This document shows positions 1-64,000 of a stretch of DNA of 64,000 bases, piece after piece. The first letter of the stretch is position 1. Each line of letters opens with the position of its first letter. The notes under the pieces are model-generated. The model was not told the DNA's origin and made no database searches. It saw only the letters and a program-made list of their open reading frames with translations. A program made the position numbers and the translations under genes. Source of the DNA: Gammaproteobacteria bacterium (GTDB lineage: Bacteria; Pseudomonadota; Gammaproteobacteria; Burkholderiales; Rhodocyclaceae); the NCBI GenBank assembly GCA_029289235.1, contig JARFTZ010000046.1:248001-312000 (forward strand), written 5' to 3'.

Positions 1-423
1 GTCATGGAGTGGGTGGCGGAACGGCTTCTGGCTCGGATCGACGACGCAGCACACGGCGTCGAATCGCCTTTAGCGGCGATGGAGGCCATGTTCATGACCC
101 ATGTCGCGTTCGCAGCCGAGCATCCGGGGATGCCGAAGATGGTGTTCAGCGAGCTTCAGCGAGCCGAGCAGACACCCGCCAAGCGGATGGTGCAAACACT
201 CCTTCAACGTTATGGCAAGCGCCTGCATGGACTCATCGAGAAAGGCAAGGCAACTGGCGAGTTGTACGCAGAACTCGACGTCGAGGCGGCCGCCACGCTC
301 TTCATCGGAACGGTCCAGGGCTTGGTGATGCAAGCCCTGGTGGCCGGTGACGTCGGCCCCATGCTGGGCGATGCGCCGCGCGTCTTCGCGATCTACCGGC
401 GTGGAATCGGGAGTTCAAAATGA
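1..423 (+). CDS. TetR-family regulator, C-terminal part (5' truncated by window)
   Basis: The open frame enters from the window edge, so the N-terminal helix-turn-helix is not visible. The 140 residues present are mostly helical and have the look of a TetR C-terminal ligand and dimerisation domain, including the stretch EAAATLFIGTVQGLVMQALV typical of these regulators. The stop codon overlaps the start of the HlyD adaptor gene by 4 bases (ATGA), so the regulator is the first visible gene of the efflux operon and probably represses it. Family assignment rests on the C-terminal half plus context. Confidence 0.7.
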   Translation, partial: VMEWVAERLLARIDDAAHGVESPLAAMEAMFMTHVAFAAEHPGMPKMVFSELQRAEQTPAKRMVQTLLQRYGKRLHGLIEKGKATGELYAELDVEAAATLFIGTVQGLVMQALVAGDVGPMLGDAPRVFAIYRRGIGSSK

Positions 424-1571
424 AATCTCCGTCATTGCAAAGGCGCACCCTGGGGCTTGTCGCGGTCGTTGTCGCGCTACTCACTCTTTTTGTCTACGTT
501 GCCGTCCGCTCGGGTCCGCTGGCGCCAGTGGCGGTGACCGTAGCCGAGGTCGAATCGCGCGCGCTCAAGCCCTCGCTGTTTGGTATCGGTACCGTCGAGG
601 CGCGCTACACGTACAAGATCGGCCCCTCCTTTGCCGGACGGGTGAAACGGCTGGACGTGCACGTCGGAGACCGGGTGAAGGCCGGTCAGATTCTCGGAGA
701 GATGGACCCGGTCGATCTCGATGACCGAGTCAGCTCCCAGGAATCGGGCCTCAAGCGTGCAGAAGCCGCGTTACGCGAGGCGACGGCGCGACAGTCCTAT
801 GCCGAAACCCAGGCACGGCGTTATGAGGAACTCCTCGCCGTACGTTCCACGAGCGAAGAAATGGCTGCCACCAAGCGCCAGGAGCGACAAATCGCCGATG
901 CAGCCCTGTCGGCAGCGCGGGAAGACCTTGCCCGTTCGCGTTCGGATCGCGATGCCGTGGTGGCACAACGGAGCAATCTGCGTTTGATCTCGCCGGTCGA
1001 CGGGGTGGTCCTCCTGCGGGATGCAGACCCCGGGACGACCATCGTCGCGGGCCAAGCCGTGGTGGAGGTAATCGACCCCAAAAGCCTCTGGATCAACGTC
1101 CGTTTCGACCAGATCAGCGCGTCAGGGCTGGCTGCCGACTTGCCTGTCCGCATCGCGCTACGATCGCGCCGGGATCAACTGCTAAATGGCCGCGTGCTGC
1201 GCGTCGAACCGAAAGCCGATGCGGTGACCGAGGAATTGCTGGCCAAAGTCGTTTTCGACACACTGCCCAAATCCTTGCCGGCGATCGGCGAGCTCGCCGA
1301 AGTGACCGTTGATTTGCCGAGGCTCCCCGAGATACCAGTCATTTCCAACGCCGCTATTCGGCGCGACGGCGACAAGGTCGGCGTCTGGCAAGTCGTCGAT
1401 GGCGATCTGCGCTTCACGCCGATCAAACTCGGTACTTCCGATCTTGATGGCTATGTGCAAGTCCTCGACGGACTTCAGGCGGGCGACAAAACAGTGATTC
1501 ACAGCGAAAAGGCGCTGACGGCGAAAAGCCGCGTCAAGATCGTCGAGCGCCTTGTCGGAGCCGCGCGATGA
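420..1571 (+). CDS. HlyD/MacA-type periplasmic adaptor of an ABC efflux pump
   Basis: 383 aa. One N-terminal membrane segment (about residues 12-30) is followed by a biotinyl-lipoyl-like domain (around 60-100, with VHVGDRVKAGQILGEMD), a long alpha-hairpin coiled coil (about 105-175), the second lipoyl half (ISPVDGVVLLRDADPGTTI) and a beta-barrel/membrane-proximal region. This is the standard membrane fusion protein layout. It would bridge the inner-membrane permease with the NodT outer-membrane channel downstream. It overlaps both the TetR gene and the permease gene by 4 bases, which implies translational coupling. Substrate unknown. Confidence 0.9.
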   Translation: MKSPSLQRRTLGLVAVVVALLTLFVYVAVRSGPLAPVAVTVAEVESRALKPSLFGIGTVEARYTYKIGPSFAGRVKRLDVHVGDRVKAGQILGEMDPVDLDDRVSSQESGLKRAEAALREATARQSYAETQARRYEELLAVRSTSEEMAATKRQERQIADAALSAAREDLARSRSDRDAVVAQRSNLRLISPVDGVVLLRDADPGTTIVAGQAVVEVIDPKSLWINVRFDQISASGLAADLPVRIALRSRRDQLLNGRVLRVEPKADAVTEELLAKVVFDTLPKSLPAIGELAEVTVDLPRLPEIPVISNAAIRRDGDKVGVWQVVDGDLRFTPIKLGTSDLDGYVQVLDGLQAGDKTVIHSEKALTAKSRVKIVERLVGAAR

Positions 1572-2773
1572 TCAGCCTCGCCGGCCGCGACATTCACCAT
1601 GCCTGGGGCAAATTTGTCCTTACGGGCTTCGGATTGGGACTGCTCATTGGCGTGACCCTGATCATGGCCGGCGTCTACCGGGGGCTGGTGGAAGACGGCA
1701 GGGCCTTGCTCGACAACAGCGGCGCCGATCTGTGGGTGGTGCAAAAAGACACGCTCGGGCCCTACGCGGAGCCGTCCAGCCTCAATGACGACATCTACCG
1801 GACCGTTCTCGCCATGCCGGGTGTCGACCGCGCTGCGAATGTGACCTACCTAACCATGCAGGTTCGCAAAGGCGAAGAAGACGTGCGTGCCATGGTGGTC
1901 GGCATTGCCCCGGGCTTACCGGGAAGCGCCCCAGGATGGCCACCCTATCTCATTGCGGGACGCCAAATCACTCGCGGCCACTATGAGGCGGTGGCTGACA
2001 TTGCGTCGGGACTCAAGCTGGGGGACCGCCTGACGATCCGCCGCAATCATTATGCCGTCGTGGGAATGACGCGGCGCATGGTCTCTTCGGGCGGCGACCC
2101 GATGGTATTCATTCCGCTCAAGGACGCGCAGGATGCGCAGTTCCTCAAGGACAACGATGCCATCTGGCAGAGCCGCCGTCGGACCGAGGCCAACCCGGCC
2201 TTCAACCGCCCAGGCGTGCCGGGCCTGCTGGAGGCGGTCATTGCTTCGCAAAGCACCAATTCGTCCGTCAACGCGATCCTGGTGGCATTAAAGCCGGAGC
2301 AAGCGCCTGACGAGGTGGCCGAGTCCATTCGCCGCTGGAAGCGCCTGACGGTCTACACCCGCGCCCAGATGGAAGACATCGTTGTCACCAAGCTGATCGC
2401 CACTTCCGCCAAGCAAATCGGCATGTTCCTCGTCATTCTGGCCATTGTCTGCGCGGCCATCGTCGCGTTCATCATCTACACCCTGACGATGGACAAGATC
2501 CGCGAGATCGCCGTTCTGAAGCTGATCGGCACACGCAACCGCACCATAGCCTGGATGATCATGCAGCAGGCGCTGGCGCTGGGCACCATCGGATTCGTGG
2601 TGGGCAAGATTGCCGCGACATTTTCCGCGCCGATTTTCCCGAAGTACGTATTCCTGATGCCTCAGGATTCCATCGCGGGGTTTCTCGCAATGATGGCGAT
2701 CTGCATGCTGGCCAGCCTGGTTGCCATCCGCATGGCTCTCAAGGTCGATCCGGCCGAAGCGATTGGAGGCTGA
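1568..2773 (+). CDS. ABC transporter permease, FtsX/MacB/DevC type
   Basis: 401 aa with one N-terminal transmembrane helix (about residues 15-38), a large periplasmic region (about 40-270) and three C-terminal helices (about 280-303, 328-352, 360-392). This is the MacB_PCD plus FtsX topology. The conserved cytoplasmic loop reads DKIREIAVLKLIGTRN. It pairs with the ATPase that starts 1 base after its stop, and with the HlyD adaptor it overlaps by 4 bases. DevC-like exporters have the same adaptor-permease-ATPase order. The exported substrate cannot be inferred. Confidence 0.9.
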   Translation: MISLAGRDIHHAWGKFVLTGFGLGLLIGVTLIMAGVYRGLVEDGRALLDNSGADLWVVQKDTLGPYAEPSSLNDDIYRTVLAMPGVDRAANVTYLTMQVRKGEEDVRAMVVGIAPGLPGSAPGWPPYLIAGRQITRGHYEAVADIASGLKLGDRLTIRRNHYAVVGMTRRMVSSGGDPMVFIPLKDAQDAQFLKDNDAIWQSRRRTEANPAFNRPGVPGLLEAVIASQSTNSSVNAILVALKPEQAPDEVAESIRRWKRLTVYTRAQMEDIVVTKLIATSAKQIGMFLVILAIVCAAIVAFIIYTLTMDKIREIAVLKLIGTRNRTIAWMIMQQALALGTIGFVVGKIAATFSAPIFPKYVFLMPQDSIAGFLAMMAICMLASLVAIRMALKVDPAEAIGG

Positions 2774-2774
2774 C

Positions 2775-3482
2775 ATGAGCAAAGGAATACGCATCGAGGG
2801 GCTGAAAAAGCGCTATGGCACGGGCGATACTGCCGTCGATGCCCTCAAGGGCGTCGACATGCAGGTGGAACCCGGCGAGGTGGTGGGACTGATCGGTCCG
2901 TCCGGTTCAGGGAAAAGCACGTTGCTGAAATGCTTGGGCGCCGTGATCGACCCGACCGCCGGACGCATGGTTCTGGGCAATGAGGTGATCTACGACAACG
3001 GCTGGAAAGTCCGCGATCTGCGGGCTTTGAGGCGCGACAAGATCGGCTTCGTGTTCCAAGCCCCGTATCTGATTCCATTTCTCGACGTCACGGATAACGT
3101 GGCCCTGATTCCGATGTTGGCACACGCCTCCAACAAGGAAGCACGGTCCAAGGCGCTGGAATTGCTGGCGGCGCTGGATGTGCAGCATCGCGCCAAAGCC
3201 ATGCCGTCACAGCTTTCCGGTGGGGAGCAACAACGGGTCGCCATCGCGCGCGGCCTGGTCAATCGCCCCCCGGTCATCCTGGCTGACGAGCCGACGGCAC
3301 CGCTCGACAGCGAACGCGCCATGGGCGTCATCCGCATTCTCAACGAGATGGCGCGCAAGTTCGAAACGGCGATCATCGTCGTCACCCACGATGAAAAGAT
3401 CATTCCAACCTTCAAGCGCATCTACCACATTCGCGACGGCGTGACCCACGAGGAAGCGGGCGAAGGAAAGGGGATTGAATGA
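2775..3482 (+). CDS. ABC transporter ATP-binding protein (MacB/LolD/DevA type)
   Basis: 235 aa. Walker A GPSGSGKST (residues 41-49), the signature LSGGEQQR, Walker B VILADEPTAPLD and the H-loop VVTHDE are all present. The frame is open further upstream inside the permease gene, but the ATG at 2775 directly follows the permease TGA and gives a protein of normal family length, so it is chosen. The 3' end overlaps the NodT gene by 4 bases. It powers the adaptor-permease complex from the cytoplasmic side. Confidence 0.93.
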   Translation: MSKGIRIEGLKKRYGTGDTAVDALKGVDMQVEPGEVVGLIGPSGSGKSTLLKCLGAVIDPTAGRMVLGNEVIYDNGWKVRDLRALRRDKIGFVFQAPYLIPFLDVTDNVALIPMLAHASNKEARSKALELLAALDVQHRAKAMPSQLSGGEQQRVAIARGLVNRPPVILADEPTAPLDSERAMGVIRILNEMARKFETAIIVVTHDEKIIPTFKRIYHIRDGVTHEEAGEGKGIE

Positions 3483-5002
3483 ACGCACAACGAGTATTTT
3501 CCCGCGTCAGAACGGAGCCTGTGGTCAATCTTGGCAGCGATCGCATGAAAAAAACCAATGGTCCGGCGCGTCCGATTCTGGCGGCCTCCATCTTGGCCGG
3601 CTTTTTGACCGGATGTGCCGTCGGACCGGATTTCGAGCGGCCGGCCGCTCCAGACGTATCGCACTACACAGCAGCCCCCTTGTCGGAGCAGACGGCATCT
3701 GTTCCCGGCAGCCTGGGCAATGCCCAGCATTTAATCTTGGGAGCGAGCGTGAGCGCGCAGTGGTGGCACAGCCTGGGCTCTTCCAGACTGAACGCACTCG
3801 TCGAGCAGGCTTTTCAAGCCAGCCCCACACTGGCGAAGGCCCAAGCCACGTTGCGACAAGCGCAGGAAGTCTATTCGGCAAAATCCGGGGCAACGCTGTA
3901 TCCCCAAGTCGATGGCGGCCTCGGCGCACTGCGGCAACGCACGAGTCCAAGTGCGCAGGGGCAATCCGGCGAAGCGCGCGAGTTCAGCCTTTACAACGCC
4001 TCGATCGACGTGCATTACCAGCTTGATCTGGCAGGCGGCAACCGCCGTACGCTGGAAGCACTGGCCGCGCGTGCCGAGTATCAACGTTACGAGCTGGAAG
4101 GTGCGCGGCTGACGCTGGCGGCTAACATCGTCACGACGGCCATCACCCAGGCCCGCCTCGCGGGGCAACTCCAGTCCACGGAAACCATTCTTGGCGCCAT
4201 GGACGAACAATTGCGCATCACCCAGGAACGTGTGCGGCTCGGTCAGGCGGCGCCATACGAGGTGATGTCTTTACAAACCGAAGTGGAGCAGACGCGCGCT
4301 GAGATTCCAGCGTTGCGCAAGCAGCTTCAGCAGAACGAACATCTGCTGTCCCTCCTTGTTGGTCAGGCGCCGGGCGTAGGCGGTTTGCCCACGTTCTCCC
4401 TCGACGAGTTTTCCGTCCCCTCCGACCTGCCGGTGGTTTTACCCTCCGAACTGGTGCGCCGTCGCCCCGACATCCAGGCCGCAGAAGCGCTTTTGCACGC
4501 AGCCAACGCCGAATACGGCGCGGCGGTTGCCAAGTTGTATCCACAGATCAATCTCAGCGCCAGCCTCGGCTCACAGGCCTTGACGACCGGGGCCTTGTTC
4601 GGCGGCGGATCGGCGGTATGGATGCTGGCCGGACAGTTGGCGCAGCCGCTCTTCAATCCCGGGCTGCCGGCAGAGAAACGGGCCGCGCTCGCGGCCTTCG
4701 AGGCGGCGGCCGCCAATTACCAGTCCGTTGTGCTGGATTCCTTGCGCAATGTGGCCGACGTGCTGCGTGCCGTGGAGAATGACGCGCAGTCATTGGCGGC
4801 GCTGGCTGCCGCCGAGGCGGCTGCGCAGGGTTCGCTGGCGTCCGTGCAGAACCAATACAGGCTGGGTGCGAGCAGCTACGTTCAACTGCTGATTGCACAA
4901 AAGCAGGCGCAACAGACCACGATCAATCTGATCGGGGCTCAAGCGCAACGCCTAGTCGATAGCATCGCGCTGTACCAGGCGATGGGCGGCGGCATCGAGT
5001 GA
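3479..5002 (+). CDS. NodT-family outer-membrane efflux lipoprotein
   Basis: 507 aa from the ATG at 3479, which overlaps the ATPase stop and follows the purine-rich stretch GAAAGGGG. An internal ATG at 3545 would place the signal peptide (MKKTNG..., lipobox LTGC, lipidated Cys then AVGPDF) at a conventional distance from the N-terminus, so it may be the true start. Two TolC-type outer-membrane efflux repeats follow, rich in long helices (QAQATLRQAQ-like, LVRRRPDIQAAEALL). It is the channel of the tripartite pump encoded by this operon. Confidence 0.92.
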   Translation: MNAQRVFSRVRTEPVVNLGSDRMKKTNGPARPILAASILAGFLTGCAVGPDFERPAAPDVSHYTAAPLSEQTASVPGSLGNAQHLILGASVSAQWWHSLGSSRLNALVEQAFQASPTLAKAQATLRQAQEVYSAKSGATLYPQVDGGLGALRQRTSPSAQGQSGEAREFSLYNASIDVHYQLDLAGGNRRTLEALAARAEYQRYELEGARLTLAANIVTTAITQARLAGQLQSTETILGAMDEQLRITQERVRLGQAAPYEVMSLQTEVEQTRAEIPALRKQLQQNEHLLSLLVGQAPGVGGLPTFSLDEFSVPSDLPVVLPSELVRRRPDIQAAEALLHAANAEYGAAVAKLYPQINLSASLGSQALTTGALFGGGSAVWMLAGQLAQPLFNPGLPAEKRAALAAFEAAAANYQSVVLDSLRNVADVLRAVENDAQSLAALAAAEAAAQGSLASVQNQYRLGASSYVQLLIAQKQAQQTTINLIGAQAQRLVDSIALYQAMGGGIE

Positions 5003-5051
5003 TCAGGGTGCGTTTGGCCAAGGATCGAAATTCTCACTTGCAGAGGCGATC

Positions 5052-5097
5052 GTGGGCGCTTTCGTGCCGAGTGCCGAAAGTGCCCACGCGGTTTTTT
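5052..5097 (+). terminator. Rho-independent terminator of the efflux operon
   Basis: A 13-bp stem (GTGGGCGCTTTCG pairing with CGAAAGTGCCCAC, one G-U wobble) with a loop of about 9 bases is followed by GCGG and a run of six T. It lies 50 bases after the NodT stop. The opposite strand lacks a T-run. Confidence 0.85.
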
Positions 5098-5186
5098 ACC
5101 GATGACCCGTACCAGGTAGGGCCAGTCTTGGCGCCTTTATCATCGAGTGACGGTTGACCTCTCCGTCGAACTTGGACGGTCCAGGC

Positions 5187-5810
5187 TCAATGCGCATGGC
5201 CGGATTTCTTCGTTTCAGCGGCGTGGTGCGCCGGTGGCTGCGTCGCCATGTTGTTCAACCCTTCCACAAAGTGGACGTACTGGACGTAGTTGCTCACGAA
5301 CTCACGCCCCTTCGCGACGGACTGGTCGGCGGATTCCTTGCTGTGCGCCGCCTTCTCGAATTTTTCATGGACGGATTTTTCCACCTGTTCGGCGACGTGC
5401 TTCGCCAGATGATCGACGTCCTTTTTGGCCAGCGCGGCATCCGCTTCCATCACGACGGGCGCGATTTGTCCGGCGGGCTTGATGCCCGTAAAAGGCGCCC
5501 CCTCGGACTCGCGGTGGACCCGGACGAGAGTTTCAAAGAGCTTTCGGTCGGCCGCGTCCTGCGCTGCCTTGCCTTTTGTCCGTTCCTGCAACGTCCTGGC
5601 GAAGGACTCCTTGATCGTGTGTTCGCTGGCTTCGGGCACCCATTTGAGCAACGGCGTGACATCCTTCTTTTCAAGCGCCGAGCGGGCTTCAATGATGACC
5701 GGGCCGTCGAGTCCGTCGCAGTGCGCCGCGGCGTTTCCCGCCAAGGCGAAGTTCGCGAGGATCAGCGCGCCGGTTGCCATTGCCGTTTTGGATTTCAAGA
5801 GGTTTCTCAT
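5187..5810 (-). CDS. DUF6448-family periplasmic protein
   Basis: 207 aa. An N-terminal signal peptide ends in LAGNAAAHC (about residue 30). The mature protein starts with HCDGLDGP and has two similar halves, each containing a segment of the form G(P/Q)(I/V)..EA..AL.KKDV and an EK..HE..E region, so it looks internally duplicated. It ends in a His-rich tail (PAHHAAETKKSGHAH). The ribosome site AAAGGAG precedes ATG. The family is uncharacterised; the His-rich ends might bind metal (inference). It is convergent with the efflux operon and divergent from the AraC gene. Confidence 0.8.
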   Translation of the reverse strand: MRNLLKSKTAMATGALILANFALAGNAAAHCDGLDGPVIIEARSALEKKDVTPLLKWVPEASEHTIKESFARTLQERTKGKAAQDAADRKLFETLVRVHRESEGAPFTGIKPAGQIAPVVMEADAALAKKDVDHLAKHVAEQVEKSVHEKFEKAAHSKESADQSVAKGREFVSNYVQYVHFVEGLNNMATQPPAHHAAETKKSGHAH

Positions 5811-5965
5811 GATGATGCTCCTTTGTCTCGATTTGATGAATGATGTTTGCCGATCTCGGCATGAAGAAATGGCGTCGGACGTTCATTGATGAAGAAGTCC
5901 AAACACGCAGGCTTCGGGGTTCAATGTAGGTATTTGCGCCGGAATTCTCGTTCGCATGCGCGTAA

Positions 5966-5977
5966 TCGAACGTTCGA
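5966..5977. promoter_or_regulatory. Palindrome and AACGTT repeats upstream of the AraC gene
   Basis: The 12-bp perfect palindrome TCGAACGTTCGA is followed by further AACGTT motifs near 5993 and 6048, all in the leader between the divergent DUF6448 and AraC genes. It may be an operator, perhaps autoregulatory. This rests on sequence symmetry only. Confidence 0.3.
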
Positions 5978-6094
5978 GACGGAGAACAGAACGTTTTCAG
6001 GGGGTAAACGGCTGAGCCCGGGAGGGTGGTCGCTTTCTCTGGGTGGGAACGTTATTCTCGTATCTGGATTGATGGAGAGGAGGTAACAGCCCCC

Positions 6095-7228
6095 ATGCAG
6101 ATTGATGTATCAAATTTCCTGCTTGCCGCCAGCGTGACCCAAGCCGTCGTGCTTTCGGTATTTCTCGTTTTGCCGTCAAACATTGGGCAGACGAGCAACC
6201 GGCTGCTGGTTGTTGTTCTGCTTTCGATTGCCGCCGGGTACGCCGAAATGCTTCTCTACAGTGCCGGCCTGACTGCGCGACATCCAAATTTCGCCTATCT
6301 CGGAACCCTGATGTCCGTCTTGCAGCCGCCGGCGATCTACCTATATACGAAATCCCTGATGCGCCGTGACTTCGCCATCAAGCCACGGCATTGGGTGCAC
6401 CTGCTGCCGTTTTGCACGGCCGCCGTTGTGTTCTTCTTCGCCTATTACCTGCAACCGGTCGAAGTCAAGACCGAAATCCTTCTCGAGCAGGACCTTCCCG
6501 GGATGCCCACGTCGCTGCCGCTGGCGCTCGTCATCCACGGCGTCTTCCTCTCGTATCTGATCTATTCCGTGCATTCCCTGCGAAGATTTGCGGCGGGCGT
6601 CAAGGATATTTTCTCGGACGTCGAGAGCAAGCAGATGTCGTGGCTAAAAGTCCTGCTGTCCGGTTATGCAGTGATCTGGACGGTCAGCCTGCTCTATTGC
6701 CTGGCGTTCTATGTATTCAAGTGCTCCACCGAGATCGACTACGTGCTGATGATCTCGGGCGCGTCCGGGTTCCTCTTCATCAACATGCTGGTCATTCAGG
6801 CATTGAAGCAATCAGCGGTATTTTCCGGTTTGACGAATGAAGAAGCGGGTTTGCTCGAAGAACGGGAGGCCGACAAGGAAACAGTCTTGCCTACGGATGA
6901 ACAGAAGAATTGCCTCGAGCGGTTCATGAACAGCGAAAAGCCATTCCTGAACGCAAACCTTTCAGTGAATCAGTTGGCCAAGCAGATGGGAATGTCTCCC
7001 CGCGATCTCTCGTTTGTGATCAACCACGGCTTCGAGAAGAACTTCTTTGACTTCGTGGGCGACTATCGGATACGCCACGCAACGGAACTCCTTGATCTTC
7101 GGCAAGAGGGCAAGACCATCCTGGAGGTGATGCTTGACTCGGGCTTCAATTCGAAATCCGTGTTCAATACCGCGTTCAAGCAGAAAACCGGCATGACGCC
7201 GACGCAGTACAGAAACCGGAACGCCTGA
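6095..7228 (+). CDS. Membrane-anchored AraC-family transcriptional regulator
   Basis: 377 aa from the ATG at 6095, which has the strong ribosome site GAGAGGAGGT 11 bases upstream; an open frame further upstream lacks such a site. The N-terminal 230 residues hold about seven hydrophobic segments, like the integral-membrane sensory modules of some AraC regulators. The last 100 residues are an AraC HTH pair (NQLAKQMGMSPRDLSFVINH and a second helix set ending KQKTGMTPTQYRNRNA). A membrane sensor directly coupled to DNA binding is inferred. The ligand is unknown. Confidence 0.85.
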   Translation: MQIDVSNFLLAASVTQAVVLSVFLVLPSNIGQTSNRLLVVVLLSIAAGYAEMLLYSAGLTARHPNFAYLGTLMSVLQPPAIYLYTKSLMRRDFAIKPRHWVHLLPFCTAAVVFFFAYYLQPVEVKTEILLEQDLPGMPTSLPLALVIHGVFLSYLIYSVHSLRRFAAGVKDIFSDVESKQMSWLKVLLSGYAVIWTVSLLYCLAFYVFKCSTEIDYVLMISGASGFLFINMLVIQALKQSAVFSGLTNEEAGLLEEREADKETVLPTDEQKNCLERFMNSEKPFLNANLSVNQLAKQMGMSPRDLSFVINHGFEKNFFDFVGDYRIRHATELLDLRQEGKTILEVMLDSGFNSKSVFNTAFKQKTGMTPTQYRNRNA

Positions 7229-7287
7229 CAACACTCGTTTTTGTCTGGCGCTCCGTCTTCAGCTATTCGGCCTGGAGAGACCTTCAA

Positions 7288-7626
7288 TCAACTGGACTTC
7301 TCTCCGCGGATCATGACCAACAGCATTTTGAATTGCCCCAGCGGCTTTACCGCATGTGGGACGTTGGCCGGCATGATCAAGGAATCGCCTTCCCCGACGA
7401 TATGCAGGACGCCCGCAATCGGGATTTCCGCACGCCCTTCGACACCGATAACCAATGCATCGAAGGGGGCCGTGTGCTCGCTCAATCCCTCGCCACCATC
7501 AAAGGCGAAGAGCGTGGCGTTTCCCGACGAATTCTTGACCAGCATGCTGCTGACAATCGCATTGTCCTGGTATTGCAGCATCGTTTTGAGGTTACGGACG
7601 CTCGTATTTGAATTGCTTTGGCTCAT
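7288..7626 (-). CDS. Small cupin-domain protein
   Basis: 112 aa, a single-domain beta-barrel cupin. The segments SEHTAPFDALVIGVEGRAEI and VGEGDSLIMPANVPHAVKPL correspond to cupin motifs 1 and 2, with one His in motif 1 and one in motif 2. Genes of this type commonly sit next to hemerythrin and nsrR-type genes in denitrifiers, suggesting a role in nitrosative or redox stress (inference). The end converges on the AraC gene. A short direct repeat, CGTGACAGA/CGTGACAGT, lies upstream at 7704-7721. Confidence 0.8.
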   Translation of the reverse strand: MSQSNSNTSVRNLKTMLQYQDNAIVSSMLVKNSSGNATLFAFDGGEGLSEHTAPFDALVIGVEGRAEIPIAGVLHIVGEGDSLIMPANVPHAVKPLGQFKMLLVMIRGEKSS

Positions 7627-7771
7627 CGTGCTTTCTCCTTGGTTGTGAATGAGACTGCTCTGTGGGTGCAGGGGCCGAACCGAGCACCACGTTTTCGCAA
7701 CTACGTGACAGACGTGACAGTCTCCTGCATTGCGTATCGAAAAAGGAGCAGGGGTCCATCCAATTCAAGGA

Positions 7772-8173
7772 TCAAATGCTTCCCGTGTCGATCCGATCCA
7801 TTAAAATCGACTCCACGACCGGAAACATTTCCCTCTCCTCAAAACGGACGTGAGCCGCCAATGCCACCCCGAAAGTGGCAAGAGATTCAGCATGTCCCGC
7901 GCGCATCCGTTCGACCTCGGCACGGAGGGCGCGATGATCTTCCAGGGTTTTCCTCACCAGCGCGTGATGTCCTCGCTGCTGAAGGATCGGGAGAAGGTCT
8001 CTCTCCTCGGTTGCAAAATGGGGTTCCAGATCGCGCTCGAAGAGAGCGATGAGTTGCTTCACCAACACATTCGGATCGGACTCACCGCTCCGTTGTACGC
8101 GCTTTGCCCAAACCAGAGCGGTATGGTGTTCCCGGGACAAAGCGATGAGTGATGGATGTCGTTTCATCTTCAT
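7772..8173 (-). CDS. Hemerythrin-like (HHE) domain protein
   Basis: 133 aa. Four-helix hemerythrin signature: REHHTAL near residue 15, HFATEERDLLP near 53, EDHRAL near 78 and HVRFEEREMFPVVE near 108, giving the His and Glu ligands of a di-iron site. Such proteins bind O2 or NO or protect and repair iron sites. It lies 35 bases downstream of nsrR on the same strand and is probably co-transcribed with it, which points to a role in NO defence. Confidence 0.88.
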   Translation of the reverse strand: MKMKRHPSLIALSREHHTALVWAKRVQRSGESDPNVLVKQLIALFERDLEPHFATEERDLLPILQQRGHHALVRKTLEDHRALRAEVERMRAGHAESLATFGVALAAHVRFEEREMFPVVESILMDRIDTGSI

Positions 8174-8208
8174 TGACCTGCAACGTCAGCGCCGGGGCAT
8201 TCGTCCAT

Positions 8209-8652
8209 TCAGGCTTGCTTGAGAAGCAACCGCAGTTGATTCGACTGATCCGGCTTGTCCACCAGATCGGCGAGGGAATACTCGTCCAGCGTCTGATACA
8301 GCGACTCAAAGGCGCGCACAAGAATCGGCGCCAATCGGCAGGCGGGCCTGATCTTGCATCCACACGGCTCGTCGGACAGGCACTCGACGATGGCGCTGTT
8401 GCCTTCGCTGGCACTCACGACCTGCCCCAAGCGGATCTCGGAGGGCGCATGCCGGAGTCGGATGCCGCCGCCCTTTCCACGGAGCGACTCGATAACCCCC
8501 GTGCGCGCCAGGTGATGCACGACCTTCATCAGGTGGTTCTGCGAAATACCGTAGGCATTGGCAATTTCGGGAATCGTTGCCAACCGCTCCCGCTCGACCG
8601 CGAGATACATCAACACACGCAGCGTGTAATCGGAAAAAGTGGTTAACTTCAT
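8209..8652 (-). CDS. nsrR: Rrf2-family NO-responsive repressor NsrR
   Basis: 147 aa. Rrf2 winged helix at the N-terminus (MKLTTFSDYTLRVLMYLA, recognition region NHLMKVVHHLARTGVIESLR) and a Cys cluster at residues 91, 97, 99 and 105 (VECLSDEPCGCKIRPAC), matching the three conserved [Fe-S] cysteines of NsrR plus one extra. NsrR represses NO-detoxification genes until NO attacks its cluster. Two 23-bp operator-like sequences lie between this gene and the divergent DUF3079 gene, so autoregulation is likely. Confidence 0.92.
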   Translation of the reverse strand: MKLTTFSDYTLRVLMYLAVERERLATIPEIANAYGISQNHLMKVVHHLARTGVIESLRGKGGGIRLRHAPSEIRLGQVVSASEGNSAIVECLSDEPCGCKIRPACRLAPILVRAFESLYQTLDEYSLADLVDKPDQSNQLRLLLKQA

Positions 8653-8672
8653 GGCCTCGGCAGCACAACAGT

Positions 8673-8695
8673 AAGATGCATTCGAAATATTGCTT
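8673..8695. promoter_or_regulatory. NsrR-like operator 1 (nsrR/DUF3079 intergenic)
   Basis: A 23-bp 11-1-11 element. The left half AAGATGCATTC matches the NsrR half-site AANATGCATTT except for the last base. The right half AAATATTGCTT keeps AAAT and the terminal TT. Its last six bases are the -35 box of the rightward promoter. Confidence 0.7.
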
Positions 8696-8718
8696 TACGT
8701 CGGCAGCGATATTATCAT
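8690..8718 (+). promoter_or_regulatory. Sigma-70-like promoter for DUF3079 (and perhaps narXL)
   Basis: TTGCTT at 8690-8695, a 17-bp spacer and TATCAT at 8713-8718, predicting transcription start near 8725. The same layout recurs upstream of the DUF59-nnrS operon. Confidence 0.65.
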
Positions 8719-8719
8719 A

Positions 8720-8742
8720 AAGATGCAGATGAAAAACATCTT
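8720..8742. promoter_or_regulatory. NsrR-like operator 2 (nsrR/DUF3079 intergenic)
   Basis: A 23-bp 11-1-11 element: AAGATGCAGAT, G, AAAAACATCTT. Each half matches the NsrR half-site at about 9 of 11 positions. It covers the predicted transcription start, where a bound repressor would block RNA polymerase. Confidence 0.75.
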
Positions 8743-8749
8743 TACAACA

Positions 8750-8768
8750 TGATCGATCCATTCGATCA
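8750..8768. promoter_or_regulatory. 7-5-7 inverted repeat in the DUF3079 leader
   Basis: TGATCGA, five bases, then TCGATCA: a perfect inverted repeat in the predicted 5' leader of DUF3079. Not a canonical FNR site because the spacing is wrong. Function unknown. Confidence 0.35.
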
Positions 8769-8803
8769 AAAGCTGGTTTGAGGAAAAGGAGACATTGTCG
8801 AGA

Positions 8804-9019
8804 ATGGCGAAGAAGTTTCCCTTGCACCCCAAGCACCCGGAGCGGATTTGCTGGGGATGTGACAAGTACTGCGCGGCGGATGCGATGGGCTGCGGCAATG
8901 GTTCAGACCGGACTCAGCACCCCGCTGAACTGCTCGGAGATGATTGGCTGGACTATGGCGACTGGGGAATCGACACGGATGGCGCAACCGCGAACGCGGT
9001 TTCCCCGACGGACAAATAG
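8804..9019 (+). CDS. DUF3079 small cysteine-rich protein
   Basis: 71 aa. The ATG at 8804 is preceded by the purine-rich AGGAAAAGGAG; a TTG at 8795 is too close to that site. The core ICWGCDKYCAADAMGCG carries four Cys in the pattern C-x2-C-x3-C-x6-C, followed by an acidic LGDDWLDYGDWG stretch, typical of DUF3079. The Cys arrangement suggests a metal or Fe-S site (inference). Promoter position between two NsrR-like operators places it in the NO response. It ends 64 bases before narX and may be co-transcribed with it. Confidence 0.8.
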   Translation: MAKKFPLHPKHPERICWGCDKYCAADAMGCGNGSDRTQHPAELLGDDWLDYGDWGIDTDGATANAVSPTDK

Positions 9020-9083
9020 GGATTGCTTGTCGAGGTGGCGAACATGACGAATCCTCGCTCAATGTCTCTTGATCGGCCCTGAA

Positions 9084-10952
9084 ATGCGGAAAACGCAATG
9101 GAGTCTCGGCGCCAAGCTGGCCATGCTGGGGGCTCCGTTCCTGGTGCTCGTGGTGATCTCGACAACGGCAATGCTGTGGATGTCCTGGCAGCTCGACGGC
9201 GGCGCCGCTGCGGTCAACGAGGCCGGACGCATGCGCATGCAGGCTTATCGCATGGCGCTGTCAGCCAACCTCGGTGCACAGGACGACCTGCCTGATCAGA
9301 TCGATACCTTCGGGCGCAGCATGTCGCTACTGCTCGACGGCGACCCTGCCCGCCCTCTTGTCGTCCCGTGGGACGACAACGTGCGGAGCCGTTTTGCGGC
9401 CGTTCAGCAGCGCTGGCGGAGCTTCCGTTCATTGATCGAGAAAGATTCCGGCCAGGTGCGTGATCTTCGAACGGCCACGGATGAGTTCGTCGCCAGCATC
9501 GATGCACTGGTTGTCGGCATCGAGACCCACCTGGCTCGCCAGACCTCCACATTGCACTTTCTGCAGCTGTCGGCAATGATTCTTGCGCTGGTCGTCACGG
9601 CGCTCCTGATTGCCACCGGGTACGTTTTTGTCCTGAAGCCGGTCGGGAAGCTGGCAAGGGCAATCGGTCGCATTCAGGGCGGAGATTTCGACGCCCGGGT
9701 CAATCACACAAGCTCGGACGAATTCGGGACACTGGCCGGCGGATTCAACGGCATGGCCGAGAATCTCCAGTCCATGTATCGCCACCTCGAACACAAGGTT
9801 GCCGAGAAGACGTCAGAACTGGAAGAGAAACGCGAGCGTCTCGAAGGTCTCTACGAGGTAACCAGTCTGGTGGCGAATTCCACGGCGCTGAACGATCTCG
9901 CACAGGGATTCACGAAGATCATCGGACGCATCGCCCGCGCGGACGGAGTCGCCCTGCGCTGGTCCGACCGGAACAACCAGCGCTTCCTGATGCTGGCCTC
10001 GCAGGGCTTGCCGCAATCCCTGCTCGATGCGGAACAATGCCTCGACCGTGGAGCCTGCCATTGCAGCGACATTGCTGAAGATCCCGGCCTGCGCGTCATT
10101 CGCTTCCACGACGAGTCCAGGCCGGAAAACCTGAGCTGCGCCAACGCCGGATTCAAGACGGTGATCAACATCCCGGTCCGTCTCCACGAGCGGATCATGG
10201 GCGAGGTAGACCTGTTTTTCTGTGCCAAGGTGAAGCCCTCGCCCGCGTTATGCTCGCTGCTTGAAGCCCTCGGCAACCACCTCGCCAGCGCGATGGAAAA
10301 CCTGCGCCTCAACGCGCTGGAGAAAGAAGCCGCCGTCTCCCAGGAGCGCTTGCATCTGGCGCGAGAACTCCATGACTCGATCGCGCAATCGCTCGCCTTC
10401 CTGAAAATCCAGGTGCAATTGCTGCGTGACGCGATTCAATCGAATGATGCGGAACACATCCAGGAGGCGCTCGATGAAATCGATGCCGGCGTCAAGGAGA
10501 GCTACGGCGATGTACGAGAACTGCTGACGCATTTCCGTACCCGGACCAACTCCGAGGATATCGAATCAGCGTTCGCCATGACCTTGCAGAAATTCGAACA
10601 CCAGAGCCGGGTGAAGACGACGCTCTCCATTCAAAGTCACGGCATCCCGCTTTCGCCGGACCGGCAGATACAGGTCCTGCATATCGTGCAGGAAGCCTTG
10701 TCCAATGTGCGCAAGCACGCGAATGCCTCGCGGGTGACCCTGAATGTCGAGCAACATCCCCTGTGGCGCGTGGAGGTGCGTGACGACGGCGTCGGTTTCG
10801 ACGCGCACGGAAACAAGTTCGATGAATCTCATGTAGGCTTGCGCATCATGAACGAACGAGCCCAGCGGATCGGTGCGAACCTGGAAATCACTTCCACGCC
10901 CGGGGAAGGCACCTCGGTCGTGCTGACGCTTCCCTCTGCGGGGAACGCATGA
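9084..10952 (+). CDS. narX: Nitrate/nitrite sensor histidine kinase NarX
   Basis: 622 aa. Membrane helix about 10-32, a periplasmic domain carrying the P-box (NEAGRMRMQAYRMA) that senses nitrate and nitrite, second helix about 155-180, HAMP, coiled coil, a GAF-like module with a Cys cluster (EQCLDRGACHCSD), the HisKA_3 motif LARELHDSIAQSLAFLK with the phospho-His, and a C-terminal HATPase (VRDDGVGFD, GLRIMNERA). Start chosen at ATG 9084; a TTG upstream at 9069 is less likely. It overlaps narL by 4 bases. Confidence 0.94.
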   Translation: MRKTQWSLGAKLAMLGAPFLVLVVISTTAMLWMSWQLDGGAAAVNEAGRMRMQAYRMALSANLGAQDDLPDQIDTFGRSMSLLLDGDPARPLVVPWDDNVRSRFAAVQQRWRSFRSLIEKDSGQVRDLRTATDEFVASIDALVVGIETHLARQTSTLHFLQLSAMILALVVTALLIATGYVFVLKPVGKLARAIGRIQGGDFDARVNHTSSDEFGTLAGGFNGMAENLQSMYRHLEHKVAEKTSELEEKRERLEGLYEVTSLVANSTALNDLAQGFTKIIGRIARADGVALRWSDRNNQRFLMLASQGLPQSLLDAEQCLDRGACHCSDIAEDPGLRVIRFHDESRPENLSCANAGFKTVINIPVRLHERIMGEVDLFFCAKVKPSPALCSLLEALGNHLASAMENLRLNALEKEAAVSQERLHLARELHDSIAQSLAFLKIQVQLLRDAIQSNDAEHIQEALDEIDAGVKESYGDVRELLTHFRTRTNSEDIESAFAMTLQKFEHQSRVKTTLSIQSHGIPLSPDRQIQVLHIVQEALSNVRKHANASRVTLNVEQHPLWRVEVRDDGVGFDAHGNKFDESHVGLRIMNERAQRIGANLEITSTPGEGTSVVLTLPSAGNA

Positions 10953-11677
10953 GCACGTCCCTGCCCTCCTCGTGCCCTCCTTACCCTCCTTGCCCGATCC
11001 GGCTACTGGTGATCGACGATCACACGCTTTTCCGGCGCGGTTTGACGGCACTGCTGGTTCGTGACTCCCGGCTGAAAGTGGTCGGTGACGCGGCCGATGC
11101 GAGCGAGGGGCTGCGGCGGGCGCAGGAGTTGCAGCCGGACATCATTTTGCTCGACAACCATCTGCCTGGCGTCACGGGCATTGACGCACTTCCCGCATTG
11201 CGCGAAGCGGCGCCGGATTCCCGCATCCTCATGCTGACCGTCAGCGAGGACGAGGACGATCTGGGCGCAGCCTTGCGCGGCGGCGCCGTGGGCTATCTGC
11301 TGAAAACCGCGGAAGGCGATACCCTGATCGAAGCCATTCTCCGGGCGATGAACGGCGAAAGCGTCATCGCGACGGAAATGACCAGCAAGCTTGTCGCCGC
11401 GTATCGGGGCGCCACCGTTGCCGGCGGACAGAGCGCGCCCGCATCGGTCGAAGACACGTCGCCGAGCGCGGTTGGCGAGGCCCTCGCCTCCCTCTCGCCA
11501 CGCGAGAGGGAGGTCCTGCGCGGCATTGCCCGTGGCGCGAGCAACAAGGAAATCGCGCGTGAACACGGCATCGCGGAAACCACGGTCAAGATCCACGTCC
11601 AGCACATCCTGCGCAAACTCGCTGTGAGTACCCGCGTCCAGGCCGCCGTGATCGCCTCGGGCAACGGACTGATCTGA
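10949..11677 (+). CDS. narL: Nitrate/nitrite response regulator NarL
   Basis: 242 aa. A receiver domain ([14 protein letters not shown]; phospho-acceptor Asp in [28 protein letters not shown]) is joined to a LuxR-type HTH ([37 protein letters not shown]). The N-terminus has an unusual Pro/Cys-rich extension of about 15 residues before the receiver. Partner of NarX; expected to activate narKGHJI just downstream. Confidence 0.94.
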
Positions 11678-11700
11678 TTCTCAGCCCGCGGCTGACCCTC

Positions 11701-11718
11701 ATAGTTCGTTCGAACTAT
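11701..11718. promoter_or_regulatory. Inverted repeat with 7-2-7 NarL-type spacing upstream of narK
   Basis: ATAGTTCG, TT, CGAACTAT: a perfect 8-bp inverted repeat with a 2-base spacer. Trimmed by one base it is a 7-2-7 pair of heptamers, the spacing NarL uses, although the heptamer TAGTTCG differs from the enteric consensus TACYYMT. A further TAGTTC half-site sits near 11736. No FNR box was seen in this gap. Confidence 0.5.
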
Positions 11719-11831
11719 ACGGCGACCGCCTGACATAGTTCTTCGGATGCGCCGCGATGCCTCTTCGGAGGGATACCGCATCCCCCCGCCCCCACCTACA
11801 GTGCTGCCATGCAAGAAAAGGGAGGGGGAAA

Positions 11832-13289
11832 ATGACGATCACCTCGGGCCATGCAAGCGGCTCATCGCGTCCGGGCACGCTGCTGCATGTCTGGACACCG
11901 GAAGACAAGGCCTTCTGGGAGCGCGAAGGGCAGGCCATCGCCAAGCTCAATCTGTGGATTTCGGTGCCGTGCCTGTTCCTGGCCTTCGCCATCTGGCAAT
12001 TGTGGAGCGTCGTGGCCGTCAGTCTGCCGCAACTGGGCTTCACTTACACGACGGACCAGCTCTTCTGGCTGGCCGCTGCTCCAGCGCTCTCCGGCGCAAC
12101 GCTGCGAATCTTCTATTCGTTCATGATCCCGCTGGTGGGCGGACGGCGCTGGACGGCCATTTCAACGGCCTCGCTGCTGATCCCCGCGATCGGCATCGGC
12201 TACGCGGTGCAGAATCCGGCAACCAGCTTTTCCACGATGCTGGTGCTGGCGCTGCTCTGCGGCTTCGGGGGCGGCAACTTCAGCTCCAGCATGGCCAACA
12301 TCAGTTTCTTCTTTCCCAAGGCGCGGAAAGGGTCCGCGTTGGGCGTCAATGCCGGACTGGGCAACCTCGGCGTCTCCGTCGTGCAGTTTCTGACCCCGAT
12401 GGTCGTTACCGTCGGTGTCTTCGGCGTGTTCGCCGGGGCGCCGCAGACCGCCACCGGAGCCGATGGCGCGACGACGCACCTCTGGATGCAGAACGCGGCC
12501 TTCGTCTGGGTGCCGTGGATTGCCCTGGCCACGGTCCTGGCCTGGCTGTTCATGAACGACATCGCCGACGCCAAGGCCTCCTTCGCCGCCCAGGCGGCGA
12601 TCTTCAAGCGCAAGCACAACTGGCTCATGTGCTGGCTTTACCTGGGCACCTTCGGTTCGTTCATCGGCTTTGCCGCCGGATTCCCCCTCCTCATCAAGAG
12701 CCAGTTTCCCGACATCAACCCGCTGGCCTACGCCTGGCTTGGGCCGCTCGTCGGCGCGCTGATCCGTCCGGTGGGAGGCTGGCTGGCCGACAAGCTCGGC
12801 GGCGCCTCGGTCACCCTGTGGAACTTTGTCGCCATGGCGCTCGCGGTCGTCGGCGTCCTGTACTTCCTGCCCAAGGGGACCGGCGGACTGGCCCTGCCCT
12901 TCGGCCCCGCTGAAGGCAGCTTTACCGGCTTCTTCCTGATGTTCCTCGTCCTCTTCCTGACCACGGGCATCGGCAACGGATCGACCTTCCGCATGATTCC
13001 GGTGATCTTCATGAACCTGAAGCTCCGCGAACTCGCAAGCTCCAGCGACAGCGACCATAACCGTGCGCGAGCGCTCCGGGAAGGCAACACGGAGGGCGCG
13101 GCGGCGCTTGGCTTTGCCGGTGCGCTGGGCGCCTACGGCGGCTTCTTCATCCCGAAAAGCTACGGCAGCTCGATTGCCGCCACCGGCGGACCGGAACTGG
13201 CGCTGTGGCTATTCGCCATCTTCTATGCCGCATGTATCGCGATCACCTGGTGGCACTACGCCCGCAGACACGCCGAGATGCCCTGCTGA
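11832..13289 (+). CDS. narK: Nitrate/nitrite transporter NarK (MFS)
   Basis: 485 aa from the ATG at 11832, preceded by GGGAGGGGG. Twelve predicted membrane helices. Both nitrate signature motifs are present: [19 protein letters not shown] in the fifth-helix region and [17 protein letters not shown] in the eleventh-helix region. A conserved Arg follows the second helix ([10 protein letters not shown]). It is a single, unfused NarK protein rather than the NarK1-NarK2 fusion found in some proteobacteria. First gene of the nar structural operon. Confidence 0.94.
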
Positions 13290-13328
13290 CGGAACGCGCT
13301 GCCAACCCCAAGGAACAAGGAGGGCCTG

Positions 13329-16300
13329 ATGAGCCATTTTCTCGATCGACTGAACTATTTTATCCAGCCCAGGGAATCGTTTTCCGGCGGCCACGGCGTC
13401 ACCAACGGCGAGGATCGCACCTGGGAGGACGCCTACCGCGACCGCTGGGCACACGACAAGATCGTGCGCTCCACGCACGGGGTGAACTGCACGGGCTCCT
13501 GCTCCTGGAAGATCTACGTCAAGGGCGGCATCGTCACCTGGGAGACGCAGCAGACCGACTATCCGCGCACCCGCTGGGACATGCCCAATCACGAACCGCG
13601 CGGTTGCGCCCGCGGCGCCTCGTACTCGTGGTACCTCTACAGCGCCAACCGGGTGAAATACCCGATGGTGCGCGGCCGCCTGCTCAAGCTCTGGCGCGAG
13701 GCGCGGCTGTCGCACGACCCGGTGGACGCCTGGGCGGCGATCGTCAGCGACGAGAGCAAGCGCAAGGACTACCAGAGCGTGCGCGGGCTGGGCGGCTTCG
13801 TGCGTGCGAGCTGGGACGAAGTCAACGAGATCGTCGCCGCGGCCAACGTGCATACGATCAAGAAACACGGCCCCGACCGCGTCATCGGCTTCTCGCCGAT
13901 CCCGGCGATGTCGATGGTCTCCTACGCCGCCGGCAGCCGCTACCTCTCCCTGATCGGCGGCGTCTGCATGAGCTTCTACGACTGGTACTGCGACCTGCCG
14001 CCGTCCAGCCCGCAGATCTGGGGCGAGCAGACGGACGTGCCGGAATCGGCCGACTGGTACAACTCCAGCTTCATCATCGCCTGGGGCTCGAATGTGCCGC
14101 AGACGCGCACGCCGGACGCGCACTTCTTCACCGAAGTCCGCTACAAGGGCACCAAGACCGTGGCGATAACGCCCGACTATTCCGAAGTCGCGAAGCTCGC
14201 CGACATCTGGATGAAGCCCAAGCAGGGGACCGACGCCGCTGTCGCCATGGCGATGGGGCACGTCATCCTCAAGGAGTTTTATTTCCCGGACGGCGACAAG
14301 CCAAGGAGCGCCTACTTCGAGGACTACGTTCGCCGCTACACCGACATGCCGATGCTGGTGACGCTCAAGGAGCACACCTTGCCCGACGGCGAAACGGTGG
14401 TGGTACCCGACCGCTATCTGCGCGCTTCCGACTTCGACGGCGCCTTGGGCGCAAGCAACAACCCCGACTGGAAGACGGTGGCCTTCGACGAGGACGACCG
14501 GATCACCGTGCCGAACGGCTCGATCGGCTTCCGCTGGGGGGCGGACGGCCGCGCCGACGCGGGTCGCTGGAATCTGGAGGCCAGGGACGCGCGCAGCGAC
14601 GATGAGGTCAAGTTTCGGCTGTCGCTGCTCGAAGGTGCGAATCCGAGCGACGACACCGCCCGGGTCGCCTTCCCGTATTTTGGCGGCATCAAGAACGAGT
14701 ACTTCCCGAACAACGCCGAAGGAGCGGCCGGGCGGAACGTTCTCGTGCGCACGGTTCCCGTGCGGCGGATCGCACTGGGCGAACAGGGAAAAACGGCCCT
14801 GGTGGCCACCGTCTTCGATCTGCAGGTGGCCAACTACGGCATCGCCCGCGGGATTCCCGGCGAACTGGCCGCCCGCGACTTCGACGACGACACGCCCTAC
14901 ACGCCGGCCTGGCAGGAGCGCATCACCGGCACGCCGCGCGAGCAGATCATCGCCGTGGCCCGCCAGTTCGCGGACAACGCCGACAAGACGCAGGGCCGCT
15001 CGATGGTCATCATCGGCGCGGCGATGAACCACTGGTACCACTCGGACATGAACTACCGCGGGGTCATCAACATGCTGATGCTGTGTGGCTGCATCGGCAA
15101 GAGCGGAGGCGGCTGGGCGCACTACGTCGGGCAGGAGAAGCTGCGCCCGCAAACCGGCTGGACGGCGCTGGCCTTCGCGCTCGACTGGATCCGCCCGCCG
15201 CGCCAGATGAATTCGACCAGTTTCTTCTACGCCCACTCCGACCAGTGGCGCTACGAGAAGCTCGGGATCGAGGAAGTGCTGTCGCCGCTGGCCGACCCGG
15301 CGGACTTCGGCGGCAGCATGATCGACTACAACGTGCGCGCCGAGCGCATGGGCTGGCTCCCCTCGGCGCCCCAGCTGCAGACCAATCCGCTGAAAATCGT
15401 CCGTGATGCAGTCGCCGCCGGCGCCGATCCGAAGGACTACACGGTCAAGTGCCTGAAGGACGGTTCGCTGCGGATGAGCTGCGAAGATCCGGACCACCCC
15501 GACAACTGGCCGCGCAACATGTTCGTCTGGCGCTCCAACATCCTCGGCTCCAGCGGCAAAGGCCACGAGTATTTCCTCAAGCATCTGCTGGGCACGACCC
15601 ATGGCCTGCAGGGCAAGGATCTGGGCGCTGACGAGGCAAAGCCGACGGAGGTGGTGTGGCACGAGACGGCGCCCGAAGGGAAGCTTGATCTGCTGGTGAC
15701 GCTGGATTTCCGGATGAGCACCACCTGTCTTTATTCCGACATCGTGCTGCCGACGGCGAGCTGGTACGAGAAGAACGACCTCAACACCAGCGACATGCAT
15801 CCGTTCATCCACCCGCTGTCGACGGCGGTCGATCCGGCCTGGCAGTCGCGCAGCGACTGGGAAATCTACAAGGGCTTCGCCCGGAAATTCAGCGAGGTCT
15901 GTGTCGGCCATCTGGGCGTCGAACGCGAGATCGTCCTGTCGCCCCTGATGCACGACACGCCGGCCGAACTGGCGCAACCCGTGGGCGTGAAGGACTGGAA
16001 ACGCGGCGAGACCGACCTGATTCCGGGCAAGACGGCGCCGAACATCGCCGTCGTCGAACGTGACTATCCGAACGTGTTCAAGCGCTTCACCGCGCTCGGT
16101 CCGTTGATGAACACGGCGGGCAACGGCGGCAAGGGCATCGCCTGGAACACGCAGGCCGAAGTGCGGCAACTGGGCGAGCTCAACGGGGTCGTCGGCGACG
16201 AGGGTGCGACCTGCGGCATGCCACGCATCGACAGCGATATCGACGCCTGCGAGGTCATCCTGCAGCTCGCGCCGGAGACCAACGGCCACGTCGCCGTCAA

Positions 16301-17138
16301 GGCCTGGGAGGCGCTCGGCAAGCAGACGGGCCGCGAGCACACGCATCTGGCCCTGTACCGCGAAGACGAGAAAATCCGCTTCCGCGACATCCAGGCCCAG
16401 CCGCGCAAGATCATCAGTTCGCCAACCTGGAGCGGCATCGAGTCCGAGACGGTCTCCTACAACGCCGGCTACACCAACGTGCATGAGCTGATTCCGTGGC
16501 GCACCCTGACCGGCCGCCAGCAGTTCTACCTGGATCATCCGTGGATGCTCGCCTTCGGCGAAGGCTTCTCCAGCTACCGTCCGCCGGTGGACCTGAAGAC
16601 GACGGCCGAGATCCACAACATCAAGCCCAACGGCCACCCGGAGATCGCCCTCAACTTCATCACGCCGCACCAGAAGTGGGGCATCCACTCGACCTACACG
16701 GACAACCTGATGATGCTCACGCTCAATCGCGGCGGGCCGGTCGTCTGGTTGAGCGAGGACGACGCGAAACGCGCGGGAATCGTCGATAACGACTGGGTCG
16801 AGCTGTTCAACATCAACGGCGCCATCTCGGCCCGGGCGGTCGTCAGCCAGCGGGTCACTCCGGGCATGGTGATGATGTACCACGCCCAGGAAAAGACCAT
16901 CAACACGCCGGGTTCGGAAATCACCGGCATCCGCGGCGGCATCCACAACTCGGTGACGCGCATCGTCCTGAAGCCGACCCACATGATCGGCGGCTACGCG
17001 CAGTTCAGCTACGGCTTCAACTACTACGGAACGATCGGCACCAACCGCGACGAGTTCGTCGTCGTGCGCAAGATGGACCAGGTGGACTGGCTGGATGACG
17101 AAGCCGCTCCGGTTTCCGGCACAACGGCCGCTGCGTAA
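13329..17138 (+). CDS. narG: Respiratory nitrate reductase alpha subunit NarG
   Basis: 1269 aa, normal length for the family. The FS0 [4Fe-4S] ligands are His50, Cys54, Cys58 and Cys93 (STHGVNCTGSCSW; PRGCARGAS). The Mo-bis-MGD region includes FYDWYCDLPPSSPQ around residues 216-229, whose Asp ligates Mo in the family. There is no Tat-type twin-arginine leader. The subunit sits on the cytoplasmic side, reducing nitrate to nitrite with electrons from NarH and NarI. It starts 39 bases after narK. Confidence 0.97.
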   Translation: MSHFLDRLNYFIQPRESFSGGHGVTNGEDRTWEDAYRDRWAHDKIVRSTHGVNCTGSCSWKIYVKGGIVTWETQQTDYPRTRWDMPNHEPRGCARGASYSWYLYSANRVKYPMVRGRLLKLWREARLSHDPVDAWAAIVSDESKRKDYQSVRGLGGFVRASWDEVNEIVAAANVHTIKKHGPDRVIGFSPIPAMSMVSYAAGSRYLSLIGGVCMSFYDWYCDLPPSSPQIWGEQTDVPESADWYNSSFIIAWGSNVPQTRTPDAHFFTEVRYKGTKTVAITPDYSEVAKLADIWMKPKQGTDAAVAMAMGHVILKEFYFPDGDKPRSAYFEDYVRRYTDMPMLVTLKEHTLPDGETVVVPDRYLRASDFDGALGASNNPDWKTVAFDEDDRITVPNGSIGFRWGADGRADAGRWNLEARDARSDDEVKFRLSLLEGANPSDDTARVAFPYFGGIKNEYFPNNAEGAAGRNVLVRTVPVRRIALGEQGKTALVATVFDLQVANYGIARGIPGELAARDFDDDTPYTPAWQERITGTPREQIIAVARQFADNADKTQGRSMVIIGAAMNHWYHSDMNYRGVINMLMLCGCIGKSGGGWAHYVGQEKLRPQTGWTALAFALDWIRPPRQMNSTSFFYAHSDQWRYEKLGIEEVLSPLADPADFGGSMIDYNVRAERMGWLPSAPQLQTNPLKIVRDAVAAGADPKDYTVKCLKDGSLRMSCEDPDHPDNWPRNMFVWRSNILGSSGKGHEYFLKHLLGTTHGLQGKDLGADEAKPTEVVWHETAPEGKLDLLVTLDFRMSTTCLYSDIVLPTASWYEKNDLNTSDMHPFIHPLSTAVDPAWQSRSDWEIYKGFARKFSEVCVGHLGVEREIVLSPLMHDTPAELAQPVGVKDWKRGETDLIPGKTAPNIAVVERDYPNVFKRFTALGPLMNTAGNGGKGIAWNTQAEVRQLGELNGVVGDEGATCGMPRIDSDIDACEVILQLAPETNGHVAVKAWEALGKQTGREHTHLALYREDEKIRFRDIQAQPRKIISSPTWSGIESETVSYNAGYTNVHELIPWRTLTGRQQFYLDHPWMLAFGEGFSSYRPPVDLKTTAEIHNIKPNGHPEIALNFITPHQKWGIHSTYTDNLMMLTLNRGGPVVWLSEDDAKRAGIVDNDWVELFNINGAISARAVVSQRVTPGMVMMYHAQEKTINTPGSEITGIRGGIHNSVTRIVLKPTHMIGGYAQFSYGFNYYGTIGTNRDEFVVVRKMDQVDWLDDEAAPVSGTTAAA

Positions 17139-17149
17139 GGAGAAGATTC

Positions 17150-18682
17150 ATGAAAATTCGCGCCCAAATCGGCATGGTGCTGAACCTGGACAAGTGCATC
17201 GGCTGCCACACCTGCTCGGTGACCTGCAAGAACGTCTGGACCAGCCGTCCCGGCATGGAGTACGCCTGGTTCAACAACGTCGAAACCAAGCCTGGCATCG
17301 GCTATCCCAAGGAATGGGAGAACCAGGACAAATGGAACGGCGGCTGGGTCCGCAAGGCCGACGGCAGGATCGAGCCGCGCCAGGGGAACAAGTGGAAGCT
17401 GCTGATGCGCATCTTCGCCAACCCGAACCTGCCCGAAATCGACGACTACTACGAACCGTTCACCTTCGACTACGACCATTTGCAATCGGCGCCCGAATCG
17501 AAGGCCACGCCGACCGCACGACCACGCAGCCTGATCACCGGCAAGCGCATGGAAAAGATCGTCTGGGGCCCGAACTGGGAGGAAATCCTCGGCGGCGAGT
17601 TTTCCAAGCGCTCGAAGGACAAGAACTTCGACCAGTTCGACCAAGTGCAGAAGGAGATGTACGGCCAGTTTGAGAATACCTTCATGATGTACCTGCCGCG
17701 CCTGTGCGAGCACTGCCTCAACCCGACCTGCGTCGCCAGCTGTCCGTCCGGCTCGATCTACAAGCGCGAGGAAGACGGCATCGTGCTGATCGACCAGGAC
17801 AAGTGCCGCGGCTGGCGCATGTGCGTTTCCGGTTGCCCGTACAAGAAGATCTACTACAACTGGAAGTCGGGCAAGGCCGAGAAATGCATCTTCTGCTACC
17901 CGCGCATCGAGGCCGGGCAGCCGACGGTGTGTTCGGAAACCTGTGTCGGACGCATCCGTTATCTCGGCGTGCTGCTTTATGACGCCGACCGCATCGAGGA
18001 AGCGGCCAGCGTCACCCGGGACAGCGACCTGTACCAGGCGCAGCTCGACATCTTCCTCGACCCCAACGACCCGAAGGTCATCGCACAGGCGCGCGCCGAC
18101 GGCATTCCCGACGCCTGGATGGAGGCGGCGCGCAAGAGCCCTGTCTACAAGATGGCCGTCGACTGGAAGGTCGCCCTGCCCTTGCACCCCGAATACCGGA
18201 CGCTGCCGATGGTCTGGTATGTGCCGCCGCTCTCGCCGATCAGCGCTGCCGCCAATGCCGGCCAGCTCGGCGTCAACGGCGAGATTCCCGACGTCAAGCA
18301 GTTGCGCATCCCGGTCAAGTACCTCGCCAACCTGCTGACGGCGGGCGACGTGGAACCCGTCGAGCGGGCGCTGGAACGCATGCTGGCGATGCGCGCCTTC
18401 CAGCGCGCAAAACACGTCGATGGCGTGGTCAACACCACTGTCCTGGAGCAAGTCGGCCTGAGCACCGCCGAGGTCGAAGAGATGTACCAGATCATGGCGA
18501 TCGCGAATTACGAGGATCGATTCGTGATTCCGACCGCGCACCGGGAGTATGCGGAAAACGCCTTCGACCTGCGCGGCGGCTGCGGCTTCTCGTTCGGCAA
18601 CGGCTGCTCGGAAGGCAGCAACGAGGCCAGCCTGTTCGGCGGCACAAAGCGCCGGACCATCCCGATCAAGGTGGAGGTATAG
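17150..18682 (+). CDS. narH: Respiratory nitrate reductase beta subunit NarH
   Basis: 510 aa. Four cysteine clusters for three [4Fe-4S] and one [3Fe-4S] centres: CIGCHTCSVTC at the N-terminus, CEHCLNPTCVASCPSG, CRGWRMCVSGCPYKK (Trp in place of a Cys gives the [3Fe-4S] cluster) and CIFCYPRIEAGQPTVC. It carries electrons from the NarI haems to NarG. It begins 11 bases after narG. Confidence 0.97.
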   Translation: MKIRAQIGMVLNLDKCIGCHTCSVTCKNVWTSRPGMEYAWFNNVETKPGIGYPKEWENQDKWNGGWVRKADGRIEPRQGNKWKLLMRIFANPNLPEIDDYYEPFTFDYDHLQSAPESKATPTARPRSLITGKRMEKIVWGPNWEEILGGEFSKRSKDKNFDQFDQVQKEMYGQFENTFMMYLPRLCEHCLNPTCVASCPSGSIYKREEDGIVLIDQDKCRGWRMCVSGCPYKKIYYNWKSGKAEKCIFCYPRIEAGQPTVCSETCVGRIRYLGVLLYDADRIEEAASVTRDSDLYQAQLDIFLDPNDPKVIAQARADGIPDAWMEAARKSPVYKMAVDWKVALPLHPEYRTLPMVWYVPPLSPISAAANAGQLGVNGEIPDVKQLRIPVKYLANLLTAGDVEPVERALERMLAMRAFQRAKHVDGVVNTTVLEQVGLSTAEVEEMYQIMAIANYEDRFVIPTAHREYAENAFDLRGGCGFSFGNGCSEGSNEASLFGGTKRRTIPIKVEV

Positions 18683-18684
18683 CC

Positions 18685-19401
18685 ATGGTGCCCGCGGACA
18701 TCTCGCTGAGCCTGCGCCTTCTGGCCCGCCTGCTCACCTATCCCGACGCGGCCCTGCGAGGCGATCTCGCCGACCTGCGCGCCACCCTCGCGGCCGGCGT
18801 GAGCATGCCGGCCGCCCGCCGGGCAGAACTGGACGCGCTCGCCGCCACGCTGGAGAACGGAGACCCGATCGAAAACGAAGCGGAGTACGTGCGAACCTTC
18901 GACCAGGGCCGCTCGACGTCGCTGCACCTGTTCGAGCACGTGCATGGCGATTCGCGCGACCGCGGCCCGGCGATGATCGACCTGATCCAGACCTACGAGC
19001 AGGCCGGCCTGCACCTCGCCCCGGGCGAGTTACCCGATTACCTGCCGGCGGTCCTGGAGTTCGCCTCGACCCAGCCGCCCAGGGAAGCCCGCGCCTTCCT
19101 TGGCGAAATCGCCCATGTCGTCAAGGCCATTCATGGCGCCTTGCGGCAACGCAAGAGCGCCTACGCCTGCGTGCTGGCCACGCTGCTGGAACTGAGCGGC
19201 GAAGCGCCGGCGACGACCGCGAACATGCCGGTCGCGCCGGACGAGTCTCTGGACGCCAGTTGGGAAGAACCGCCCGCATTCGGCGGTTGTTCGACCAAAG
19301 GGCAAGCCGGCGGCCAAGGGGTCCAGCCGGTTCATTTCGTCGGTACCGGCGCCCCTGCCCGGAAAACGACGGTATCCGCCTCTACGGGAGCAATTCGATG
19401 A
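18685..19401 (+). CDS. narJ: Nitrate reductase assembly chaperone NarJ
   Basis: 238 aa, TorD/NarJ-type all-helical protein (SLSLRLLARLLTYPD; DLIQTYEQAGLHLAPGELPDYLPAVLEF). It is needed for Mo-cofactor insertion into NarG and is not part of the final enzyme. It starts 2 bases after narH and overlaps narI by 4 bases. The C-terminal 50 residues are low-complexity and poorly conserved, as is usual. Confidence 0.94.
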   Translation: MVPADISLSLRLLARLLTYPDAALRGDLADLRATLAAGVSMPAARRAELDALAATLENGDPIENEAEYVRTFDQGRSTSLHLFEHVHGDSRDRGPAMIDLIQTYEQAGLHLAPGELPDYLPAVLEFASTQPPREARAFLGEIAHVVKAIHGALRQRKSAYACVLATLLELSGEAPATTANMPVAPDESLDASWEEPPAFGGCSTKGQAGGQGVQPVHFVGTGAPARKTTVSASTGAIR

Positions 19402-20132
19402 ACGCACTCGACACCTTTTTGTTCGGGGTTTATCCCTACATCTGCCTGAGCATCTTTCTCCTGGGCAGCCTGATCCGTTTCGACCGCGACCAGTACACCT
19501 GGAAGAGCGACTCGTCGCAATTGCTGCGCGCCGGCCAGCTCAAGCTCGGCAGCAACCTTTTCCATATCGGCGTGCTCTTCCTCTTCGGCGGGCATTTCTT
19601 CGGCATGTTGACACCGCACTTCGTTTACCAAGGCTTCATCGACGCCGGGACCAAGCAAGTGCTGGCCATGACGGCCGGCGGCATCGCCGGACTGCTGGCG
19701 TTCGCCGGGGTGACGATTCTGCTGCACCGCCGCCTGAGCGATCCGCGCATCCGGAACAACTCCAAGCCTAGCGACATCGCCGTGCTTGTCCTGCTGTGGA
19801 TTCAGCTCGTGCTGGGCCTCGCCAGTGTCCCGATTTCCGCGCAGCACCTCGACGGCAGCGTGATGCTGCTCCTGGCCGAATGGGCGCAACGCATCGTGAC
19901 CTTCCGCAGCGGCGCGTCGGAACTGATTACCGGCGTCAGCTGGGTCTTCAAGGCGCACATCGTGCTCGGCATGACCATCTTCCTGGTCTTTCCCTTCACC
20001 CGGCTCGCGCACGTCTGGAGCGGATTCGGGACGGTGGCCTACCTTGTTCGCCCCTATCAGGTGGTTCGCTCCCGCCGCTTGAATGTTCCGTCTAAAGAAG
20101 CCGCCACGGCACCGACCAAGTCGGGCGCATGA
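19398..20132 (+). CDS. narI: Respiratory nitrate reductase gamma subunit NarI (cytochrome b)
   Basis: 244 aa from the ATG at 19398, overlapping the narJ stop. Five membrane helices are expected, with His residues for two b haems (NLFHIGVLFLFGGHFFG and the C-terminal KAHIVLGMTIFLVFPFTRLAH). It oxidises quinol at the periplasmic side and passes electrons to NarH. Confidence 0.96.
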   Translation: MNALDTFLFGVYPYICLSIFLLGSLIRFDRDQYTWKSDSSQLLRAGQLKLGSNLFHIGVLFLFGGHFFGMLTPHFVYQGFIDAGTKQVLAMTAGGIAGLLAFAGVTILLHRRLSDPRIRNNSKPSDIAVLVLLWIQLVLGLASVPISAQHLDGSVMLLLAEWAQRIVTFRSGASELITGVSWVFKAHIVLGMTIFLVFPFTRLAHVWSGFGTVAYLVRPYQVVRSRRLNVPSKEAATAPTKSGA

Positions 20133-20149
20133 GAGAAAGGAAGGACGCG

Positions 20150-20941
20150 ATGAACCACGCAAGCTGCGCTGCGACACCAATTGCCCGGGTTAACGGCATT
20201 GCGCTCAACAGGGACGACGAAACCTTGGGAGCCGCTGAATTGCGGCAGCGCGCCTGTGCCGAGTTGTTGCGCCAGGCCGCGATTGCCCGGGGGACATTGC
20301 CTCGCGACGATGCTCCGACCGCTGACGGAATCCTCAGCGAGGACGCCATGCGGGCCGTGGAAGCCTTGCTTGACGAAAACCTGGTCATTCCCGAACCGTC
20401 GGAGGAAGAGTGCCGTCGCCACTACGAAGCACGTAGCGCCAGCTACGCAACCGGAGAGCGCGCGAAGGTGCGGCACATCCTGTTCGCCGTAACTCCCGGG
20501 GTAGACCTCGCCGCCCTACGCCACCTGGCGGAAGCAACGCTACTGGATGTGCGCTGTATCGACCACAGTGGGCGTGAAGACAAGTTTGCCGAAGCCGCGC
20601 GCGCGCAGTCGAATTGCCCGAGCGGGGCGGACGGTGGTCATCTGGGCTGGCTGACTTCGGCCGAGTGCGCGCCGGAGTTTGCCAGGGAGGTCTTCGGACA
20701 TCGCGAAATCGGTGTGCTGCCACGCCTCGTTCATACCCGCTTCGGTCTGCACGTCATCGAAGTCCTGCAACGCGAACCGGGGAAGACGCGCTCTTTCGAG
20801 GAAGTCCGGGGCGCCGTTGCGGCCGCCTTGCAACAGCAGACTTACGTCACCGCCTTGCGTCAGTACCTGAGCCAGTTGGCCGGACAGGCCGAACTGTGTG
20901 GCGTTGACCTCGAAGCGGCCGACACGCCGCTCGTTCAATAA
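20150..20941 (+). CDS. PpiC/NifM-type parvulin peptidyl-prolyl isomerase of the nar operon
   Basis: 263 aa from the ATG at 20150, which follows the ribosome site AGAAAGGAAGGA; an ATG at 20129 overlaps the narI stop but lacks its own site. The PPIC core runs from about residue 105 to 215 (AKVRHILFAV, GGHLGWLTSAECAPEF, TRFGLHVIEVL). There is no signal peptide, so it should act in the cytoplasm. A parvulin at the end of narGHJI operons is known in several proteobacteria and probably helps nitrate reductase maturation. Confidence 0.87.
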   Translation: MNHASCAATPIARVNGIALNRDDETLGAAELRQRACAELLRQAAIARGTLPRDDAPTADGILSEDAMRAVEALLDENLVIPEPSEEECRRHYEARSASYATGERAKVRHILFAVTPGVDLAALRHLAEATLLDVRCIDHSGREDKFAEAARAQSNCPSGADGGHLGWLTSAECAPEFAREVFGHREIGVLPRLVHTRFGLHVIEVLQREPGKTRSFEEVRGAVAAALQQQTYVTALRQYLSQLAGQAELCGVDLEAADTPLVQ

Positions 20942-20961
20942 CCATTTTCAAGGGGGAAGCA

Positions 20962-21147
20962 ATGGAACAACAAACAGAAGAACGTCGCCCGGTGATGCGG
21001 TCAGCCTTGCACAAAGCCTGCGCGCAATGGACGCCGGTTGTTCAAAAAGCGGCTGTTGCCACGGAAAAAGCCCCGCTGGACAGCATCGCCTTGCCAGGCT
21101 TACCCACGAGCCGCGACAAGCTTGAAGTGACAGAATCCGAAATCTAG
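20962..21147 (+). CDS. Small unknown protein at the end of the nar operon
   Basis: 61 aa, 20 bases after the parvulin gene, with a strong ribosome site (AAGGGGGAAGC) correctly spaced before the ATG. It is charged and without a membrane segment (MEQQTEERRPVMRSALHKAC...). I do not recognise a family. The ribosome site and operon position support expression. It converges on the chemoreceptor gene, 27 bases away. Confidence 0.6.
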   Translation: MEQQTEERRPVMRSALHKACAQWTPVVQKAAVATEKAPLDSIALPGLPTSRDKLEVTESEI

Positions 21148-21174
21148 GGCTTTCTGGCTCGCGGGATGCACGAC

Positions 21175-22284
21175 CTATCCGCCAACCCGTTCGGTGCCGG
21201 TCGCCAGAACACGCTCCATGCCGGCCATTACCGTCAGGTTCGCTTCCTCCATGCGTGTCAATGCATCCAGTGCACCGGTAAAATCGTTGTTGTGGAAGCA
21301 TTCCACGGCACGGCGGGCTTGATCGTGCACCGCCCGATGCGGCACTTCCATTTCCCGATAACCGGGCAGGCGAGAGTATTCGGCCTTGCCTTCGCCGACG
21401 TAATACCAGCGGCCCAGGCGGCACTGTGTCTCGTCCGGCAAATCGCCCGGCTGCAGGTCGGAAAGGCCGAGCAGCACCTTATAGACTTCGAGCTTCAGAG
21501 TCAGCTCTTCGATGTTCGCCAGTTCGGCATTGGCCAGGTGGGACGAGGAGGAAATGCTCTGTTGCATCTGCTGCGACAGTGCCAGCAGATGCTGCATGCT
21601 GCGCATCGCTCCCTCGCTTTCCGCGCTGTGGCTGGCCGCATCGCCGGCGCCGACATCCATGATGGACTTGGCGTGGCCGGTTTCTTGCTGAATGCGCCCT
21701 ACCAGCGCATTGATTTCCGTCGTTGCCTTGGCAGTGCGTTCCGCAAGCTTGCGCACCTCGTCCGCCACCACGGCGAAGCCGCGGCCGGCCTCGCCGGCCC
21801 TGGCCGCCTCGATGGCCGCGTTGAGCGCAAGGAGGTTGGTCTGTTCGGCAATCTCCTTGATGAGCTGCACGATTCCGCCGATTTCCCCAGCGCTGCGCGA
21901 CAAGCCCTCGACGCTGTCGCCTGCGACGCTGATGCGCTCGAACATGGCATGCAGGTTACCGGCGATCTTCTCGAAGGCGGCCCGGTTGGCGTCCGATTCG
22001 CTGGCAGCGGTGAGTACCATCGCGGCGTCGTTGCTCAGTTGTTCGGACAAGCCCGAAAAGGACAGGCGGAAGCCGGAGAGCGATTCGCCGAAGCGGGGCA
22101 GGTTGCCGACGACGCCATCGAGCAGCATTTGGCGCATGGCGCCCTGCTGCGCCTGGGTTTCCAGCTGCGCGAGACGTTCCCGGGTCGCGGCAAGTTCGCC
22201 CAGCAGGGCATCGGTACGCGCCTTGAGCAGTGCGTTTTCCGCCTGCGCGGCTGCCAGCGCTTGTTTTGTTTTCTTGCCAAACAT
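21175..22284 (-). CDS. Soluble methyl-accepting chemotaxis protein with C-terminal CZB domain
   Basis: 369 aa with no membrane segment. A coiled coil (about 8-50) leads into the MCP signalling hairpin (about 80-205), whose tip is [21 protein letters not shown] (residues 145-165 region). The C-terminal CZB domain (about 255-355) has QCRLGRW (Cys288) and VPHRAVH (His316, His320). The first Zn-ligand His of typical CZB domains appears to be Glu here ([17 protein letters not shown], residues 259-260). A perfect FNR box and a well-placed -10 lie upstream, so it is probably made under oxygen limitation alongside nitrate respiration. Confidence 0.9.
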
Positions 22285-22318
22285 GATGCCTCCTGCGGGC
22301 AGTCGATAAAAGTTGAGT

Positions 22319-22360
22319 AATTTACTCGGAGAATATCCAATTTCTTTTGATACAGATCAA
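22319..22360 (-). promoter_or_regulatory. Class II FNR/ANR-type promoter of the CZB chemoreceptor
   Basis: TTGAT-ACAG-ATCAA at 22347-22360 is a perfect match to the FNR consensus TTGAT-N4-ATCAA. With the site centred at -41.5, transcription would start near 22312, and a -10-like TAAATT lies at 22324-22319 on the minus strand, exactly where expected. Confidence 0.8.
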
Positions 22361-22600
22361 ACGGCCAGATACCAGTGGCTGCGCGTCGAACAAGGCGCAG
22401 GACGAAGAGGTCGCATTGCAATGTTCCCACGTTTTCTATCCACCTCATCAAGACCACCATCCAGCTCCTGCGCGGAGATCGCGGCCGAGTCACTCGCGCC
22501 TTCCTGGCGATTTTTTTGCCGTACAGCCAAGCCACCTTCCCGTTGCCGAGAGAAACGGGGACAGTTTCAACAGCCTGCCAAAAAAACTCCCGAGACTTAT

Positions 22601-22623
22601 AAGATGTATAACTTATATTGCTT
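22601..22623. promoter_or_regulatory. NsrR-like operator 1 of the DUF59-nnrS operon
   Basis: 23-bp element: AAGATGTATAA, C, TTATATTGCTT. The left half matches the NsrR half-site apart from its last two bases. The right half is degenerate and ends in TTGCTT, which is also the -35 box, as in the element at 8673-8695. Confidence 0.65.
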
Positions 22624-22646
22624 TAATTTCAAGGCAGCGTTATTAT
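22618..22646 (+). promoter_or_regulatory. Sigma-70-like promoter of the DUF59-nnrS operon
   Basis: TTGCTT at 22618-22623, a 17-bp spacer and TATTAT at 22641-22646. Predicted start of transcription near 22653, inside the second operator. Confidence 0.7.
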
Positions 22647-22647
22647 T

Positions 22648-22670
22648 AACATGTATAACATATACTTCTT
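22648..22670. promoter_or_regulatory. NsrR-like operator 2 of the DUF59-nnrS operon
   Basis: 23-bp element: AACATGTATAA, C, ATATACTTCTT. About 18 of 22 informative positions agree with the 11-1-11 NsrR consensus (allowing T or C at position 7). It starts 47 bp after operator 1, the same offset as upstream of DUF3079. Confidence 0.7.
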
Positions 22671-22679
22671 ATAAACATC

Positions 22680-23039
22680 GTGACTACCAGACCCGAAGAC
22701 AGAGCAGGCGCAAGCGACATCCTTCCGTCCCCCGTGGTGAGTGCTGATCGTGTCCGCGCTCTTCTGCGACAGGTCATCGACCCCGAGGTCGGCGTGAATA
22801 TCGTCGATCTCGGTCTCGTTTACCGCGTCGACGCAAGCGCTACCGGCGTCCGGGTCGAAATGACGATGACGTCGCCGGCGTGCCCGCTGGGCGAGATGAT
22901 CGTCGACGAGGCGCGTGCGGTACTTGCCGCCGACCTTCCGGACAGCGGCGAGCCGGATATCTCGTTGGTCTGGAATCCGCCCTGGGAGCCCTCGATGATG
23001 AGCAAACGCGCCAAGGAGACCCTCGGCTGGTCGGAGTGA
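22680..23039 (+). CDS. MIP18/DUF59 metal-sulfur cluster assembly protein
   Basis: 119 aa from a GTG at 22680. DUF59 core: VRALLRQVIDPEVGVNIVDLGLVYRVD and TMTSPACPLGEMIVDEAR, with the conserved Cys. Members help Fe-S cluster assembly or repair. There is no clear ribosome site, and in-frame GTGs near 22734-22737 are alternatives, so the start is uncertain. First gene of an operon with DUF2249, a membrane protein and nnrS; under NsrR-type operators it may repair Fe-S centres damaged by NO (inference). Confidence 0.85.
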   Translation: MTTRPEDRAGASDILPSPVVSADRVRALLRQVIDPEVGVNIVDLGLVYRVDASATGVRVEMTMTSPACPLGEMIVDEARAVLAADLPDSGEPDISLVWNPPWEPSMMSKRAKETLGWSE

Positions 23040-23108
23040 AGACCGGCCAGTCCTCTGCCACGATTTTACGAACCAGCTTTTTCACCCCCGCACTACAGGA
23101 GCCTCATC

Positions 23109-23393
23109 ATGACTACCCCGCAAGCTTTCAAGACGATCGTCGATGTCCGCACCATCGTGCCGCGCGAGCGGCATCCGCTGATCTTCGGCACTTTCGACGG
23201 CCTTCTTCCCGGCGAAGCGCTGTTGCTCGTCAACGATCACGACCCGAAACCGCTGTTCTATCAGTTCCAGGCCGAATCGGCCGGCGAATTCACGTGGGAA
23301 TACGTCGAGAAGGGGCCGGAAGTCTGGCAGGTAAGGATCGGCAAGGTCGGGGAAACCGACCAGCGCGTCGTCGCCAAGGGCTGCAGCCACTAG
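23109..23393 (+). CDS. DUF2249-domain protein
   Basis: 94 aa, single DUF2249 domain (IVDVRTIVPRERHPLIFGTF, GEALLLVNDHDPKPLFYQF, WEYVEKGPEVWQVRIGK). The motif VNDHDPKPL resembles that of SirA/TusA-like folds and may bind a metal or redox group. DUF2249 proteins recur next to DUF59, hemerythrin and nnrS genes in denitrifiers. A ribosome site CAGGAG lies 7 bases before the ATG. Confidence 0.85.
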   Translation: MTTPQAFKTIVDVRTIVPRERHPLIFGTFDGLLPGEALLLVNDHDPKPLFYQFQAESAGEFTWEYVEKGPEVWQVRIGKVGETDQRVVAKGCSH

Positions 23394-23403
23394 ACCACCG
23401 GCC

Positions 23404-24528
23404 ATGAACGATCTTCGCCCGCTCGCCCGCCTGCCGATCCTGGTGCTGGGCATCCTGTCCCTTCTCGGCGGCGTACTCTCGGGACTGGCCCGGCTGGGCT
23501 GGGAGGTTCCGACGATCGCGGCAAACGCCGCGGGCCTGCACGGGGCGTTGATGATCTCGGCCTTTTTTGGCACGGTGATCAGCCTGGAACGCGCGGTCGC
23601 GCTCGGACGCGCCTGGGCGTATCTGGCGCCCGCGGCCGCCGGCGCCGGCGGCGTGGCCTTGCTCGGCGGCGCGCCGCTGGCCGTCTCCCAGGGGCTCGCG
23701 CTCGTCGCCTCGGCCGTCATGCTTGCCGCCAATGTTCAGGTAGTGCGCCGCCTGCTGGCGCCGTTCACCGTGGTGCTGGCCAGCGGAGCACTGTGCTGGG
23801 CAGTCGGCAACCTTGTCTGGCTGGTGTCCGGCGCGACGAGCGTGGCGACACCGTGGTGGTTCGCCTTCCTGATCCTGACCATCGGCGGCGAACGCCTGGA
23901 ATTGAGCCGCTTCATTCCGACGCCGCGGGCAGCGCAGCGGGTCTTTTTCGCCATCGTCGGCGCGTTGTTGGCCGGCGCGGCACTGTCTTTGTTTGACGAG
24001 CGTCATGGGCTGGCGCTGTTCTCCGTCGCGTTGTTATCGCTGGCGGCCTGGCTGCTGGCCTTCGACATCGCCTCGCGCAACGTCCACCGCGATGGCCTGC
24101 CGCGCTTCATCGCCCTGTGCCTGCTGACCGGTTATGTCTGGCTGGGAGTCGCCGGCATCCTCGGCATCGGCGGCGGCTTCGAGCTGGGCCATCTCTGGCG
24201 CGACAGCACCCTGCACGCCGTCGGCCTGGGCTTCGTATTCTCGATGGTGCTCGGCCATGCGCCGATCATCTTTCCGGCGGTGGCGCGGGTGAAGATTCCG
24301 TATCACATTTCCTTCTACCTCCCGCTGCTGGCCCTGCACGCGACGCTGCTGCTGCGCGTTCTGGGCGGGATCGGCGGCGATTTTTCCCTGCGACGTATCG
24401 GCGGGTTGGCCAACGCCTATGCGCTGCTGGCGTTCTTCGCGGTCCTGGTGATCGGCGTCCTGCGCGGCAAGGCGGCCGCCCGGCTCGATTCGCGGCAATG
24501 CAGTACTTCGCCAAAGGCAAACTTATGA
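23404..24528 (+). CDS. Polytopic membrane protein of the nnrS operon
   Basis: 374 aa with about eleven hydrophobic segments and no large soluble domain. Motifs LHGALMISAFFGTVISLERAV near the N-terminus and HAVGLGFVFSMVLGHAPIIFPA in the C-terminal half contain membrane-embedded His residues, reminiscent of NnrS and haem-copper proteins, but it is not a clear NnrS. It overlaps nnrS by 4 bases. Possibly a distant NnrS relative that binds haem or copper (inference). Confidence 0.75.
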   Translation: MNDLRPLARLPILVLGILSLLGGVLSGLARLGWEVPTIAANAAGLHGALMISAFFGTVISLERAVALGRAWAYLAPAAAGAGGVALLGGAPLAVSQGLALVASAVMLAANVQVVRRLLAPFTVVLASGALCWAVGNLVWLVSGATSVATPWWFAFLILTIGGERLELSRFIPTPRAAQRVFFAIVGALLAGAALSLFDERHGLALFSVALLSLAAWLLAFDIASRNVHRDGLPRFIALCLLTGYVWLGVAGILGIGGGFELGHLWRDSTLHAVGLGFVFSMVLGHAPIIFPAVARVKIPYHISFYLPLLALHATLLLRVLGGIGGDFSLRRIGGLANAYALLAFFAVLVIGVLRGKAAARLDSRQCSTSPKANL

Positions 24529-25688
24529 AATTTTCCGGGCACCCCGTCTGGCTCGTCGGTTTCCGACCGTTCTTTACGCTGGCCTTCCTGGCCGGCGCGA
24601 TCCTGCCCATCGTCTGGGTGATGATGTTCTCGGGCAAGCTGCCATCGCCGCAGTCCTCGTTCACGGGAATCCAGTGGCATGCGCACGAAATGCTCTTCGG
24701 TTTCGGCTGGGCCGTGCTGGGCGGGTTCATGCTGACCGCGACCAAGAACTGGGTGAAGATCCGCGGCTACCACGGACCGCTATTGATGATGCTCACGCTC
24801 CTCTGGCTCGTCGAGCGCGGAGGCATGTGGTTCGCGGGCAGCCTCTCCCCGATGACGTTTGCCATCACCAACAATCTGTTCCTGGCCACGATCATCGTGA
24901 TGCTGCTCTGGACATTGCTTCATCACCGCGAGAACGACAGCTACCGCTCGGAGAACTGGGCGTTCCTGATCATTCTTCCGCTCTTCGTCGTTGCCAAACA
25001 GTTGCTGCTCAGCGAGGCGTACTTCGCCGCCGGTTCGAGCATGGCCATCGCGCTGTTCCGCATGGCCTTCCTGGTCATGCTCGAACGCACGCTGACGCAG
25101 TTCATGACGAATGTCTTCCAGGTGACGATCCTGCGCAACGTCTGGCTCGACCGCTCGATCAAGCTGCTCGCGCTGGTCTTCGTCGTCGAAGGCTTCCTGC
25201 CGCGACCGCTGGTGGGCGGCGCCGCGTTGCTGCTGGCGCTGCTCCTGCTCTTCCGCCTGGTCTTCTGGAAGCCGCTGCTCGCCATGCGCCGGCTCGACCT
25301 CGGGATCATGTACCTGGGTTATCTCGGCATCATCGCCCAGCTCCTGATCGAGTTCGTGAACACCCTGATGCCCGTCGCCTGGATCGGCAGCGTCTCGGTT
25401 CATGTGTTCACCTTCGGGGTCATGGGGCTGATCATTCCGGCCATGTTGACGCGGATCTGCAACGGGCATACCGGGCGCAAGGTGGTCTTCGGCCGGCTCG
25501 ACAAACTGGTGTTGTGGATCATGATGGCCGGTTTCGTCGCGCGCATCGTCATGCCGCAGCTCATCCCGTCGCTGTACATGCGCTGGATCGATCTCTCGGC
25601 CTTCTGCTGGTTTGCCGGCTTCGCGCTGCTGGCCTGGCGCTATATCCCGTACCTGCTGGCGGCACGCGTGGACGGGAAGGAGCACTGA
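24525..25688 (+). CDS. nnrS: NnrS family haem/copper membrane protein
   Basis: 387 aa from the ATG at 24525. About twelve membrane helices with the NnrS hallmarks WHAHEMLFGFGWAVLGGF near the N-terminus and HVFTFGVMGLIIPAMLTRICNGHTGR in the C-terminal half. NnrS protects cells against nitrosative stress and depends on the NO regulon in known denitrifiers. Last gene of the NsrR-type operon, immediately before the nor cluster. Confidence 0.93.
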   Translation: MKFSGHPVWLVGFRPFFTLAFLAGAILPIVWVMMFSGKLPSPQSSFTGIQWHAHEMLFGFGWAVLGGFMLTATKNWVKIRGYHGPLLMMLTLLWLVERGGMWFAGSLSPMTFAITNNLFLATIIVMLLWTLLHHRENDSYRSENWAFLIILPLFVVAKQLLLSEAYFAAGSSMAIALFRMAFLVMLERTLTQFMTNVFQVTILRNVWLDRSIKLLALVFVVEGFLPRPLVGGAALLLALLLLFRLVFWKPLLAMRRLDLGIMYLGYLGIIAQLLIEFVNTLMPVAWIGSVSVHVFTFGVMGLIIPAMLTRICNGHTGRKVVFGRLDKLVLWIMMAGFVARIVMPQLIPSLYMRWIDLSAFCWFAGFALLAWRYIPYLLAARVDGKEH

Positions 25689-25792
25689 GATCGCCCAATC
25701 CCCCCAATCCCTTTACGTGGCGGCGAAGGAAATGGATGCCGGCAGACACCCCTTTTTGGCACCAGGGCAATCCTGACTATTTCAGTCGGCTT

Positions 25793-25806
25793 TTAATCTG
25801 AATCAA
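25793..25806. promoter_or_regulatory. FNR/DNR-type box upstream of norC
   Basis: TTAAT-CTGA-ATCAA, one mismatch from TTGAT-N4-ATCAA. Centred at 25799.5, a -41.5 arrangement predicts transcription from about 25841, with CATAAC at 25827-25832 as a weak -10. Suggests activation of norCB by an FNR/DNR/NnrR-type regulator. Confidence 0.6.
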
Positions 25807-25869
25807 TGTAGTATCGGCTTCGCGAACATAACCTGTACGCGTTGATCACCATGAACAAAGGAGGACCGA

Positions 25870-27707
<1,838 letters not shown>

Positions 27708-27712
27708 GGTCG

Positions 27713-27758
27713 GCAAGGAGGCGGCCCGACTGCCGCCTCCTTGCCTGAATGTTTTTTT
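27713..27758 (+). terminator. Terminator-like hairpin between norB and norE
   Basis: A perfect 13-bp stem (GCAAGGAGGCGGC / GCCGCCTCCTTGC) with a 6-base loop starts 5 bases after the norB stop. A run of seven T follows at 27752-27758, 7 bases beyond the stem. It could terminate most transcripts after norCB or protect the norCB 3' end. Confidence 0.7.
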
Positions 27759-27771
27759 AACTCGTCGGACC

Positions 27772-28386
27772 ATGACCATGTCTCGCTCGCACTCTTCTTC
27801 ATCCGCTGCCGCCCTGCCGCTGCCGGCGGCATTGCAGGGCGATATCGCCGTGTGGATCTTCCTCTTGGCCGAACTGCTCGCCTTCGGCGTCTTCTTCCTT
27901 GCCTACGCCTTTGCCCGTGCGCGCAATCCCGCGCTGTTCGACGCCGCGCAGGCCGGCCTCGATCGTCAGTCGGGCCTGATCAACACGTTGCTCCTGGTCT
28001 CGTCCAGCGCGCTGGTGGCCCATGCTGTGGCGGTGGTTCGTCGCGGCGGCGGGAATGCCGCACGCCAAGGCGCCGCGGCGCTGCTCGGCGCGATCGCCTG
28101 CGGGCTCGGCTTCATCGTCGTCAAGGGCAGCGAATATGCCGCTCACTTCGCGGCCGGCATGGAGCTGTCGAGCAGCACCTTCAGCATGTTCTATCTCTGC
28201 CTGACCGGCTTCCATTTCTTTCACGTCGTTCTCGGCCTGGCCGTGCTTGCGGTGCTCTGGCGGCAGACCGTCGCCGGCGTCTATCGGCCGGGCGACCTCA
28301 ACGGCCTGGAAAGCGGGGCCGCCTACTGGCACATGGTCGACCTGGTCTGGCTGGTGCTTTTCCCCCTGGTTTATCTGATGCATTGA
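27772..28386 (+). CDS. norE: NorE-like cytochrome c oxidase subunit III family protein
   Basis: 204 aa, five predicted helices, COX3-type (GDIAVWIFLLAELLAFGVFF; KGSEYAAHFAAG; FYLCLTGFHFFHVVLGL; YWHMVDLVWLVLFPLVYL). NorE is an accessory to cNOR in Paracoccus and Pseudomonas and is needed for full activity. It ends immediately before norF. Confidence 0.9.
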   Translation: MTMSRSHSSSSAAALPLPAALQGDIAVWIFLLAELLAFGVFFLAYAFARARNPALFDAAQAGLDRQSGLINTLLLVSSSALVAHAVAVVRRGGGNAARQGAAALLGAIACGLGFIVVKGSEYAAHFAAGMELSSSTFSMFYLCLTGFHFFHVVLGLAVLAVLWRQTVAGVYRPGDLNGLESGAAYWHMVDLVWLVLFPLVYLMH

Positions 28387-28674
28387 ATGCCCATGCAAAC
28401 GCGTGATTCGATTCATTCGCCGCTGACCGTCTGGCTAACACTGGTCGTCGCCACCGGCATTACCTTCTTTGCTGGCGAGTTCGAAGGTTCCGGCCCCGCC
28501 GGTCGCTGGCTCGTCATCGGCGTACTGGCGCTGGCCTTGTTCAAGGGCAGCCTGGTGGCCCTGCATTTCATGGAACTGCGCCATGCGCCCGCGGTCTGGA
28601 AATGGAGCGTGCTGGGCTGGCTGTGGATGGTCGTGCTCGGCATCGCCGGGGCTTATCTGAAGGGAACGGCATGA
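28387..28674 (+). CDS. norF: NorF-like small membrane protein (prokaryotic COX IV type)
   Basis: 95 aa with three hydrophobic segments (LTVWLTLVVATGITFF, WLVIGVLALALFKGSLVALHFMEL, WSVLGWLWMVVLGIAGAYL). The ALFKGSLVALHFMELRHAP motif is that of prokaryotic cytochrome oxidase subunit IV/NorF. It starts directly after the norE stop and overlaps norQ by 4 bases. Confidence 0.85.
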   Translation: MPMQTRDSIHSPLTVWLTLVVATGITFFAGEFEGSGPAGRWLVIGVLALALFKGSLVALHFMELRHAPAVWKWSVLGWLWMVVLGIAGAYLKGTA

Positions 28675-29483
28675 ACTCACTGGCGGAACCGCGGCTCGCG
28701 GCCGTGCGCGAAATCCCGAGCTATACCCCGGCCGGCAACGAGGCCGAGGTGTTCGAGCTGGCCTGGAAGAACCGGCTGCCGCTGCTGCTCAAGGGACCGA
28801 CCGGCTGCGGCAAGACGCGCTTCGTCGCGCACATGGCGGCGCGGCTGGGCCTGCCGCTGTTCACCGTGGCCTGTCACGACGATCTGACCGCGGCCGACCT
28901 CGTCGGCCGCCATCTGATCTCGGGCAACGGGACGGTGTGGAGCGACGGCCCGCTGACCCGCGCGGTGCGCGCGGGCGGCATCTGCTACCTCGACGAGGTG
29001 GTCGAGGCACGCAAGGACACCACGGTGGTCCTGCACCCGCTGGCCGACGACCGGCGCGTGCTGCCGATCGACCGTACCGGCGAGCTCTTGCCGGCGCCGC
29101 CCTCGTTCATGCTGGTGGTCTCGTACAACCCGGGCTACCAGAATCTGCTCAAGGGCATGAAGCCCTCGACGCGCCAGCGCTTCGTCAGCCTGAGTTTCGA
29201 CTTCCCGGCGCCGGAGCGCGAAGCGGCCATCGTGCACGGAGAAAGCGGCCTCGACCTTGCCGTTTGCGCGCAGCTCGTCAAGCTCGCCGCGTCACTGCGC
29301 GCGCTCAAGGACCGCGACCTGGAAGAAGCGCCGAGCACGCGCCTGCTGGTCTATGCCGCGACCCTGATCGGCGCCGGCCTGGGTGTCGAAGACGCCTGCC
29401 GCGTGGCCATCGTCGACGGCCTGACCGACGACCCGCCGACGGCGGCGGCGTTGATGGACGTCGTGCATGCCGTCTTGGGCTAG
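28671..29483 (+). CDS. norQ: AAA+ ATPase NorQ (MoxR/CbbQ type)
   Basis: 270 aa from the ATG overlapping norF. Walker A LKGPTGCGKTRF (about residues 40-51), Walker B GICYLDEVVEA, sensor-like LVVSYNPGYQ and a C-terminal CbbQ_C domain. With NorD it inserts the non-haem Fe into NorB (known for the family). Confidence 0.94.
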   Translation: MNSLAEPRLAAVREIPSYTPAGNEAEVFELAWKNRLPLLLKGPTGCGKTRFVAHMAARLGLPLFTVACHDDLTAADLVGRHLISGNGTVWSDGPLTRAVRAGGICYLDEVVEARKDTTVVLHPLADDRRVLPIDRTGELLPAPPSFMLVVSYNPGYQNLLKGMKPSTRQRFVSLSFDFPAPEREAAIVHGESGLDLAVCAQLVKLAASLRALKDRDLEEAPSTRLLVYAATLIGAGLGVEDACRVAIVDGLTDDPPTAAALMDVVHAVLG

Positions 29484-29527
29484 AACCACGGCTCCCTGTC
29501 TGCCGACAATCACGCGCGTCAATACCC

Positions 29528-29923
29528 ATGTCTTCGTTCTCCCCACATGACGATCCTGGACGGCGCTTCGCCGTCATCGCCGAGAGCCTGTATCTCGCCA
29601 ACCTGCTGATCGCCCCGGGTTTCGCCTTTCTGGGGCTGCTGTGGCTGTGGCGGCGAGCCGACGTGCGGGCCTTGCCGCTGGCGCGCCAGCACCTGCGGCA
29701 AACGCTGATCGCGAGCCTGTGGGCCGGCGCCATGTTGGGCGGGCTGAGCGCGGGCATCCTGCTGATCGGCGGTTTTACGTCGATGTGGAGCTGGTTCGCC
29801 GTGATCCTCTACTTCATCGTCTTCCACTCGACGCTGGTGCTGTGCGGCATGGTCGGCCTGTCGCGCGCAATCTCCGGCCAGCCCTACCGCTTTCCATTGA
29901 TCGGCCCCGGCGACCCGGCATGA
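29528..29923 (+). CDS. Small nor-cluster membrane protein of unknown function
   Basis: 131 aa, three hydrophobic segments (SLYLANLLIAPGFAFLGLLWLW; ASLWAGAMLGGLSAGILLIGG; WFAVILYFIVFHSTLVLCG). I do not recognise a named family. It overlaps the polyferredoxin gene by 4 bases and lies 44 bases after norQ, so it is part of the nor operon and likely works with the polyferredoxin in the membrane. Confidence 0.75.
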   Translation: MSSFSPHDDPGRRFAVIAESLYLANLLIAPGFAFLGLLWLWRRADVRALPLARQHLRQTLIASLWAGAMLGGLSAGILLIGGFTSMWSWFAVILYFIVFHSTLVLCGMVGLSRAISGQPYRFPLIGPGDPA

Positions 29924-30942
29924 AACACCGCGTCACTCCCATCGCCATCCATGCGCCCGCCAGCACCCGCGCCGCCGAGCGCCGCAAGCAGGCCTGGCGC
30001 CTGCTTGCCCAGGCGGCGTTCTTCATTGTCTTCGTGCTGACGCCGGTGTTCGATCTCTTCCGCTACGACCTGACGCGCGGCCACGCCTATTTCCTCGGCA
30101 TGGAATGGCGCCTGGGGATCGATGCCTTCCTGAACGGCGAGATCGGAGCCGGCATGGCCGCGATCAACGTTCTCGGCCGATTGTTCGTTCCGCTGTTCTC
30201 GATCGCCGGACTGGTGATCTTCATTTCCTGGAAGTGGGGGCGGCTTTACTGCGGCTGGCTGTGCCCGCACTTTTCGGTCGTCGAGACGATCAACCGCCTG
30301 ATGCTGGTGGCCACCGGCAAGCCGAGCCTGTGGGATCCGCGCGCGCTGCCGACCCGCCAGCCGGACGGCTCGGTGATCCGCCCCGACCGGCGCGTCTGGC
30401 TGCTGGTGCTGCCGCTGGCGGTTTTCTTCGCCTTCCTGTGGGCGGTGGTGCTGCTCAGTTACCTGATGCCGCCGCTGGAAATGTACCCGCGCCTGTTCAG
30501 CCTGTCGCTGCAGCGCTACGAAGCCATCTTCGTCATCGCCGCGACCGTCGTGCTGAGCCTCGAATTTCTCCTCGCGCGCCATCTCTTCTGCCGCTATGCC
30601 TGCGCCGTCGGCATGTTCCAGAGCCTGGCCTGGATGGGCAACAGGAAGGCGCTGGTGGTCGGGGTTGATCGCACGCGGCTGGCCGAATGTTCCGACTGCC
30701 TGCAGGGTGAAGGCAGCGCCTGCGAGGCAGCCTGCCCGATGCGCCTGAAGCCGCGCAGCATAAAGCGGCTGATGTTTGCCTGTACCCAGTGCGCGCAATG
30801 CATCTCGGCCTGCGCGACGGTGCAGACCGACAATCCACAGGGCGGGTTGCTGGCATGGGTGCAAGGCGAGGAAGCGCGCCAGCTCGAAGGCGGTTTCAAG
30901 GCGCCGCGGCCGGCGCGTGCTCCCGACGCCGGGGAGGGCTGA
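29920..30942 (+). CDS. Membrane polyferredoxin (NapH/CcoG-like) in the nor cluster
   Basis: 340 aa. Four to five membrane helices with a NapH/CcoG-like Cys pattern in the membrane part (YCGWLCPHFS; FCRYACAVGMFQ), then a soluble C-terminus with two clusters of Cys (CSDCLQGEGSACEAACPM and CTQCAQCISACATV) fitting two [4Fe-4S] centres. Likely moves electrons from the quinol pool or membrane to the cytoplasmic face, perhaps for NorB metal-centre maturation (inference). Overlaps the preceding gene by 4 bases; norD follows with 1 base between. Confidence 0.85.
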   Translation: MKHRVTPIAIHAPASTRAAERRKQAWRLLAQAAFFIVFVLTPVFDLFRYDLTRGHAYFLGMEWRLGIDAFLNGEIGAGMAAINVLGRLFVPLFSIAGLVIFISWKWGRLYCGWLCPHFSVVETINRLMLVATGKPSLWDPRALPTRQPDGSVIRPDRRVWLLVLPLAVFFAFLWAVVLLSYLMPPLEMYPRLFSLSLQRYEAIFVIAATVVLSLEFLLARHLFCRYACAVGMFQSLAWMGNRKALVVGVDRTRLAECSDCLQGEGSACEAACPMRLKPRSIKRLMFACTQCAQCISACATVQTDNPQGGLLAWVQGEEARQLEGGFKAPRPARAPDAGEG

Positions 30943-30943
30943 G

Positions 30944-32809
30944 ATAGAAGAGTGGGTCGGCGGACTCTGGCACCGGCTCGTCACGCGCAGCGCCGGCGAC
31001 CACCATCCCGAGGCTGCGGTGCATCTGGCCGAGATGGAACGGCCGCTCGGGGTTCTCTACCGCGCTTTCGGCGGCGACCGCGGCCACCGCGTCGGTGGCG
31101 CCGCGCTGGATCGCCACCACAGCCGCCGACGCTGGCTGCAACGGCTCGCCGGCAGCGGCGAGCGCGTCGCACTGGCGGCCGTCGAGAACGACACCCTGCG
31201 CCTGCCGGCGAGCATCGACTGCTTTGCCGATCGTGAACTGAATCGCGATCTGTACCTGTGGCTGGCGGCTCTGGCCGCTTGCACGGCGACGACTACGCCG
31301 CTACATGGGGATTGGCTGACCCGCAATCAGCAGGCCACCAAGGATGCACTGGAACGCTTTCCCGGACTGGCCGGCCGCTACCGCCGGCTGGTGGTCGCGC
31401 ATCTGGGGCAACGCCTGGCGCCGGACGCCCTGCCCGCCGACGAAGCCGCGCAGGAGAACGCCATCCGCGCCGCACTGCTCGATCCCGGCAGTGTGACCGG
31501 ACTGCCGACGGGCACGCGCAAGACGAGGCCGCCGCAACCCGTCCTGCTCTGGCTATCGCCTCTCTCCCACGCTGCGGCGCAGATGCCGGAGAATTCCTCC
31601 TTGCCCGATCCGGAGGGAGCAGCGGCGCACGCGGCGAACTCCAATACGTCGGAGGATAACGAACGCAAGCACCGCGCGGAACGGGTCGACTTGCCGCAAC
31701 CGAAGAGCCCGTTCATCCTGATGTTCCGCGCCGAGAGCCTGCCGACCTGGGGCGAGTACGTGCGCGTCAACCGGGCGCTCGACGACGAGCCCGATCCGAA
31801 TGCCCGTAATACGGCACGCGACCTCGACCGTCTGTCGCTGGCGCGCGGTGGTACGCCGACGCGCTCGAAGGTGAAGTTCGACCTCGACCTGCCCTCCGAA
31901 GCATCCGACGATCTGCGCCTCGGCGAGGGTATCCCGCTACCGGAATGGGACTACCGCCAGGGAGTGCTGCTGCCCGGCCACGCCCGCCTGCAGCCGATGC
32001 AGGCGCGCGAGGCGCCACCCGCGACGTTGCCGGGTCATCTGGTTTCGCCTGCGCGCCGCCTGCGCGACCGTTTCGCCGCGCTGGTCGACAGCCGGCGCTG
32101 GCAGCGCGGCCAGAGCGACGGCGACGAGATCGACCTCGACGCGTGCATCCGCTATTTCGGCGACCGGCGCTCCGGCGGCGTCACGCCGGCCCCGGGCTTG
32201 TATTGCGCGCGCCGTCCGCTCGATCGCGAGCTCGCGTGTCTGCTGCTGGCCGACCTGTCGATGTCGACGGATGCCTGGGTCTCGAATTCGCACCGCGTGA
32301 TCGACGTCGTCCGCGATGCCGCCTTCCTGTTCTGCGAAGCCTTGACCGCGACGGGCGACCGTTTCGGGGTGTACGGTTTTTCCTCGGTAAAGCGCGGCCA
32401 CGCCCGTTTTCATCTCGTCAAGGACTTCGCCGCCCCGTACGACGCCAAGGCCCGCGGCCGCATCGCCGCGCTCAGGCCCGGCTACTACACGCGAATGGGC
32501 GCCGCCGTGCGCCAGGCGACGCGCATCCTGGCCGAGCAGCCGGCCAATCGCCGCCTGCTTCTGTTGCTCTCGGACGGCAAGCCGAACGATCTCGACGAGT
32601 ACGACAGCCGCTACGGCATCGAGGATACTCGCATGGCGGTCGTGGAAGCGCGCCGGATCGGCATCACACCGTTCTGCGTCACGATCGACCGTGCGGGCGG
32701 CGCGTACCTCCCGCATCTGTTCGGGCAGGACGGTTTCCTGATGATCAGTGATCCGGAAAGGCTGCCGGAACGCCTGCCGAAGCTCTATGCCGAGTTGAGC
32801 GGGTTGTAA
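30944..32809 (+). CDS. norD: NorD VWA-domain protein for NO reductase maturation; apparent AUA start
   Basis: 621 aa if read from ATA at 30944. The C-terminal VWA domain has the MIDAS motif DLSMST (LLADLSMSTDAWVSN), LLLLLSDGKPND and ITPFCVTIDR. NorD proteins characteristically begin MEEWVG; here the frame reads IEEWVG, with ATA where ATG is expected, one base after the polyferredoxin TGA and with GGGAGG upstream at standard spacing. In-frame alternatives are GTG at 31019 and ATG at 31034, both of which cut conserved sequence. Partner of NorQ. Confidence 0.9.
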   Translation: MEEWVGGLWHRLVTRSAGDHHPEAAVHLAEMERPLGVLYRAFGGDRGHRVGGAALDRHHSRRRWLQRLAGSGERVALAAVENDTLRLPASIDCFADRELNRDLYLWLAALAACTATTTPLHGDWLTRNQQATKDALERFPGLAGRYRRLVVAHLGQRLAPDALPADEAAQENAIRAALLDPGSVTGLPTGTRKTRPPQPVLLWLSPLSHAAAQMPENSSLPDPEGAAAHAANSNTSEDNERKHRAERVDLPQPKSPFILMFRAESLPTWGEYVRVNRALDDEPDPNARNTARDLDRLSLARGGTPTRSKVKFDLDLPSEASDDLRLGEGIPLPEWDYRQGVLLPGHARLQPMQAREAPPATLPGHLVSPARRLRDRFAALVDSRRWQRGQSDGDEIDLDACIRYFGDRRSGGVTPAPGLYCARRPLDRELACLLLADLSMSTDAWVSNSHRVIDVVRDAAFLFCEALTATGDRFGVYGFSSVKRGHARFHLVKDFAAPYDAKARGRIAALRPGYYTRMGAAVRQATRILAEQPANRRLLLLLSDGKPNDLDEYDSRYGIEDTRMAVVEARRIGITPFCVTIDRAGGAYLPHLFGQDGFLMISDPERLPERLPKLYAELSGL

Positions 32810-32887
32810 GCGTGCGAAACGCCGGCTTGTCCTGAACGGGGGCATTAACCTCGATTGCGCCGACGGAGATATCGCCCGGTCGTTGAG

Positions 32888-32922
32888 AAAAAACAAAAAG
32901 GCCCCGCCATCGCGACGGGGCC
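32888..32922 (-). terminator. Rho-independent terminator of the tct-aroD operon
   Basis: Stem GGCCCCGTCGCGATGGCGGGGCC region (GGCCCCG paired with CGGGGCC at 32900-32922). On the minus strand it is followed by CTTTTTGTTTTTT. It lies 25 bases after the aroD stop. Confidence 0.85.
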
Positions 32923-32946
32923 CGAGTGTGCCGTGGTCGGTAGGCG

Positions 32947-33732
32947 TTACTGCCCGCCGGTCACCGCCTGGCGGACGATCGCCAGCGCCGTACGCAGATC
33001 TTCGATGGCGACCTGCCCCGGCGCGGAGCTGCTCTTGCCGACAGCGAAGGTCGCCGCCGAGCCGTACACCCAACCCATGATCCGCGACAGCGAACCGACG
33101 CCGCCCATCGACATGCTGATCAGCGGGATGTCCAGCGTCTCGCGCGCCCGGCTGGTGGCAGCAAGCAATTCGAGCACGTCAAGATCGCTGTTCGGCATCA
33201 CCGCCACCTTGCCGACATCGGCGCCGTACTGCTTGGCCGCGGCGAACTTGCTGTCGAGCGTCGCCGCATCGGGCGTCATCTGGAAGTTGTGGAACGACAT
33301 GATCATGCCGATGCCGCTGGCTTTCGAGACTTCGCGCAGCGCCTGGATATCGGCCGGCGCGTTGGAGAGTTCGTAGTCGATCAGTTCGACGCACTTGGCC
33401 TGGCACGCCGCGGTGTACATCGCCACCACCGCCGGCTCGTCGATCGTCAGCGGCTGTCCGCCTTCCGTCACGTTGCGCCGCGTCAGCAGCACCGGAATGC
33501 CGTCCGCCGCCTCGCGGATCGCCAGCGCCGTTTCGATCACCGCAGGGATATCGCCAATGGCCTCGAAAAAGTCGATCCGCCATTCCAGCAGGTCCGGCTT
33601 TTTCGGGACGATGAAGGCGACCTCCTCAAGAATCGCCGCCCGCGTCTTGCCGACCAGCGGCGTGATGATGGCTGGCAAGGTGCCGCCACCAAGAGATTTT
33701 CCCTGAACCTGGATCAGTCTTGTTTCTTTCAT
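32947..33732 (-). CDS. aroD: Type I 3-dehydroquinate dehydratase
   Basis: 261 aa. TIM-barrel class I enzyme: DLLEWRIDFFE (substrate-binding Glu/Arg), the catalytic His in SFHNF, the Schiff-base Lys in VGKVAVMP, and the loop ISMSMGGVGSLSRI. Interconverts 3-dehydroquinate and 3-dehydroshikimate. It is the last gene of an operon with tctCBA, so it may serve uptake and use of a hydroaromatic acid such as quinate, rather than or as well as biosynthesis (inference). Confidence 0.93.
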   Translation of the reverse strand: MKETRLIQVQGKSLGGGTLPAIITPLVGKTRAAILEEVAFIVPKKPDLLEWRIDFFEAIGDIPAVIETALAIREAADGIPVLLTRRNVTEGGQPLTIDEPAVVAMYTAACQAKCVELIDYELSNAPADIQALREVSKASGIGMIMSFHNFQMTPDAATLDSKFAAAKQYGADVGKVAVMPNSDLDVLELLAATSRARETLDIPLISMSMGGVGSLSRIMGWVYGSAATFAVGKSSSAPGQVAIEDLRTALAIVRQAVTGGQ

Positions 33733-33818
33733 GCTTGCATGCTCCCGAGTGTAATAAGGCCACGGACAGTTACATTTCCTCTCGACGCAACCCGTATCAG
33801 CCTTCCCCGCATCTTGCA

Positions 33819-33842
33819 GGCCCCGGGCCGGAGTCCGGGGCC
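33819..33842 (-). terminator. GC-rich hairpin between tctA and aroD
   Basis: GGCCCCGG and CCGGGGCC form a perfect 8-bp stem with an 8-base loop directly after the tctA stop. There is no T-run, so it is more likely a transcript-stabilising or attenuating hairpin than a full terminator. Confidence 0.4.
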
Positions 33843-33854
33843 GTCAATGTTACG

Positions 33855-35384
33855 CTAACTCGCTGTTCCCGCGCCATTCCGCCGGAAGCAGCCGATCAGC
33901 CGCCCCCAGTAGCGCGTCTGGCTGAGGATGGTCAGCGACAGCAAGGCCAGCAGAACCAGCGACACCGGACTGGTGAAGAACTCGGCAACGAACTCCGCCG
34001 GGTCATTGCTGACCGAGATCATCGCGCGCCGGTAGTTCGAATCGAGAAGCGGCCCGAGAATGATCCCGAGGATGACCGGCCCGACCTGATAGCCATACAT
34101 CTTCAGGAAGTAGCCAACGACGCCGAAGCCGAGCATCCAGTAGATGTGCACCGGATTGTTCTCGATGGCGTAGGAGCCGACCGCCGAGAGCACGACGATC
34201 ATCGGCAGCAGCGCGGACTTGGGAATCTCGACGATCTTGGCGAACAGCTTGATGCCCATGAAGCCGAAAACCGCAAGCCAGATGCAGGCGAGCGCCAGGT
34301 TGCCGACGGTGAACCAGAACAGGTGCGGCGTTTCCAGCAGCATCATCGGCCCCGGCTTCAGCCCGTGGATGTAGAGCGCACCGATGATCACTGCGGTCAC
34401 CGCATCACCCGGAATGCCGAGCGTCAGCATCGGGATGTAGCAACCGCCCACCGACCCGACCGCTGCCGCCTCCGGGGCGACAACGCCTTCCCAGGCACCT
34501 TCGCCGAACGGCCGCTCCGGGTTCTTCACCGTGCGCTTGGCGTGATCGTAGGCCATCAGCGCGGCGATGTCGCCGCCCGCACCGGGCAGGGCGCCAACAA
34601 CCACGCCAAGGACGGAGCAGCGCGAGGCCAGCGGCAGGTGCTTGCGGATCAAACTCCAGGACGGGAACAACTTGCTGACGTTCTGCTTTACGGTAGCAAA
34701 GTGCAGTTCGTGCAACTGAACAAGCACTTCGGAGACGCCGAACAAGCCGATCATCGCGGCGACGTACGGCGCCCCGGCGGTCAGATGCACGGAGCCGAAG
34801 GTAAAACGCGGTTCCGCGGTCAGCGGATCCAGCCCCACCATGCCGAAGAGGATACCCAGCGCCCCGGCGAAGACGCCCTTGGCCATCATTCCGCCCGACA
34901 GGCTGCCGACCAGCAGCAGGCCCCAGATCGCCAGCATCATGTAGTCGCGCGGAGCAAACATGAGCGCCAGATCCGACAGCATCGGCGCCCCCACCGCCAG
35001 ACAAACGACGCCGATCAAACCGCCGACGACCCCCATGATCGTGGTCAGACCGATCGCCTGCCCGGCCTCGCCCATTTTGGCCAGCGGATAACCGTCCAGC
35101 GCCGAGGCAATCGCCGCCGGCGCGCCGGGAACGTTGATCAGGATCGCGCTGCGCGAGCCACCATAGACGCCGCCGTAGTAGATCCCGGCGATCAGCGCCA
35201 GGGCCTCGTTGACGCCCCACTTGAAGGTGAAGGAGATCAGGATCGACACCGCCATCGTCACCGACAGCCCCGGAATCGCCCCGACGTAGATGCCGAAGAA
35301 CACGCCCGCCGCGGTCAGGAACATGAGGTAGGGATCGAGGAAGCTCATCCCGAAGTACGAGAGATTCATCATCACGTCGCTCAT
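33855..35384 (-). CDS. tctA: Tripartite tricarboxylate transporter large permease TctA
   Basis: 509 aa, about 11-12 membrane helices, with TctA signatures VFFGIYVGAIPGLSVTMAV near the N-terminus and GALPGAGGDIAALMAYDHAK and YIPMLTLGIPGDAVTAV further on. Sodium- or proton-driven uptake of organic acids with TctB and TctC. Overlaps tctB by 4 bases. Confidence 0.94.
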   Translation of the reverse strand: MSDVMMNLSYFGMSFLDPYLMFLTAAGVFFGIYVGAIPGLSVTMAVSILISFTFKWGVNEALALIAGIYYGGVYGGSRSAILINVPGAPAAIASALDGYPLAKMGEAGQAIGLTTIMGVVGGLIGVVCLAVGAPMLSDLALMFAPRDYMMLAIWGLLLVGSLSGGMMAKGVFAGALGILFGMVGLDPLTAEPRFTFGSVHLTAGAPYVAAMIGLFGVSEVLVQLHELHFATVKQNVSKLFPSWSLIRKHLPLASRCSVLGVVVGALPGAGGDIAALMAYDHAKRTVKNPERPFGEGAWEGVVAPEAAAVGSVGGCYIPMLTLGIPGDAVTAVIIGALYIHGLKPGPMMLLETPHLFWFTVGNLALACIWLAVFGFMGIKLFAKIVEIPKSALLPMIVVLSAVGSYAIENNPVHIYWMLGFGVVGYFLKMYGYQVGPVILGIILGPLLDSNYRRAMISVSNDPAEFVAEFFTSPVSLVLLALLSLTILSQTRYWGRLIGCFRRNGAGTAS

Positions 35385-35872
35385 CGGAACATCCTTTCAA
35401 GAATTCCTTCCGGCAACACCACCGAGAAGGCGGTCTGGAAGACGAGATAGACGACGGCCAGCGACACGACGTTGCTGACGATCATGTGCACATAGCGGCG
35501 CTCGCCGAGTACCAGGCTCGCTGCCACCAGATACAGGAACGACGCGGTGATGAAACCGAGCGGTTCGAGCAGGAACATGTAGGCGATCAGCACAAAGATG
35601 AAGATCATGTGCCGCGCAGGGAAGACCTTCTCGAAGAAGCTCTGGCCCAGCGTCTTGCCAAGCTTCAGTTCCGGCACCGGCTTCTTCAACTCGCGGAAGA
35701 TGATCACCAGCGAGCTCACGCACATCACCAGGCTGGCGCCCAGGGGCAGCGAGCCGGCGGAACTCCAGGAGGAGAAACCGGAGATCCGGTACGACAGATA
35801 GAACGCCGTCAGGCTGAACAACAGGAGCGCCAGACAAAACCCGAGCTCGCCGGGCAGCCTCGGCTTGTGCAT
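35381..35872 (-). CDS. tctB: Tripartite tricarboxylate transporter small permease TctB
   Basis: 163 aa from the ATG at 35872, preceded by AAAAGGAA. The frame is open 49 codons further upstream, but that part is translated from a dispersed inverted repeat (35951-36017) and is not protein-coding. Four hydrophobic segments, typical TctB (ELGFCLALLLFSLTAFYLSY; HMIFIFVLIAYMFLLEPLGF). Confidence 0.9.
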   Translation of the reverse strand: MHKPRLPGELGFCLALLLFSLTAFYLSYRISGFSSWSSAGSLPLGASLVMCVSSLVIIFRELKKPVPELKLGKTLGQSFFEKVFPARHMIFIFVLIAYMFLLEPLGFITASFLYLVAASLVLGERRYVHMIVSNVVSLAVVYLVFQTAFSVVLPEGILERMFR

Positions 35873-35950
35873 TTCCTTTTCGCTAATCACTTTCGGTACA
35901 CCTCCGCGGGAAATCTCTGCGAATTTTTCCAGGCAAATGTCGAAGAGTTC

Positions 35951-36017
35951 GTCACCCCGGCGAAGGCCGGGGTCCAGTTCGTTGAATCTTCTGGATTCAG
36001 GCCTTCGCCGGAATGAC
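35951..36017. repeat. Dispersed inverted-repeat element (REP-like, PAKAGVQ type)
   Basis: Two 27-bp arms in inverted orientation, 35951-35977 and 35991-36017, share the core CCGGCGAAGGCC, with flanks GTCA and TCCAG. This is the common proteobacterial intergenic repeat whose spurious translation reads PAKAGVQ or FRRRPESR. It sits between tctC and tctB and could form a hairpin in the operon transcript. Confidence 0.75.
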
Positions 36018-36031
36018 AAACCAGCGATGGA

Positions 36032-37024
36032 TCAGGGCTTCGGGATGCCGAATTTTTCCGGCGATATCTTCGCCGCGCCGACGTCGTGCAGCAGCCAGCT
36101 GGTCACCGATTGCCATTTCGTCATGAAGGCCTCGGCCTCGGCGCCGGAGATGTTCATCATGATGTTGCCGCGGTCGGCCATCAGCTGCTTGAACTGGGGA
36201 TTGTCCGTGGCGGTCTTGAACGCCTTGACCAGCGCGGCCTTGATGTCGTCCGGCGTATCCTTGCGCACGAACACGCCATAGAACGGCCCCCACGGCAGGA
36301 ACTTGCCGAAGTCCGGATACTCCTTGGTGATCGGCGGCACGTTGGGCAGGGAGTCGACCGGTTCGGTGTTGACCACCGCCAGCGCGCGTACCCGACCGGC
36401 CTTGATGCTTTCCGTCGCCGCACCGACGCCCACCGGCGCGAAATCGGCATGACCGCCCATCACCGCCGTCACCGCCGGGCCTTCCCCGTCGAACGGCACC
36501 GACACCGTATTGAGCTTCGTCACCGCGCCGAGCATCGACGCCACCGTATGCGGCAGGCCGCCCGGACCGGTCATCGCCATCTTGATCTTGCTGGGGCGCT
36601 TCTTGGCGTCCTCGACGAGTTCGGTCATCGTCTTCCACGGCGCATCGGCCTTCACCACGACGACACCGACGCTGCGGGCGAAGATCGTTACCGGGAAGAA
36701 CTTGTCGTAGTCGAACTCGGCCAGCCCGAGCACCTTGTGCAACTGCGGATTCTCGGCCCCGAACAGGATGTTGTAGCCATCGGCCGGCGCGTTGTTCACG
36801 AAATTGGTCGAGATCGCGCCGGTACCGCCCGGCTTGTTGACCATCACGATCTTCTTCCCGAGAACGGCTTCGGCATGCGGCTGCACGGCGCGGGACACCA
36901 CGTCCATCGCCCCGCCGGCACCCCACATGATGGTTCCGGTGATATCGCGTTCCGGATACGCCGCCGAGGCGACGGTGGTGATCAGACCCAGCGCGACGGC
37001 GCCCAATAGCTTCCTTGCAATCAT
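36032..37024 (-). CDS. tctC: Tripartite tricarboxylate transporter substrate-binding protein TctC (Bug family)
   Basis: 330 aa from the ATG at 37024 (ribosome site GGAGGG). Signal peptide MIARKLLGAVALGLITTVASA, then the Bug fold: YPERDITGTIMWGAGGAMD, VMVNKPGGTGAISTNFV, GFGAENP-like loop, and MTGPGGLPHTVASML. Periplasmic high-affinity binding protein that determines substrate for TctAB. Ligand unknown; the linked aroD hints at a hydroaromatic acid. Confidence 0.92.
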   Translation of the reverse strand: MIARKLLGAVALGLITTVASAAYPERDITGTIMWGAGGAMDVVSRAVQPHAEAVLGKKIVMVNKPGGTGAISTNFVNNAPADGYNILFGAENPQLHKVLGLAEFDYDKFFPVTIFARSVGVVVVKADAPWKTMTELVEDAKKRPSKIKMAMTGPGGLPHTVASMLGAVTKLNTVSVPFDGEGPAVTAVMGGHADFAPVGVGAATESIKAGRVRALAVVNTEPVDSLPNVPPITKEYPDFGKFLPWGPFYGVFVRKDTPDDIKAALVKAFKTATDNPQFKQLMADRGNIMMNISGAEAEAFMTKWQSVTSWLLHDVGAAKISPEKFGIPKP

Positions 37025-37140
37025 TGTTTGAATCCCTCCGTTATGTCTCACTGGAAAAGCTGCCGGAAAACGGCGGCCGTTCAGCCGGCCTTTGGCGTGC
37101 CGACTCGACTCTCATGGTAGAAATCGCAGCAAACCTCGTC

Positions 37141-37158
37141 ACCCGACTAAAGTCGGGT
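37141..37158. other. Short perfect hairpin between comEC and tctC
   Basis: ACCCGACT-AA-AGTCGGGT. Lies after the comEC stop on the minus strand, without a T-run. Possibly a weak terminator. Confidence 0.35.
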
Positions 37159-37195
37159 AATTTGCGGAGGCCAACAAGGATCAGGCTCGACGATG

Positions 37196-39538
37196 TCAGC
37201 GATGCTGCCAGTAGCGCCGACGCTCGGCCCGCCACACCGTCACCTCGGCCCCCTCCCCGAGCACGACCCGCACCGCGCCGTCCCGATCGGTGCGCCAGAT
37301 CGAACTGTCGCCATAGCGCGCAAGGATCTCCGGCCGCGGATGGCCGAAGGGATTGCGGTAGCCAGCGGAAAACACTGCATGTTCCGGCGCCACGACGGAA
37401 ACAAACTCCGGCGTCGACGATCCCTTGCCACCGTGATGCGGAACCACCAGGACGTCGGCGCGCAACGCCTCCGCGGCGCGGGCAACAAGCGCCCGTTCGT
37501 TCGCCGCCTCGATATCCGCCGGCAGCAGGAGGCTCGCTCCGACACTCTCGACGCGAAGCACGCAACTCATCGCATTCGTCCGTGTCTTTTTTTCGTAGTT
37601 GTCAGACTCCGGATGCAGCATCGTGAAACGGACCCCATCCCATTCCCACGATTGCCCTGCGGCGCACCGCTCACCCCCGGCCTCGGCAAACGAAGCGAGA
37701 ATGCGCCCCACCGGCGCGTGAGCACGCACGCTGACCAGACCGCCCGAATGGTCCTGATCGCGATGCGAAACGACCAAGGCATCGAGCTTCGCCACCCCGT
37801 TCGTCCTCAGGAAAGGCACGACGACCCGCTGGCCCGCATCGGCCTCGCCTCCGTAGCCTGGACCGGTGTCGTAAAGCAACGCATGCCGGGCGGTACGGAC
37901 CACCACGGCCAATCCTTGCCCGACATCGAGCACGTCGGCCCACGCTTCCCCCATCCCGGGGCGCGGCAGCGGCGGGAACAACGCGGGCAGGAGCAGGCAC
38001 AGACCCAGCCAGCGTGCCGGAAAACCGCGCGGCAGCAGCAACCAGACTACCCCCACCAGCGCCAGTAGCACCGCCCACAACGGCGGCGCGGCCTGTTGCC
38101 AGACCGGCCAGGCAGCCAGCCAGTCGAGCAAGGCCATCAACTGCACCATGACCCAATGATCGAGATGCAACAATGGCGGCCACGGGATCACCGCGAAAAT
38201 CAGCGCCAGCGGCGTGACGACGAAAGTCACCACGGGGACCGCCACCAGATTGGCCAACGGCGAAACCAGCGAAAACTGCTGGAAAAAGAGGAGCAACAGC
38301 GGCAATCCACCAACCGTCACCGCCCACTGCGCCGCGCCCCATTGAATGAGTACGCCACGCCAGCGGCGGGGTTCGTTCGGCCCAAGACGCGAGTTTCCGG
38401 CGTAGAAGAGGATGGCGACCGCGCCAAACGACAACCAGAAGCCCGTCGCCAGCACCGCCCACGGATCGATGAGCAGGACAACGAGCAAGGCAAGCAGGAG
38501 CGTGCGCACGACACCAAGGTTCCGCCCCGCCCACAGTGCAACGGCGAGAACGCTGAGCATGTACAGCGTGCGCTGCGCCGGCACTTCGAAACCGGCGAGC
38601 GATGCATAGAAGAACGCCGCCGCCCAACCGGCGGCAATCGCCGCCTTTTGCGCAGGCAGCCGCAACATCAGCCGCTCGCTGCGCCGCCAGAGCGTACCGA
38701 CCGCCAGAGCGCAAAGCGCCGCGATCATCGTCACGTGCAATCCGGAAATACTGACCAGATGCATCACGCCGGTCCGGCTGAACACTTGCCACTGTGCCAC
38801 GGGAATCGAACGCTGGTCGCCGATGGCCAGCGCCGTCAATACGCCGGTGTAGGGAGCGTCGGGCAGCGCCCGCACGAAGCGCTCGCGCAACCGGTCACGC
38901 AAGGCTTCGACGGCGTAGGCAGGGCGCCAGACGAAATCGTCTAGACGGACTGCCTCGCTGCGCGCGCGGATCGACCCGGTCGCCCGAATGCCGCGCTCCA
39001 GCAGCCAGGCCTCGAAGTCGAAACCCTGCGGATTGGCGTTGCCGTGCGGCCGCTTCAAGCGCACCGTAAAACGCCAGCGCTCGCCGGGGCGAACCGAACG
39101 CGCCTGCCCTGCTCCTGTATCTTCAGCGATCTCGCCCGCACCGGAGCGAGAGCGGTACCAGGACAGCGAAATCCGGTGCGGGATTTGCGCCCCGGGCGTT
39201 ACCGCCTGCTCGACGTCGAAGACGAAGCGTTCGCCCTGCGCAAAACGTTGCGGCAGGGCAGCCACCACGCCAACCAGTTCCACGTCCTGCCCTTCCCACG
39301 CTTCCGGCAGATGATCGGCCAGCCGGATCTGCGCCCGCCCGCCGGCCCAGACGAAACCGAGGACGACACAGGACAGCACGACGACGCTGCGCGCCGGCAT
39401 GGCCGTACCGTTCCGCGCAACAAAGAAACCGGCGACGCTGGCCAGCGCGAGTGCACTCAACAGGACAAGCCCGGGCAGTTCGCCCTGTATCTGCAGTGCC
39501 AGGACGCCTGCGGCGAAGGCCAGGATCGACAGTCGCAT
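37196..39538 (-). CDS. comEC: DNA internalisation protein ComEC/Rec2
   Basis: 780 aa. N-terminal membrane segments and DUF4131 region, a central Competence domain with many helices (ALAIGDQRSIPVAQWQVFSRTG; HLVSISGLHVTMIAALCALAVG), and a C-terminal metallo-beta-lactamase domain (DVLDVGQGLAVVVRT, VVSHRDQDHSGG, VVPHHGGKGSS). Forms the inner-membrane channel for DNA uptake in competent bacteria. Full length. Confidence 0.94.
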   Translation of the reverse strand: MRLSILAFAAGVLALQIQGELPGLVLLSALALASVAGFFVARNGTAMPARSVVVLSCVVLGFVWAGGRAQIRLADHLPEAWEGQDVELVGVVAALPQRFAQGERFVFDVEQAVTPGAQIPHRISLSWYRSRSGAGEIAEDTGAGQARSVRPGERWRFTVRLKRPHGNANPQGFDFEAWLLERGIRATGSIRARSEAVRLDDFVWRPAYAVEALRDRLRERFVRALPDAPYTGVLTALAIGDQRSIPVAQWQVFSRTGVMHLVSISGLHVTMIAALCALAVGTLWRRSERLMLRLPAQKAAIAAGWAAAFFYASLAGFEVPAQRTLYMLSVLAVALWAGRNLGVVRTLLLALLVVLLIDPWAVLATGFWLSFGAVAILFYAGNSRLGPNEPRRWRGVLIQWGAAQWAVTVGGLPLLLLFFQQFSLVSPLANLVAVPVVTFVVTPLALIFAVIPWPPLLHLDHWVMVQLMALLDWLAAWPVWQQAAPPLWAVLLALVGVVWLLLPRGFPARWLGLCLLLPALFPPLPRPGMGEAWADVLDVGQGLAVVVRTARHALLYDTGPGYGGEADAGQRVVVPFLRTNGVAKLDALVVSHRDQDHSGGLVSVRAHAPVGRILASFAEAGGERCAAGQSWEWDGVRFTMLHPESDNYEKKTRTNAMSCVLRVESVGASLLLPADIEAANERALVARAAEALRADVLVVPHHGGKGSSTPEFVSVVAPEHAVFSAGYRNPFGHPRPEILARYGDSSIWRTDRDGAVRVVLGEGAEVTVWRAERRRYWQHR

Positions 39539-39582
39539 GACTCAGTTCCGGATTCTAAGGAAACAGCTGGCAACCACCCAAA

Positions 39583-39617
39583 TGAAAACGGGGAAAGACG
39601 GACTCCCGTCTTTCCCC
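39583..39617 (-). terminator. Terminator after transaldolase
   Basis: A 12-bp stem (GGGGAAAGACGG / CCGTCTTTCCCC, 39590-39617) with a 4-base loop, followed on the minus strand by CGTTTTCATTT. It lies 38 bases after the tal stop and before comEC. Confidence 0.75.
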
Positions 39618-39655
39618 ATTCTCCGAGCCCCCCCGGACCCTTCTTGATGTTCCGA

Positions 39656-40642
39656 TCAGCCTTCCAGCTCTTTCAGGCGCGCGGAAAGCATGGCTTCGAG
39701 CGTTTCCAGCGCCTTGGTAAATCCGGCAATGCCCTCGGCCAGTTTCTCGGACGCCATCCGGTCGGCCGCGTGCATGCGGGCGAACGTTGCCTCATCCACG
39801 GTGATCTTGTCAACAGCCGCCGATGCGGCCTTTGCGGTGTCTAGCTTCCGCGGCAGGTCACCTTCGGTCGCCTGCAGTTCGGCGAGCAGCGACGGCGCGA
39901 TGGTCAACAGGTCGCAACCGGCGAGTTCGGTGATCTCGCCCATGTTGCGAAAGCTGGCGCCCATGACTTCCGTCTTGTAGCCGAACTTCTTGTAGTAGGT
40001 GAAGATCTGCGTCACCGACAGCACGCCGGGGTCCTCGCTGGCCGGATAGGAATCGCGGCCGGTGTCCTTCTTGTACCAGTCGAGGATGCGTCCGACGAAT
40101 GGCGAGATCAGCGTCACCCCGGCTTCGGCGCAGGCGATCGCCTGGTGCAGGCCGAAGAGCAGGGTCAGGTTGCAGTGAATACCTTCCTTTTCCAGTTCCG
40201 CCGCGGCCTGGATGCCTTCCCAGGTGGCGGCGATCTTGATCAGGATGCGCTCGCGCGAAACGCCCTTGGCCTCGTACTGGGCGATCAGTTCGCGCCCCTT
40301 GGCGACGGTCGCAGCGGTGTCGTAGGACAGGCGGGCATCGACTTCGGTCGACACACGGCCCGGGATGATCTCGAGAATCTTCAGGCCGAAGGAAACGGCC
40401 AGACGGTCAAAAGCCAGGGAGGCCACCTTGGCCGCCGGCGCCGTGGCGCCGCAATCGAGGCGGGCCTGCTTCAGGGTTTCGTCGACGATGCTCTGGTACT
40501 GCGGCATTTGCGCGGCAGCGGTGATCAACGAGGGATTCGTCGTTGCATCGCGCGGCGTGAATTTCTCGATGGCCTGGATGTCGCCGGTGTCGGCGACGAC
40601 GACGGTCATCTCCCGCAATTGTTCGAGCAGGTTCTTGGACAT
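39656..40642 (-). CDS. tal: Transaldolase
   Basis: 328 aa. Class I aldolase barrel: [25 protein letters not shown] at the N-terminus, the active-site Lys in [11 protein letters not shown], and [27 protein letters not shown]. It transfers dihydroxyacetone units between sugar phosphates in the non-oxidative pentose phosphate pathway. A 9-bp tandem repeat lies in its upstream region. Confidence 0.96.
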
Positions 40643-40676
40643 GTCTAACTCCTCTTTCTTCGATTGTGTGGCAAAA

Positions 40677-40710
40677 CGGTTTCTGCGGTTTCTGCGGTTT
40701 CTGCGGTTTC
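40677..40710. repeat. 9-bp tandem repeat upstream of tal
   Basis: CGGTTTCTG is repeated three times exactly, followed by a partial fourth copy (CGGTTTC). It starts 35 bases upstream of the tal start, in its presumed promoter or leader, and could vary in copy number. Confidence 0.85.
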
Positions 40711-40848
40711 AACTGGCGCGGTCCGCGCAAACCGGCCGATTCTAGCAAACAACTACCGGAACCCGCCTCAAGCGTGTAAGCTTCGACGGTTTTTCTTCTG
40801 GGCGAACGCGCACCTCGTGATCCCGCGAGGTATCAGGGAGCGAAATCG

Positions 40849-41817
40849 ATGCGACTCAAAAACCGGGTAATGGTCATCATCACGGCATCGCTGGCCAGCC
40901 TGACCATCATGGGTGCCTTCGGGCTCTACACTGTGCGACAAAGTGTCATGGACGAACGCCGGGAGCAAATCGCCCAGCTGCTCGATTTCGCCGACTCGCA
41001 ACTGCGCTACTTCCACGCCCTGGAGATCAACGGTGCGATGACCCGGGAAGTGGCACAACTCAGGGCAATCGAAGCGATCAGCGCGCAGCGACAGGAAAGC
41101 AACTACTTTTTCATCCGTTCCCTGAGCGACGACCTGTTCATCTACCACCCGATTCCGAGTCGGGTCGGCACCCCGGACGACGGCGGCAAGATGCCCGACG
41201 GACGTTCAACGGCCCAGGCCTATCGCGATGCCCTGGCCGTCAGCAAGGACAACAAGGCGTTCGTACGCATTCATGCACCGAAACCGGACGCCCCCAACAA
41301 ACAGTTCCCCAAGCTCAACGGCGTGATGGAATTTGAACCGTGGGGATGGATGCCGGGTACCGGTTTCTACATCGATGACATCGAAGCACGCTTCTGGCGG
41401 CAGGCCGCAACATTCCTCATCGTCGGCGGCGTCTTGCTGGCATTGGTGGCGATCCTCGTCCTGCGCACGCGTGCGGTCATCCTGCGCCAGTTGGGCGGCG
41501 AACCATACGATGCGGCGAAAAGCATGAAGAAGATCGCCAACGGCGACCTGGCCATCGAGATCGACGTCGCCGACGACGACAACGACAGCCTGATGGCCTC
41601 GCTCAAGGTGATGCAGATGAAGCTGATCAACATGACCTCGACGATCCGCGAGAACGCCAGCGTGCTCAGCGCCCAGGTCACGACCTTCGAGGAAACGGCG
41701 AGAAACTACGCCGAAGCCAAGTCGGAGGACGAACTCGAAAAGCTGTTGCAGAGCGTGAAGAAGCTCGGCAAGACGGCGGCGATCCTGGAAAAATCGATCT
41801 CGCGTTTCAAGTTCTGA
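40849..41817 (+). CDS. Cache/HAMP membrane sensor without an output domain
   Basis: 322 aa. Membrane helix about 7-28, an extracytoplasmic sCache-like domain (EQIAQLLDFADSQLRYF; NYFFIRSLSDDLFIYHP; GVMEFEPWGWMPGTGFYIDDIE), second helix about 188-208, HAMP-like linker and a C-terminal coiled coil of about 90 residues. The MCP signalling tip is absent, so it is a chemoreceptor-like sensor lacking the CheA/CheW contact. A small hairpin (ACCTCG/CGAGGT, 40812-40831) precedes its ribosome site. The next gene may be its partner. Confidence 0.82.
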   Translation: MRLKNRVMVIITASLASLTIMGAFGLYTVRQSVMDERREQIAQLLDFADSQLRYFHALEINGAMTREVAQLRAIEAISAQRQESNYFFIRSLSDDLFIYHPIPSRVGTPDDGGKMPDGRSTAQAYRDALAVSKDNKAFVRIHAPKPDAPNKQFPKLNGVMEFEPWGWMPGTGFYIDDIEARFWRQAATFLIVGGVLLALVAILVLRTRAVILRQLGGEPYDAAKSMKKIANGDLAIEIDVADDDNDSLMASLKVMQMKLINMTSTIRENASVLSAQVTTFEETARNYAEAKSEDELEKLLQSVKKLGKTAAILEKSISRFKF

Positions 41818-41842
41818 ACGGCGGTCAGGGCAAAGGAATAAC

Positions 41843-42343
41843 GTGGAAGCATCGACCCGTCTCAGCATCACCGCCAAGGGCGAAGATGAACTCAAGCACC
41901 GGCTCTACAAGCTGAGCATCCGCAAACGCAGCGTCCTCGTCAGCCTGGAGACGCCGCACACCGTCGCACAGGTCGTCGAACGGTCGGTTTTTCAGGAAGA
42001 CGAGATCCTCGATGAAATCCGCACGCTGACCGGCGAGGGCTTCGTCACCATGGAAGGCGCGGAAGCCTCGCCCCGGCATGGCGACCAGCAGCGAGGCCGC
42101 TTCGAGTTGAACGACGCCATCGTGCTCTCGGAGGCCAAGTATCTGCTGATCGACTTCTGCGTCGACAGTTTCGGCACGCACGCGCAGACGTTCGCTGACG
42201 GCATCCGTGTCTGCAAGACAGCGGAATCGCTCGCAAGATCGGTGGAAACCCTCGCCAAGGCGGCCGAAAAACAATGCCCTGACCGTCTCCCGGCCTTGTT
42301 CAAGATCATCCAGGAAATCAACGAGACCGCCGAACAGGCCTGA
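41843..42343 (+). CDS. Hypothetical protein paired with the Cache/HAMP sensor
   Basis: 166 aa from a GTG at 41843 with AAAGGAA upstream, 25 bases after the sensor gene. Soluble, mostly helical. The N-terminal 70 residues (VLVSLETPHTVAQVVERSVFQEDEILDEIRTL) could be a winged helix, with a helical C-terminus. I do not recognise the family. Co-transcription with the sensor suggests it relays or modulates its signal (inference). Confidence 0.65.
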   Translation: MEASTRLSITAKGEDELKHRLYKLSIRKRSVLVSLETPHTVAQVVERSVFQEDEILDEIRTLTGEGFVTMEGAEASPRHGDQQRGRFELNDAIVLSEAKYLLIDFCVDSFGTHAQTFADGIRVCKTAESLARSVETLAKAAEKQCPDRLPALFKIIQEINETAEQA

Positions 42344-42349
42344 AGGGAC

Positions 42350-43057
42350 TCAGGCGTCGCTGCGGAACACCCCGTCGCGCAGGGTCAGGATGCGGTCGGC
42401 GCGCGCCGCCAGCCCCGGATCGTGCGTAACGATGACGAAACTGGTGCGGTGCGAGCGGTTCAGCGAGAGCATCAACTCGAACACGTCCTCGGCCGTCTGC
42501 CGGTCAAGGTTGCCGGTCGGCTCGTCAGCCAGCACGCAGGCCGGCCCGGTCACCAGCGCCCGGGCGATCGCCGCGCGCTGGCGCTCGCCACCGGACAGTT
42601 CCGCCGGCGTGTGGTCGAGGCGATGTGACAGGCCGACTTCGCCGAGCATCGCCGCCGCCTTCTTTTCCGCCTCGGCTTTCGGCATGCGCCGGATGGTCAA
42701 CGGCATCGCCACGTTCTCCAGCGCGGTGAACTCCGGCAACAGATGGTGGAACTGATAGACGAAGCCGAGATGGCGGTTGCGCATCTCGCCGCGCTCCGCG
42801 TCGCCGATCCGGGCCAGGTCACGGCCCATCAACTGGATCGAACCCCCGCTCGTGCTGTCCAGCCCGCCGAGCAGATGCAGCAGCGTACTCTTGCCCGAGC
42901 CCGACGCACCGACGATCGACACCCGCTCGCCGGCGGCGATTTCCAGGTCGACCCCGTTCAGGACCGACACTTCGTAGGCCGAGCCCTGGCGGTAAACTTT
43001 CCGGAGTCCCTGGCAGGCCAGGACGATTTGGCGGTTTTCACTCATAACGTCACTCAT
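42350..43057 (-). CDS. lolD: Lipoprotein-releasing ATPase LolD
   Basis: 235 aa ABC ATPase: Walker [10 protein letters not shown], signature [15 protein letters not shown], Walker [14 protein letters not shown]-loop IVTHDPGL. Its start overlaps the lolC stop by 8 bases. Energises release of outer-membrane lipoproteins to LolA. Confidence 0.93.
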
Positions 43058-44297
43058 AGCGCAGCGCCTCCGCCGGATTGACGCGCGAGGCGCGCCAGCT
43101 CGGATAGATCGTCGCCACCAGCGACAGGACGAACGATACGGCGGTGATGGTGGTCACGTCGCGCCATTGCAGTTCGGACGGCAGGCTGGAGATGTAATAC
43201 ACCTCCTTGGAAAAGAGCTGAGTACCGAGCATCCGCTCGATGAACGGCACGACGACGTCGATGTTCAACGCCAGCGTCACCCCGCCGAGGACGCCGAGGC
43301 CCAGCCCGATGAAGCCGATCAGCGCACCCTGCACCATGAACACCGCCATGATGCTGCGCGGGCTGGCGCCGAGCGTGCGCAGGATGGCGATATCGGCCTG
43401 CTTGTCGGTGACTGCCATGACCAGAGTCGACACGATGTTGAACGCCGCGACGGCAACGATCAGCGAGAGGATGATGAACATCATGTTCTTCTCGATCTGC
43501 ACGGCGCGGAAGAAATTGGCGTGGCTGCGTGTCCAGTCGCTGATGTACGCCGGCACGGTCAGCGTGTTCGCCAGCTGCCGCACCACCCACGGCGCGCGGA
43601 ACAGGTCGTCGAGCTTCAGGCGCACGCCGGAAACGCGATCGTCCATGCGATAGAGCTTCTGCGCGTCTTCCATGCGGATCAGCGCCAGGCCGCTGTCGTA
43701 CTCGAACATCCCGACTTCGAAGATGCCGCTGACGGTGAAGGTCTTCAGCCGCGGCACCACGCCCGCCGGCGTGACCACGCCCTGCGGCGCGATCACTGTC
43801 ACCTTTTCACCGGGCACGACGCCGAGGTTGCGCGCCAGGTCGCTGCCGAGGACGATGTTGAACGCATCCGGCTGCAGCGAATTGAGCGACCCTTCCTTGA
43901 TGTGCGCGCGGAACTCGGCGACCTTCTCCTCCTCGTCCGGAATGATCCCGCGCACCATCGCCCCGCGCACCGACTGGCCGAACGAAAGCATGCCCTGCGC
44001 CTGCACGTAGGGCGCCGCGCCCCGCACCTCGGGCAGCTTCGCCGCATCGGCGGCCACCTGCTCCCAGCCGGCCATCTCGCCGTCCGCGCCGCTGATCTGC
44101 ACGTGCGAAACGACGGCCAGGATGCGGCTGCGCAGTTCCGTCTGAAAACCGTTCATCACCGACAGCACGACGATCAGTGCCGTCACGCCCAATGCGATGC
44201 CGAGCATCGAAATCAGCGAGATGAATGAAATGAAATGGTTGCGCCGTTTCGCCCGCGTGTAGCGCAGGCCGATCCGCAGTTCATAGGGCAGAGCCAA
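43050..44297 (-). CDS. lolC: Lipoprotein-releasing permease LolC/LolE
   Basis: 415 aa. N-terminal [31 protein letters not shown], first helix, a large periplasmic domain and three C-terminal helices ([35 protein letters not shown]). Only one LolC/E-type gene is next to lolD, so it may form a homodimer (LolF-like), unless a second copy lies elsewhere. Confidence 0.92.
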
Positions 44298-44387
44298 GGC
44301 CAGAATCCAGTCCGAGTGACTAAAAGGCGCTATGGTACACGCCCTGCCCGGCGATCGCTCGCAAGACCGGGCAACGTACGCGACGAG

Positions 44388-45842
44388 CTACACTCCCGCG
44401 GGCCGGAAGGCCTGGACCGGTGCCCGCGTGCCGTCAGCGATGAAGACGAAAGAGCGGCTGACCTCATCCCACGAAAGCCGGTTGTAAAGCCACGAACGAC
44501 CGGGCGCGGCATTGTGTCCGCTGGTGAAGGTCAGTTCGGAAAGCGTCCAGCGCCCTTCCACGTGCTCGCCCGTCGTCCGGGCGTTTGGCGGCGGAGCCAG
44601 GCGCCAGTACGTGTTCGACCCGCCTTCCCCATTGATCGTGTACAGGCAACGATCGGCCGGACAGTAGCTCCAACCGATCGCCAGATTATGACCGGACGCG
44701 TTGAGCGGCCAGCCTGCCTCGACGACGACGTTCAAGGGGGTAAAGTCGAACCTGTCCGCGCCAACGAGGCTGTCGACCGGACAGGCAAGAAAATCGAAGG
44801 TCACGCCGTTGTTCCCGCCCGCGCTCTTTCCTTCTCTTGTTCTCGTGGCCGGCATGATGTGCAGCCGCGAATGCGCGTGCAGGACGTTGCCGCCAAGATC
44901 CATGCACGAATCGACGCGATTTCCCGGATAGCGCGCCGCATACGTTCCGCTCGCGACATCGAAAACAAAGAGCGGCGACGACGGGCTGCAGGAGCCCATG
45001 ATGACCACCTTGCCGGTTTCGGCATCGAGTAGCGATCCGCGCCAATGCCCCGGCCCGGAGCGCTCCGGGAACCATTGCCGCGTGCGCTGCCAACGCAAGG
45101 CCTCGTAGTCCCACACATGCGACTTGCGGCTGTAATTGCCCGACAACACGCCCGCCGAGGCAGTGAAGTTGAGCAACGCACCTTTCTTGTTGCCTAGCAA
45201 CGAAGCGGGCAGATGCACCAGATTGCCCCGCGTATGCCCCGGAATCGGCTGTACGACGCCGGGACGCGCATAGGCGCCAAAGCCCGGCCAGTCGCCCTTG
45301 ACCTCGCCCCAGTCGTAATCGAGCAGCTCCTCCGGATAGTAGGCCATGGTCGTCGCCTTGTCGGTCTTCAGTCCGCCGAACCACAGGAGGGCATAGTTAT
45401 CGAACGGCAGCGGGACATCCAGCCACTTCCAGCGCAGATCGTTAAGATCGAAACAGAAGGGCGCGCACACATTGGCGGACGCATGCCCCGCGCCGTACAT
45501 GACGAGTTGCCGGGTGTCGGTATTGAAGCTCGAGCCGCAGTAGCCGGTAATCGATCCCCAGGCGTAGGCGATCGCCCCGGTCTGCGGATGCTTTATCCCG
45601 AAAACATCCAGCGAGCGTTGATCATGACCGGGATTCCACGGATAGAAAACCGGGCTGATCTCTCCCAGCACCGCGCCCCTCCCCGACGGATGCCGTCCCG
45701 GCGGGGAGGAAATCACCCGGATCTCCCCGGGAGCAGGCGCCCACGCCGGCACGGTTCGCGATTCTTGGCGAGGGACCGCCAGCAGCATCTTTCCGCTGCA
45801 CGTGGCAGTCAACGAAACGGCGAGAAAATCCCTGCGTCGCAT
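44388..45842 (-). CDS. Putative Tat-exported beta-propeller-like protein, unknown function
   Basis: 484 aa. The N-terminus MRRRDFLAVSLTATCSG has a twin-arginine consensus (RRRDFLAV), implying export folded, perhaps with a cofactor. The body is rich in Gly/Trp/Tyr with recurring blades of the kind DTRQLVMYGAGHA, DAETGKVVIMGSCS, FVFDVASGTYAARYPGN, which suggests a Kelch-like propeller. Several paired Cys may form disulfides. It is divergent from rpfE. I do not recognise a characterised homologue. Confidence 0.65.
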   Translation of the reverse strand: MRRRDFLAVSLTATCSGKMLLAVPRQESRTVPAWAPAPGEIRVISSPPGRHPSGRGAVLGEISPVFYPWNPGHDQRSLDVFGIKHPQTGAIAYAWGSITGYCGSSFNTDTRQLVMYGAGHASANVCAPFCFDLNDLRWKWLDVPLPFDNYALLWFGGLKTDKATTMAYYPEELLDYDWGEVKGDWPGFGAYARPGVVQPIPGHTRGNLVHLPASLLGNKKGALLNFTASAGVLSGNYSRKSHVWDYEALRWQRTRQWFPERSGPGHWRGSLLDAETGKVVIMGSCSPSSPLFVFDVASGTYAARYPGNRVDSCMDLGGNVLHAHSRLHIMPATRTREGKSAGGNNGVTFDFLACPVDSLVGADRFDFTPLNVVVEAGWPLNASGHNLAIGWSYCPADRCLYTINGEGGSNTYWRLAPPPNARTTGEHVEGRWTLSELTFTSGHNAAPGRSWLYNRLSWDEVSRSFVFIADGTRAPVQAFRPAGV

Positions 45843-45955
45843 GTTCGTTCCTCCTTGCGGAGCGGCAAGGCTTGAACCGCGCCAGCTCCAAAACGGCTCC
45901 GCCTTGCATGGTACACTTCCGGCGCTCGATCGACCCCTCGCTTTTCAAGGGCACC

Positions 45956-47029
45956 ATGCCGCTCCCGCCGCCCCAAGTAACCCTTCTCGTTCCCGAACTG
46001 CTCTGGCCCGAACCGGAGGACCGCGACACGCTCGCAAACCTGTCCTGCCCGGCGCTGGACACCCTGCTGGCACGCGGCCGCGCACACCATCGGCCGGCGC
46101 TGTCGCACGAAGCGATGCTCTCCGCCCTGTTCGGCCATGAAGGAAACGCGGCCTATGCGGCATTCCGGCGACTCGGCGACGCCGGCCACGAAGCACCTCC
46201 ACACGATGGCGAGTGGCTCGCCGCCGACCCGGTGCACCTGCGACTGGACCAGCAGTTGCTGATTCTCGCCGACGGCGCCACGCTGAACATCGCGCAGGAC
46301 GACGCGCAAGCACTCGTCGACGGCCTGAACCGGCATTTCGCCGACATCGGCGAATTCCATTGTGCCGCACCGCACCGCTGGTACCTGCGTCTTGCCGATA
46401 ACTGCACGCTCCCTGCCTTTGACGCCCCACCGATTTCGGCTGTCGCCGGGCGGAGCATCCAGCACCTGCTGCCGGACGTAATGCAGGAGCGCGCCGTGCG
46501 CAATCTGTACAACGAAATCCAGACCTTCCTGCACGCGCATCCGGTCAATCAACAACGCGAAGCACAAGGGACGCAGCCACTCAACGGCCTCTGGCTGTGG
46601 GGAAAGGGCCGCTTGCCGGACCGCATCGACAGCGATTTCGACGGCGTCTGGGCCAATGACCCGCTGGCTGCCGGCCTGGCCCGCGCCGCCGGCGTCACGG
46701 CTCACCCGGCGCCGGCAGATGCGGAAGCATTCCTCCCGCACCTTGCCCCCGGCACGCAACATCTCGTCGTGCTCGACGATCTACTCGGGCCGGTCCAGTA
46801 CGAAAACGGCCCGGACTACCGCGACGCACTCGCCCGACTCGAAACCGGCTGGTTCGCCCCGCTGCGCCGCGCCCTGTCTGCCGGCCGTCTGAAAGGACTG
46901 CGCCTGCGCGCGACGACGGCCTACGCCGCGCTGAACTGGGAATGCCGTCGCCTCGACCAATGGCGGGTCTGGCAACACCCGCAACCGCTGGCCGACCTCA
47001 TCGGCGCGCTGGCGAAGGAATCGCAATGA
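45956..47029 (+). CDS. RpfE-like protein (phosphoglycerate mutase/alkaline phosphatase-like fold)
   Basis: 357 aa from the ATG at 45956 (CAAGGG upstream); ATGs at 45872 and 45908 are less likely because a -10-like TACACT lies at 45912-45917. The sequence LVPELLWPEPEDRDTLANLSCPALDTLL and the linkage to recJ match the RpfE-type regulatory protein gene found upstream of recJ in many beta- and gammaproteobacteria. Biochemical role unknown. Its stop overlaps the recJ start by 4 bases. Confidence 0.75.
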   Translation: MPLPPPQVTLLVPELLWPEPEDRDTLANLSCPALDTLLARGRAHHRPALSHEAMLSALFGHEGNAAYAAFRRLGDAGHEAPPHDGEWLAADPVHLRLDQQLLILADGATLNIAQDDAQALVDGLNRHFADIGEFHCAAPHRWYLRLADNCTLPAFDAPPISAVAGRSIQHLLPDVMQERAVRNLYNEIQTFLHAHPVNQQREAQGTQPLNGLWLWGKGRLPDRIDSDFDGVWANDPLAAGLARAAGVTAHPAPADAEAFLPHLAPGTQHLVVLDDLLGPVQYENGPDYRDALARLETGWFAPLRRALSAGRLKGLRLRATTAYAALNWECRRLDQWRVWQHPQPLADLIGALAKESQ

Positions 47030-48753
47030 CACAGATCAAAGCCCGCCCGGTGCCGCCCCGCGTGCAATGGCAGCTCGAACAGCAGGGTGTGCATCCCCTG
47101 CTCGCCCGCATCTACGCCGCGCGCGGCATCCAGACGAAGAGCGAACTCGACTACGAACTCGCCGCGCTGATCCCGCCCGCCAGCCTCACCCACGCCGACA
47201 CTGCCGCTGCCCTGCTCGCCGACGCCATCGAGGCGCAGGCGCGCATCCTGATCGTCGCGGACTATGACTGCGACGGCGCCACCGCCTGCGCCGTCGGTGT
47301 GCGCGCCCTGCGCGCCATGGCCGGCGACACGGGCGCCAGCGTCGACTACCTGGTGCCCAACCGCTTCACCTACGGCTACGGCCTCTCGCCGGAGATCGTC
47401 GACCTCGCCGCGACGATGAATCCCGACCTGCTGGTCACCGTCGACAACGGCATCGCCAGCCTGGCCGGCGTCGCCCGCGCCGGCGAACTCGGCATTGCCA
47501 CGCTGATCACCGACCACCACCTGCCCGGCGACGAATTGCCGGCGGCCGACTGCATCGTCAACCCCAACCAGCCCGGCTGCGGCTTCCCGAGCAAATCGCT
47601 GGCGGGAGTCGGCGTCATGTTCTACGTGATGCTCGCCCTGCGCGCCGAATTAAGGGCACGCGGCTGGTTCGGCGAGGCAACCAACGTCAAGGAGCCGAAC
47701 CTCGCCGCGCTGCTTGACCTCGTCGCCCTCGGCACCGTCGCCGACGTCGTCAGGCTCGACCGCAACAACCGCATCCTCGTCGACCAGGGTTTGAAGCGTA
47801 TGCGCGCCGGGCGCCTGACGCCGGGCGTCCGCGCGCTGTTCCGCGCCGCCGGGCGCGATCCGGCCAAGGCCGGCAGCATGGATCTCGGTTTCATGATCGG
47901 GCCGCGCCTCAACGCCGCCGGACGCCTCGCCGACATGTCGCTCGGCATCGAGGCGCTGATCACCGACGACGACGCCCGCGCGCTCAACATCGCGCAGGAA
48001 CTCGACAAGCTCAACCGCGAACGCAAGGACATCGAGTCCGGCATGCAGGAACAGGCGCTCGTCCATCTCGAGGCGATCAGCGAAACCGAAGGCCCGGCGA
48101 TTGCCCTGTTCGATCCCGACTGGCACCAGGGCGTCATCGGCATCCTCGCCTCGCGCATCAAGGACAAGCGCCATCGCCCGGTGTTCGCCTTCGCCCGCGG
48201 CGACGAAGCCACCGCCGACGGCGAACTGAAAGGCTCCGGCCGCTCGATCCCCGGCCTGCACCTGCGCGACGCGCTCGATCTCGTCTCCAAGCGCGCGCCG
48301 GGACTGTTGAAGCGTTTCGGCGGGCACGCCATGGCCGCCGGCGCGACGATCATGGAAGCCGACTTCGCGCGCTTCCGCGAACTCTTCGCCCAGGTCGCCG
48401 ACGAACTGCTCGCACCGGCCGATCTGACCCGCACGCTGGAAACCGACGGCAGTCTCGAAGAAAGCTACGTATCGATCAACACTGCCCGCCTGCTCGACGA
48501 CGAAGTCTGGGGCCAGGGCTTCCCCGCGCCGCTGTTCGAGGACGAATTCACCGTCGAAAACCAGCGGATCCTCAAGGACAAGCACCTCAAGCTCCGCCTG
48601 CGCCGCGGCGAAATGCGCATCGACGCCATCCAGTTCAATTTCAGCGGATCGCCCGGAACGACGATCCGCGCGGCCTACCGGCTGTCGGTTAACGAATACA
48701 ACGGCGTGCAATCACCGCAGCTTTTGATCGAGCACTTTGAAAACTGCCGGTAA
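47026..48753 (+). CDS. recJ: Single-stranded-DNA-specific exonuclease RecJ
   Basis: 575 aa from the ATG at 47026 overlapping rpfE. DHH superfamily: motif I VADYDCDGATAC, motif III ITDHHLPG, and DHHA1-type C-terminal motifs (SGRSIPGLHLRDALD, GGHAMAAG), then an OB-like domain. 5'-3' ssDNA exonuclease in recombination and mismatch repair. The next gene converges with a 6-base gap. Confidence 0.96.
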   Translation: MTQIKARPVPPRVQWQLEQQGVHPLLARIYAARGIQTKSELDYELAALIPPASLTHADTAAALLADAIEAQARILIVADYDCDGATACAVGVRALRAMAGDTGASVDYLVPNRFTYGYGLSPEIVDLAATMNPDLLVTVDNGIASLAGVARAGELGIATLITDHHLPGDELPAADCIVNPNQPGCGFPSKSLAGVGVMFYVMLALRAELRARGWFGEATNVKEPNLAALLDLVALGTVADVVRLDRNNRILVDQGLKRMRAGRLTPGVRALFRAAGRDPAKAGSMDLGFMIGPRLNAAGRLADMSLGIEALITDDDARALNIAQELDKLNRERKDIESGMQEQALVHLEAISETEGPAIALFDPDWHQGVIGILASRIKDKRHRPVFAFARGDEATADGELKGSGRSIPGLHLRDALDLVSKRAPGLLKRFGGHAMAAGATIMEADFARFRELFAQVADELLAPADLTRTLETDGSLEESYVSINTARLLDDEVWGQGFPAPLFEDEFTVENQRILKDKHLKLRLRRGEMRIDAIQFNFSGSPGTTIRAAYRLSVNEYNGVQSPQLLIEHFENCR

Positions 48754-48759
48754 CGAACG

Positions 48760-49203
48760 TTACGCCGACTGCGATACAGGAAAAACCCGGTCGTAGCCCA
48801 GATTGAAAACATAGGCGTAGACCACGTACGCCGCCGCCAGGCCGATATCCGCGACCAGCGCCTGCAGCCAGCTCATGCCTGTCCAGGCCATCACCACCGG
48901 CAGGCTGACCAGCAGCAGCCCCAGTTCGAAGCCTGAGGCATGCACGACGCGCATCAGCGCCGGACGCTGGTCGGCAGTGCGTCCGGTCAGCCGCCCTTCG
49001 ACCCAATCGAACGACGTGTTGTAAAGCGCGTTCCACACCGCCGCAATCGCCGCGATCAGCGCCAGCAGGCCCAGCGAATCGACCAGCGGCACGCCGGACA
49101 GCCAGACGAACGCCGGCGTGATCAGCAACAGGCCGCCGATCTCGAACATCGCCACCTGGCGCAAGCGATCGAGCGGGGAACGGAGTTTGGGTGCGTGTTG
49201 CAT
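48760..49203 (-). CDS. PACE-family efflux transporter (AceI-like)
   Basis: 147 aa from the ATG at 49203 (a TTG at 49212 is an alternative). Four helices in two BTP repeats. The conserved membrane Glu of helix 1 (AMFEIGGLLLITP), the WNALYNTSFDW motif and the C-terminal YAYVFNLGYDRVFP match PACE exporters, which use proton motive force to expel chlorhexidine-like compounds and short diamines. Confidence 0.9.
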   Translation of the reverse strand: MQHAPKLRSPLDRLRQVAMFEIGGLLLITPAFVWLSGVPLVDSLGLLALIAAIAAVWNALYNTSFDWVEGRLTGRTADQRPALMRVVHASGFELGLLLVSLPVVMAWTGMSWLQALVADIGLAAAYVVYAYVFNLGYDRVFPVSQSA

Positions 49204-49290
49204 CAGGAACAAAGGGAATGATTCAAAGCGGGGATTCTACCGGCGAGACCTCATTCCGGCCAATCCGCCTTAACCCCTTGGCCCACGCCC

Positions 49291-50907
49291 TTACGTCTGA
49301 AAACGGGCGAACGAACCATCCAGCTGCGAGGCCATGCCGTCAATCGATTTGATTGCGCCGAAGATCTGCTGCACGGCATCACGGGTATTGACGATCATCT
49401 GGGCGATATCGTCGACGTTACGAGCGACGCTTTGGCTCGAACCAAGTTGCTCATTGACAAAATCGACGATGCGGTCGACCCCGCTGCCCGAGCGCTCGGT
49501 GGATTGCCTCGCTTCCTCAAGCGCCTTGCGTGCCTCGGCCAGACGAGCCGCGCTGGTGGTGATTGCCAGGTTGCCATTCTGGATGGCCACGACGACATTG
49601 CCGGACTGCTGTTCAAGCAGCTTGGTGACGGACTTGATGTGATTTGCCGATTCGCCTGATTTTTCCGCCAGTTTGCGAACTTCATCGGCAACCACCGCAA
49701 ACCCGCGCCCCTGCTCCCCGGCCCGGGCCGCCTCGATCGCGGCATTCAGCGCCAGCAGATTTGTCTGTTCGGCAATCTCCCGTACGTGCCCCGTCATGCT
49801 GGTGATTTCAGCGGTGTGCTTCAAGAATGCACCGATCGTCTCCTCGATGTGATTGATGGCTTGCTGAACCTGCTTGATCTGGCCGGTCAACGCCATCATC
49901 TGCTGGTCGCTGAACTGGGTCCGCACAACGCTTTCCTGTGCCTGGCTGCGGACATCGGCCGCCGCCTCCGCCACGGATGCGATATGCACGCTCAGTTGCT
50001 GCATCGAGGACGAAGCCTGGCCCGCCGCGTCGCTCTGCGCGGCAGATGCATGCATCACTTCGTGGATATGGCTGCTTACAAGATTGATTTCGGACGCCAC
50101 TTTCCCGACACCGCTTTGCGCATCACCGACCAGCGCGTGGAGTTTTTCCAGAAACCTGTTGAACGCCAACGAGGTCTGGCCGACTTCATCTTGGCTACCG
50201 ACCCGTATCCGCGCTTTCAGGTTGGCTTCGCCTTGAGAGATGGCCTGCATGGAATCACGCAGGGCCACCAGCGACCGACGGACCCGATCGAGAATGAAGA
50301 GGATCAGTATCCCGCCGAGCACGCACGCGACAACTGCCAGACCGATGCTGATGCGCAATGCCGAGTCGGCGCGCTCGACCATCTCGTTCCTGATATCGGA
50401 GAAGCGCCTGAATTCCGCCTCTTGCAACGCTCCCAACTCACCTTTCAAGTCACGCCAAAGGGGGGCCTCTTCGCGAACGAAACGCTCCCCCGTATCCGGC
50501 AGTGTTCCAGCAATTTCCACGTACATTTCGCGCAGGTCCTGCAACATCTCGCGCCGCCCTTCAATCTTGCCGAGAACTTCGGCATCGGCAGAGTCCTTTT
50601 CGGCCATGGCCGCCACCCGATCGAGGGCACGCTTGAATGCCGTATTGGCCTGCACGAGGTTGTCTTTCGCCGCGCTGTCTTTCGGGTCGAGAATCAGGTT
50701 GCGAATGGCCAGTCCGCCGTTGATGGCCCCCTCATACATGCTGCTGTAGTCATAGAGCTTCGAGACGTCCCGCTCGATGAACCGGATGAAACCGTTGGAG
50801 ACCGAATGGAGCTGGTAAACGGCGAACCCGATGGCCACAAGGGTAACGAGAGTTGCCGGTACGATGGCACCGAGAATCTTGAGCCGGACGCTATGGCGGA
50901 TGCCCAT
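49291..50907 (-). CDS. Transmembrane methyl-accepting chemotaxis protein
   Basis: 538 aa. Helix 1 about 11-32, a periplasmic four-helix-bundle sensor (about 35-185), helix 2 about 190-210, HAMP about 212-265, then the MCP signalling domain with tip [22 protein letters not shown] and flanking methylation helices. The ligand is not predictable. Its upstream region (50908-51035) holds two TTGCAA hexamers 5 bases apart. Confidence 0.93.
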
Positions 50908-51035
50908 GACAGATATATAGCCGAAGTAACAAGGAGTGGGCGCAGTGTGACGATTGCCTGTTGCAATTTTGTTGCAACATTATTGGCCATCGTCAATGAC
51001 CGGGCATCTGAACTGCGAACACGCCGACACCGGGA

Positions 51036-51488
51036 TCATTTCGGCATGTAATCAACCTCGGCCCACATGTACCCGATATAGGACCATTCACTGACCGACA
51101 GTACCTTGACCCGATTCCCGGGCGTGAGCGCCTCGCGAACCGCAGGAAACGCCCCCGACTCGGTCGGCATGCCAGCCCGGACGTTGATGTTTCCGGTCTG
51201 GGTGCGGACGGCGGGGGATGATCCCACCAGCGACGCAGGATCGGCCGACTCGGGAAAATCGAAATAGCGCGTTTCCCAGCGCCTTTCGGGCGCAACGTAA
51301 TGGCCGAGGTAGACCCAGCCACTCTTCGTTCCGGTGGCGGCAGGCTGTGGCCGTGGAGGCTCCGGAGCTGCTTGTGGAAGCTTGACGGCGACAGCCAGGG
51401 ACAGCGCCGCCTGGCGCTGGTTATAGCTGTGGGGGAACCACAAACCGGCGACGCCGAGCACTACAGTGGAAATGAACGTCGAATTCAT
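51036..51488 (-). CDS. SH3-like-domain protein with one membrane helix; true start probably further upstream
   Basis: 150 aa from the ATG at 51488. A helix (STFISTVVLGVAGLWF) is followed by a Pro-rich linker and a C-terminal bacterial SH3-like fold (NINVRAGMPTESGAFPAV, VKVLSVSEWSYIGYMWAEVDY). The frame stays open for 33 codons upstream to a TGA at 51593, encoding a protein-like charged N-terminus (EKSEQPKATLDDLLAELKAQ). At its head an ATC (51587-51585) sits 4 bases after GAGGTG, the place a start codon should occupy. From there the protein would be 183 aa with a cytosolic helix before the membrane segment. 30 bases after the DUF4231 gene. Confidence 0.7.
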   Translation of the reverse strand: MNSTFISTVVLGVAGLWFPHSYNQRQAALSLAVAVKLPQAAPEPPRPQPAATGTKSGWVYLGHYVAPERRWETRYFDFPESADPASLVGSSPAVRTQTGNINVRAGMPTESGAFPAVREALTPGNRVKVLSVSEWSYIGYMWAEVDYMPK

Positions 51489-51617
51489 CGGAAGGCGATC
51501 CCGGAGTTCCTTCTTCCTGGCACCTTGCGCTTTCAGTTCGGCCAGCAGATCGTCGAGGGTAGCCTTCGGCTGTTCGCTCTTTTCGATGTTTCACCTCGCA
51601 CCGTCTTGAAACGCTTC

Positions 51618-52136
51618 TCAGTGAGCGCCGGCCTTGGCATGCTTCGTTGCTTCCACAGTCTCGCTGGCCATGGTCATCACGTTCAGCGTCGCGGCATTTT
51701 CAATGGAAATGGCCTCTTCGACTCTTTCCACGAACAGCCGGAACGCCTTGTCGTCGTCCAGATCGCGATAGCGGCCGACACGCGAGCGAAAAAGGAATTT
51801 CTCGTGCCCGAGCAACTGCTCGGTAGAACGGTAGTTTTTCCATTGCTCGCGGTAGTGAAAGACGCTTTCCAGCGACACGGTGACGACGACCAGCAGGCTG
51901 ATCACCGTCACCACGAGCTGGATCACCGGAACATCGAACAGTGTCTGCGAAGATGGCAGATTAACCAGAACCGGCACGAGGCCGCCGCCAATCACCGAGA
52001 ACGCGCGCATCTGCAGATAGCGGCGCTTCATGAGCACCGATTTGCCGTCATACCATTTCTGGTATTGCTCGACCCGTTCAGCGACATACGCCTGCGGCGT
52101 CATCGACAAGACATCGGAAGTGCGTTCTGCCTGCAT
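51618..52136 (-). CDS. DUF4231/SLATT-like two-helix membrane protein
   Basis: 172 aa from the ATG at 52136, preceded by AAGGAG. An N-terminal helix (AYVAERVEQYQKWYDGK), two adjacent membrane segments (about 49-67 and 76-96) and a C-terminal coiled helix (EQLLGHEKFLFRSRVGRYRD; LFVERVEEAISIENAA). This is the DUF4231 layout; related SLATT proteins are proposed pore-forming effectors in nucleotide-signalled conflict systems. Operon with the SH3-like gene, divergent from the hydrolase. Confidence 0.8.
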   Translation of the reverse strand: MQAERTSDVLSMTPQAYVAERVEQYQKWYDGKSVLMKRRYLQMRAFSVIGGGLVPVLVNLPSSQTLFDVPVIQLVVTVISLLVVVTVSLESVFHYREQWKNYRSTEQLLGHEKFLFRSRVGRYRDLDDDKAFRLFVERVEEAISIENAATLNVMTMASETVEATKHAKAGAH

Positions 52137-52207
52137 GACCGCGACTCCTTCATTCAACTACGCTGCCCTTTGACCATAGCACCCGCATTAAGGTCGCGAT
52201 ACGCCGA

Positions 52208-52235
52208 TTGACGAATTCCGGCATCGGCCTATGAT
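52208..52235 (+). promoter_or_regulatory. Sigma-70-like promoter of the hydrolase-muramidase operon
   Basis: TTGACG at 52208-52213, a 16-bp spacer and TATGAT at 52230-52235. It would start a leader of about 100 bases before the hydrolase ATG at 52344. Confidence 0.65.
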
Positions 52236-52343
52236 CGTCTTTGCTCCGCTTCGACGAACCCTGAGATCACGAACTTCGCTGCAAGTTTCCGGTCCATTGC
52301 CACATCCGGATCGAGCGTTCCAGCTTTTAACTGGAGGATCGTC

Positions 52344-53921
52344 ATGTCCGCAAGCCCGCACCATCCATTCCACCCGATCATCTACGTGCGCGGCTTTGCC
52401 GCGACGCAGGGCGAGATCGAGGAAACCGTCGCCGATCCCTACATGGGCTTCAACATCGGCTCGACCAAGTCGCGCATGGCCTGGACCGGCGACGTCAAGC
52501 GCTTTTTCTTCGAGTCGCCGCTCGTCCGCCTGATGAACGACCACGGCTACTTCGACGTCTTCGAGGACGGCGAGGACCTCGTCGCCACTGAGCGCACCGA
52601 CCGACCGATCCCCTACCGCTGCATCGTCATCCACCGCTATTACGACGAAGCCAGCAAGGACTTCGGCAGCGGCGAGACGCCGCCGATCGAGCACTTCGCC
52701 CACGGTCTTGACCGGCTGATCCTGCGCTTGCGCGACAAGATCTGCGCCAACCCGAAGAACGGCGTCACGCCCGAAGATTTCCGGGTGTATCTGGTTGCGC
52801 ACTCGATGGGCGGCCTCGTCTGCCGGGCCTTCCTGCAGAACCCGGCGATCGGTTCGACGGAGGCGCGCCGCGCCGTCGACAAGGTGTTCACCTACGCCAC
52901 GCCGCACAACGGCATCGACATGCGCATCGTGCGCAACATCCCCGGCTGGATGACCTTCGGCGACGTCAACAACTTCAATCGCGAACGCATGGCTGGCTAC
53001 CTGGCGCTCCCCGCCAGCGAAGACGTTTCGGTGGTGCGCAATTTCCCGCCGGAACGCATCTTCAACCTGGTCGGCACCAACGCCCGCGACTACACGGTCG
53101 CCGGCGGCCTGTCGTCCTGGGCGGCAGGAGAAGCCAGCGACGGCCTGGTGCGCATCGAGAACGCCACCACGCACGGCCCCGGACCGGACGGCCGCAACAT
53201 CACCTCGCCGCGGGCCTTCGTCCATCGGAGCCACTCCGGCCACTATGGCATCGTCAATTCCGAGGAGGGCTACCAGAACCTCACCCGCTTCCTGTTCGGC
53301 GCACTGCGCATCGACGGTGTTCTCGACATCGACGACATTTCGCTGCCGAACGAAGTGGCCAAGGAAATGCAGGCCGGTAAAGCGGTGCGCGCGGCCTATC
53401 AATTCGAAGCCGTGGTCAGCGTGCGGGGTTGCCAGTGGCAGATGACACGGCGCGAGGCGCGCGAAAATTCGGCCATCTTCCGCACCTACGACGAACTCTT
53501 TCCCGGCCAGCCCGGCACCACACGCCCCGCCGATCGCAGCCGAAGCCCGCATCTCTTCTCGGTTTTCCTCGACCCAACCAAGAGCGTCAAGGCTTCCGGG
53601 TCGGTGAGTTTCGCCTTCGACCTGAAAGTGCTCGTCCCCGACTACGAAGTCGACGGTGTGATGTTCATGAAGCGCCATTACGAGGGTGGCTACATCCTGC
53701 GGCAGTGGATTCTGGTCGAGGCGTTTCCCGACGCGGCGGACCCCACGGGCTGGCGCATCAAGTACGGCTACCAGGAAGACAACCCCGGCCGCCCCGGCAA
53801 GAACGCCCCGACCTATGCCCTGCCCGACGGCACCGGGCTGGCTTTCGACATCCCCGTCGTCCAGAAGACGCGGCCAGGCATCACCGGGAAGCTGCACATC
53901 GAAGCGCGACCGTGGTCTTGA
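52344..53921 (+). CDS. Alpha/beta hydrolase (lipase/PGAP1-like) of unknown target
   Basis: 525 aa without a signal peptide. Alpha/beta-hydrolase N-terminal half: IIYVRGFAATQGEIEE as the oxyanion-side strand, nucleophile elbow VAHSMGGLVCRAF (Ser near residue 157), a following TYATPHNGIDM and the likely catalytic His in HSGHYGIVNS. The C-terminal 180 residues form a separate, beta-rich domain (KSVKASGSVSFAFDLKVLV). Ribosome site GGAGGAT. Lipid or ester target unknown. Lies 11 bases before the muramidase gene. Confidence 0.82.
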   Translation: MSASPHHPFHPIIYVRGFAATQGEIEETVADPYMGFNIGSTKSRMAWTGDVKRFFFESPLVRLMNDHGYFDVFEDGEDLVATERTDRPIPYRCIVIHRYYDEASKDFGSGETPPIEHFAHGLDRLILRLRDKICANPKNGVTPEDFRVYLVAHSMGGLVCRAFLQNPAIGSTEARRAVDKVFTYATPHNGIDMRIVRNIPGWMTFGDVNNFNRERMAGYLALPASEDVSVVRNFPPERIFNLVGTNARDYTVAGGLSSWAAGEASDGLVRIENATTHGPGPDGRNITSPRAFVHRSHSGHYGIVNSEEGYQNLTRFLFGALRIDGVLDIDDISLPNEVAKEMQAGKAVRAAYQFEAVVSVRGCQWQMTRREARENSAIFRTYDELFPGQPGTTRPADRSRSPHLFSVFLDPTKSVKASGSVSFAFDLKVLVPDYEVDGVMFMKRHYEGGYILRQWILVEAFPDAADPTGWRIKYGYQEDNPGRPGKNAPTYALPDGTGLAFDIPVVQKTRPGITGKLHIEARPWS

Positions 53922-53932
53922 GGAGGACGATC

Positions 53933-54748
53933 ATGGAATTCGTCGGAAAGCGCCAACCGCTCACTTCCTCGGGCCTTGGCAATGCCCTTGAACAGATCGG
54001 CCTGCAACCGGCAGAAGCCGCTGTCATCTGGGCCGTTGTAGACGTCGAGACGTCGGGCGTGACGCAGGGCTGCGGCTTCCGCCTCGACGGAAGACCGCAG
54101 ATCCTGTTCGAACGCCACGTCTTCCGCCGCGAGACGCAAGGGCGTTTCAACGCGCAGGCACCGCATCTCTCGGGCCCGGCCGGCGGCTACGGTGGTCTGG
54201 GTACGCAGTACGCGAAACTCGAAGAAGCGCTCGCGCTGTGTCTCGCCCACGGTCTTGGCCCGGAACCGGCCCTGCGCTCCGCATCCTGGGGACTCGGCCA
54301 GATCATGGGCTTCAATGCCAGGCTGGCCGGACATGAAAGCGCTGAAGCGATGGTTCGCGCCATGACGGAGGGCGAAGACGAACAGATTCTGGCCATGGCC
54401 CGCTTCCTCAATGCGAGAAATCTCCACAAGGCATTGCAGCGCCGCGACTGGGCTGCCTTCGCACGCGGGTACAACGGTGCGGGATACGCACAGAACCAGT
54501 ACGACATCAAGCTCGAACAGGCCTACGCGCGACTGGCGTCCGGCTCACTTCCCAACCTGCAACTCCGGGCGGCCCAGATCGCGTTGCTCTATCTCGGCTT
54601 TTCGCCGGGCAAGGTCGACGGCGTGATCGGACAACGCACGCGCAACGCCCTCAACAGCTTTCGCCTGCAAGCCGGCCTGCCGCCGGGCGGCGACCTCGAT
54701 GGCCCCTGCTACGTCGCGCTATGCCAAAAGGCCGGCTTGCGGCCCTGA
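53933..54748 (+). CDS. N-acetylmuramidase (DUF3380) with C-terminal peptidoglycan-binding domain
   Basis: 271 aa from the ATG at 53933 (ribosome site AGGAGGA). The N-terminal muramidase domain has the catalytic Glu in VVDVETSGVTQGCGF and the motifs ILFERHVFRR and ASWGLGQIMGFN. The C-terminal PG_binding_1 domain follows (LLYLGFSPGKVDGVIGQRTRNALNSFR). No signal peptide, as in phage endolysins. There are no other phage genes around, and it is coupled to the hydrolase, so it could be a captured endolysin or an exported effector (inference). Confidence 0.88.
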   Translation: MEFVGKRQPLTSSGLGNALEQIGLQPAEAAVIWAVVDVETSGVTQGCGFRLDGRPQILFERHVFRRETQGRFNAQAPHLSGPAGGYGGLGTQYAKLEEALALCLAHGLGPEPALRSASWGLGQIMGFNARLAGHESAEAMVRAMTEGEDEQILAMARFLNARNLHKALQRRDWAAFARGYNGAGYAQNQYDIKLEQAYARLASGSLPNLQLRAAQIALLYLGFSPGKVDGVIGQRTRNALNSFRLQAGLPPGGDLDGPCYVALCQKAGLRP

Positions 54749-54793
54749 GCACCGCGCCGGGATTGATTACAATCCGTTACGCAAGCACTGAAG

Positions 54794-54880
54794 ATGTCAA
54801 ACAGACTTTGGAAAAATGGACGCCTATTATTGCATCCGTTGCTTCAGCGTCCCCCGCTGACAATGTTTGACCCTCCCTGA
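54794..54880 (+). CDS. Possible 28-aa leader peptide of an attenuator
   Basis: A short frame MSNRLWKNGRLL... ends in TGA at 54878-54880, directly abutting the first of three overlapping hairpins. Leu-rich (RLLLHPLLQ). A TACAAT -10-like hexamer lies at 54768-54773, but the ribosome site is weak and there is no good -35. Speculative. Confidence 0.3.
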   Translation: MSNRLWKNGRLLLHPLLQRPPLTMFDPP

Positions 54881-54937
54881 CCCATCGCAACGATGGGATT
54901 TTGAATCCCATGCCGAACCGGTGTGGGATTTTTTTTT
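54881..54937 (+). terminator. Terminator with overlapping alternative hairpins (attenuator-like)
   Basis: Hairpin 1: CCCATCG-CAA-CGATGGG (54881-54897). Hairpin 2: ATGGGATT-TTG-AATCCCAT (54893-54911). Hairpin 3: AATCCCA...TGGGATT (54904-54930) with an inner CCG/CGG and wobble pairs, followed by nine T (54929-54937). 1 and 2 are mutually exclusive, as are 2 and 3, which is the anti-antiterminator, antiterminator, terminator logic of attenuators and riboswitches. It may instead simply end the muramidase transcript. Confidence 0.7.
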
Positions 54938-55051
54938 GGGATGGCCAGGACGCCTGGAGAAATGCTTCAGACGTTCGCGAGAGACACGATCCGCGGGGCG
55001 CCTTGAAGTTTCGTGGAAACAACTGGCCAACTCAGATGAAAGGATTGAACT

Positions 55052-55201
55052 ATGTATTCCGTCGTGAATAAAAGTACCGGACAAGTCCTCGCAGCCAACC
55101 TGACACTGGACGCGGTTGACACCTGGATTGCCAGAAACGAGTCGAAGTATGCCGGAATCCGTGTAGTCGGCATGACCGTCTTCGTAGCCGAAGCCGGCTG
55201 A
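55052..55201 (+). CDS. Small 49-aa protein downstream of the attenuator-like element
   Basis: Frame MYSVVNKSTGQVLAANL... to VVGMTVFVAEAG, preceded by GAAAGGA 7 bases before the ATG. Composition is normal and non-repetitive, with a plausible small alpha/beta fold. No family recognised. It is followed by a strong GC hairpin at 55266-55293. Confidence 0.5.
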   Translation: MYSVVNKSTGQVLAANLTLDAVDTWIARNESKYAGIRVVGMTVFVAEAG

Positions 55202-55265
55202 ACACCCCTCAACCGATAACAAAAACGATACAGGGTCATCTCCAGTACAACCGTGCAATCCGTTC

Positions 55266-55293
55266 CCCGGGAAAGGCGCCAGCCTTTCCCGGG
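55266..55293. terminator. Strong GC-rich hairpin after the 49-aa ORF
   Basis: CCCGGGAAAGGC, loop GCCA, GCCTTTCCCGGG: a perfect 12-bp stem. No T-run follows, so it is a possible Rho-independent-like stop or RNA-stabilising structure, 64 bases after the small ORF. Confidence 0.5.
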
Positions 55294-55411
55294 CGGCGTT
55301 CGCGCAACGCGCTATCTCCACCCCGCCTGAATCAACTATGCATCGGACATCAACCCTGCCGATTCGCATATACTTGCCACAATAATCAGAACACAGGGCG
55401 GGAACACCAGC

Positions 55412-56200
55412 ATGAGCTTCATCCGGCAGATCAAATCGATCCTCACCAAAAACGACTCGAAATCCTTGTCCGCGGAGCAACCCGCACAGGCCGAACGACG
55501 CCGGCAAAAGCGCTACAGCCACAAAGGCCGCAGGATCCTGATCATCGACGATTCACCGACCGTCGTCGCCTCGCTCGGCAAGATCCTCCGCTCGGCAGGT
55601 TGCCTCGTCGCCGAAGCCGGCGATGCCGAATCGGGCATCGATGCAGCCCGCTCTGCCCGACCGGATCTCGTCTTTCTCGACATCGTGCTTCCCGGCATCA
55701 ACGGATTTGCGGCCTTGCGGCAAATGCGGCGCGACGAGGCCACCAGCCGCATTCCGGTCATCATGATCAGCGGCAACGAGCAGGCGACCGAACAGTTCTA
55801 CGCGAAACGCATCGGCGCCGACGATTTCATGAAGAAGCCGTTCTCCCGCCACGAAGTATTCGCCCGCGTCGAGGCACTCGTGATTGCCGGCAAGCTCGCG
55901 AAGCTCGAAGACCCGGATAGTGAAAGAAAACTCGCCGCCGCCCCATCATCGCCACAGCCAAAGACTCCTCCCGTCGAGTCCGTTCCGCAGTCACCTGCCT
56001 CACCACGGCAGGAACGAAGAACCCCGCACATCCCGAACGAGGCCGTCGCCCGGATGACGCCGCTGGAAGCCCGGCAACAATTGGCGTCGATGGGATTGCA
56101 GTATTTCAGTCAGGAACAGTTCGCTGCCGCCGTCAAACGCGCGGACAGACTCGCGGTCGACCTCTTCATCATCAGCGGCGGCGTCGAGATTCAGGCGTGA
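55412..56200 (+). CDS. Stand-alone response regulator with an ankyrin-like C-terminal tail
   Basis: 262 aa. A basic N-terminal segment (about 30 residues) leads into a receiver domain (ILIIDDSPTVVASLGKIL; phospho-Asp in LVFLDIVLPG; VIMISG; FMKKPFSRHEV), a Pro/Ser-rich linker (about 170-215) and a C-terminal 45-residue motif (YFSQEQFAAAVKRADRLAVDLFIISGGVEI) that resembles a single ankyrin-type helix pair. There is no DNA-binding or enzymatic output, suggesting protein-protein signalling. The cognate kinase is not in the window. Confidence 0.82.
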   Translation: MSFIRQIKSILTKNDSKSLSAEQPAQAERRRQKRYSHKGRRILIIDDSPTVVASLGKILRSAGCLVAEAGDAESGIDAARSARPDLVFLDIVLPGINGFAALRQMRRDEATSRIPVIMISGNEQATEQFYAKRIGADDFMKKPFSRHEVFARVEALVIAGKLAKLEDPDSERKLAAAPSSPQPKTPPVESVPQSPASPRQERRTPHIPNEAVARMTPLEARQQLASMGLQYFSQEQFAAAVKRADRLAVDLFIISGGVEIQA

Positions 56201-56237
56201 CCGGCGGCGCGCATCGCGCCACCGGCAACCATCAGGA

Positions 56238-56660
56238 TCAGGCCACGCCGCGCATGCGGTACCAGGCCGAATAGACCCAGCAGGCAGCGCAGAATCCGGT
56301 CGCCAGGTCAAGGAAAGCGAAGATGAGGATTGCCGTCGCCGGAATGTTTCCGATCGACGAACCGGCCAGCCAGCTTATCGCCATCACGCTCCCGGCAACA
56401 AAAGCGATCTTGTCGGCGAACATCTTCGAACCGGCATTGACCCTCTTCACCCAGCCGATCTGCGCCGTGGTCTTCTCGAACAGCTTGTAGGACAGGCATT
56501 TGTGCGGCGAGACGAAGCCGCGGATGAAGCCACCGACCGCCAGGATGAAAGCCACCCATTTCCACGGAGTAATCAGGTAAAGCGCGGCGATCGTGAAACT
56601 CATGGTGGCCTGGAAACGGTAGGCATTGGAACAGACCGGAGCGATATCGAAACGAAGCAT
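56238..56660 (-). CDS. DUF4395 membrane protein
   Basis: 140 aa from the ATG at 56660 with the ribosome site AAGGAGGTG. DUF4395 pattern: FDIAPVCSNAYRFQATMSF at the N-terminus (Cys in the first segment), helices ALYLITPWKWVAFILAVGGFIRGF and ISWLAGSSIGNIPATAILIFAFLDLATGFCAACWVYSAWY. Conserved Cys residues at both ends. Proteins of this family often accompany sulfur-redox genes; the role is unknown. Confidence 0.82.
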   Translation of the reverse strand: MLRFDIAPVCSNAYRFQATMSFTIAALYLITPWKWVAFILAVGGFIRGFVSPHKCLSYKLFEKTTAQIGWVKRVNAGSKMFADKIAFVAGSVMAISWLAGSSIGNIPATAILIFAFLDLATGFCAACWVYSAWYRMRGVA

Positions 56661-57140
56661 GGTGCACCTCCTTGATGAAAACATTACTATATTAGCAATT
56701 ACTGTTATTTAGTCAAGCCACCCTGTAATTAGTTCAGAAACAGCACCAGATCATGACGATCTTTCAATTGCCGGCGTGACGGATCGCGCGAAAAATAGCC
56801 GTGTCCCGCGGACAGTGGGCAGGCTGGTTGGTTGCAGGGTTGGGTTCAAAGGCTTTTTGAGCGCGTCCGCAATAACAAAAACACAACGGAACCGCGCCTG
56901 TTTTCCCATCCATGCGTCCTGCACGGCGGCCCCTGACACGGTTTGATCCTGCTGTCAGACAAGGAAGGACATCGCAAGTCGTGTCGCAAGAAACGATCTT
57001 CGCCACATACCGCGCGGCAACACTCCGGTTGCCGGCCCTTCCCTTTCCCGTTGCTCCTTCCGCATTTCCTTTCTGCTTTATTTCCGCATTTCTCTTCTAT
57101 TCCATCCCAACTCCGGCCTCGTCCGGGTTCGAGAGGGTCT
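56661..57140. other. 480-bp intergenic region between DUF4395 and the NfnA-like gene
   Basis: No credible gene. Near its left end is an AT-rich promoter for DUF4395 (next entry). The rest is GC-rich, with a CTGACA...TGTCAG inverted repeat pair (around 56935-56960) of unknown significance. The open frame that extends upstream of the NfnA-like gene at 56943 is low-complexity and is not considered coding. Confidence 0.6.
56686..56716 (-). promoter_or_regulatory. Promoter and imperfect operator of the DUF4395 gene
   Basis: On the minus strand TTGACT (56716-56711), a 16-bp spacer and TAATAT (56694-56689); a TATAGT three bases further is an alternative -10. An imperfect inverted repeat, ACTATATTA ... 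TTATTTAGT (56686-56713), overlaps the promoter and could be a repressor site. Confidence 0.5.
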
Positions 57141-58031
57141 ATGCCAAACTTTGAAATCGTAAAACGCGAGGATTTTTCCGACGTCACGTTCCTGCTGGAA
57201 ATCCGCCATCCGCTGATGGCCAAGGCCGCAAAGCCGGGGCAATTCGTGATCGTGATGCTCAACGAGCACGGCGAACGGGTGCCACTGACGATCGCCGACT
57301 TCGACCGGAGCAAGGGAACCGTCACCTTGGTCATCCAGGCCGTCGGCAAAACGACGAAGCAGATGCAGCAGGAGTGCAAGGTCGGCACGTCGCTGTACGG
57401 GCTGGTCGGGCCGATGGGCATCCCGACGCCCGAGTCGCACGCGAAGAAGGTCGTCTGCGTCGGCGGCGGCCTCGGGGTCGCACCGGTCTATCCGCAGGCG
57501 CGCGCGCTGAAGGAGAGCGGCGCCTACGTGATCGGCGTCATCGGCTTCCGCACCAAGGATCTCGTCTTTTGGGAAGACAAGTTCCGCGCCATTTGCGACG
57601 AACTGATCATCTGCTCCGACGACGGCTCGGTCGGCCTGCACGGGCGCGTTACCGCCGGCATCGAACAAGCAATCAAGAAACATACCGACATCGACGAAGT
57701 GATCGCCATCGGTCCGCCGATCATGATGAAGAGCTGCGCCGAGACGACCCGCCCGTACAAGATCAAGACGATGGTCAGCCTGAATCCGATCATGGTCGAT
57801 GGCACCGGGATGTGCGGCGGCTGCCGCGTGAAAATCGGAGACCAGGTGAAATTCGCCTGTGTCGACGGCCCGGACTTCGACGGCCACCTCGTCGACTTCG
57901 ACGACCTGATGACCCGCCTTCGCCGCTACACCAAGGAAGAGCGGATGGCGCTCGACCATTGGGAAAAAGAAAAGGGCTGCCGGATGCAGAAGTCGATCGA
58001 CAAGGCAGTCGATGCCGCACGAACCAAGTAG
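57141..58031 (+). CDS. NfnA/SudB-like FAD-[2Fe-2S] NAD(P)H:ferredoxin oxidoreductase subunit
   Basis: 296 aa from the ATG at 57141 (GAGAGGG upstream). FNR-like FAD domain (AKPGQFVIVMLNEHGERVPLTIADFD), NAD(P)-binding region (VVCVGGGLGVAPVYPQARAL) and a C-terminal [2Fe-2S] cluster motif (GTGMCGGCRVKIGDQVKFACVDGPDFD) as in PyrK, NfnA and GltD partners. Followed 34 bases later by the GltD-like gene, its usual partner. Together they may link NADPH and ferredoxin pools. Confidence 0.9.
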   Translation: MPNFEIVKREDFSDVTFLLEIRHPLMAKAAKPGQFVIVMLNEHGERVPLTIADFDRSKGTVTLVIQAVGKTTKQMQQECKVGTSLYGLVGPMGIPTPESHAKKVVCVGGGLGVAPVYPQARALKESGAYVIGVIGFRTKDLVFWEDKFRAICDELIICSDDGSVGLHGRVTAGIEQAIKKHTDIDEVIAIGPPIMMKSCAETTRPYKIKTMVSLNPIMVDGTGMCGGCRVKIGDQVKFACVDGPDFDGHLVDFDDLMTRLRRYTKEERMALDHWEKEKGCRMQKSIDKAVDAARTK

Positions 58032-58065
58032 GTCATCTCAACGTTTCAGGACACGGTAAACACTC

Positions 58066-59556
58066 ATGGCGAAGAAAAGGACGATACGAAGCATCCCGCA
58101 GGAGCGGACGCCGATGCGCGAGCAGGATCCGGCGGTGCGTGCACGGAATTTCGACGAAGTAGCCTGCGGCTACCATCCGGACGATGCGATGCGCGAATCC
58201 GAGCGCTGCCTGTTCTGCCCCGATCAGCCCTGCGTCTCCGGCTGCCCGGTAGGCATCAACATTCCCGGTTTTATCCGCAAGATCAACGAGAAGGACTTGC
58301 GCGGCGCCTACGACATCCTGACCGAAACCAGCCTGCTGCCCGCGATCTGTGGCCGCGTCTGTCCGCAGGAAAACCAGTGCGAAGGCCAATGCACGGTCGG
58401 ACAAACGCTGGAGCCGGTCGCCATCGGCCGCCTGGAACGCTTCGTCGGCGACACGGCGATCCGCGAAGGCTGGGCCAACATTCCCTACATCGAGCCGACT
58501 CCTTTCAAAGTAGGCATCGTCGGTTCCGGCCCGGCGGGCATGGCCTGCGCGGCCGACATGGCCAAGGCCGGCTGCGACGTGACGGTCTATGAAGCGTTCC
58601 ACCAGGCGGGCGGCGTGTTGAAGTACGGCATCCCCGACTTCCGCCTGCCCAACGCGGTGATCGACGCCGAGATCAACACCCTGAAGAAGCTCGGCGTCAA
58701 ATTCGAGTGCAACACGCTAGTCGGGCGGCTGTTCACGCTGGAGCAGATGATCACCGAGATGGGCTACGACGCGGTCTTCGTCGGCGTCGGCGCCGGCTAC
58801 CCGACGATGCTCGGCATCCCCGGCGACTCGCTGAACGGCGTGCTTTCGGCCAACGAGTTGCTGACCCGCTGCAACCTGATGCGCGCCAAGGAGTTTCCCA
58901 GTTTCGACACACCGCAGCCGATCGGCAAGCGCGTCGCGGTCGTCGGTGCCGGCAACACGGCGATGGACGCCATGCGCGTCTCGTTGCGCCTCGGCGCCGA
59001 GAAGGTCTACTGCATCTACCGCCGCTCGCACAAGGAGGCCCCGGCCCGCGCAGAGGAAATCCACCACGCGGAGGAAGAAGGTGTCGAATTCCACTGGCTG
59101 ACCCACCCGGTGGCGATTCTCGACGACGGCCACGGCAACGTGATGGGCATGCGCTGCGTGCGCATGGAACTCGGCGAGCCCGACGCCTCGGGCCGCCGCC
59201 GCCCGGTGCCGGTCCCTGGCAGCGAGTTCGATTTCGAGTGCGACCTGATCGTCTACGCCATCGGCACCAACGCCAACCCGATCATGGGTCAGACCTCCGG
59301 GCTGCGCCTGAACAAATGGGGTTACATCGATACCGATGAAAACCTGGCCACCTCGCTGGCCGGCGTTTTTGCCGGCGGCGACATCGTCACCGGCGCCGCC
59401 ACCGTCATCGAGGCGATGGGCGCCGGACGCCGCGCGGCGGCCAGCATGAAGACCTATCTCGGCATCCGCGACAGCAACCGCCCGTACCGTACCGGCGGCG
59501 ACACCCTGTTCGGCATCGACACGAGCGAACGCAACTTCGCCCGCATCCGCGCTTAG
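58066..59556 (+). CDS. GltD-like NADPH oxidoreductase (NfnB/SudA/KorC type)
   Basis: 496 aa. N-terminal Fe-S domain (SERCLFCPDQPCVSGCPVGI; AICGRVCPQENQCEGQCTVG), FAD-binding VGIVGSGPAGMACAADMAKAG and NADPH-binding VAVVGAGNTAMDAMRVSL. It resembles glutamate synthase small subunits, but no GltB is nearby; the neighbours are NfnA-like and KorAB genes. 2-oxoglutarate:NADP+ oxidoreductase of Azoarcus evansii includes a flavoprotein component with KorA and KorB, so this may be the equivalent electron outlet (inference). Confidence 0.9.
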   Translation: MAKKRTIRSIPQERTPMREQDPAVRARNFDEVACGYHPDDAMRESERCLFCPDQPCVSGCPVGINIPGFIRKINEKDLRGAYDILTETSLLPAICGRVCPQENQCEGQCTVGQTLEPVAIGRLERFVGDTAIREGWANIPYIEPTPFKVGIVGSGPAGMACAADMAKAGCDVTVYEAFHQAGGVLKYGIPDFRLPNAVIDAEINTLKKLGVKFECNTLVGRLFTLEQMITEMGYDAVFVGVGAGYPTMLGIPGDSLNGVLSANELLTRCNLMRAKEFPSFDTPQPIGKRVAVVGAGNTAMDAMRVSLRLGAEKVYCIYRRSHKEAPARAEEIHHAEEEGVEFHWLTHPVAILDDGHGNVMGMRCVRMELGEPDASGRRRPVPVPGSEFDFECDLIVYAIGTNANPIMGQTSGLRLNKWGYIDTDENLATSLAGVFAGGDIVTGAATVIEAMGAGRRAAASMKTYLGIRDSNRPYRTGGDTLFGIDTSERNFARIRA

Positions 59557-59603
59557 CCACCCAACCCGGCCACCGCTCAACAGCGAATCTGGAATAACAA
59601 CCT

Positions 59604-61481
59604 ATGACTACGAAGAGAGTATCGAAGAAAGCCGGCAAGAAGACGTGCGTCACGCTCAAGGAGCACATCGTCGAGATCATCAGCGACTCCGGCGAAGGCG
59701 CGCAACGCTGCGGCCAGTCGCTCGGCTCGATCGCCGCGCGCATGGGCAACGGCATCTGGACGACGGAAATCATCCCGGCGGAAATCCGCCCGCCGGCACG
59801 CAGCGTCGCCGGCGCCAGCGGCAATCGCATCCGCATCGGTTCGGGCTACGTCACCAACGGCGGCGACGAGACCGATCTGGTCGTCGCCTTCAACGAGCAG
59901 GTGCTGCTCGGCCGGGTGAATGCCCGCGAACTGAAGCCCGGCTGCATCATCCTGCTGGAAAACATGTGGCGCACCCACTCCGACCCGAACATTGCCAAGT
60001 CCTACGCCGAAGCCTACGAGCGCCTGGTCAAGGCCGGCTACAAGGTCTACGAGATTCCGATGGAGGAAGAGTGCCTGAAACTCACCGCCAATGCGCGACG
60101 CGGCAAGAACATGTTCGCCCTCGGCATTCTCTGCCACATCTACAACTTCGATCTGCAGGCCGCGCGCGAGCAGATCGCGCTGACCTTCGGCAAGAAGGAA
60201 AAGAGCGTTATCGACGCCAACGTCGACCTGCTCGAAGCCGGACACAAATGGGCGGAAGCCAACATCGACTTCTGCTTCCAGATCCCGGCCACGCCGACCG
60301 ACAAGAAGCAGATCTCGATCAACGGCAACACTTCGCTGGCGCTCGGTGTCATGGCCTCCGGAATGGACATCTGCGCGATGTATCCGATCACCCCGGCCAC
60401 CTCCGCCTCGCACTACCTGTCGGAAGCCTTCGAGAAGGTCGGCGGCATCGTGCACCAGGCCGAGGATGAAATCGCCGCCTGCGCCTTCGCCATCGGCGCC
60501 TCCTACGCCGGCAAGTGCACGGTGACGATCACCTCCGGCCCCGGCTACTCGCTCAAGCAGGAAGCCATCGGCCTGGCCGTGATGGCCGAGATTCCGCTGG
60601 TGGTGGTCAACGTCCAGCGCGGCGGCCCTAGCACCGGCCAGCCGACCAAGGTCGAACAGGGCGACCTGCTGACCACCATCTTCGGCAGCCACGGCGACGC
60701 GCCGAAGGTCGTGATGGCGCCGGCAACGATCGAAGACTGCTTCTATTCGGTGATCACCGCCCGCCGCATCGCCGAGACGTTCAACACCGTCGTGGTCATC
60801 CTCAGCGATGCCAGTTTGTCATCGTCGCAACAACCGTTCGACCGGCCGCAGTTCCAGGAGTCCTGGCTGGCGCCGCCGATCGACCAAAGCCCCGTGCCGG
60901 AAGGCGCCAGGCCCTATGACTGGGATCCGGTCACCGGCATCGCCCGCCGCTTCATTCCCGGGCAACCCGGTGGCATGCATACCGTCACCGGCCTCGCGCA
61001 CGACCGCGACAGCCACGTCGCCTACGACCCGGACATCAACCAGGAAGGCCTTCGCGCGCGCAGCCTGAAGCTCGCCGCCCTGCAGAAGACGCTGCTGCCG
61101 CCCGAAGTTTTCGGCTCCGAAAAAGGCGACCTGCTGGTCATCGGCTGGGGAAGCACCAAGGGAGCGATCGAGGAAGCCGTCGAAGCCCTGCGCGCCGAAG
61201 GCAAGAAGGTCTCGTCGATCCATCTGCGCTTCCTGCAGCCGATGCAACCCGGCATCAAGGACATCATGAAGGGCTTCAAGAAAGTGATGACGATCGAGAC
61301 CAACTGGAGCGACAGCCCGAACGATCAGCTGATCGACGAGGACAGCCGCCGCTACTCGTCGCTGGCCACGCTGCTGCGTTCGCGCTATCTGGTCGACGTC
61401 GATTGCTGGACGGAAGTCCGCGGCCAGCCGGTCAAGCCGCGCACGATCCGCCAGGTGCTCCTGAACAAACTCGAGAAATAG
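59604..61481 (+). CDS. korA: 2-oxoacid:acceptor oxidoreductase, gamma-alpha fusion (KorA)
   Basis: 625 aa. N-terminal gamma domain (GEGAQRCGQSLGSIAARMG; GSGYVTNGGDETDLVVAFN) fused to the alpha (pyrimidine) domain (NGNTSLALGVMASGMDICAMYPITPATSASHYLSE; EDEIAACAFAIGASYAG; TSGPGYSLKQEAIGLAVMAE) and a C-terminal transketolase-like domain. Oxidises a 2-oxoacid, probably 2-oxoglutarate, to the acyl-CoA with KorB. It lies 47 bases after the GltD-like gene. Confidence 0.93.
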   Translation: MTTKRVSKKAGKKTCVTLKEHIVEIISDSGEGAQRCGQSLGSIAARMGNGIWTTEIIPAEIRPPARSVAGASGNRIRIGSGYVTNGGDETDLVVAFNEQVLLGRVNARELKPGCIILLENMWRTHSDPNIAKSYAEAYERLVKAGYKVYEIPMEEECLKLTANARRGKNMFALGILCHIYNFDLQAAREQIALTFGKKEKSVIDANVDLLEAGHKWAEANIDFCFQIPATPTDKKQISINGNTSLALGVMASGMDICAMYPITPATSASHYLSEAFEKVGGIVHQAEDEIAACAFAIGASYAGKCTVTITSGPGYSLKQEAIGLAVMAEIPLVVVNVQRGGPSTGQPTKVEQGDLLTTIFGSHGDAPKVVMAPATIEDCFYSVITARRIAETFNTVVVILSDASLSSSQQPFDRPQFQESWLAPPIDQSPVPEGARPYDWDPVTGIARRFIPGQPGGMHTVTGLAHDRDSHVAYDPDINQEGLRARSLKLAALQKTLLPPEVFGSEKGDLLVIGWGSTKGAIEEAVEALRAEGKKVSSIHLRFLQPMQPGIKDIMKGFKKVMTIETNWSDSPNDQLIDEDSRRYSSLATLLRSRYLVDVDCWTEVRGQPVKPRTIRQVLLNKLEK

Positions 61482-61490
61482 GGGAAACGC

Positions 61491-62444
61491 ATGAAGACAT
61501 CCGCCACCAAGCAGCTGCTCGATCTGTACAAGGAGCAGTCGGCGCTTGAAGACTACCAGAGCGGCGTACCCCGCTGGTGCACCGGCTGCGGCGACAACGC
61601 CATCCTGGCCGCCGTGCAGCGGCTGTGCCGCGACGAGGGGCTGCGCCCTGAAAAGACCGTGTTCGTCTCGGGCATCGGCTGTTCCAGCCGCTTCCCGCAC
61701 TACATGAAGACCTACGGCTTCCACGGCATCCACGGCCGCGCCTTCCCGGTCGCCGAAGGTGTCAAGATGGCCCGCCCGGACCTCGCCGTCTTCGTCAACA
61801 CCGGCGACGGCGACTGCTGCAGCATCGGCGCGGCGCACTGGATTCACGCGCTGCGCTACAACATGAACATGACGGTGTTCCTGCACGACAACCAGATCTA
61901 CGGTCTCACCAAGAAACAGGCCTCGCCAACCTCGCCGATCGGTACCAAGAGCAACACCACGCCGCGCGGCAGCTACCTCGACGCATTGAATCCACTGACC
62001 GTCTCGCTCGGCGTTTCCAACGTCTCCTTCATCGCGCAGGCGGTCGACTGGATTCCGGAGACGCTGTTCGACATCGTCAAGGCCGCCTACCACCACAAGG
62101 GCTTTTCATTCGTGCGCATCATCCAGCGCTGCCCGGAATGGCTGCCCAAGGCGCTGGAACCGTGGCTGCAGGACCCGGATCGCGTGCAGCTCGTGCATCA
62201 CACCGACGGCATCCAGCTCAGTCCGGGGCTCGCGCGGGTGTACAAGAACCAGGTCGAACACGACCCGATGGACATCCACCGCGCCCGCGAGATCGCCTCG
62301 AACACCGAGACCATTCCGGTCGGCATCCTTTACCGGAACCCGAACGTGCCGTGCTACGAGGACACCCGCCACAGCGGTGCGCTGCGCACGGCCGAGGCGA
62401 TCCGGAAGAACTTCGAAGCCGAGCTGGACAAGTACTCTGTCTGA
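61491..62444 (+). CDS. korB: 2-oxoacid:acceptor oxidoreductase beta subunit (KorB), TPP-binding
   Basis: 317 aa. TPP and Fe-S motifs: RWCTGCGDNAILAAVQR, VSGIGCSSRFPHY, THGIHGRAFP-like HGIHGRAFPVAEGVK, VNTGDGDCCSIGAAHW and HDNQIYGLTKKQASPTS. Partner of KorA, 9 bases downstream. No separate delta ferredoxin subunit is seen; electrons may leave through the GltD-like protein. Confidence 0.94.
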   Translation: MKTSATKQLLDLYKEQSALEDYQSGVPRWCTGCGDNAILAAVQRLCRDEGLRPEKTVFVSGIGCSSRFPHYMKTYGFHGIHGRAFPVAEGVKMARPDLAVFVNTGDGDCCSIGAAHWIHALRYNMNMTVFLHDNQIYGLTKKQASPTSPIGTKSNTTPRGSYLDALNPLTVSLGVSNVSFIAQAVDWIPETLFDIVKAAYHHKGFSFVRIIQRCPEWLPKALEPWLQDPDRVQLVHHTDGIQLSPGLARVYKNQVEHDPMDIHRAREIASNTETIPVGILYRNPNVPCYEDTRHSGALRTAEAIRKNFEAELDKYSV

Positions 62445-62472
62445 ACAGGATACGACCCCGAGACGACACGGC

Positions 62473-62508
62473 CATCCCGCCCGCCGCAACCAGAAACCGG
62501 GCGGGATG
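62473..62508. other. Long GC-rich hairpin between korB and the last ORF
   Basis: CATCCCGCCCG and CGGGCGGGATG form a perfect 11-bp stem with a 14-base loop, 28 bases after the korB stop and 36 bases before the next ATG. No T-run. It may modulate expression of the downstream gene relative to korAB. Confidence 0.5.
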
Positions 62509-62544
62509 CACAATGACCAACGACTAGAGAGATGGCACCCACTT

Positions 62545-64000
62545 ATGGAAGCTGATCTGCAAGCCCACGTTGCGTTTTTCCTGTCCGGAAAGGCAAGCAC
62601 GCCGAACCTGGACACGATCGACCGCCTCAACCTCCGGCCGGCCCTCTTCGCCGGCTACCGCGACCTGACCCGGTTGCGCTACGACTTCCCGCTCATACTG
62701 CTCAAGGACGAATCGGGCTCTCCCTGCGTCGAATCGCTCTCCGGACTGATCGATGGCATCCTCGACAAGATTGCCCGCGGCCCCGACGGCGACCGGATCA
62801 GGAAACACGTGCTGCGCCTTGAACAGCACATCCGCGCCCAGGCCGCCACCGGCAAGGAAGGCAAGCTCTCCGCCCTGTGGGACAAGGCCGCCAAGGAACT
62901 CGGCAAGAACGACAAACCGGTCGCCGACAGCCTGGCCCGCGCGCGCGCCAACCTGAAGGTGGACGGCGAGGTCGTCGATTGCAACGGCGGCATGCCCTAT
63001 CAGCTGATCGGCCACGTCTGGGCGCTGACCCAGACGCAGCGTGCGCGGCGCTTCGGCGAAGTCGCCGACCGGCTGATCATCAAACTCTCGGAGATCCTGC
63101 AGGCCGATTTCGCCAACTCCAACGCCGGTCGCAGCGCCGCCAACCTGAAGCGCACCTTCGGCTCCGGACCGATGGACAAGTTCGACTTCGACGTCATGTC
63201 GAAACTGCTGTCCAAATCCGCGCCGAAGGAAAACCTGAGCAAGAACCGCAAGAAGCGTATCGAGAAGCTGCTGACGACGCTCAAGACGCAGCAGTTCTTC
63301 CCTTCGCCGCATTCGACCAGCAAGCCCTACGTCTTCGCCTTCGAGTCGTGCAGCGAGGCGATCAAGGCCTACCGCGAGCGCCTGCCCAAGGCCATCGAAC
63401 TGTCCAAGGCCGTGGCCATCGCCGAGCTGGAAGTGCGCGGCGAGTACAGCGAAGCGAAGCACGACCGCCTCTTCGAGTCCTTTGGCGAGAGCGGCCTCGA
63501 CCCGCGCGACATGGCGCTGTTCCCGGATTATCTGGCGCGCATCCACGCCGAACAGTTGCCCGGCGGCGAACTCGGCTCGCTCACCGAAATCATGTCGCTC
63601 AACCTGCCGATCAAGGTGCTGGTGCAGACCGACGACGTCATCGAAGAATCGCCAATCAGCAACGGCCACCTTGCCTTCGCGCTGCGCAGCCGGCAACTCG
63701 CGCGCATGGCGCTGGGCATGGCCGGCGTGTTCGTCGTGCAGGCGCCCGCCTCCTCCCTCTTCCAGTTGCGCGACAAGATCGTTCGCGGCCTCGACTGCTC
63801 TGGCCCCGCGCTGTTCAGCATCTTCTCCGGCGTCGTGGGCGGGCACGAGCAATTGCCGCCCTACCTGATCGGAGCGGCGGCTCTCGAAGCGCGCGTCTTC
63901 CCGGCCTTTACCATGGACCCGGGCGCCGGCGACGACTGGGCCTCGCGTTTTTCCCTGGCGATCAATCCGCAACCCGAGCTCGACTGGCCGACGCACCGCA
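62545..64000 (+). CDS. Large PFOR-like protein downstream of korAB (3' truncated by window)
   Basis: 485 residues are visible from the ATG at 62545, and no stop is reached. The N-terminal 330 residues (MEADLQAHVAFFLSGKASTP...) are charged and helical, with no recognised motif. From about residue 351 the sequence follows the TPP-domain end of pyruvate:ferredoxin oxidoreductase: LPIKVLVQTDDV, then RQLARMALGMAGVFVVQAP and SGPALFSIFSG (near 420), in the same order and spacing as KxLARM...YVYVA...GPSLVIAY of PFOR. The PFOR motif SNTGGQ is replaced by a non-matching stretch (EESPISNG). It looks like a large accessory or degenerate homologue. The ribosome site is weak. Confidence 0.7.
   Translation, partial: MEADLQAHVAFFLSGKASTPNLDTIDRLNLRPALFAGYRDLTRLRYDFPLILLKDESGSPCVESLSGLIDGILDKIARGPDGDRIRKHVLRLEQHIRAQAATGKEGKLSALWDKAAKELGKNDKPVADSLARARANLKVDGEVVDCNGGMPYQLIGHVWALTQTQRARRFGEVADRLIIKLSEILQADFANSNAGRSAANLKRTFGSGPMDKFDFDVMSKLLSKSAPKENLSKNRKKRIEKLLTTLKTQQFFPSPHSTSKPYVFAFESCSEAIKAYRERLPKAIELSKAVAIAELEVRGEYSEAKHDRLFESFGESGLDPRDMALFPDYLARIHAEQLPGGELGSLTEIMSLNLPIKVLVQTDDVIEESPISNGHLAFALRSRQLARMALGMAGVFVVQAPASSLFQLRDKIVRGLDCSGPALFSIFSGVVGGHEQLPPYLIGAAALEARVFPAFTMDPGAGDDWASRFSLAINPQPELDWPTHR

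Follow-up and report, generated by a model that had tools for sequence, protein, structure and literature searches.

A conserved paired-operator promoter of NsrR type in Rhodocyclaceae with an operator half-site that doubles as the -35 box

The 64,000-nucleotide stretch of Rhodocyclaceae DNA analysed here (the window) contains two promoters of one layout, in which a promoter core lies between two 23-bp NsrR-type palindromes that start 47 bp apart. The layout is that of a conserved paired-operator promoter of nitric oxide (NO) genes, one half-site of which doubles as the -35 box. Both copies are probably controlled by NsrR, which would occlude each of them at two sites and be removed by NO. Module 1 is situated between genes for an NsrR-like regulator and the small protein DUF3079, and module 2 precedes the genes for DUF59, DUF2249, a membrane protein, and NnrS (Table 1).

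Table 1 Promoter elements and neighbouring genes of the two modules in the window
Feature	Position	Strand	Sequence	Remarks
nsrR-like gene	8209..8652	-		Rrf2 family, 147 aa; PF02082 E 1.6e-36; divergent from module 1
Op1 of module 1	8673..8695	+	AAGATGCATTCGAAATATTGCTT	centre -41 from predicted start 8725; conserved at nsrR loci
Putative -35 of module 1	8690..8695	+	TTGCTT	in right half of Op1
-10 box of module 1	8713..8718	+	TATCAT	17-bp spacer after -35
Op2 of module 1	8720..8742	+	AAGATGCAGATGAAAAACATCTT	over predicted start; 0 mismatches to AAGATG-N11-CATCTT
DUF3079 gene	8804..9019	+		small four-cysteine protein, 71 aa from ATG 8804; PF11278 E 3.3e-34
NarX/NarQ-like sensor kinase gene	9069..10952	+		behind DUF3079
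CZB chemoreceptor gene	21175..22284	-		CZB zinc-binding domain
Op1 of module 2	22601..22623	+	AAGATGTATAACTTATATTGCTT	
Putative -35 of module 2	22618..22623	+	TTGCTT	in right half of Op1
-10 box of module 2	22641..22646	+	TATTAT	17-bp spacer after -35
Op2 of module 2	22648..22670	+	AACATGTATAACATATACTTCTT	over predicted start 22653
DUF59 gene	22680..23039	+		FeS_assembly_P; PF01883 E 9.8e-19
DUF2249 gene	23109..23393	+		PF10006 E 1e-31
Membrane protein gene	23404..24528	+		identified by eye; no Pfam match; recurs behind modules
nnrS	24540..25688	+		PF05940 E 4.2e-74; start not refined

Two promoters with one geometry

Module 1 spans positions 8673-8742 of the window and module 2 positions 22601-22670, each with an offset of 47 bp between its operators. 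A sequence-only reading of this DNA had described two 23-bp NsrR-like operators of 11-1-11 organization 47 bp apart at both loci, with TTGCTT as the last six bases of the upstream operator (Op1) followed by a 17-bp spacer and TATCAT or TATTAT, and this description is exact to the base. The downstream operator (Op2) had been placed over the predicted transcription start, which holds at both loci with the start set seven bases past the -10 box, at 8725 in module 1 and 22653 in module 2. The centres of Op1 and Op2 are then at -41 and +7. We take AAGATG to be the letters of the NsrR half-site, in agreement with the motif gATGyAT. The palindromes are 23 bp long, with two 11-bp half-sites of the AAGATG type, as in the published definition of the 11-1-11 operator (PMC3887101). 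In module 2, Op2 has two mismatches to AAGATG-N11-CATCTT; each Op1 has three, all of which fall in its -35 part.

Two copies of AAGATG-N11-TTGCTT are present in the window, and 100 shuffles yielded none. A scan of the genome for the composite pattern had been proposed, and the Op1/-35/-10 pattern, searched for in the 3.8-Mb genome with up to three mismatches, has its only zero-mismatch copies in the two window modules. Two more places match with three mismatches, and the reversed pattern used as a control has no match. The region 8600-22700 has no Rfam match for a structured RNA at gathering scores.

The hexamer TTGCTT agrees with the sigma-70 consensus TTGACA in three of six bases, and a generic sigma-70 scan listed neither of the window promoters. 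The assignment as promoters is based instead on the conservation of -35- and -10-like elements with a 17-bp spacing in modules that had been retrieved by a layout model.

Conservation of the paired layout

The layout has been looked for at 27 nsrR loci identified through their proteins (L080-L106, with 26 distinct upstream sequences). With free spacing, and a half-site score that was set after the loci had been viewed but was blind to spacing, the best operator pair is offset by 47 bp at 20 loci, by 46 bp at one, and by another distance at two, and four loci have none. By comparison, 1080 mononucleotide shuffles yielded a pair at 47 bp in 2 cases and at 46-47 bp in 13. The sequence-only reading had staked its case on orthologous promoters keeping both operators and their 47-bp offset, which the nsrR/DUF59 promoter does at these 20 of 27 loci. 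At the nsrR loci L100, L103, L105, and L106 from Dechloromonas/Azonexus only a single strong palindrome is present, and L094 has a strong Op2 and a shortened Op1. Because nsrR loci with a single palindrome exist, NsrR control does not depend on the pair.

The second operator was not part of the Op1/-35/-10 search pattern. Nine places match this pattern with at most one mismatch, and in eight of them a second operator lies exactly at +47; the eight include both window modules, and G018 and G027 are identical, G005 and G026 nearly so. The ninth place, L045, has no second operator. Among the 20 of 31 listed pattern places that were examined for a second operator (L045 was examined additionally), 11 have Op2 at +47, one of them with four mismatches (L037), L026 has it at +45, and eight have none. 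A 74-position model (R1), whose training set overlaps the searched genomes and some of whose matches are partial, matches 68 of 249 genomes of the family (E 0.01), representing 30 of 68 genera, and has no match in the other 181. It also matches 28 of 399 genomes of the order (E 0.001), 7 of which are family members. The window and 87 fetched regions, selected mostly from the better model and pattern matches, contain 89 modules. Counted within the allowed range of 40-54 bp, the offset is 47 bp in 76 modules, 45-48 bp in 86, and 41-42 bp in the remaining 3. Twelve of the 13 fetched order-level regions from outside the family contain NsrR, and the thirteenth contains DUF59.

The position of the pair next to nsrR raises the question of which gene Op1 serves. 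Sixty-nine of the 89 modules have NsrR within 600 bp. At most pair-bearing Rhodocyclales nsrR loci examined, about 20 bp separate Op1 from the start of nsrR, as would be expected if Op1 served the autoregulation of nsrR and overlapped the -35 box of the other promoter incidentally. However, 20 modules, window module 2 included, have no nsrR within 600 bp (at L298 it is about 0.7 kb away). They were found with the two-operator model, which included Op1, and they keep an operator-like left half of Op1 (weakest in L274 and L278) and, in 18 of 20 cases, the 47-bp offset. Autoregulation as the sole role of Op1 is thus improbable.

Because the model used to gather the 74 distinct modules with a 47-bp offset covers the entire layout, their uniformity is partly by construction; the contrast between their half-sites is stronger evidence. 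Position 6 of the half-site is G in 63 of 74 modules in the left half of Op1, and in 61 of 74 in both the left and the right half of Op2. By contrast, it is G in none of the 74 in the right half of Op1, where the -35 box needs TTG. At the outer end of this half, two operator bases are fixed in 73 and 74 of the 74 modules. The explanation given earlier for the common deviation of Op1 at the two window loci, that its right half doubles as the -35 box, thus extends to the 74 modules. One stretch of DNA appears to serve both the repressor and the sigma factor. The -35 hexamer is TTGCTT in 59 modules and TTGATT in 13, with TTG kept in 73 of 74, and positions 1, 2, and 6 of the -10 box are T, A, and T in all 74. 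Fifty-six of the 74 modules carry an extended -10 TG, which accompanies a poor -10 hexamer more often than a good one (Fisher p 0.0018, and p 0.012 with a second grouping, both uncorrected for kinship).

These elements bear on whether NsrR could activate the promoters from Op1 and repress them from Op2 at +7. The centre of Op1, at -41 from the predicted start, is in the class-II position, the -35 box is poor by consensus, and activation of LEE promoters by NsrR has been reported for E. coli O157:H7 (PMC4432287). However, TTG is conserved in 73 of 74 modules, the spacer measures 17 bp, and the -10 box is extended in most of them, so that the promoter should be able to work without an activator; moreover, Op1 covers the -35 box itself. 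In addition, the repressor regulon predicted for NsrR includes nnrS and norB (PMC1274295). Activation from Op1 is highly improbable.

The regulator and the genes behind the modules

The nsrR-like gene begins 20 bp from Op1 of module 1, an adjacency absent from the sequence-only reading. Its product belongs to the Rrf2 family (PF02082, 125.8 bits against a cut-off of 30). It scores below the cut-off of the NCBIfam NsrR equivalog model NF008240 (124.3 bits against 182) and also below that of the RirA model (118.7 bits against 193); its score for RirA is nearly as high as that for NsrR. The closest solved structure is that of S. coelicolor NsrR (5n07, E 4.1e-22). The protein contains cysteines 91, 97, 99, and 105, enough for the three putative ligands of a cluster; three of them, 91, 97, and 105, have cysteine counterparts in the alignment with 5n07. 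It is called NsrR-like here on account of its context and the type of operator rather than a model match. The half-site changes from AAGATG to AAGC(A/T)G in some loci, notably in the Sulfuritalea group, and co-evolution of NsrR with it was considered but is not supported: the stretch around ISENHLMKVV, compared by eye, is much alike with both half-site types.

Most of the 20 modules with no nsrR within 600 bp stand before genes of NO type. Products encoded behind these modules include DUF59, DUF2249, NnrS, hemerythrin, a cytochrome c-NorB pair, a long NorB-like protein, or a CZB chemoreceptor, named by tblastn with the genes of the window unless identified by eye. At L256, L274, L283, and L284, modules lie directly before a ferredoxin-NADP-reductase-like protein, recognized by eye. 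Relatives of the CZB chemoreceptor adjoin or follow modules or nsrR at L235, L244, L253, L269, L276, L279, and L291. Between the chemoreceptor gene of the window and module 2 there is a perfect box, TTGATACAGATCAA at 22347-22360, which we take to be of the FNR/DNR type and which probably belongs to the chemoreceptor promoter. A second box, TTAATCTGAATCAA at 25793-25806, has one mismatch to this type and immediately precedes a cytochrome c gene (25870), with a COX1-family, norB-like gene also behind it; it suggests separate control of the cytochrome c and norB-like genes.

Within its own genome only the two window pairs stand out. A search for single operators with up to three mismatches gave 41 matches against a background of 35. 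A further good palindrome with two mismatches, C60:88837, is inside a long open frame and has no partner operator at 47 bp. We infer that the clear targets are nsrR with the divergent DUF3079 gene, perhaps reaching into narXL, and the DUF59-DUF2249-membrane protein-nnrS genes; weaker NsrR targets are possible. The gap between DUF3079 and the sensor kinase gene is 49-64 bp, no terminator-like site was found in 8600-9200, and the kinase gene is followed by narL-like, narK, narG, narH, and narJ genes. DUF3079 and the kinase are possibly co-transcribed, and NsrR might reach narXL by read-through from the DUF3079 promoter. A reading that joins a two-state switch, a -35 box rewritten for sigma factor and NsrR, and NO control of narXL behind DUF3079 is very doubtful as a whole.

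DUF3079 is present in 103 of 249 genomes of the family, and the CWGCDxYC motif and a fourth cysteine occur in the rows of an alignment that comprises 40 of the 58 distinct proteins. It had been assigned to the same NO regulon as nnrS on the strength of its promoter. That the operator pair and its offset are conserved before this gene did not hold up: among 72 gene rows, which come from overlapping regions and contain some genes twice, the pair precedes DUF3079 in the window only. A strong single operator precedes it in G006 (two rows), and the next best score, 12.7, is near chance. The idea that NsrR generally controls DUF3079 through the promoter of this gene was therefore rejected. The wider link of DUF3079 to NO genes is one of position. 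In module-bearing genomes, 10 of 47 DUF3079 loci, the window included, are within 10 kb of a module, compared with about 0.3 expected, and the other 37 are not. For this count, second-strand matches at the same places were dropped from the module list, and six DUF3079 rows were set aside, none from a module-bearing genome (two split pieces in G203, one with an inner stop in G099, and three below the cut-off). Several of the module-near DUF3079 genes adjoin hemerythrin, nnrS, or nsrR genes.

The two window promoters could be alike through recent copying of a single promoter. In the close relatives L161 and L162, which share the flanking gene order of the window, one module lies between nsrR and DUF59, whereas the window has one at each end of about 14 kb containing DUF3079, the nar genes, a PpiC-type rotamase, and the chemoreceptor. 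Module 1 keeps the spacing of the nsrR side (20 bp, as in L080/L081) and module 2 keeps the sequence of the DUF59 side. These arrangements are read most economically as a doubling of the promoter on entry of the block of about 14 kb. As the reason for the likeness, however, recent copying is unlikely, given that the spacers and operator centres of the two modules differ and that the geometry is common to 76 of the 89 modules. Copying may explain the presence of two modules, but not the persistence of the layout.

Proposed double occlusion and its relation to known NsrR promoters

The preferred reading, double occlusion by NsrR, starts from the observed sequence, geometry, conservation, and context of the promoters, and extends them by a predicted binding of NsrR, direction of control, and response to NO. 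It draws on the known chemistry of NsrR and its 23-bp site (PMC2577008, PMC4432287, and PMC3887101). Without NO, dimers of holo-NsrR would occupy Op1, over the -35 box with a centre near -41, and Op2, over the start with a centre near +7. Since the promoter core lies between the operators, RNA polymerase would be shut out twice. NO would attack the Fe-S cluster, NsrR would depart, and the sigma-70 promoter would fire with no activator needed. The right half of Op1 may represent a compromise in which the -35 box sets the inner TTG and the operator the outer TT. The 47-bp spacing, about 4.5 helical turns, would correspond to one promoter core fitted between the two sites. Because the spacing follows from fitting the core, the dimers more likely occlude the promoter independently at the two sites than touch each other side by side. 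The paired-operator repression switch proposed earlier is backed by the NsrR-type operators and the adjoining NsrR-like gene, but 47 bp by itself is no evidence of cooperation. Helical phasing as the reason for the spacing is not favoured, given the 4.5 turns and the occurrence of offsets of 45, 46, and 48 bp.

Earlier work has described NsrR sites together with predicted targets, as well as tandem sites at Bacillus hmp. The NsrR regulon of beta- and gammaproteobacteria described by Rodionov et al. in 2005 (PMC1274295) has operators of the type gATGyAT-N5-ATrCATc and the predicted targets nnrS, norB, and COG4309, as here; however, the parts consulted describe neither a fixed 47-bp pair nor a -35 box inside an operator, and the terms 'two NsrR', 'DUF', and 'Dechloromonas' are absent from its text. 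Tandem predicted NsrR sites over a promoter occur at Bacillus subtilis hmp (PMC1274295), and 18 promoters with two predicted NsrR sites have been listed in S. coelicolor (PMC2577008), although the sections consulted mention neither a fixed geometry nor a shared half-site for these cases; later work on S. coelicolor reports no more than three NsrR target genes (PMC4432287). The alphaproteobacterial nsrR loci L115, L120, and L139 likewise have two strong NsrR-type palindromes upstream of nsrR, but these start 37 or 38 bp apart instead of 47. COG4309 is presumably equivalent to DUF2249. No description of the 47-bp paired layout was found in the openly accessible literature consulted on NsrR and on the neighbouring protein families. 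For DUF3079 one paper was found, in the portion seen of which it is listed as having unknown function.

Probable NO-responsive promoters in Rhodocyclaceae, a family with many denitrifiers of wastewater, can be searched for with this layout as a rule exact to the base. A 2019 study of 'Ca. Accumulibacter' names NsrR among the regulators that might act there (PMC6446978). The stretch apparently shared by repressor and sigma factor is kept across many genera, and the layout ties the uncharacterised DUF3079, DUF59, CZB chemoreceptor, and membrane protein to NO defence in a manner that is directly testable.
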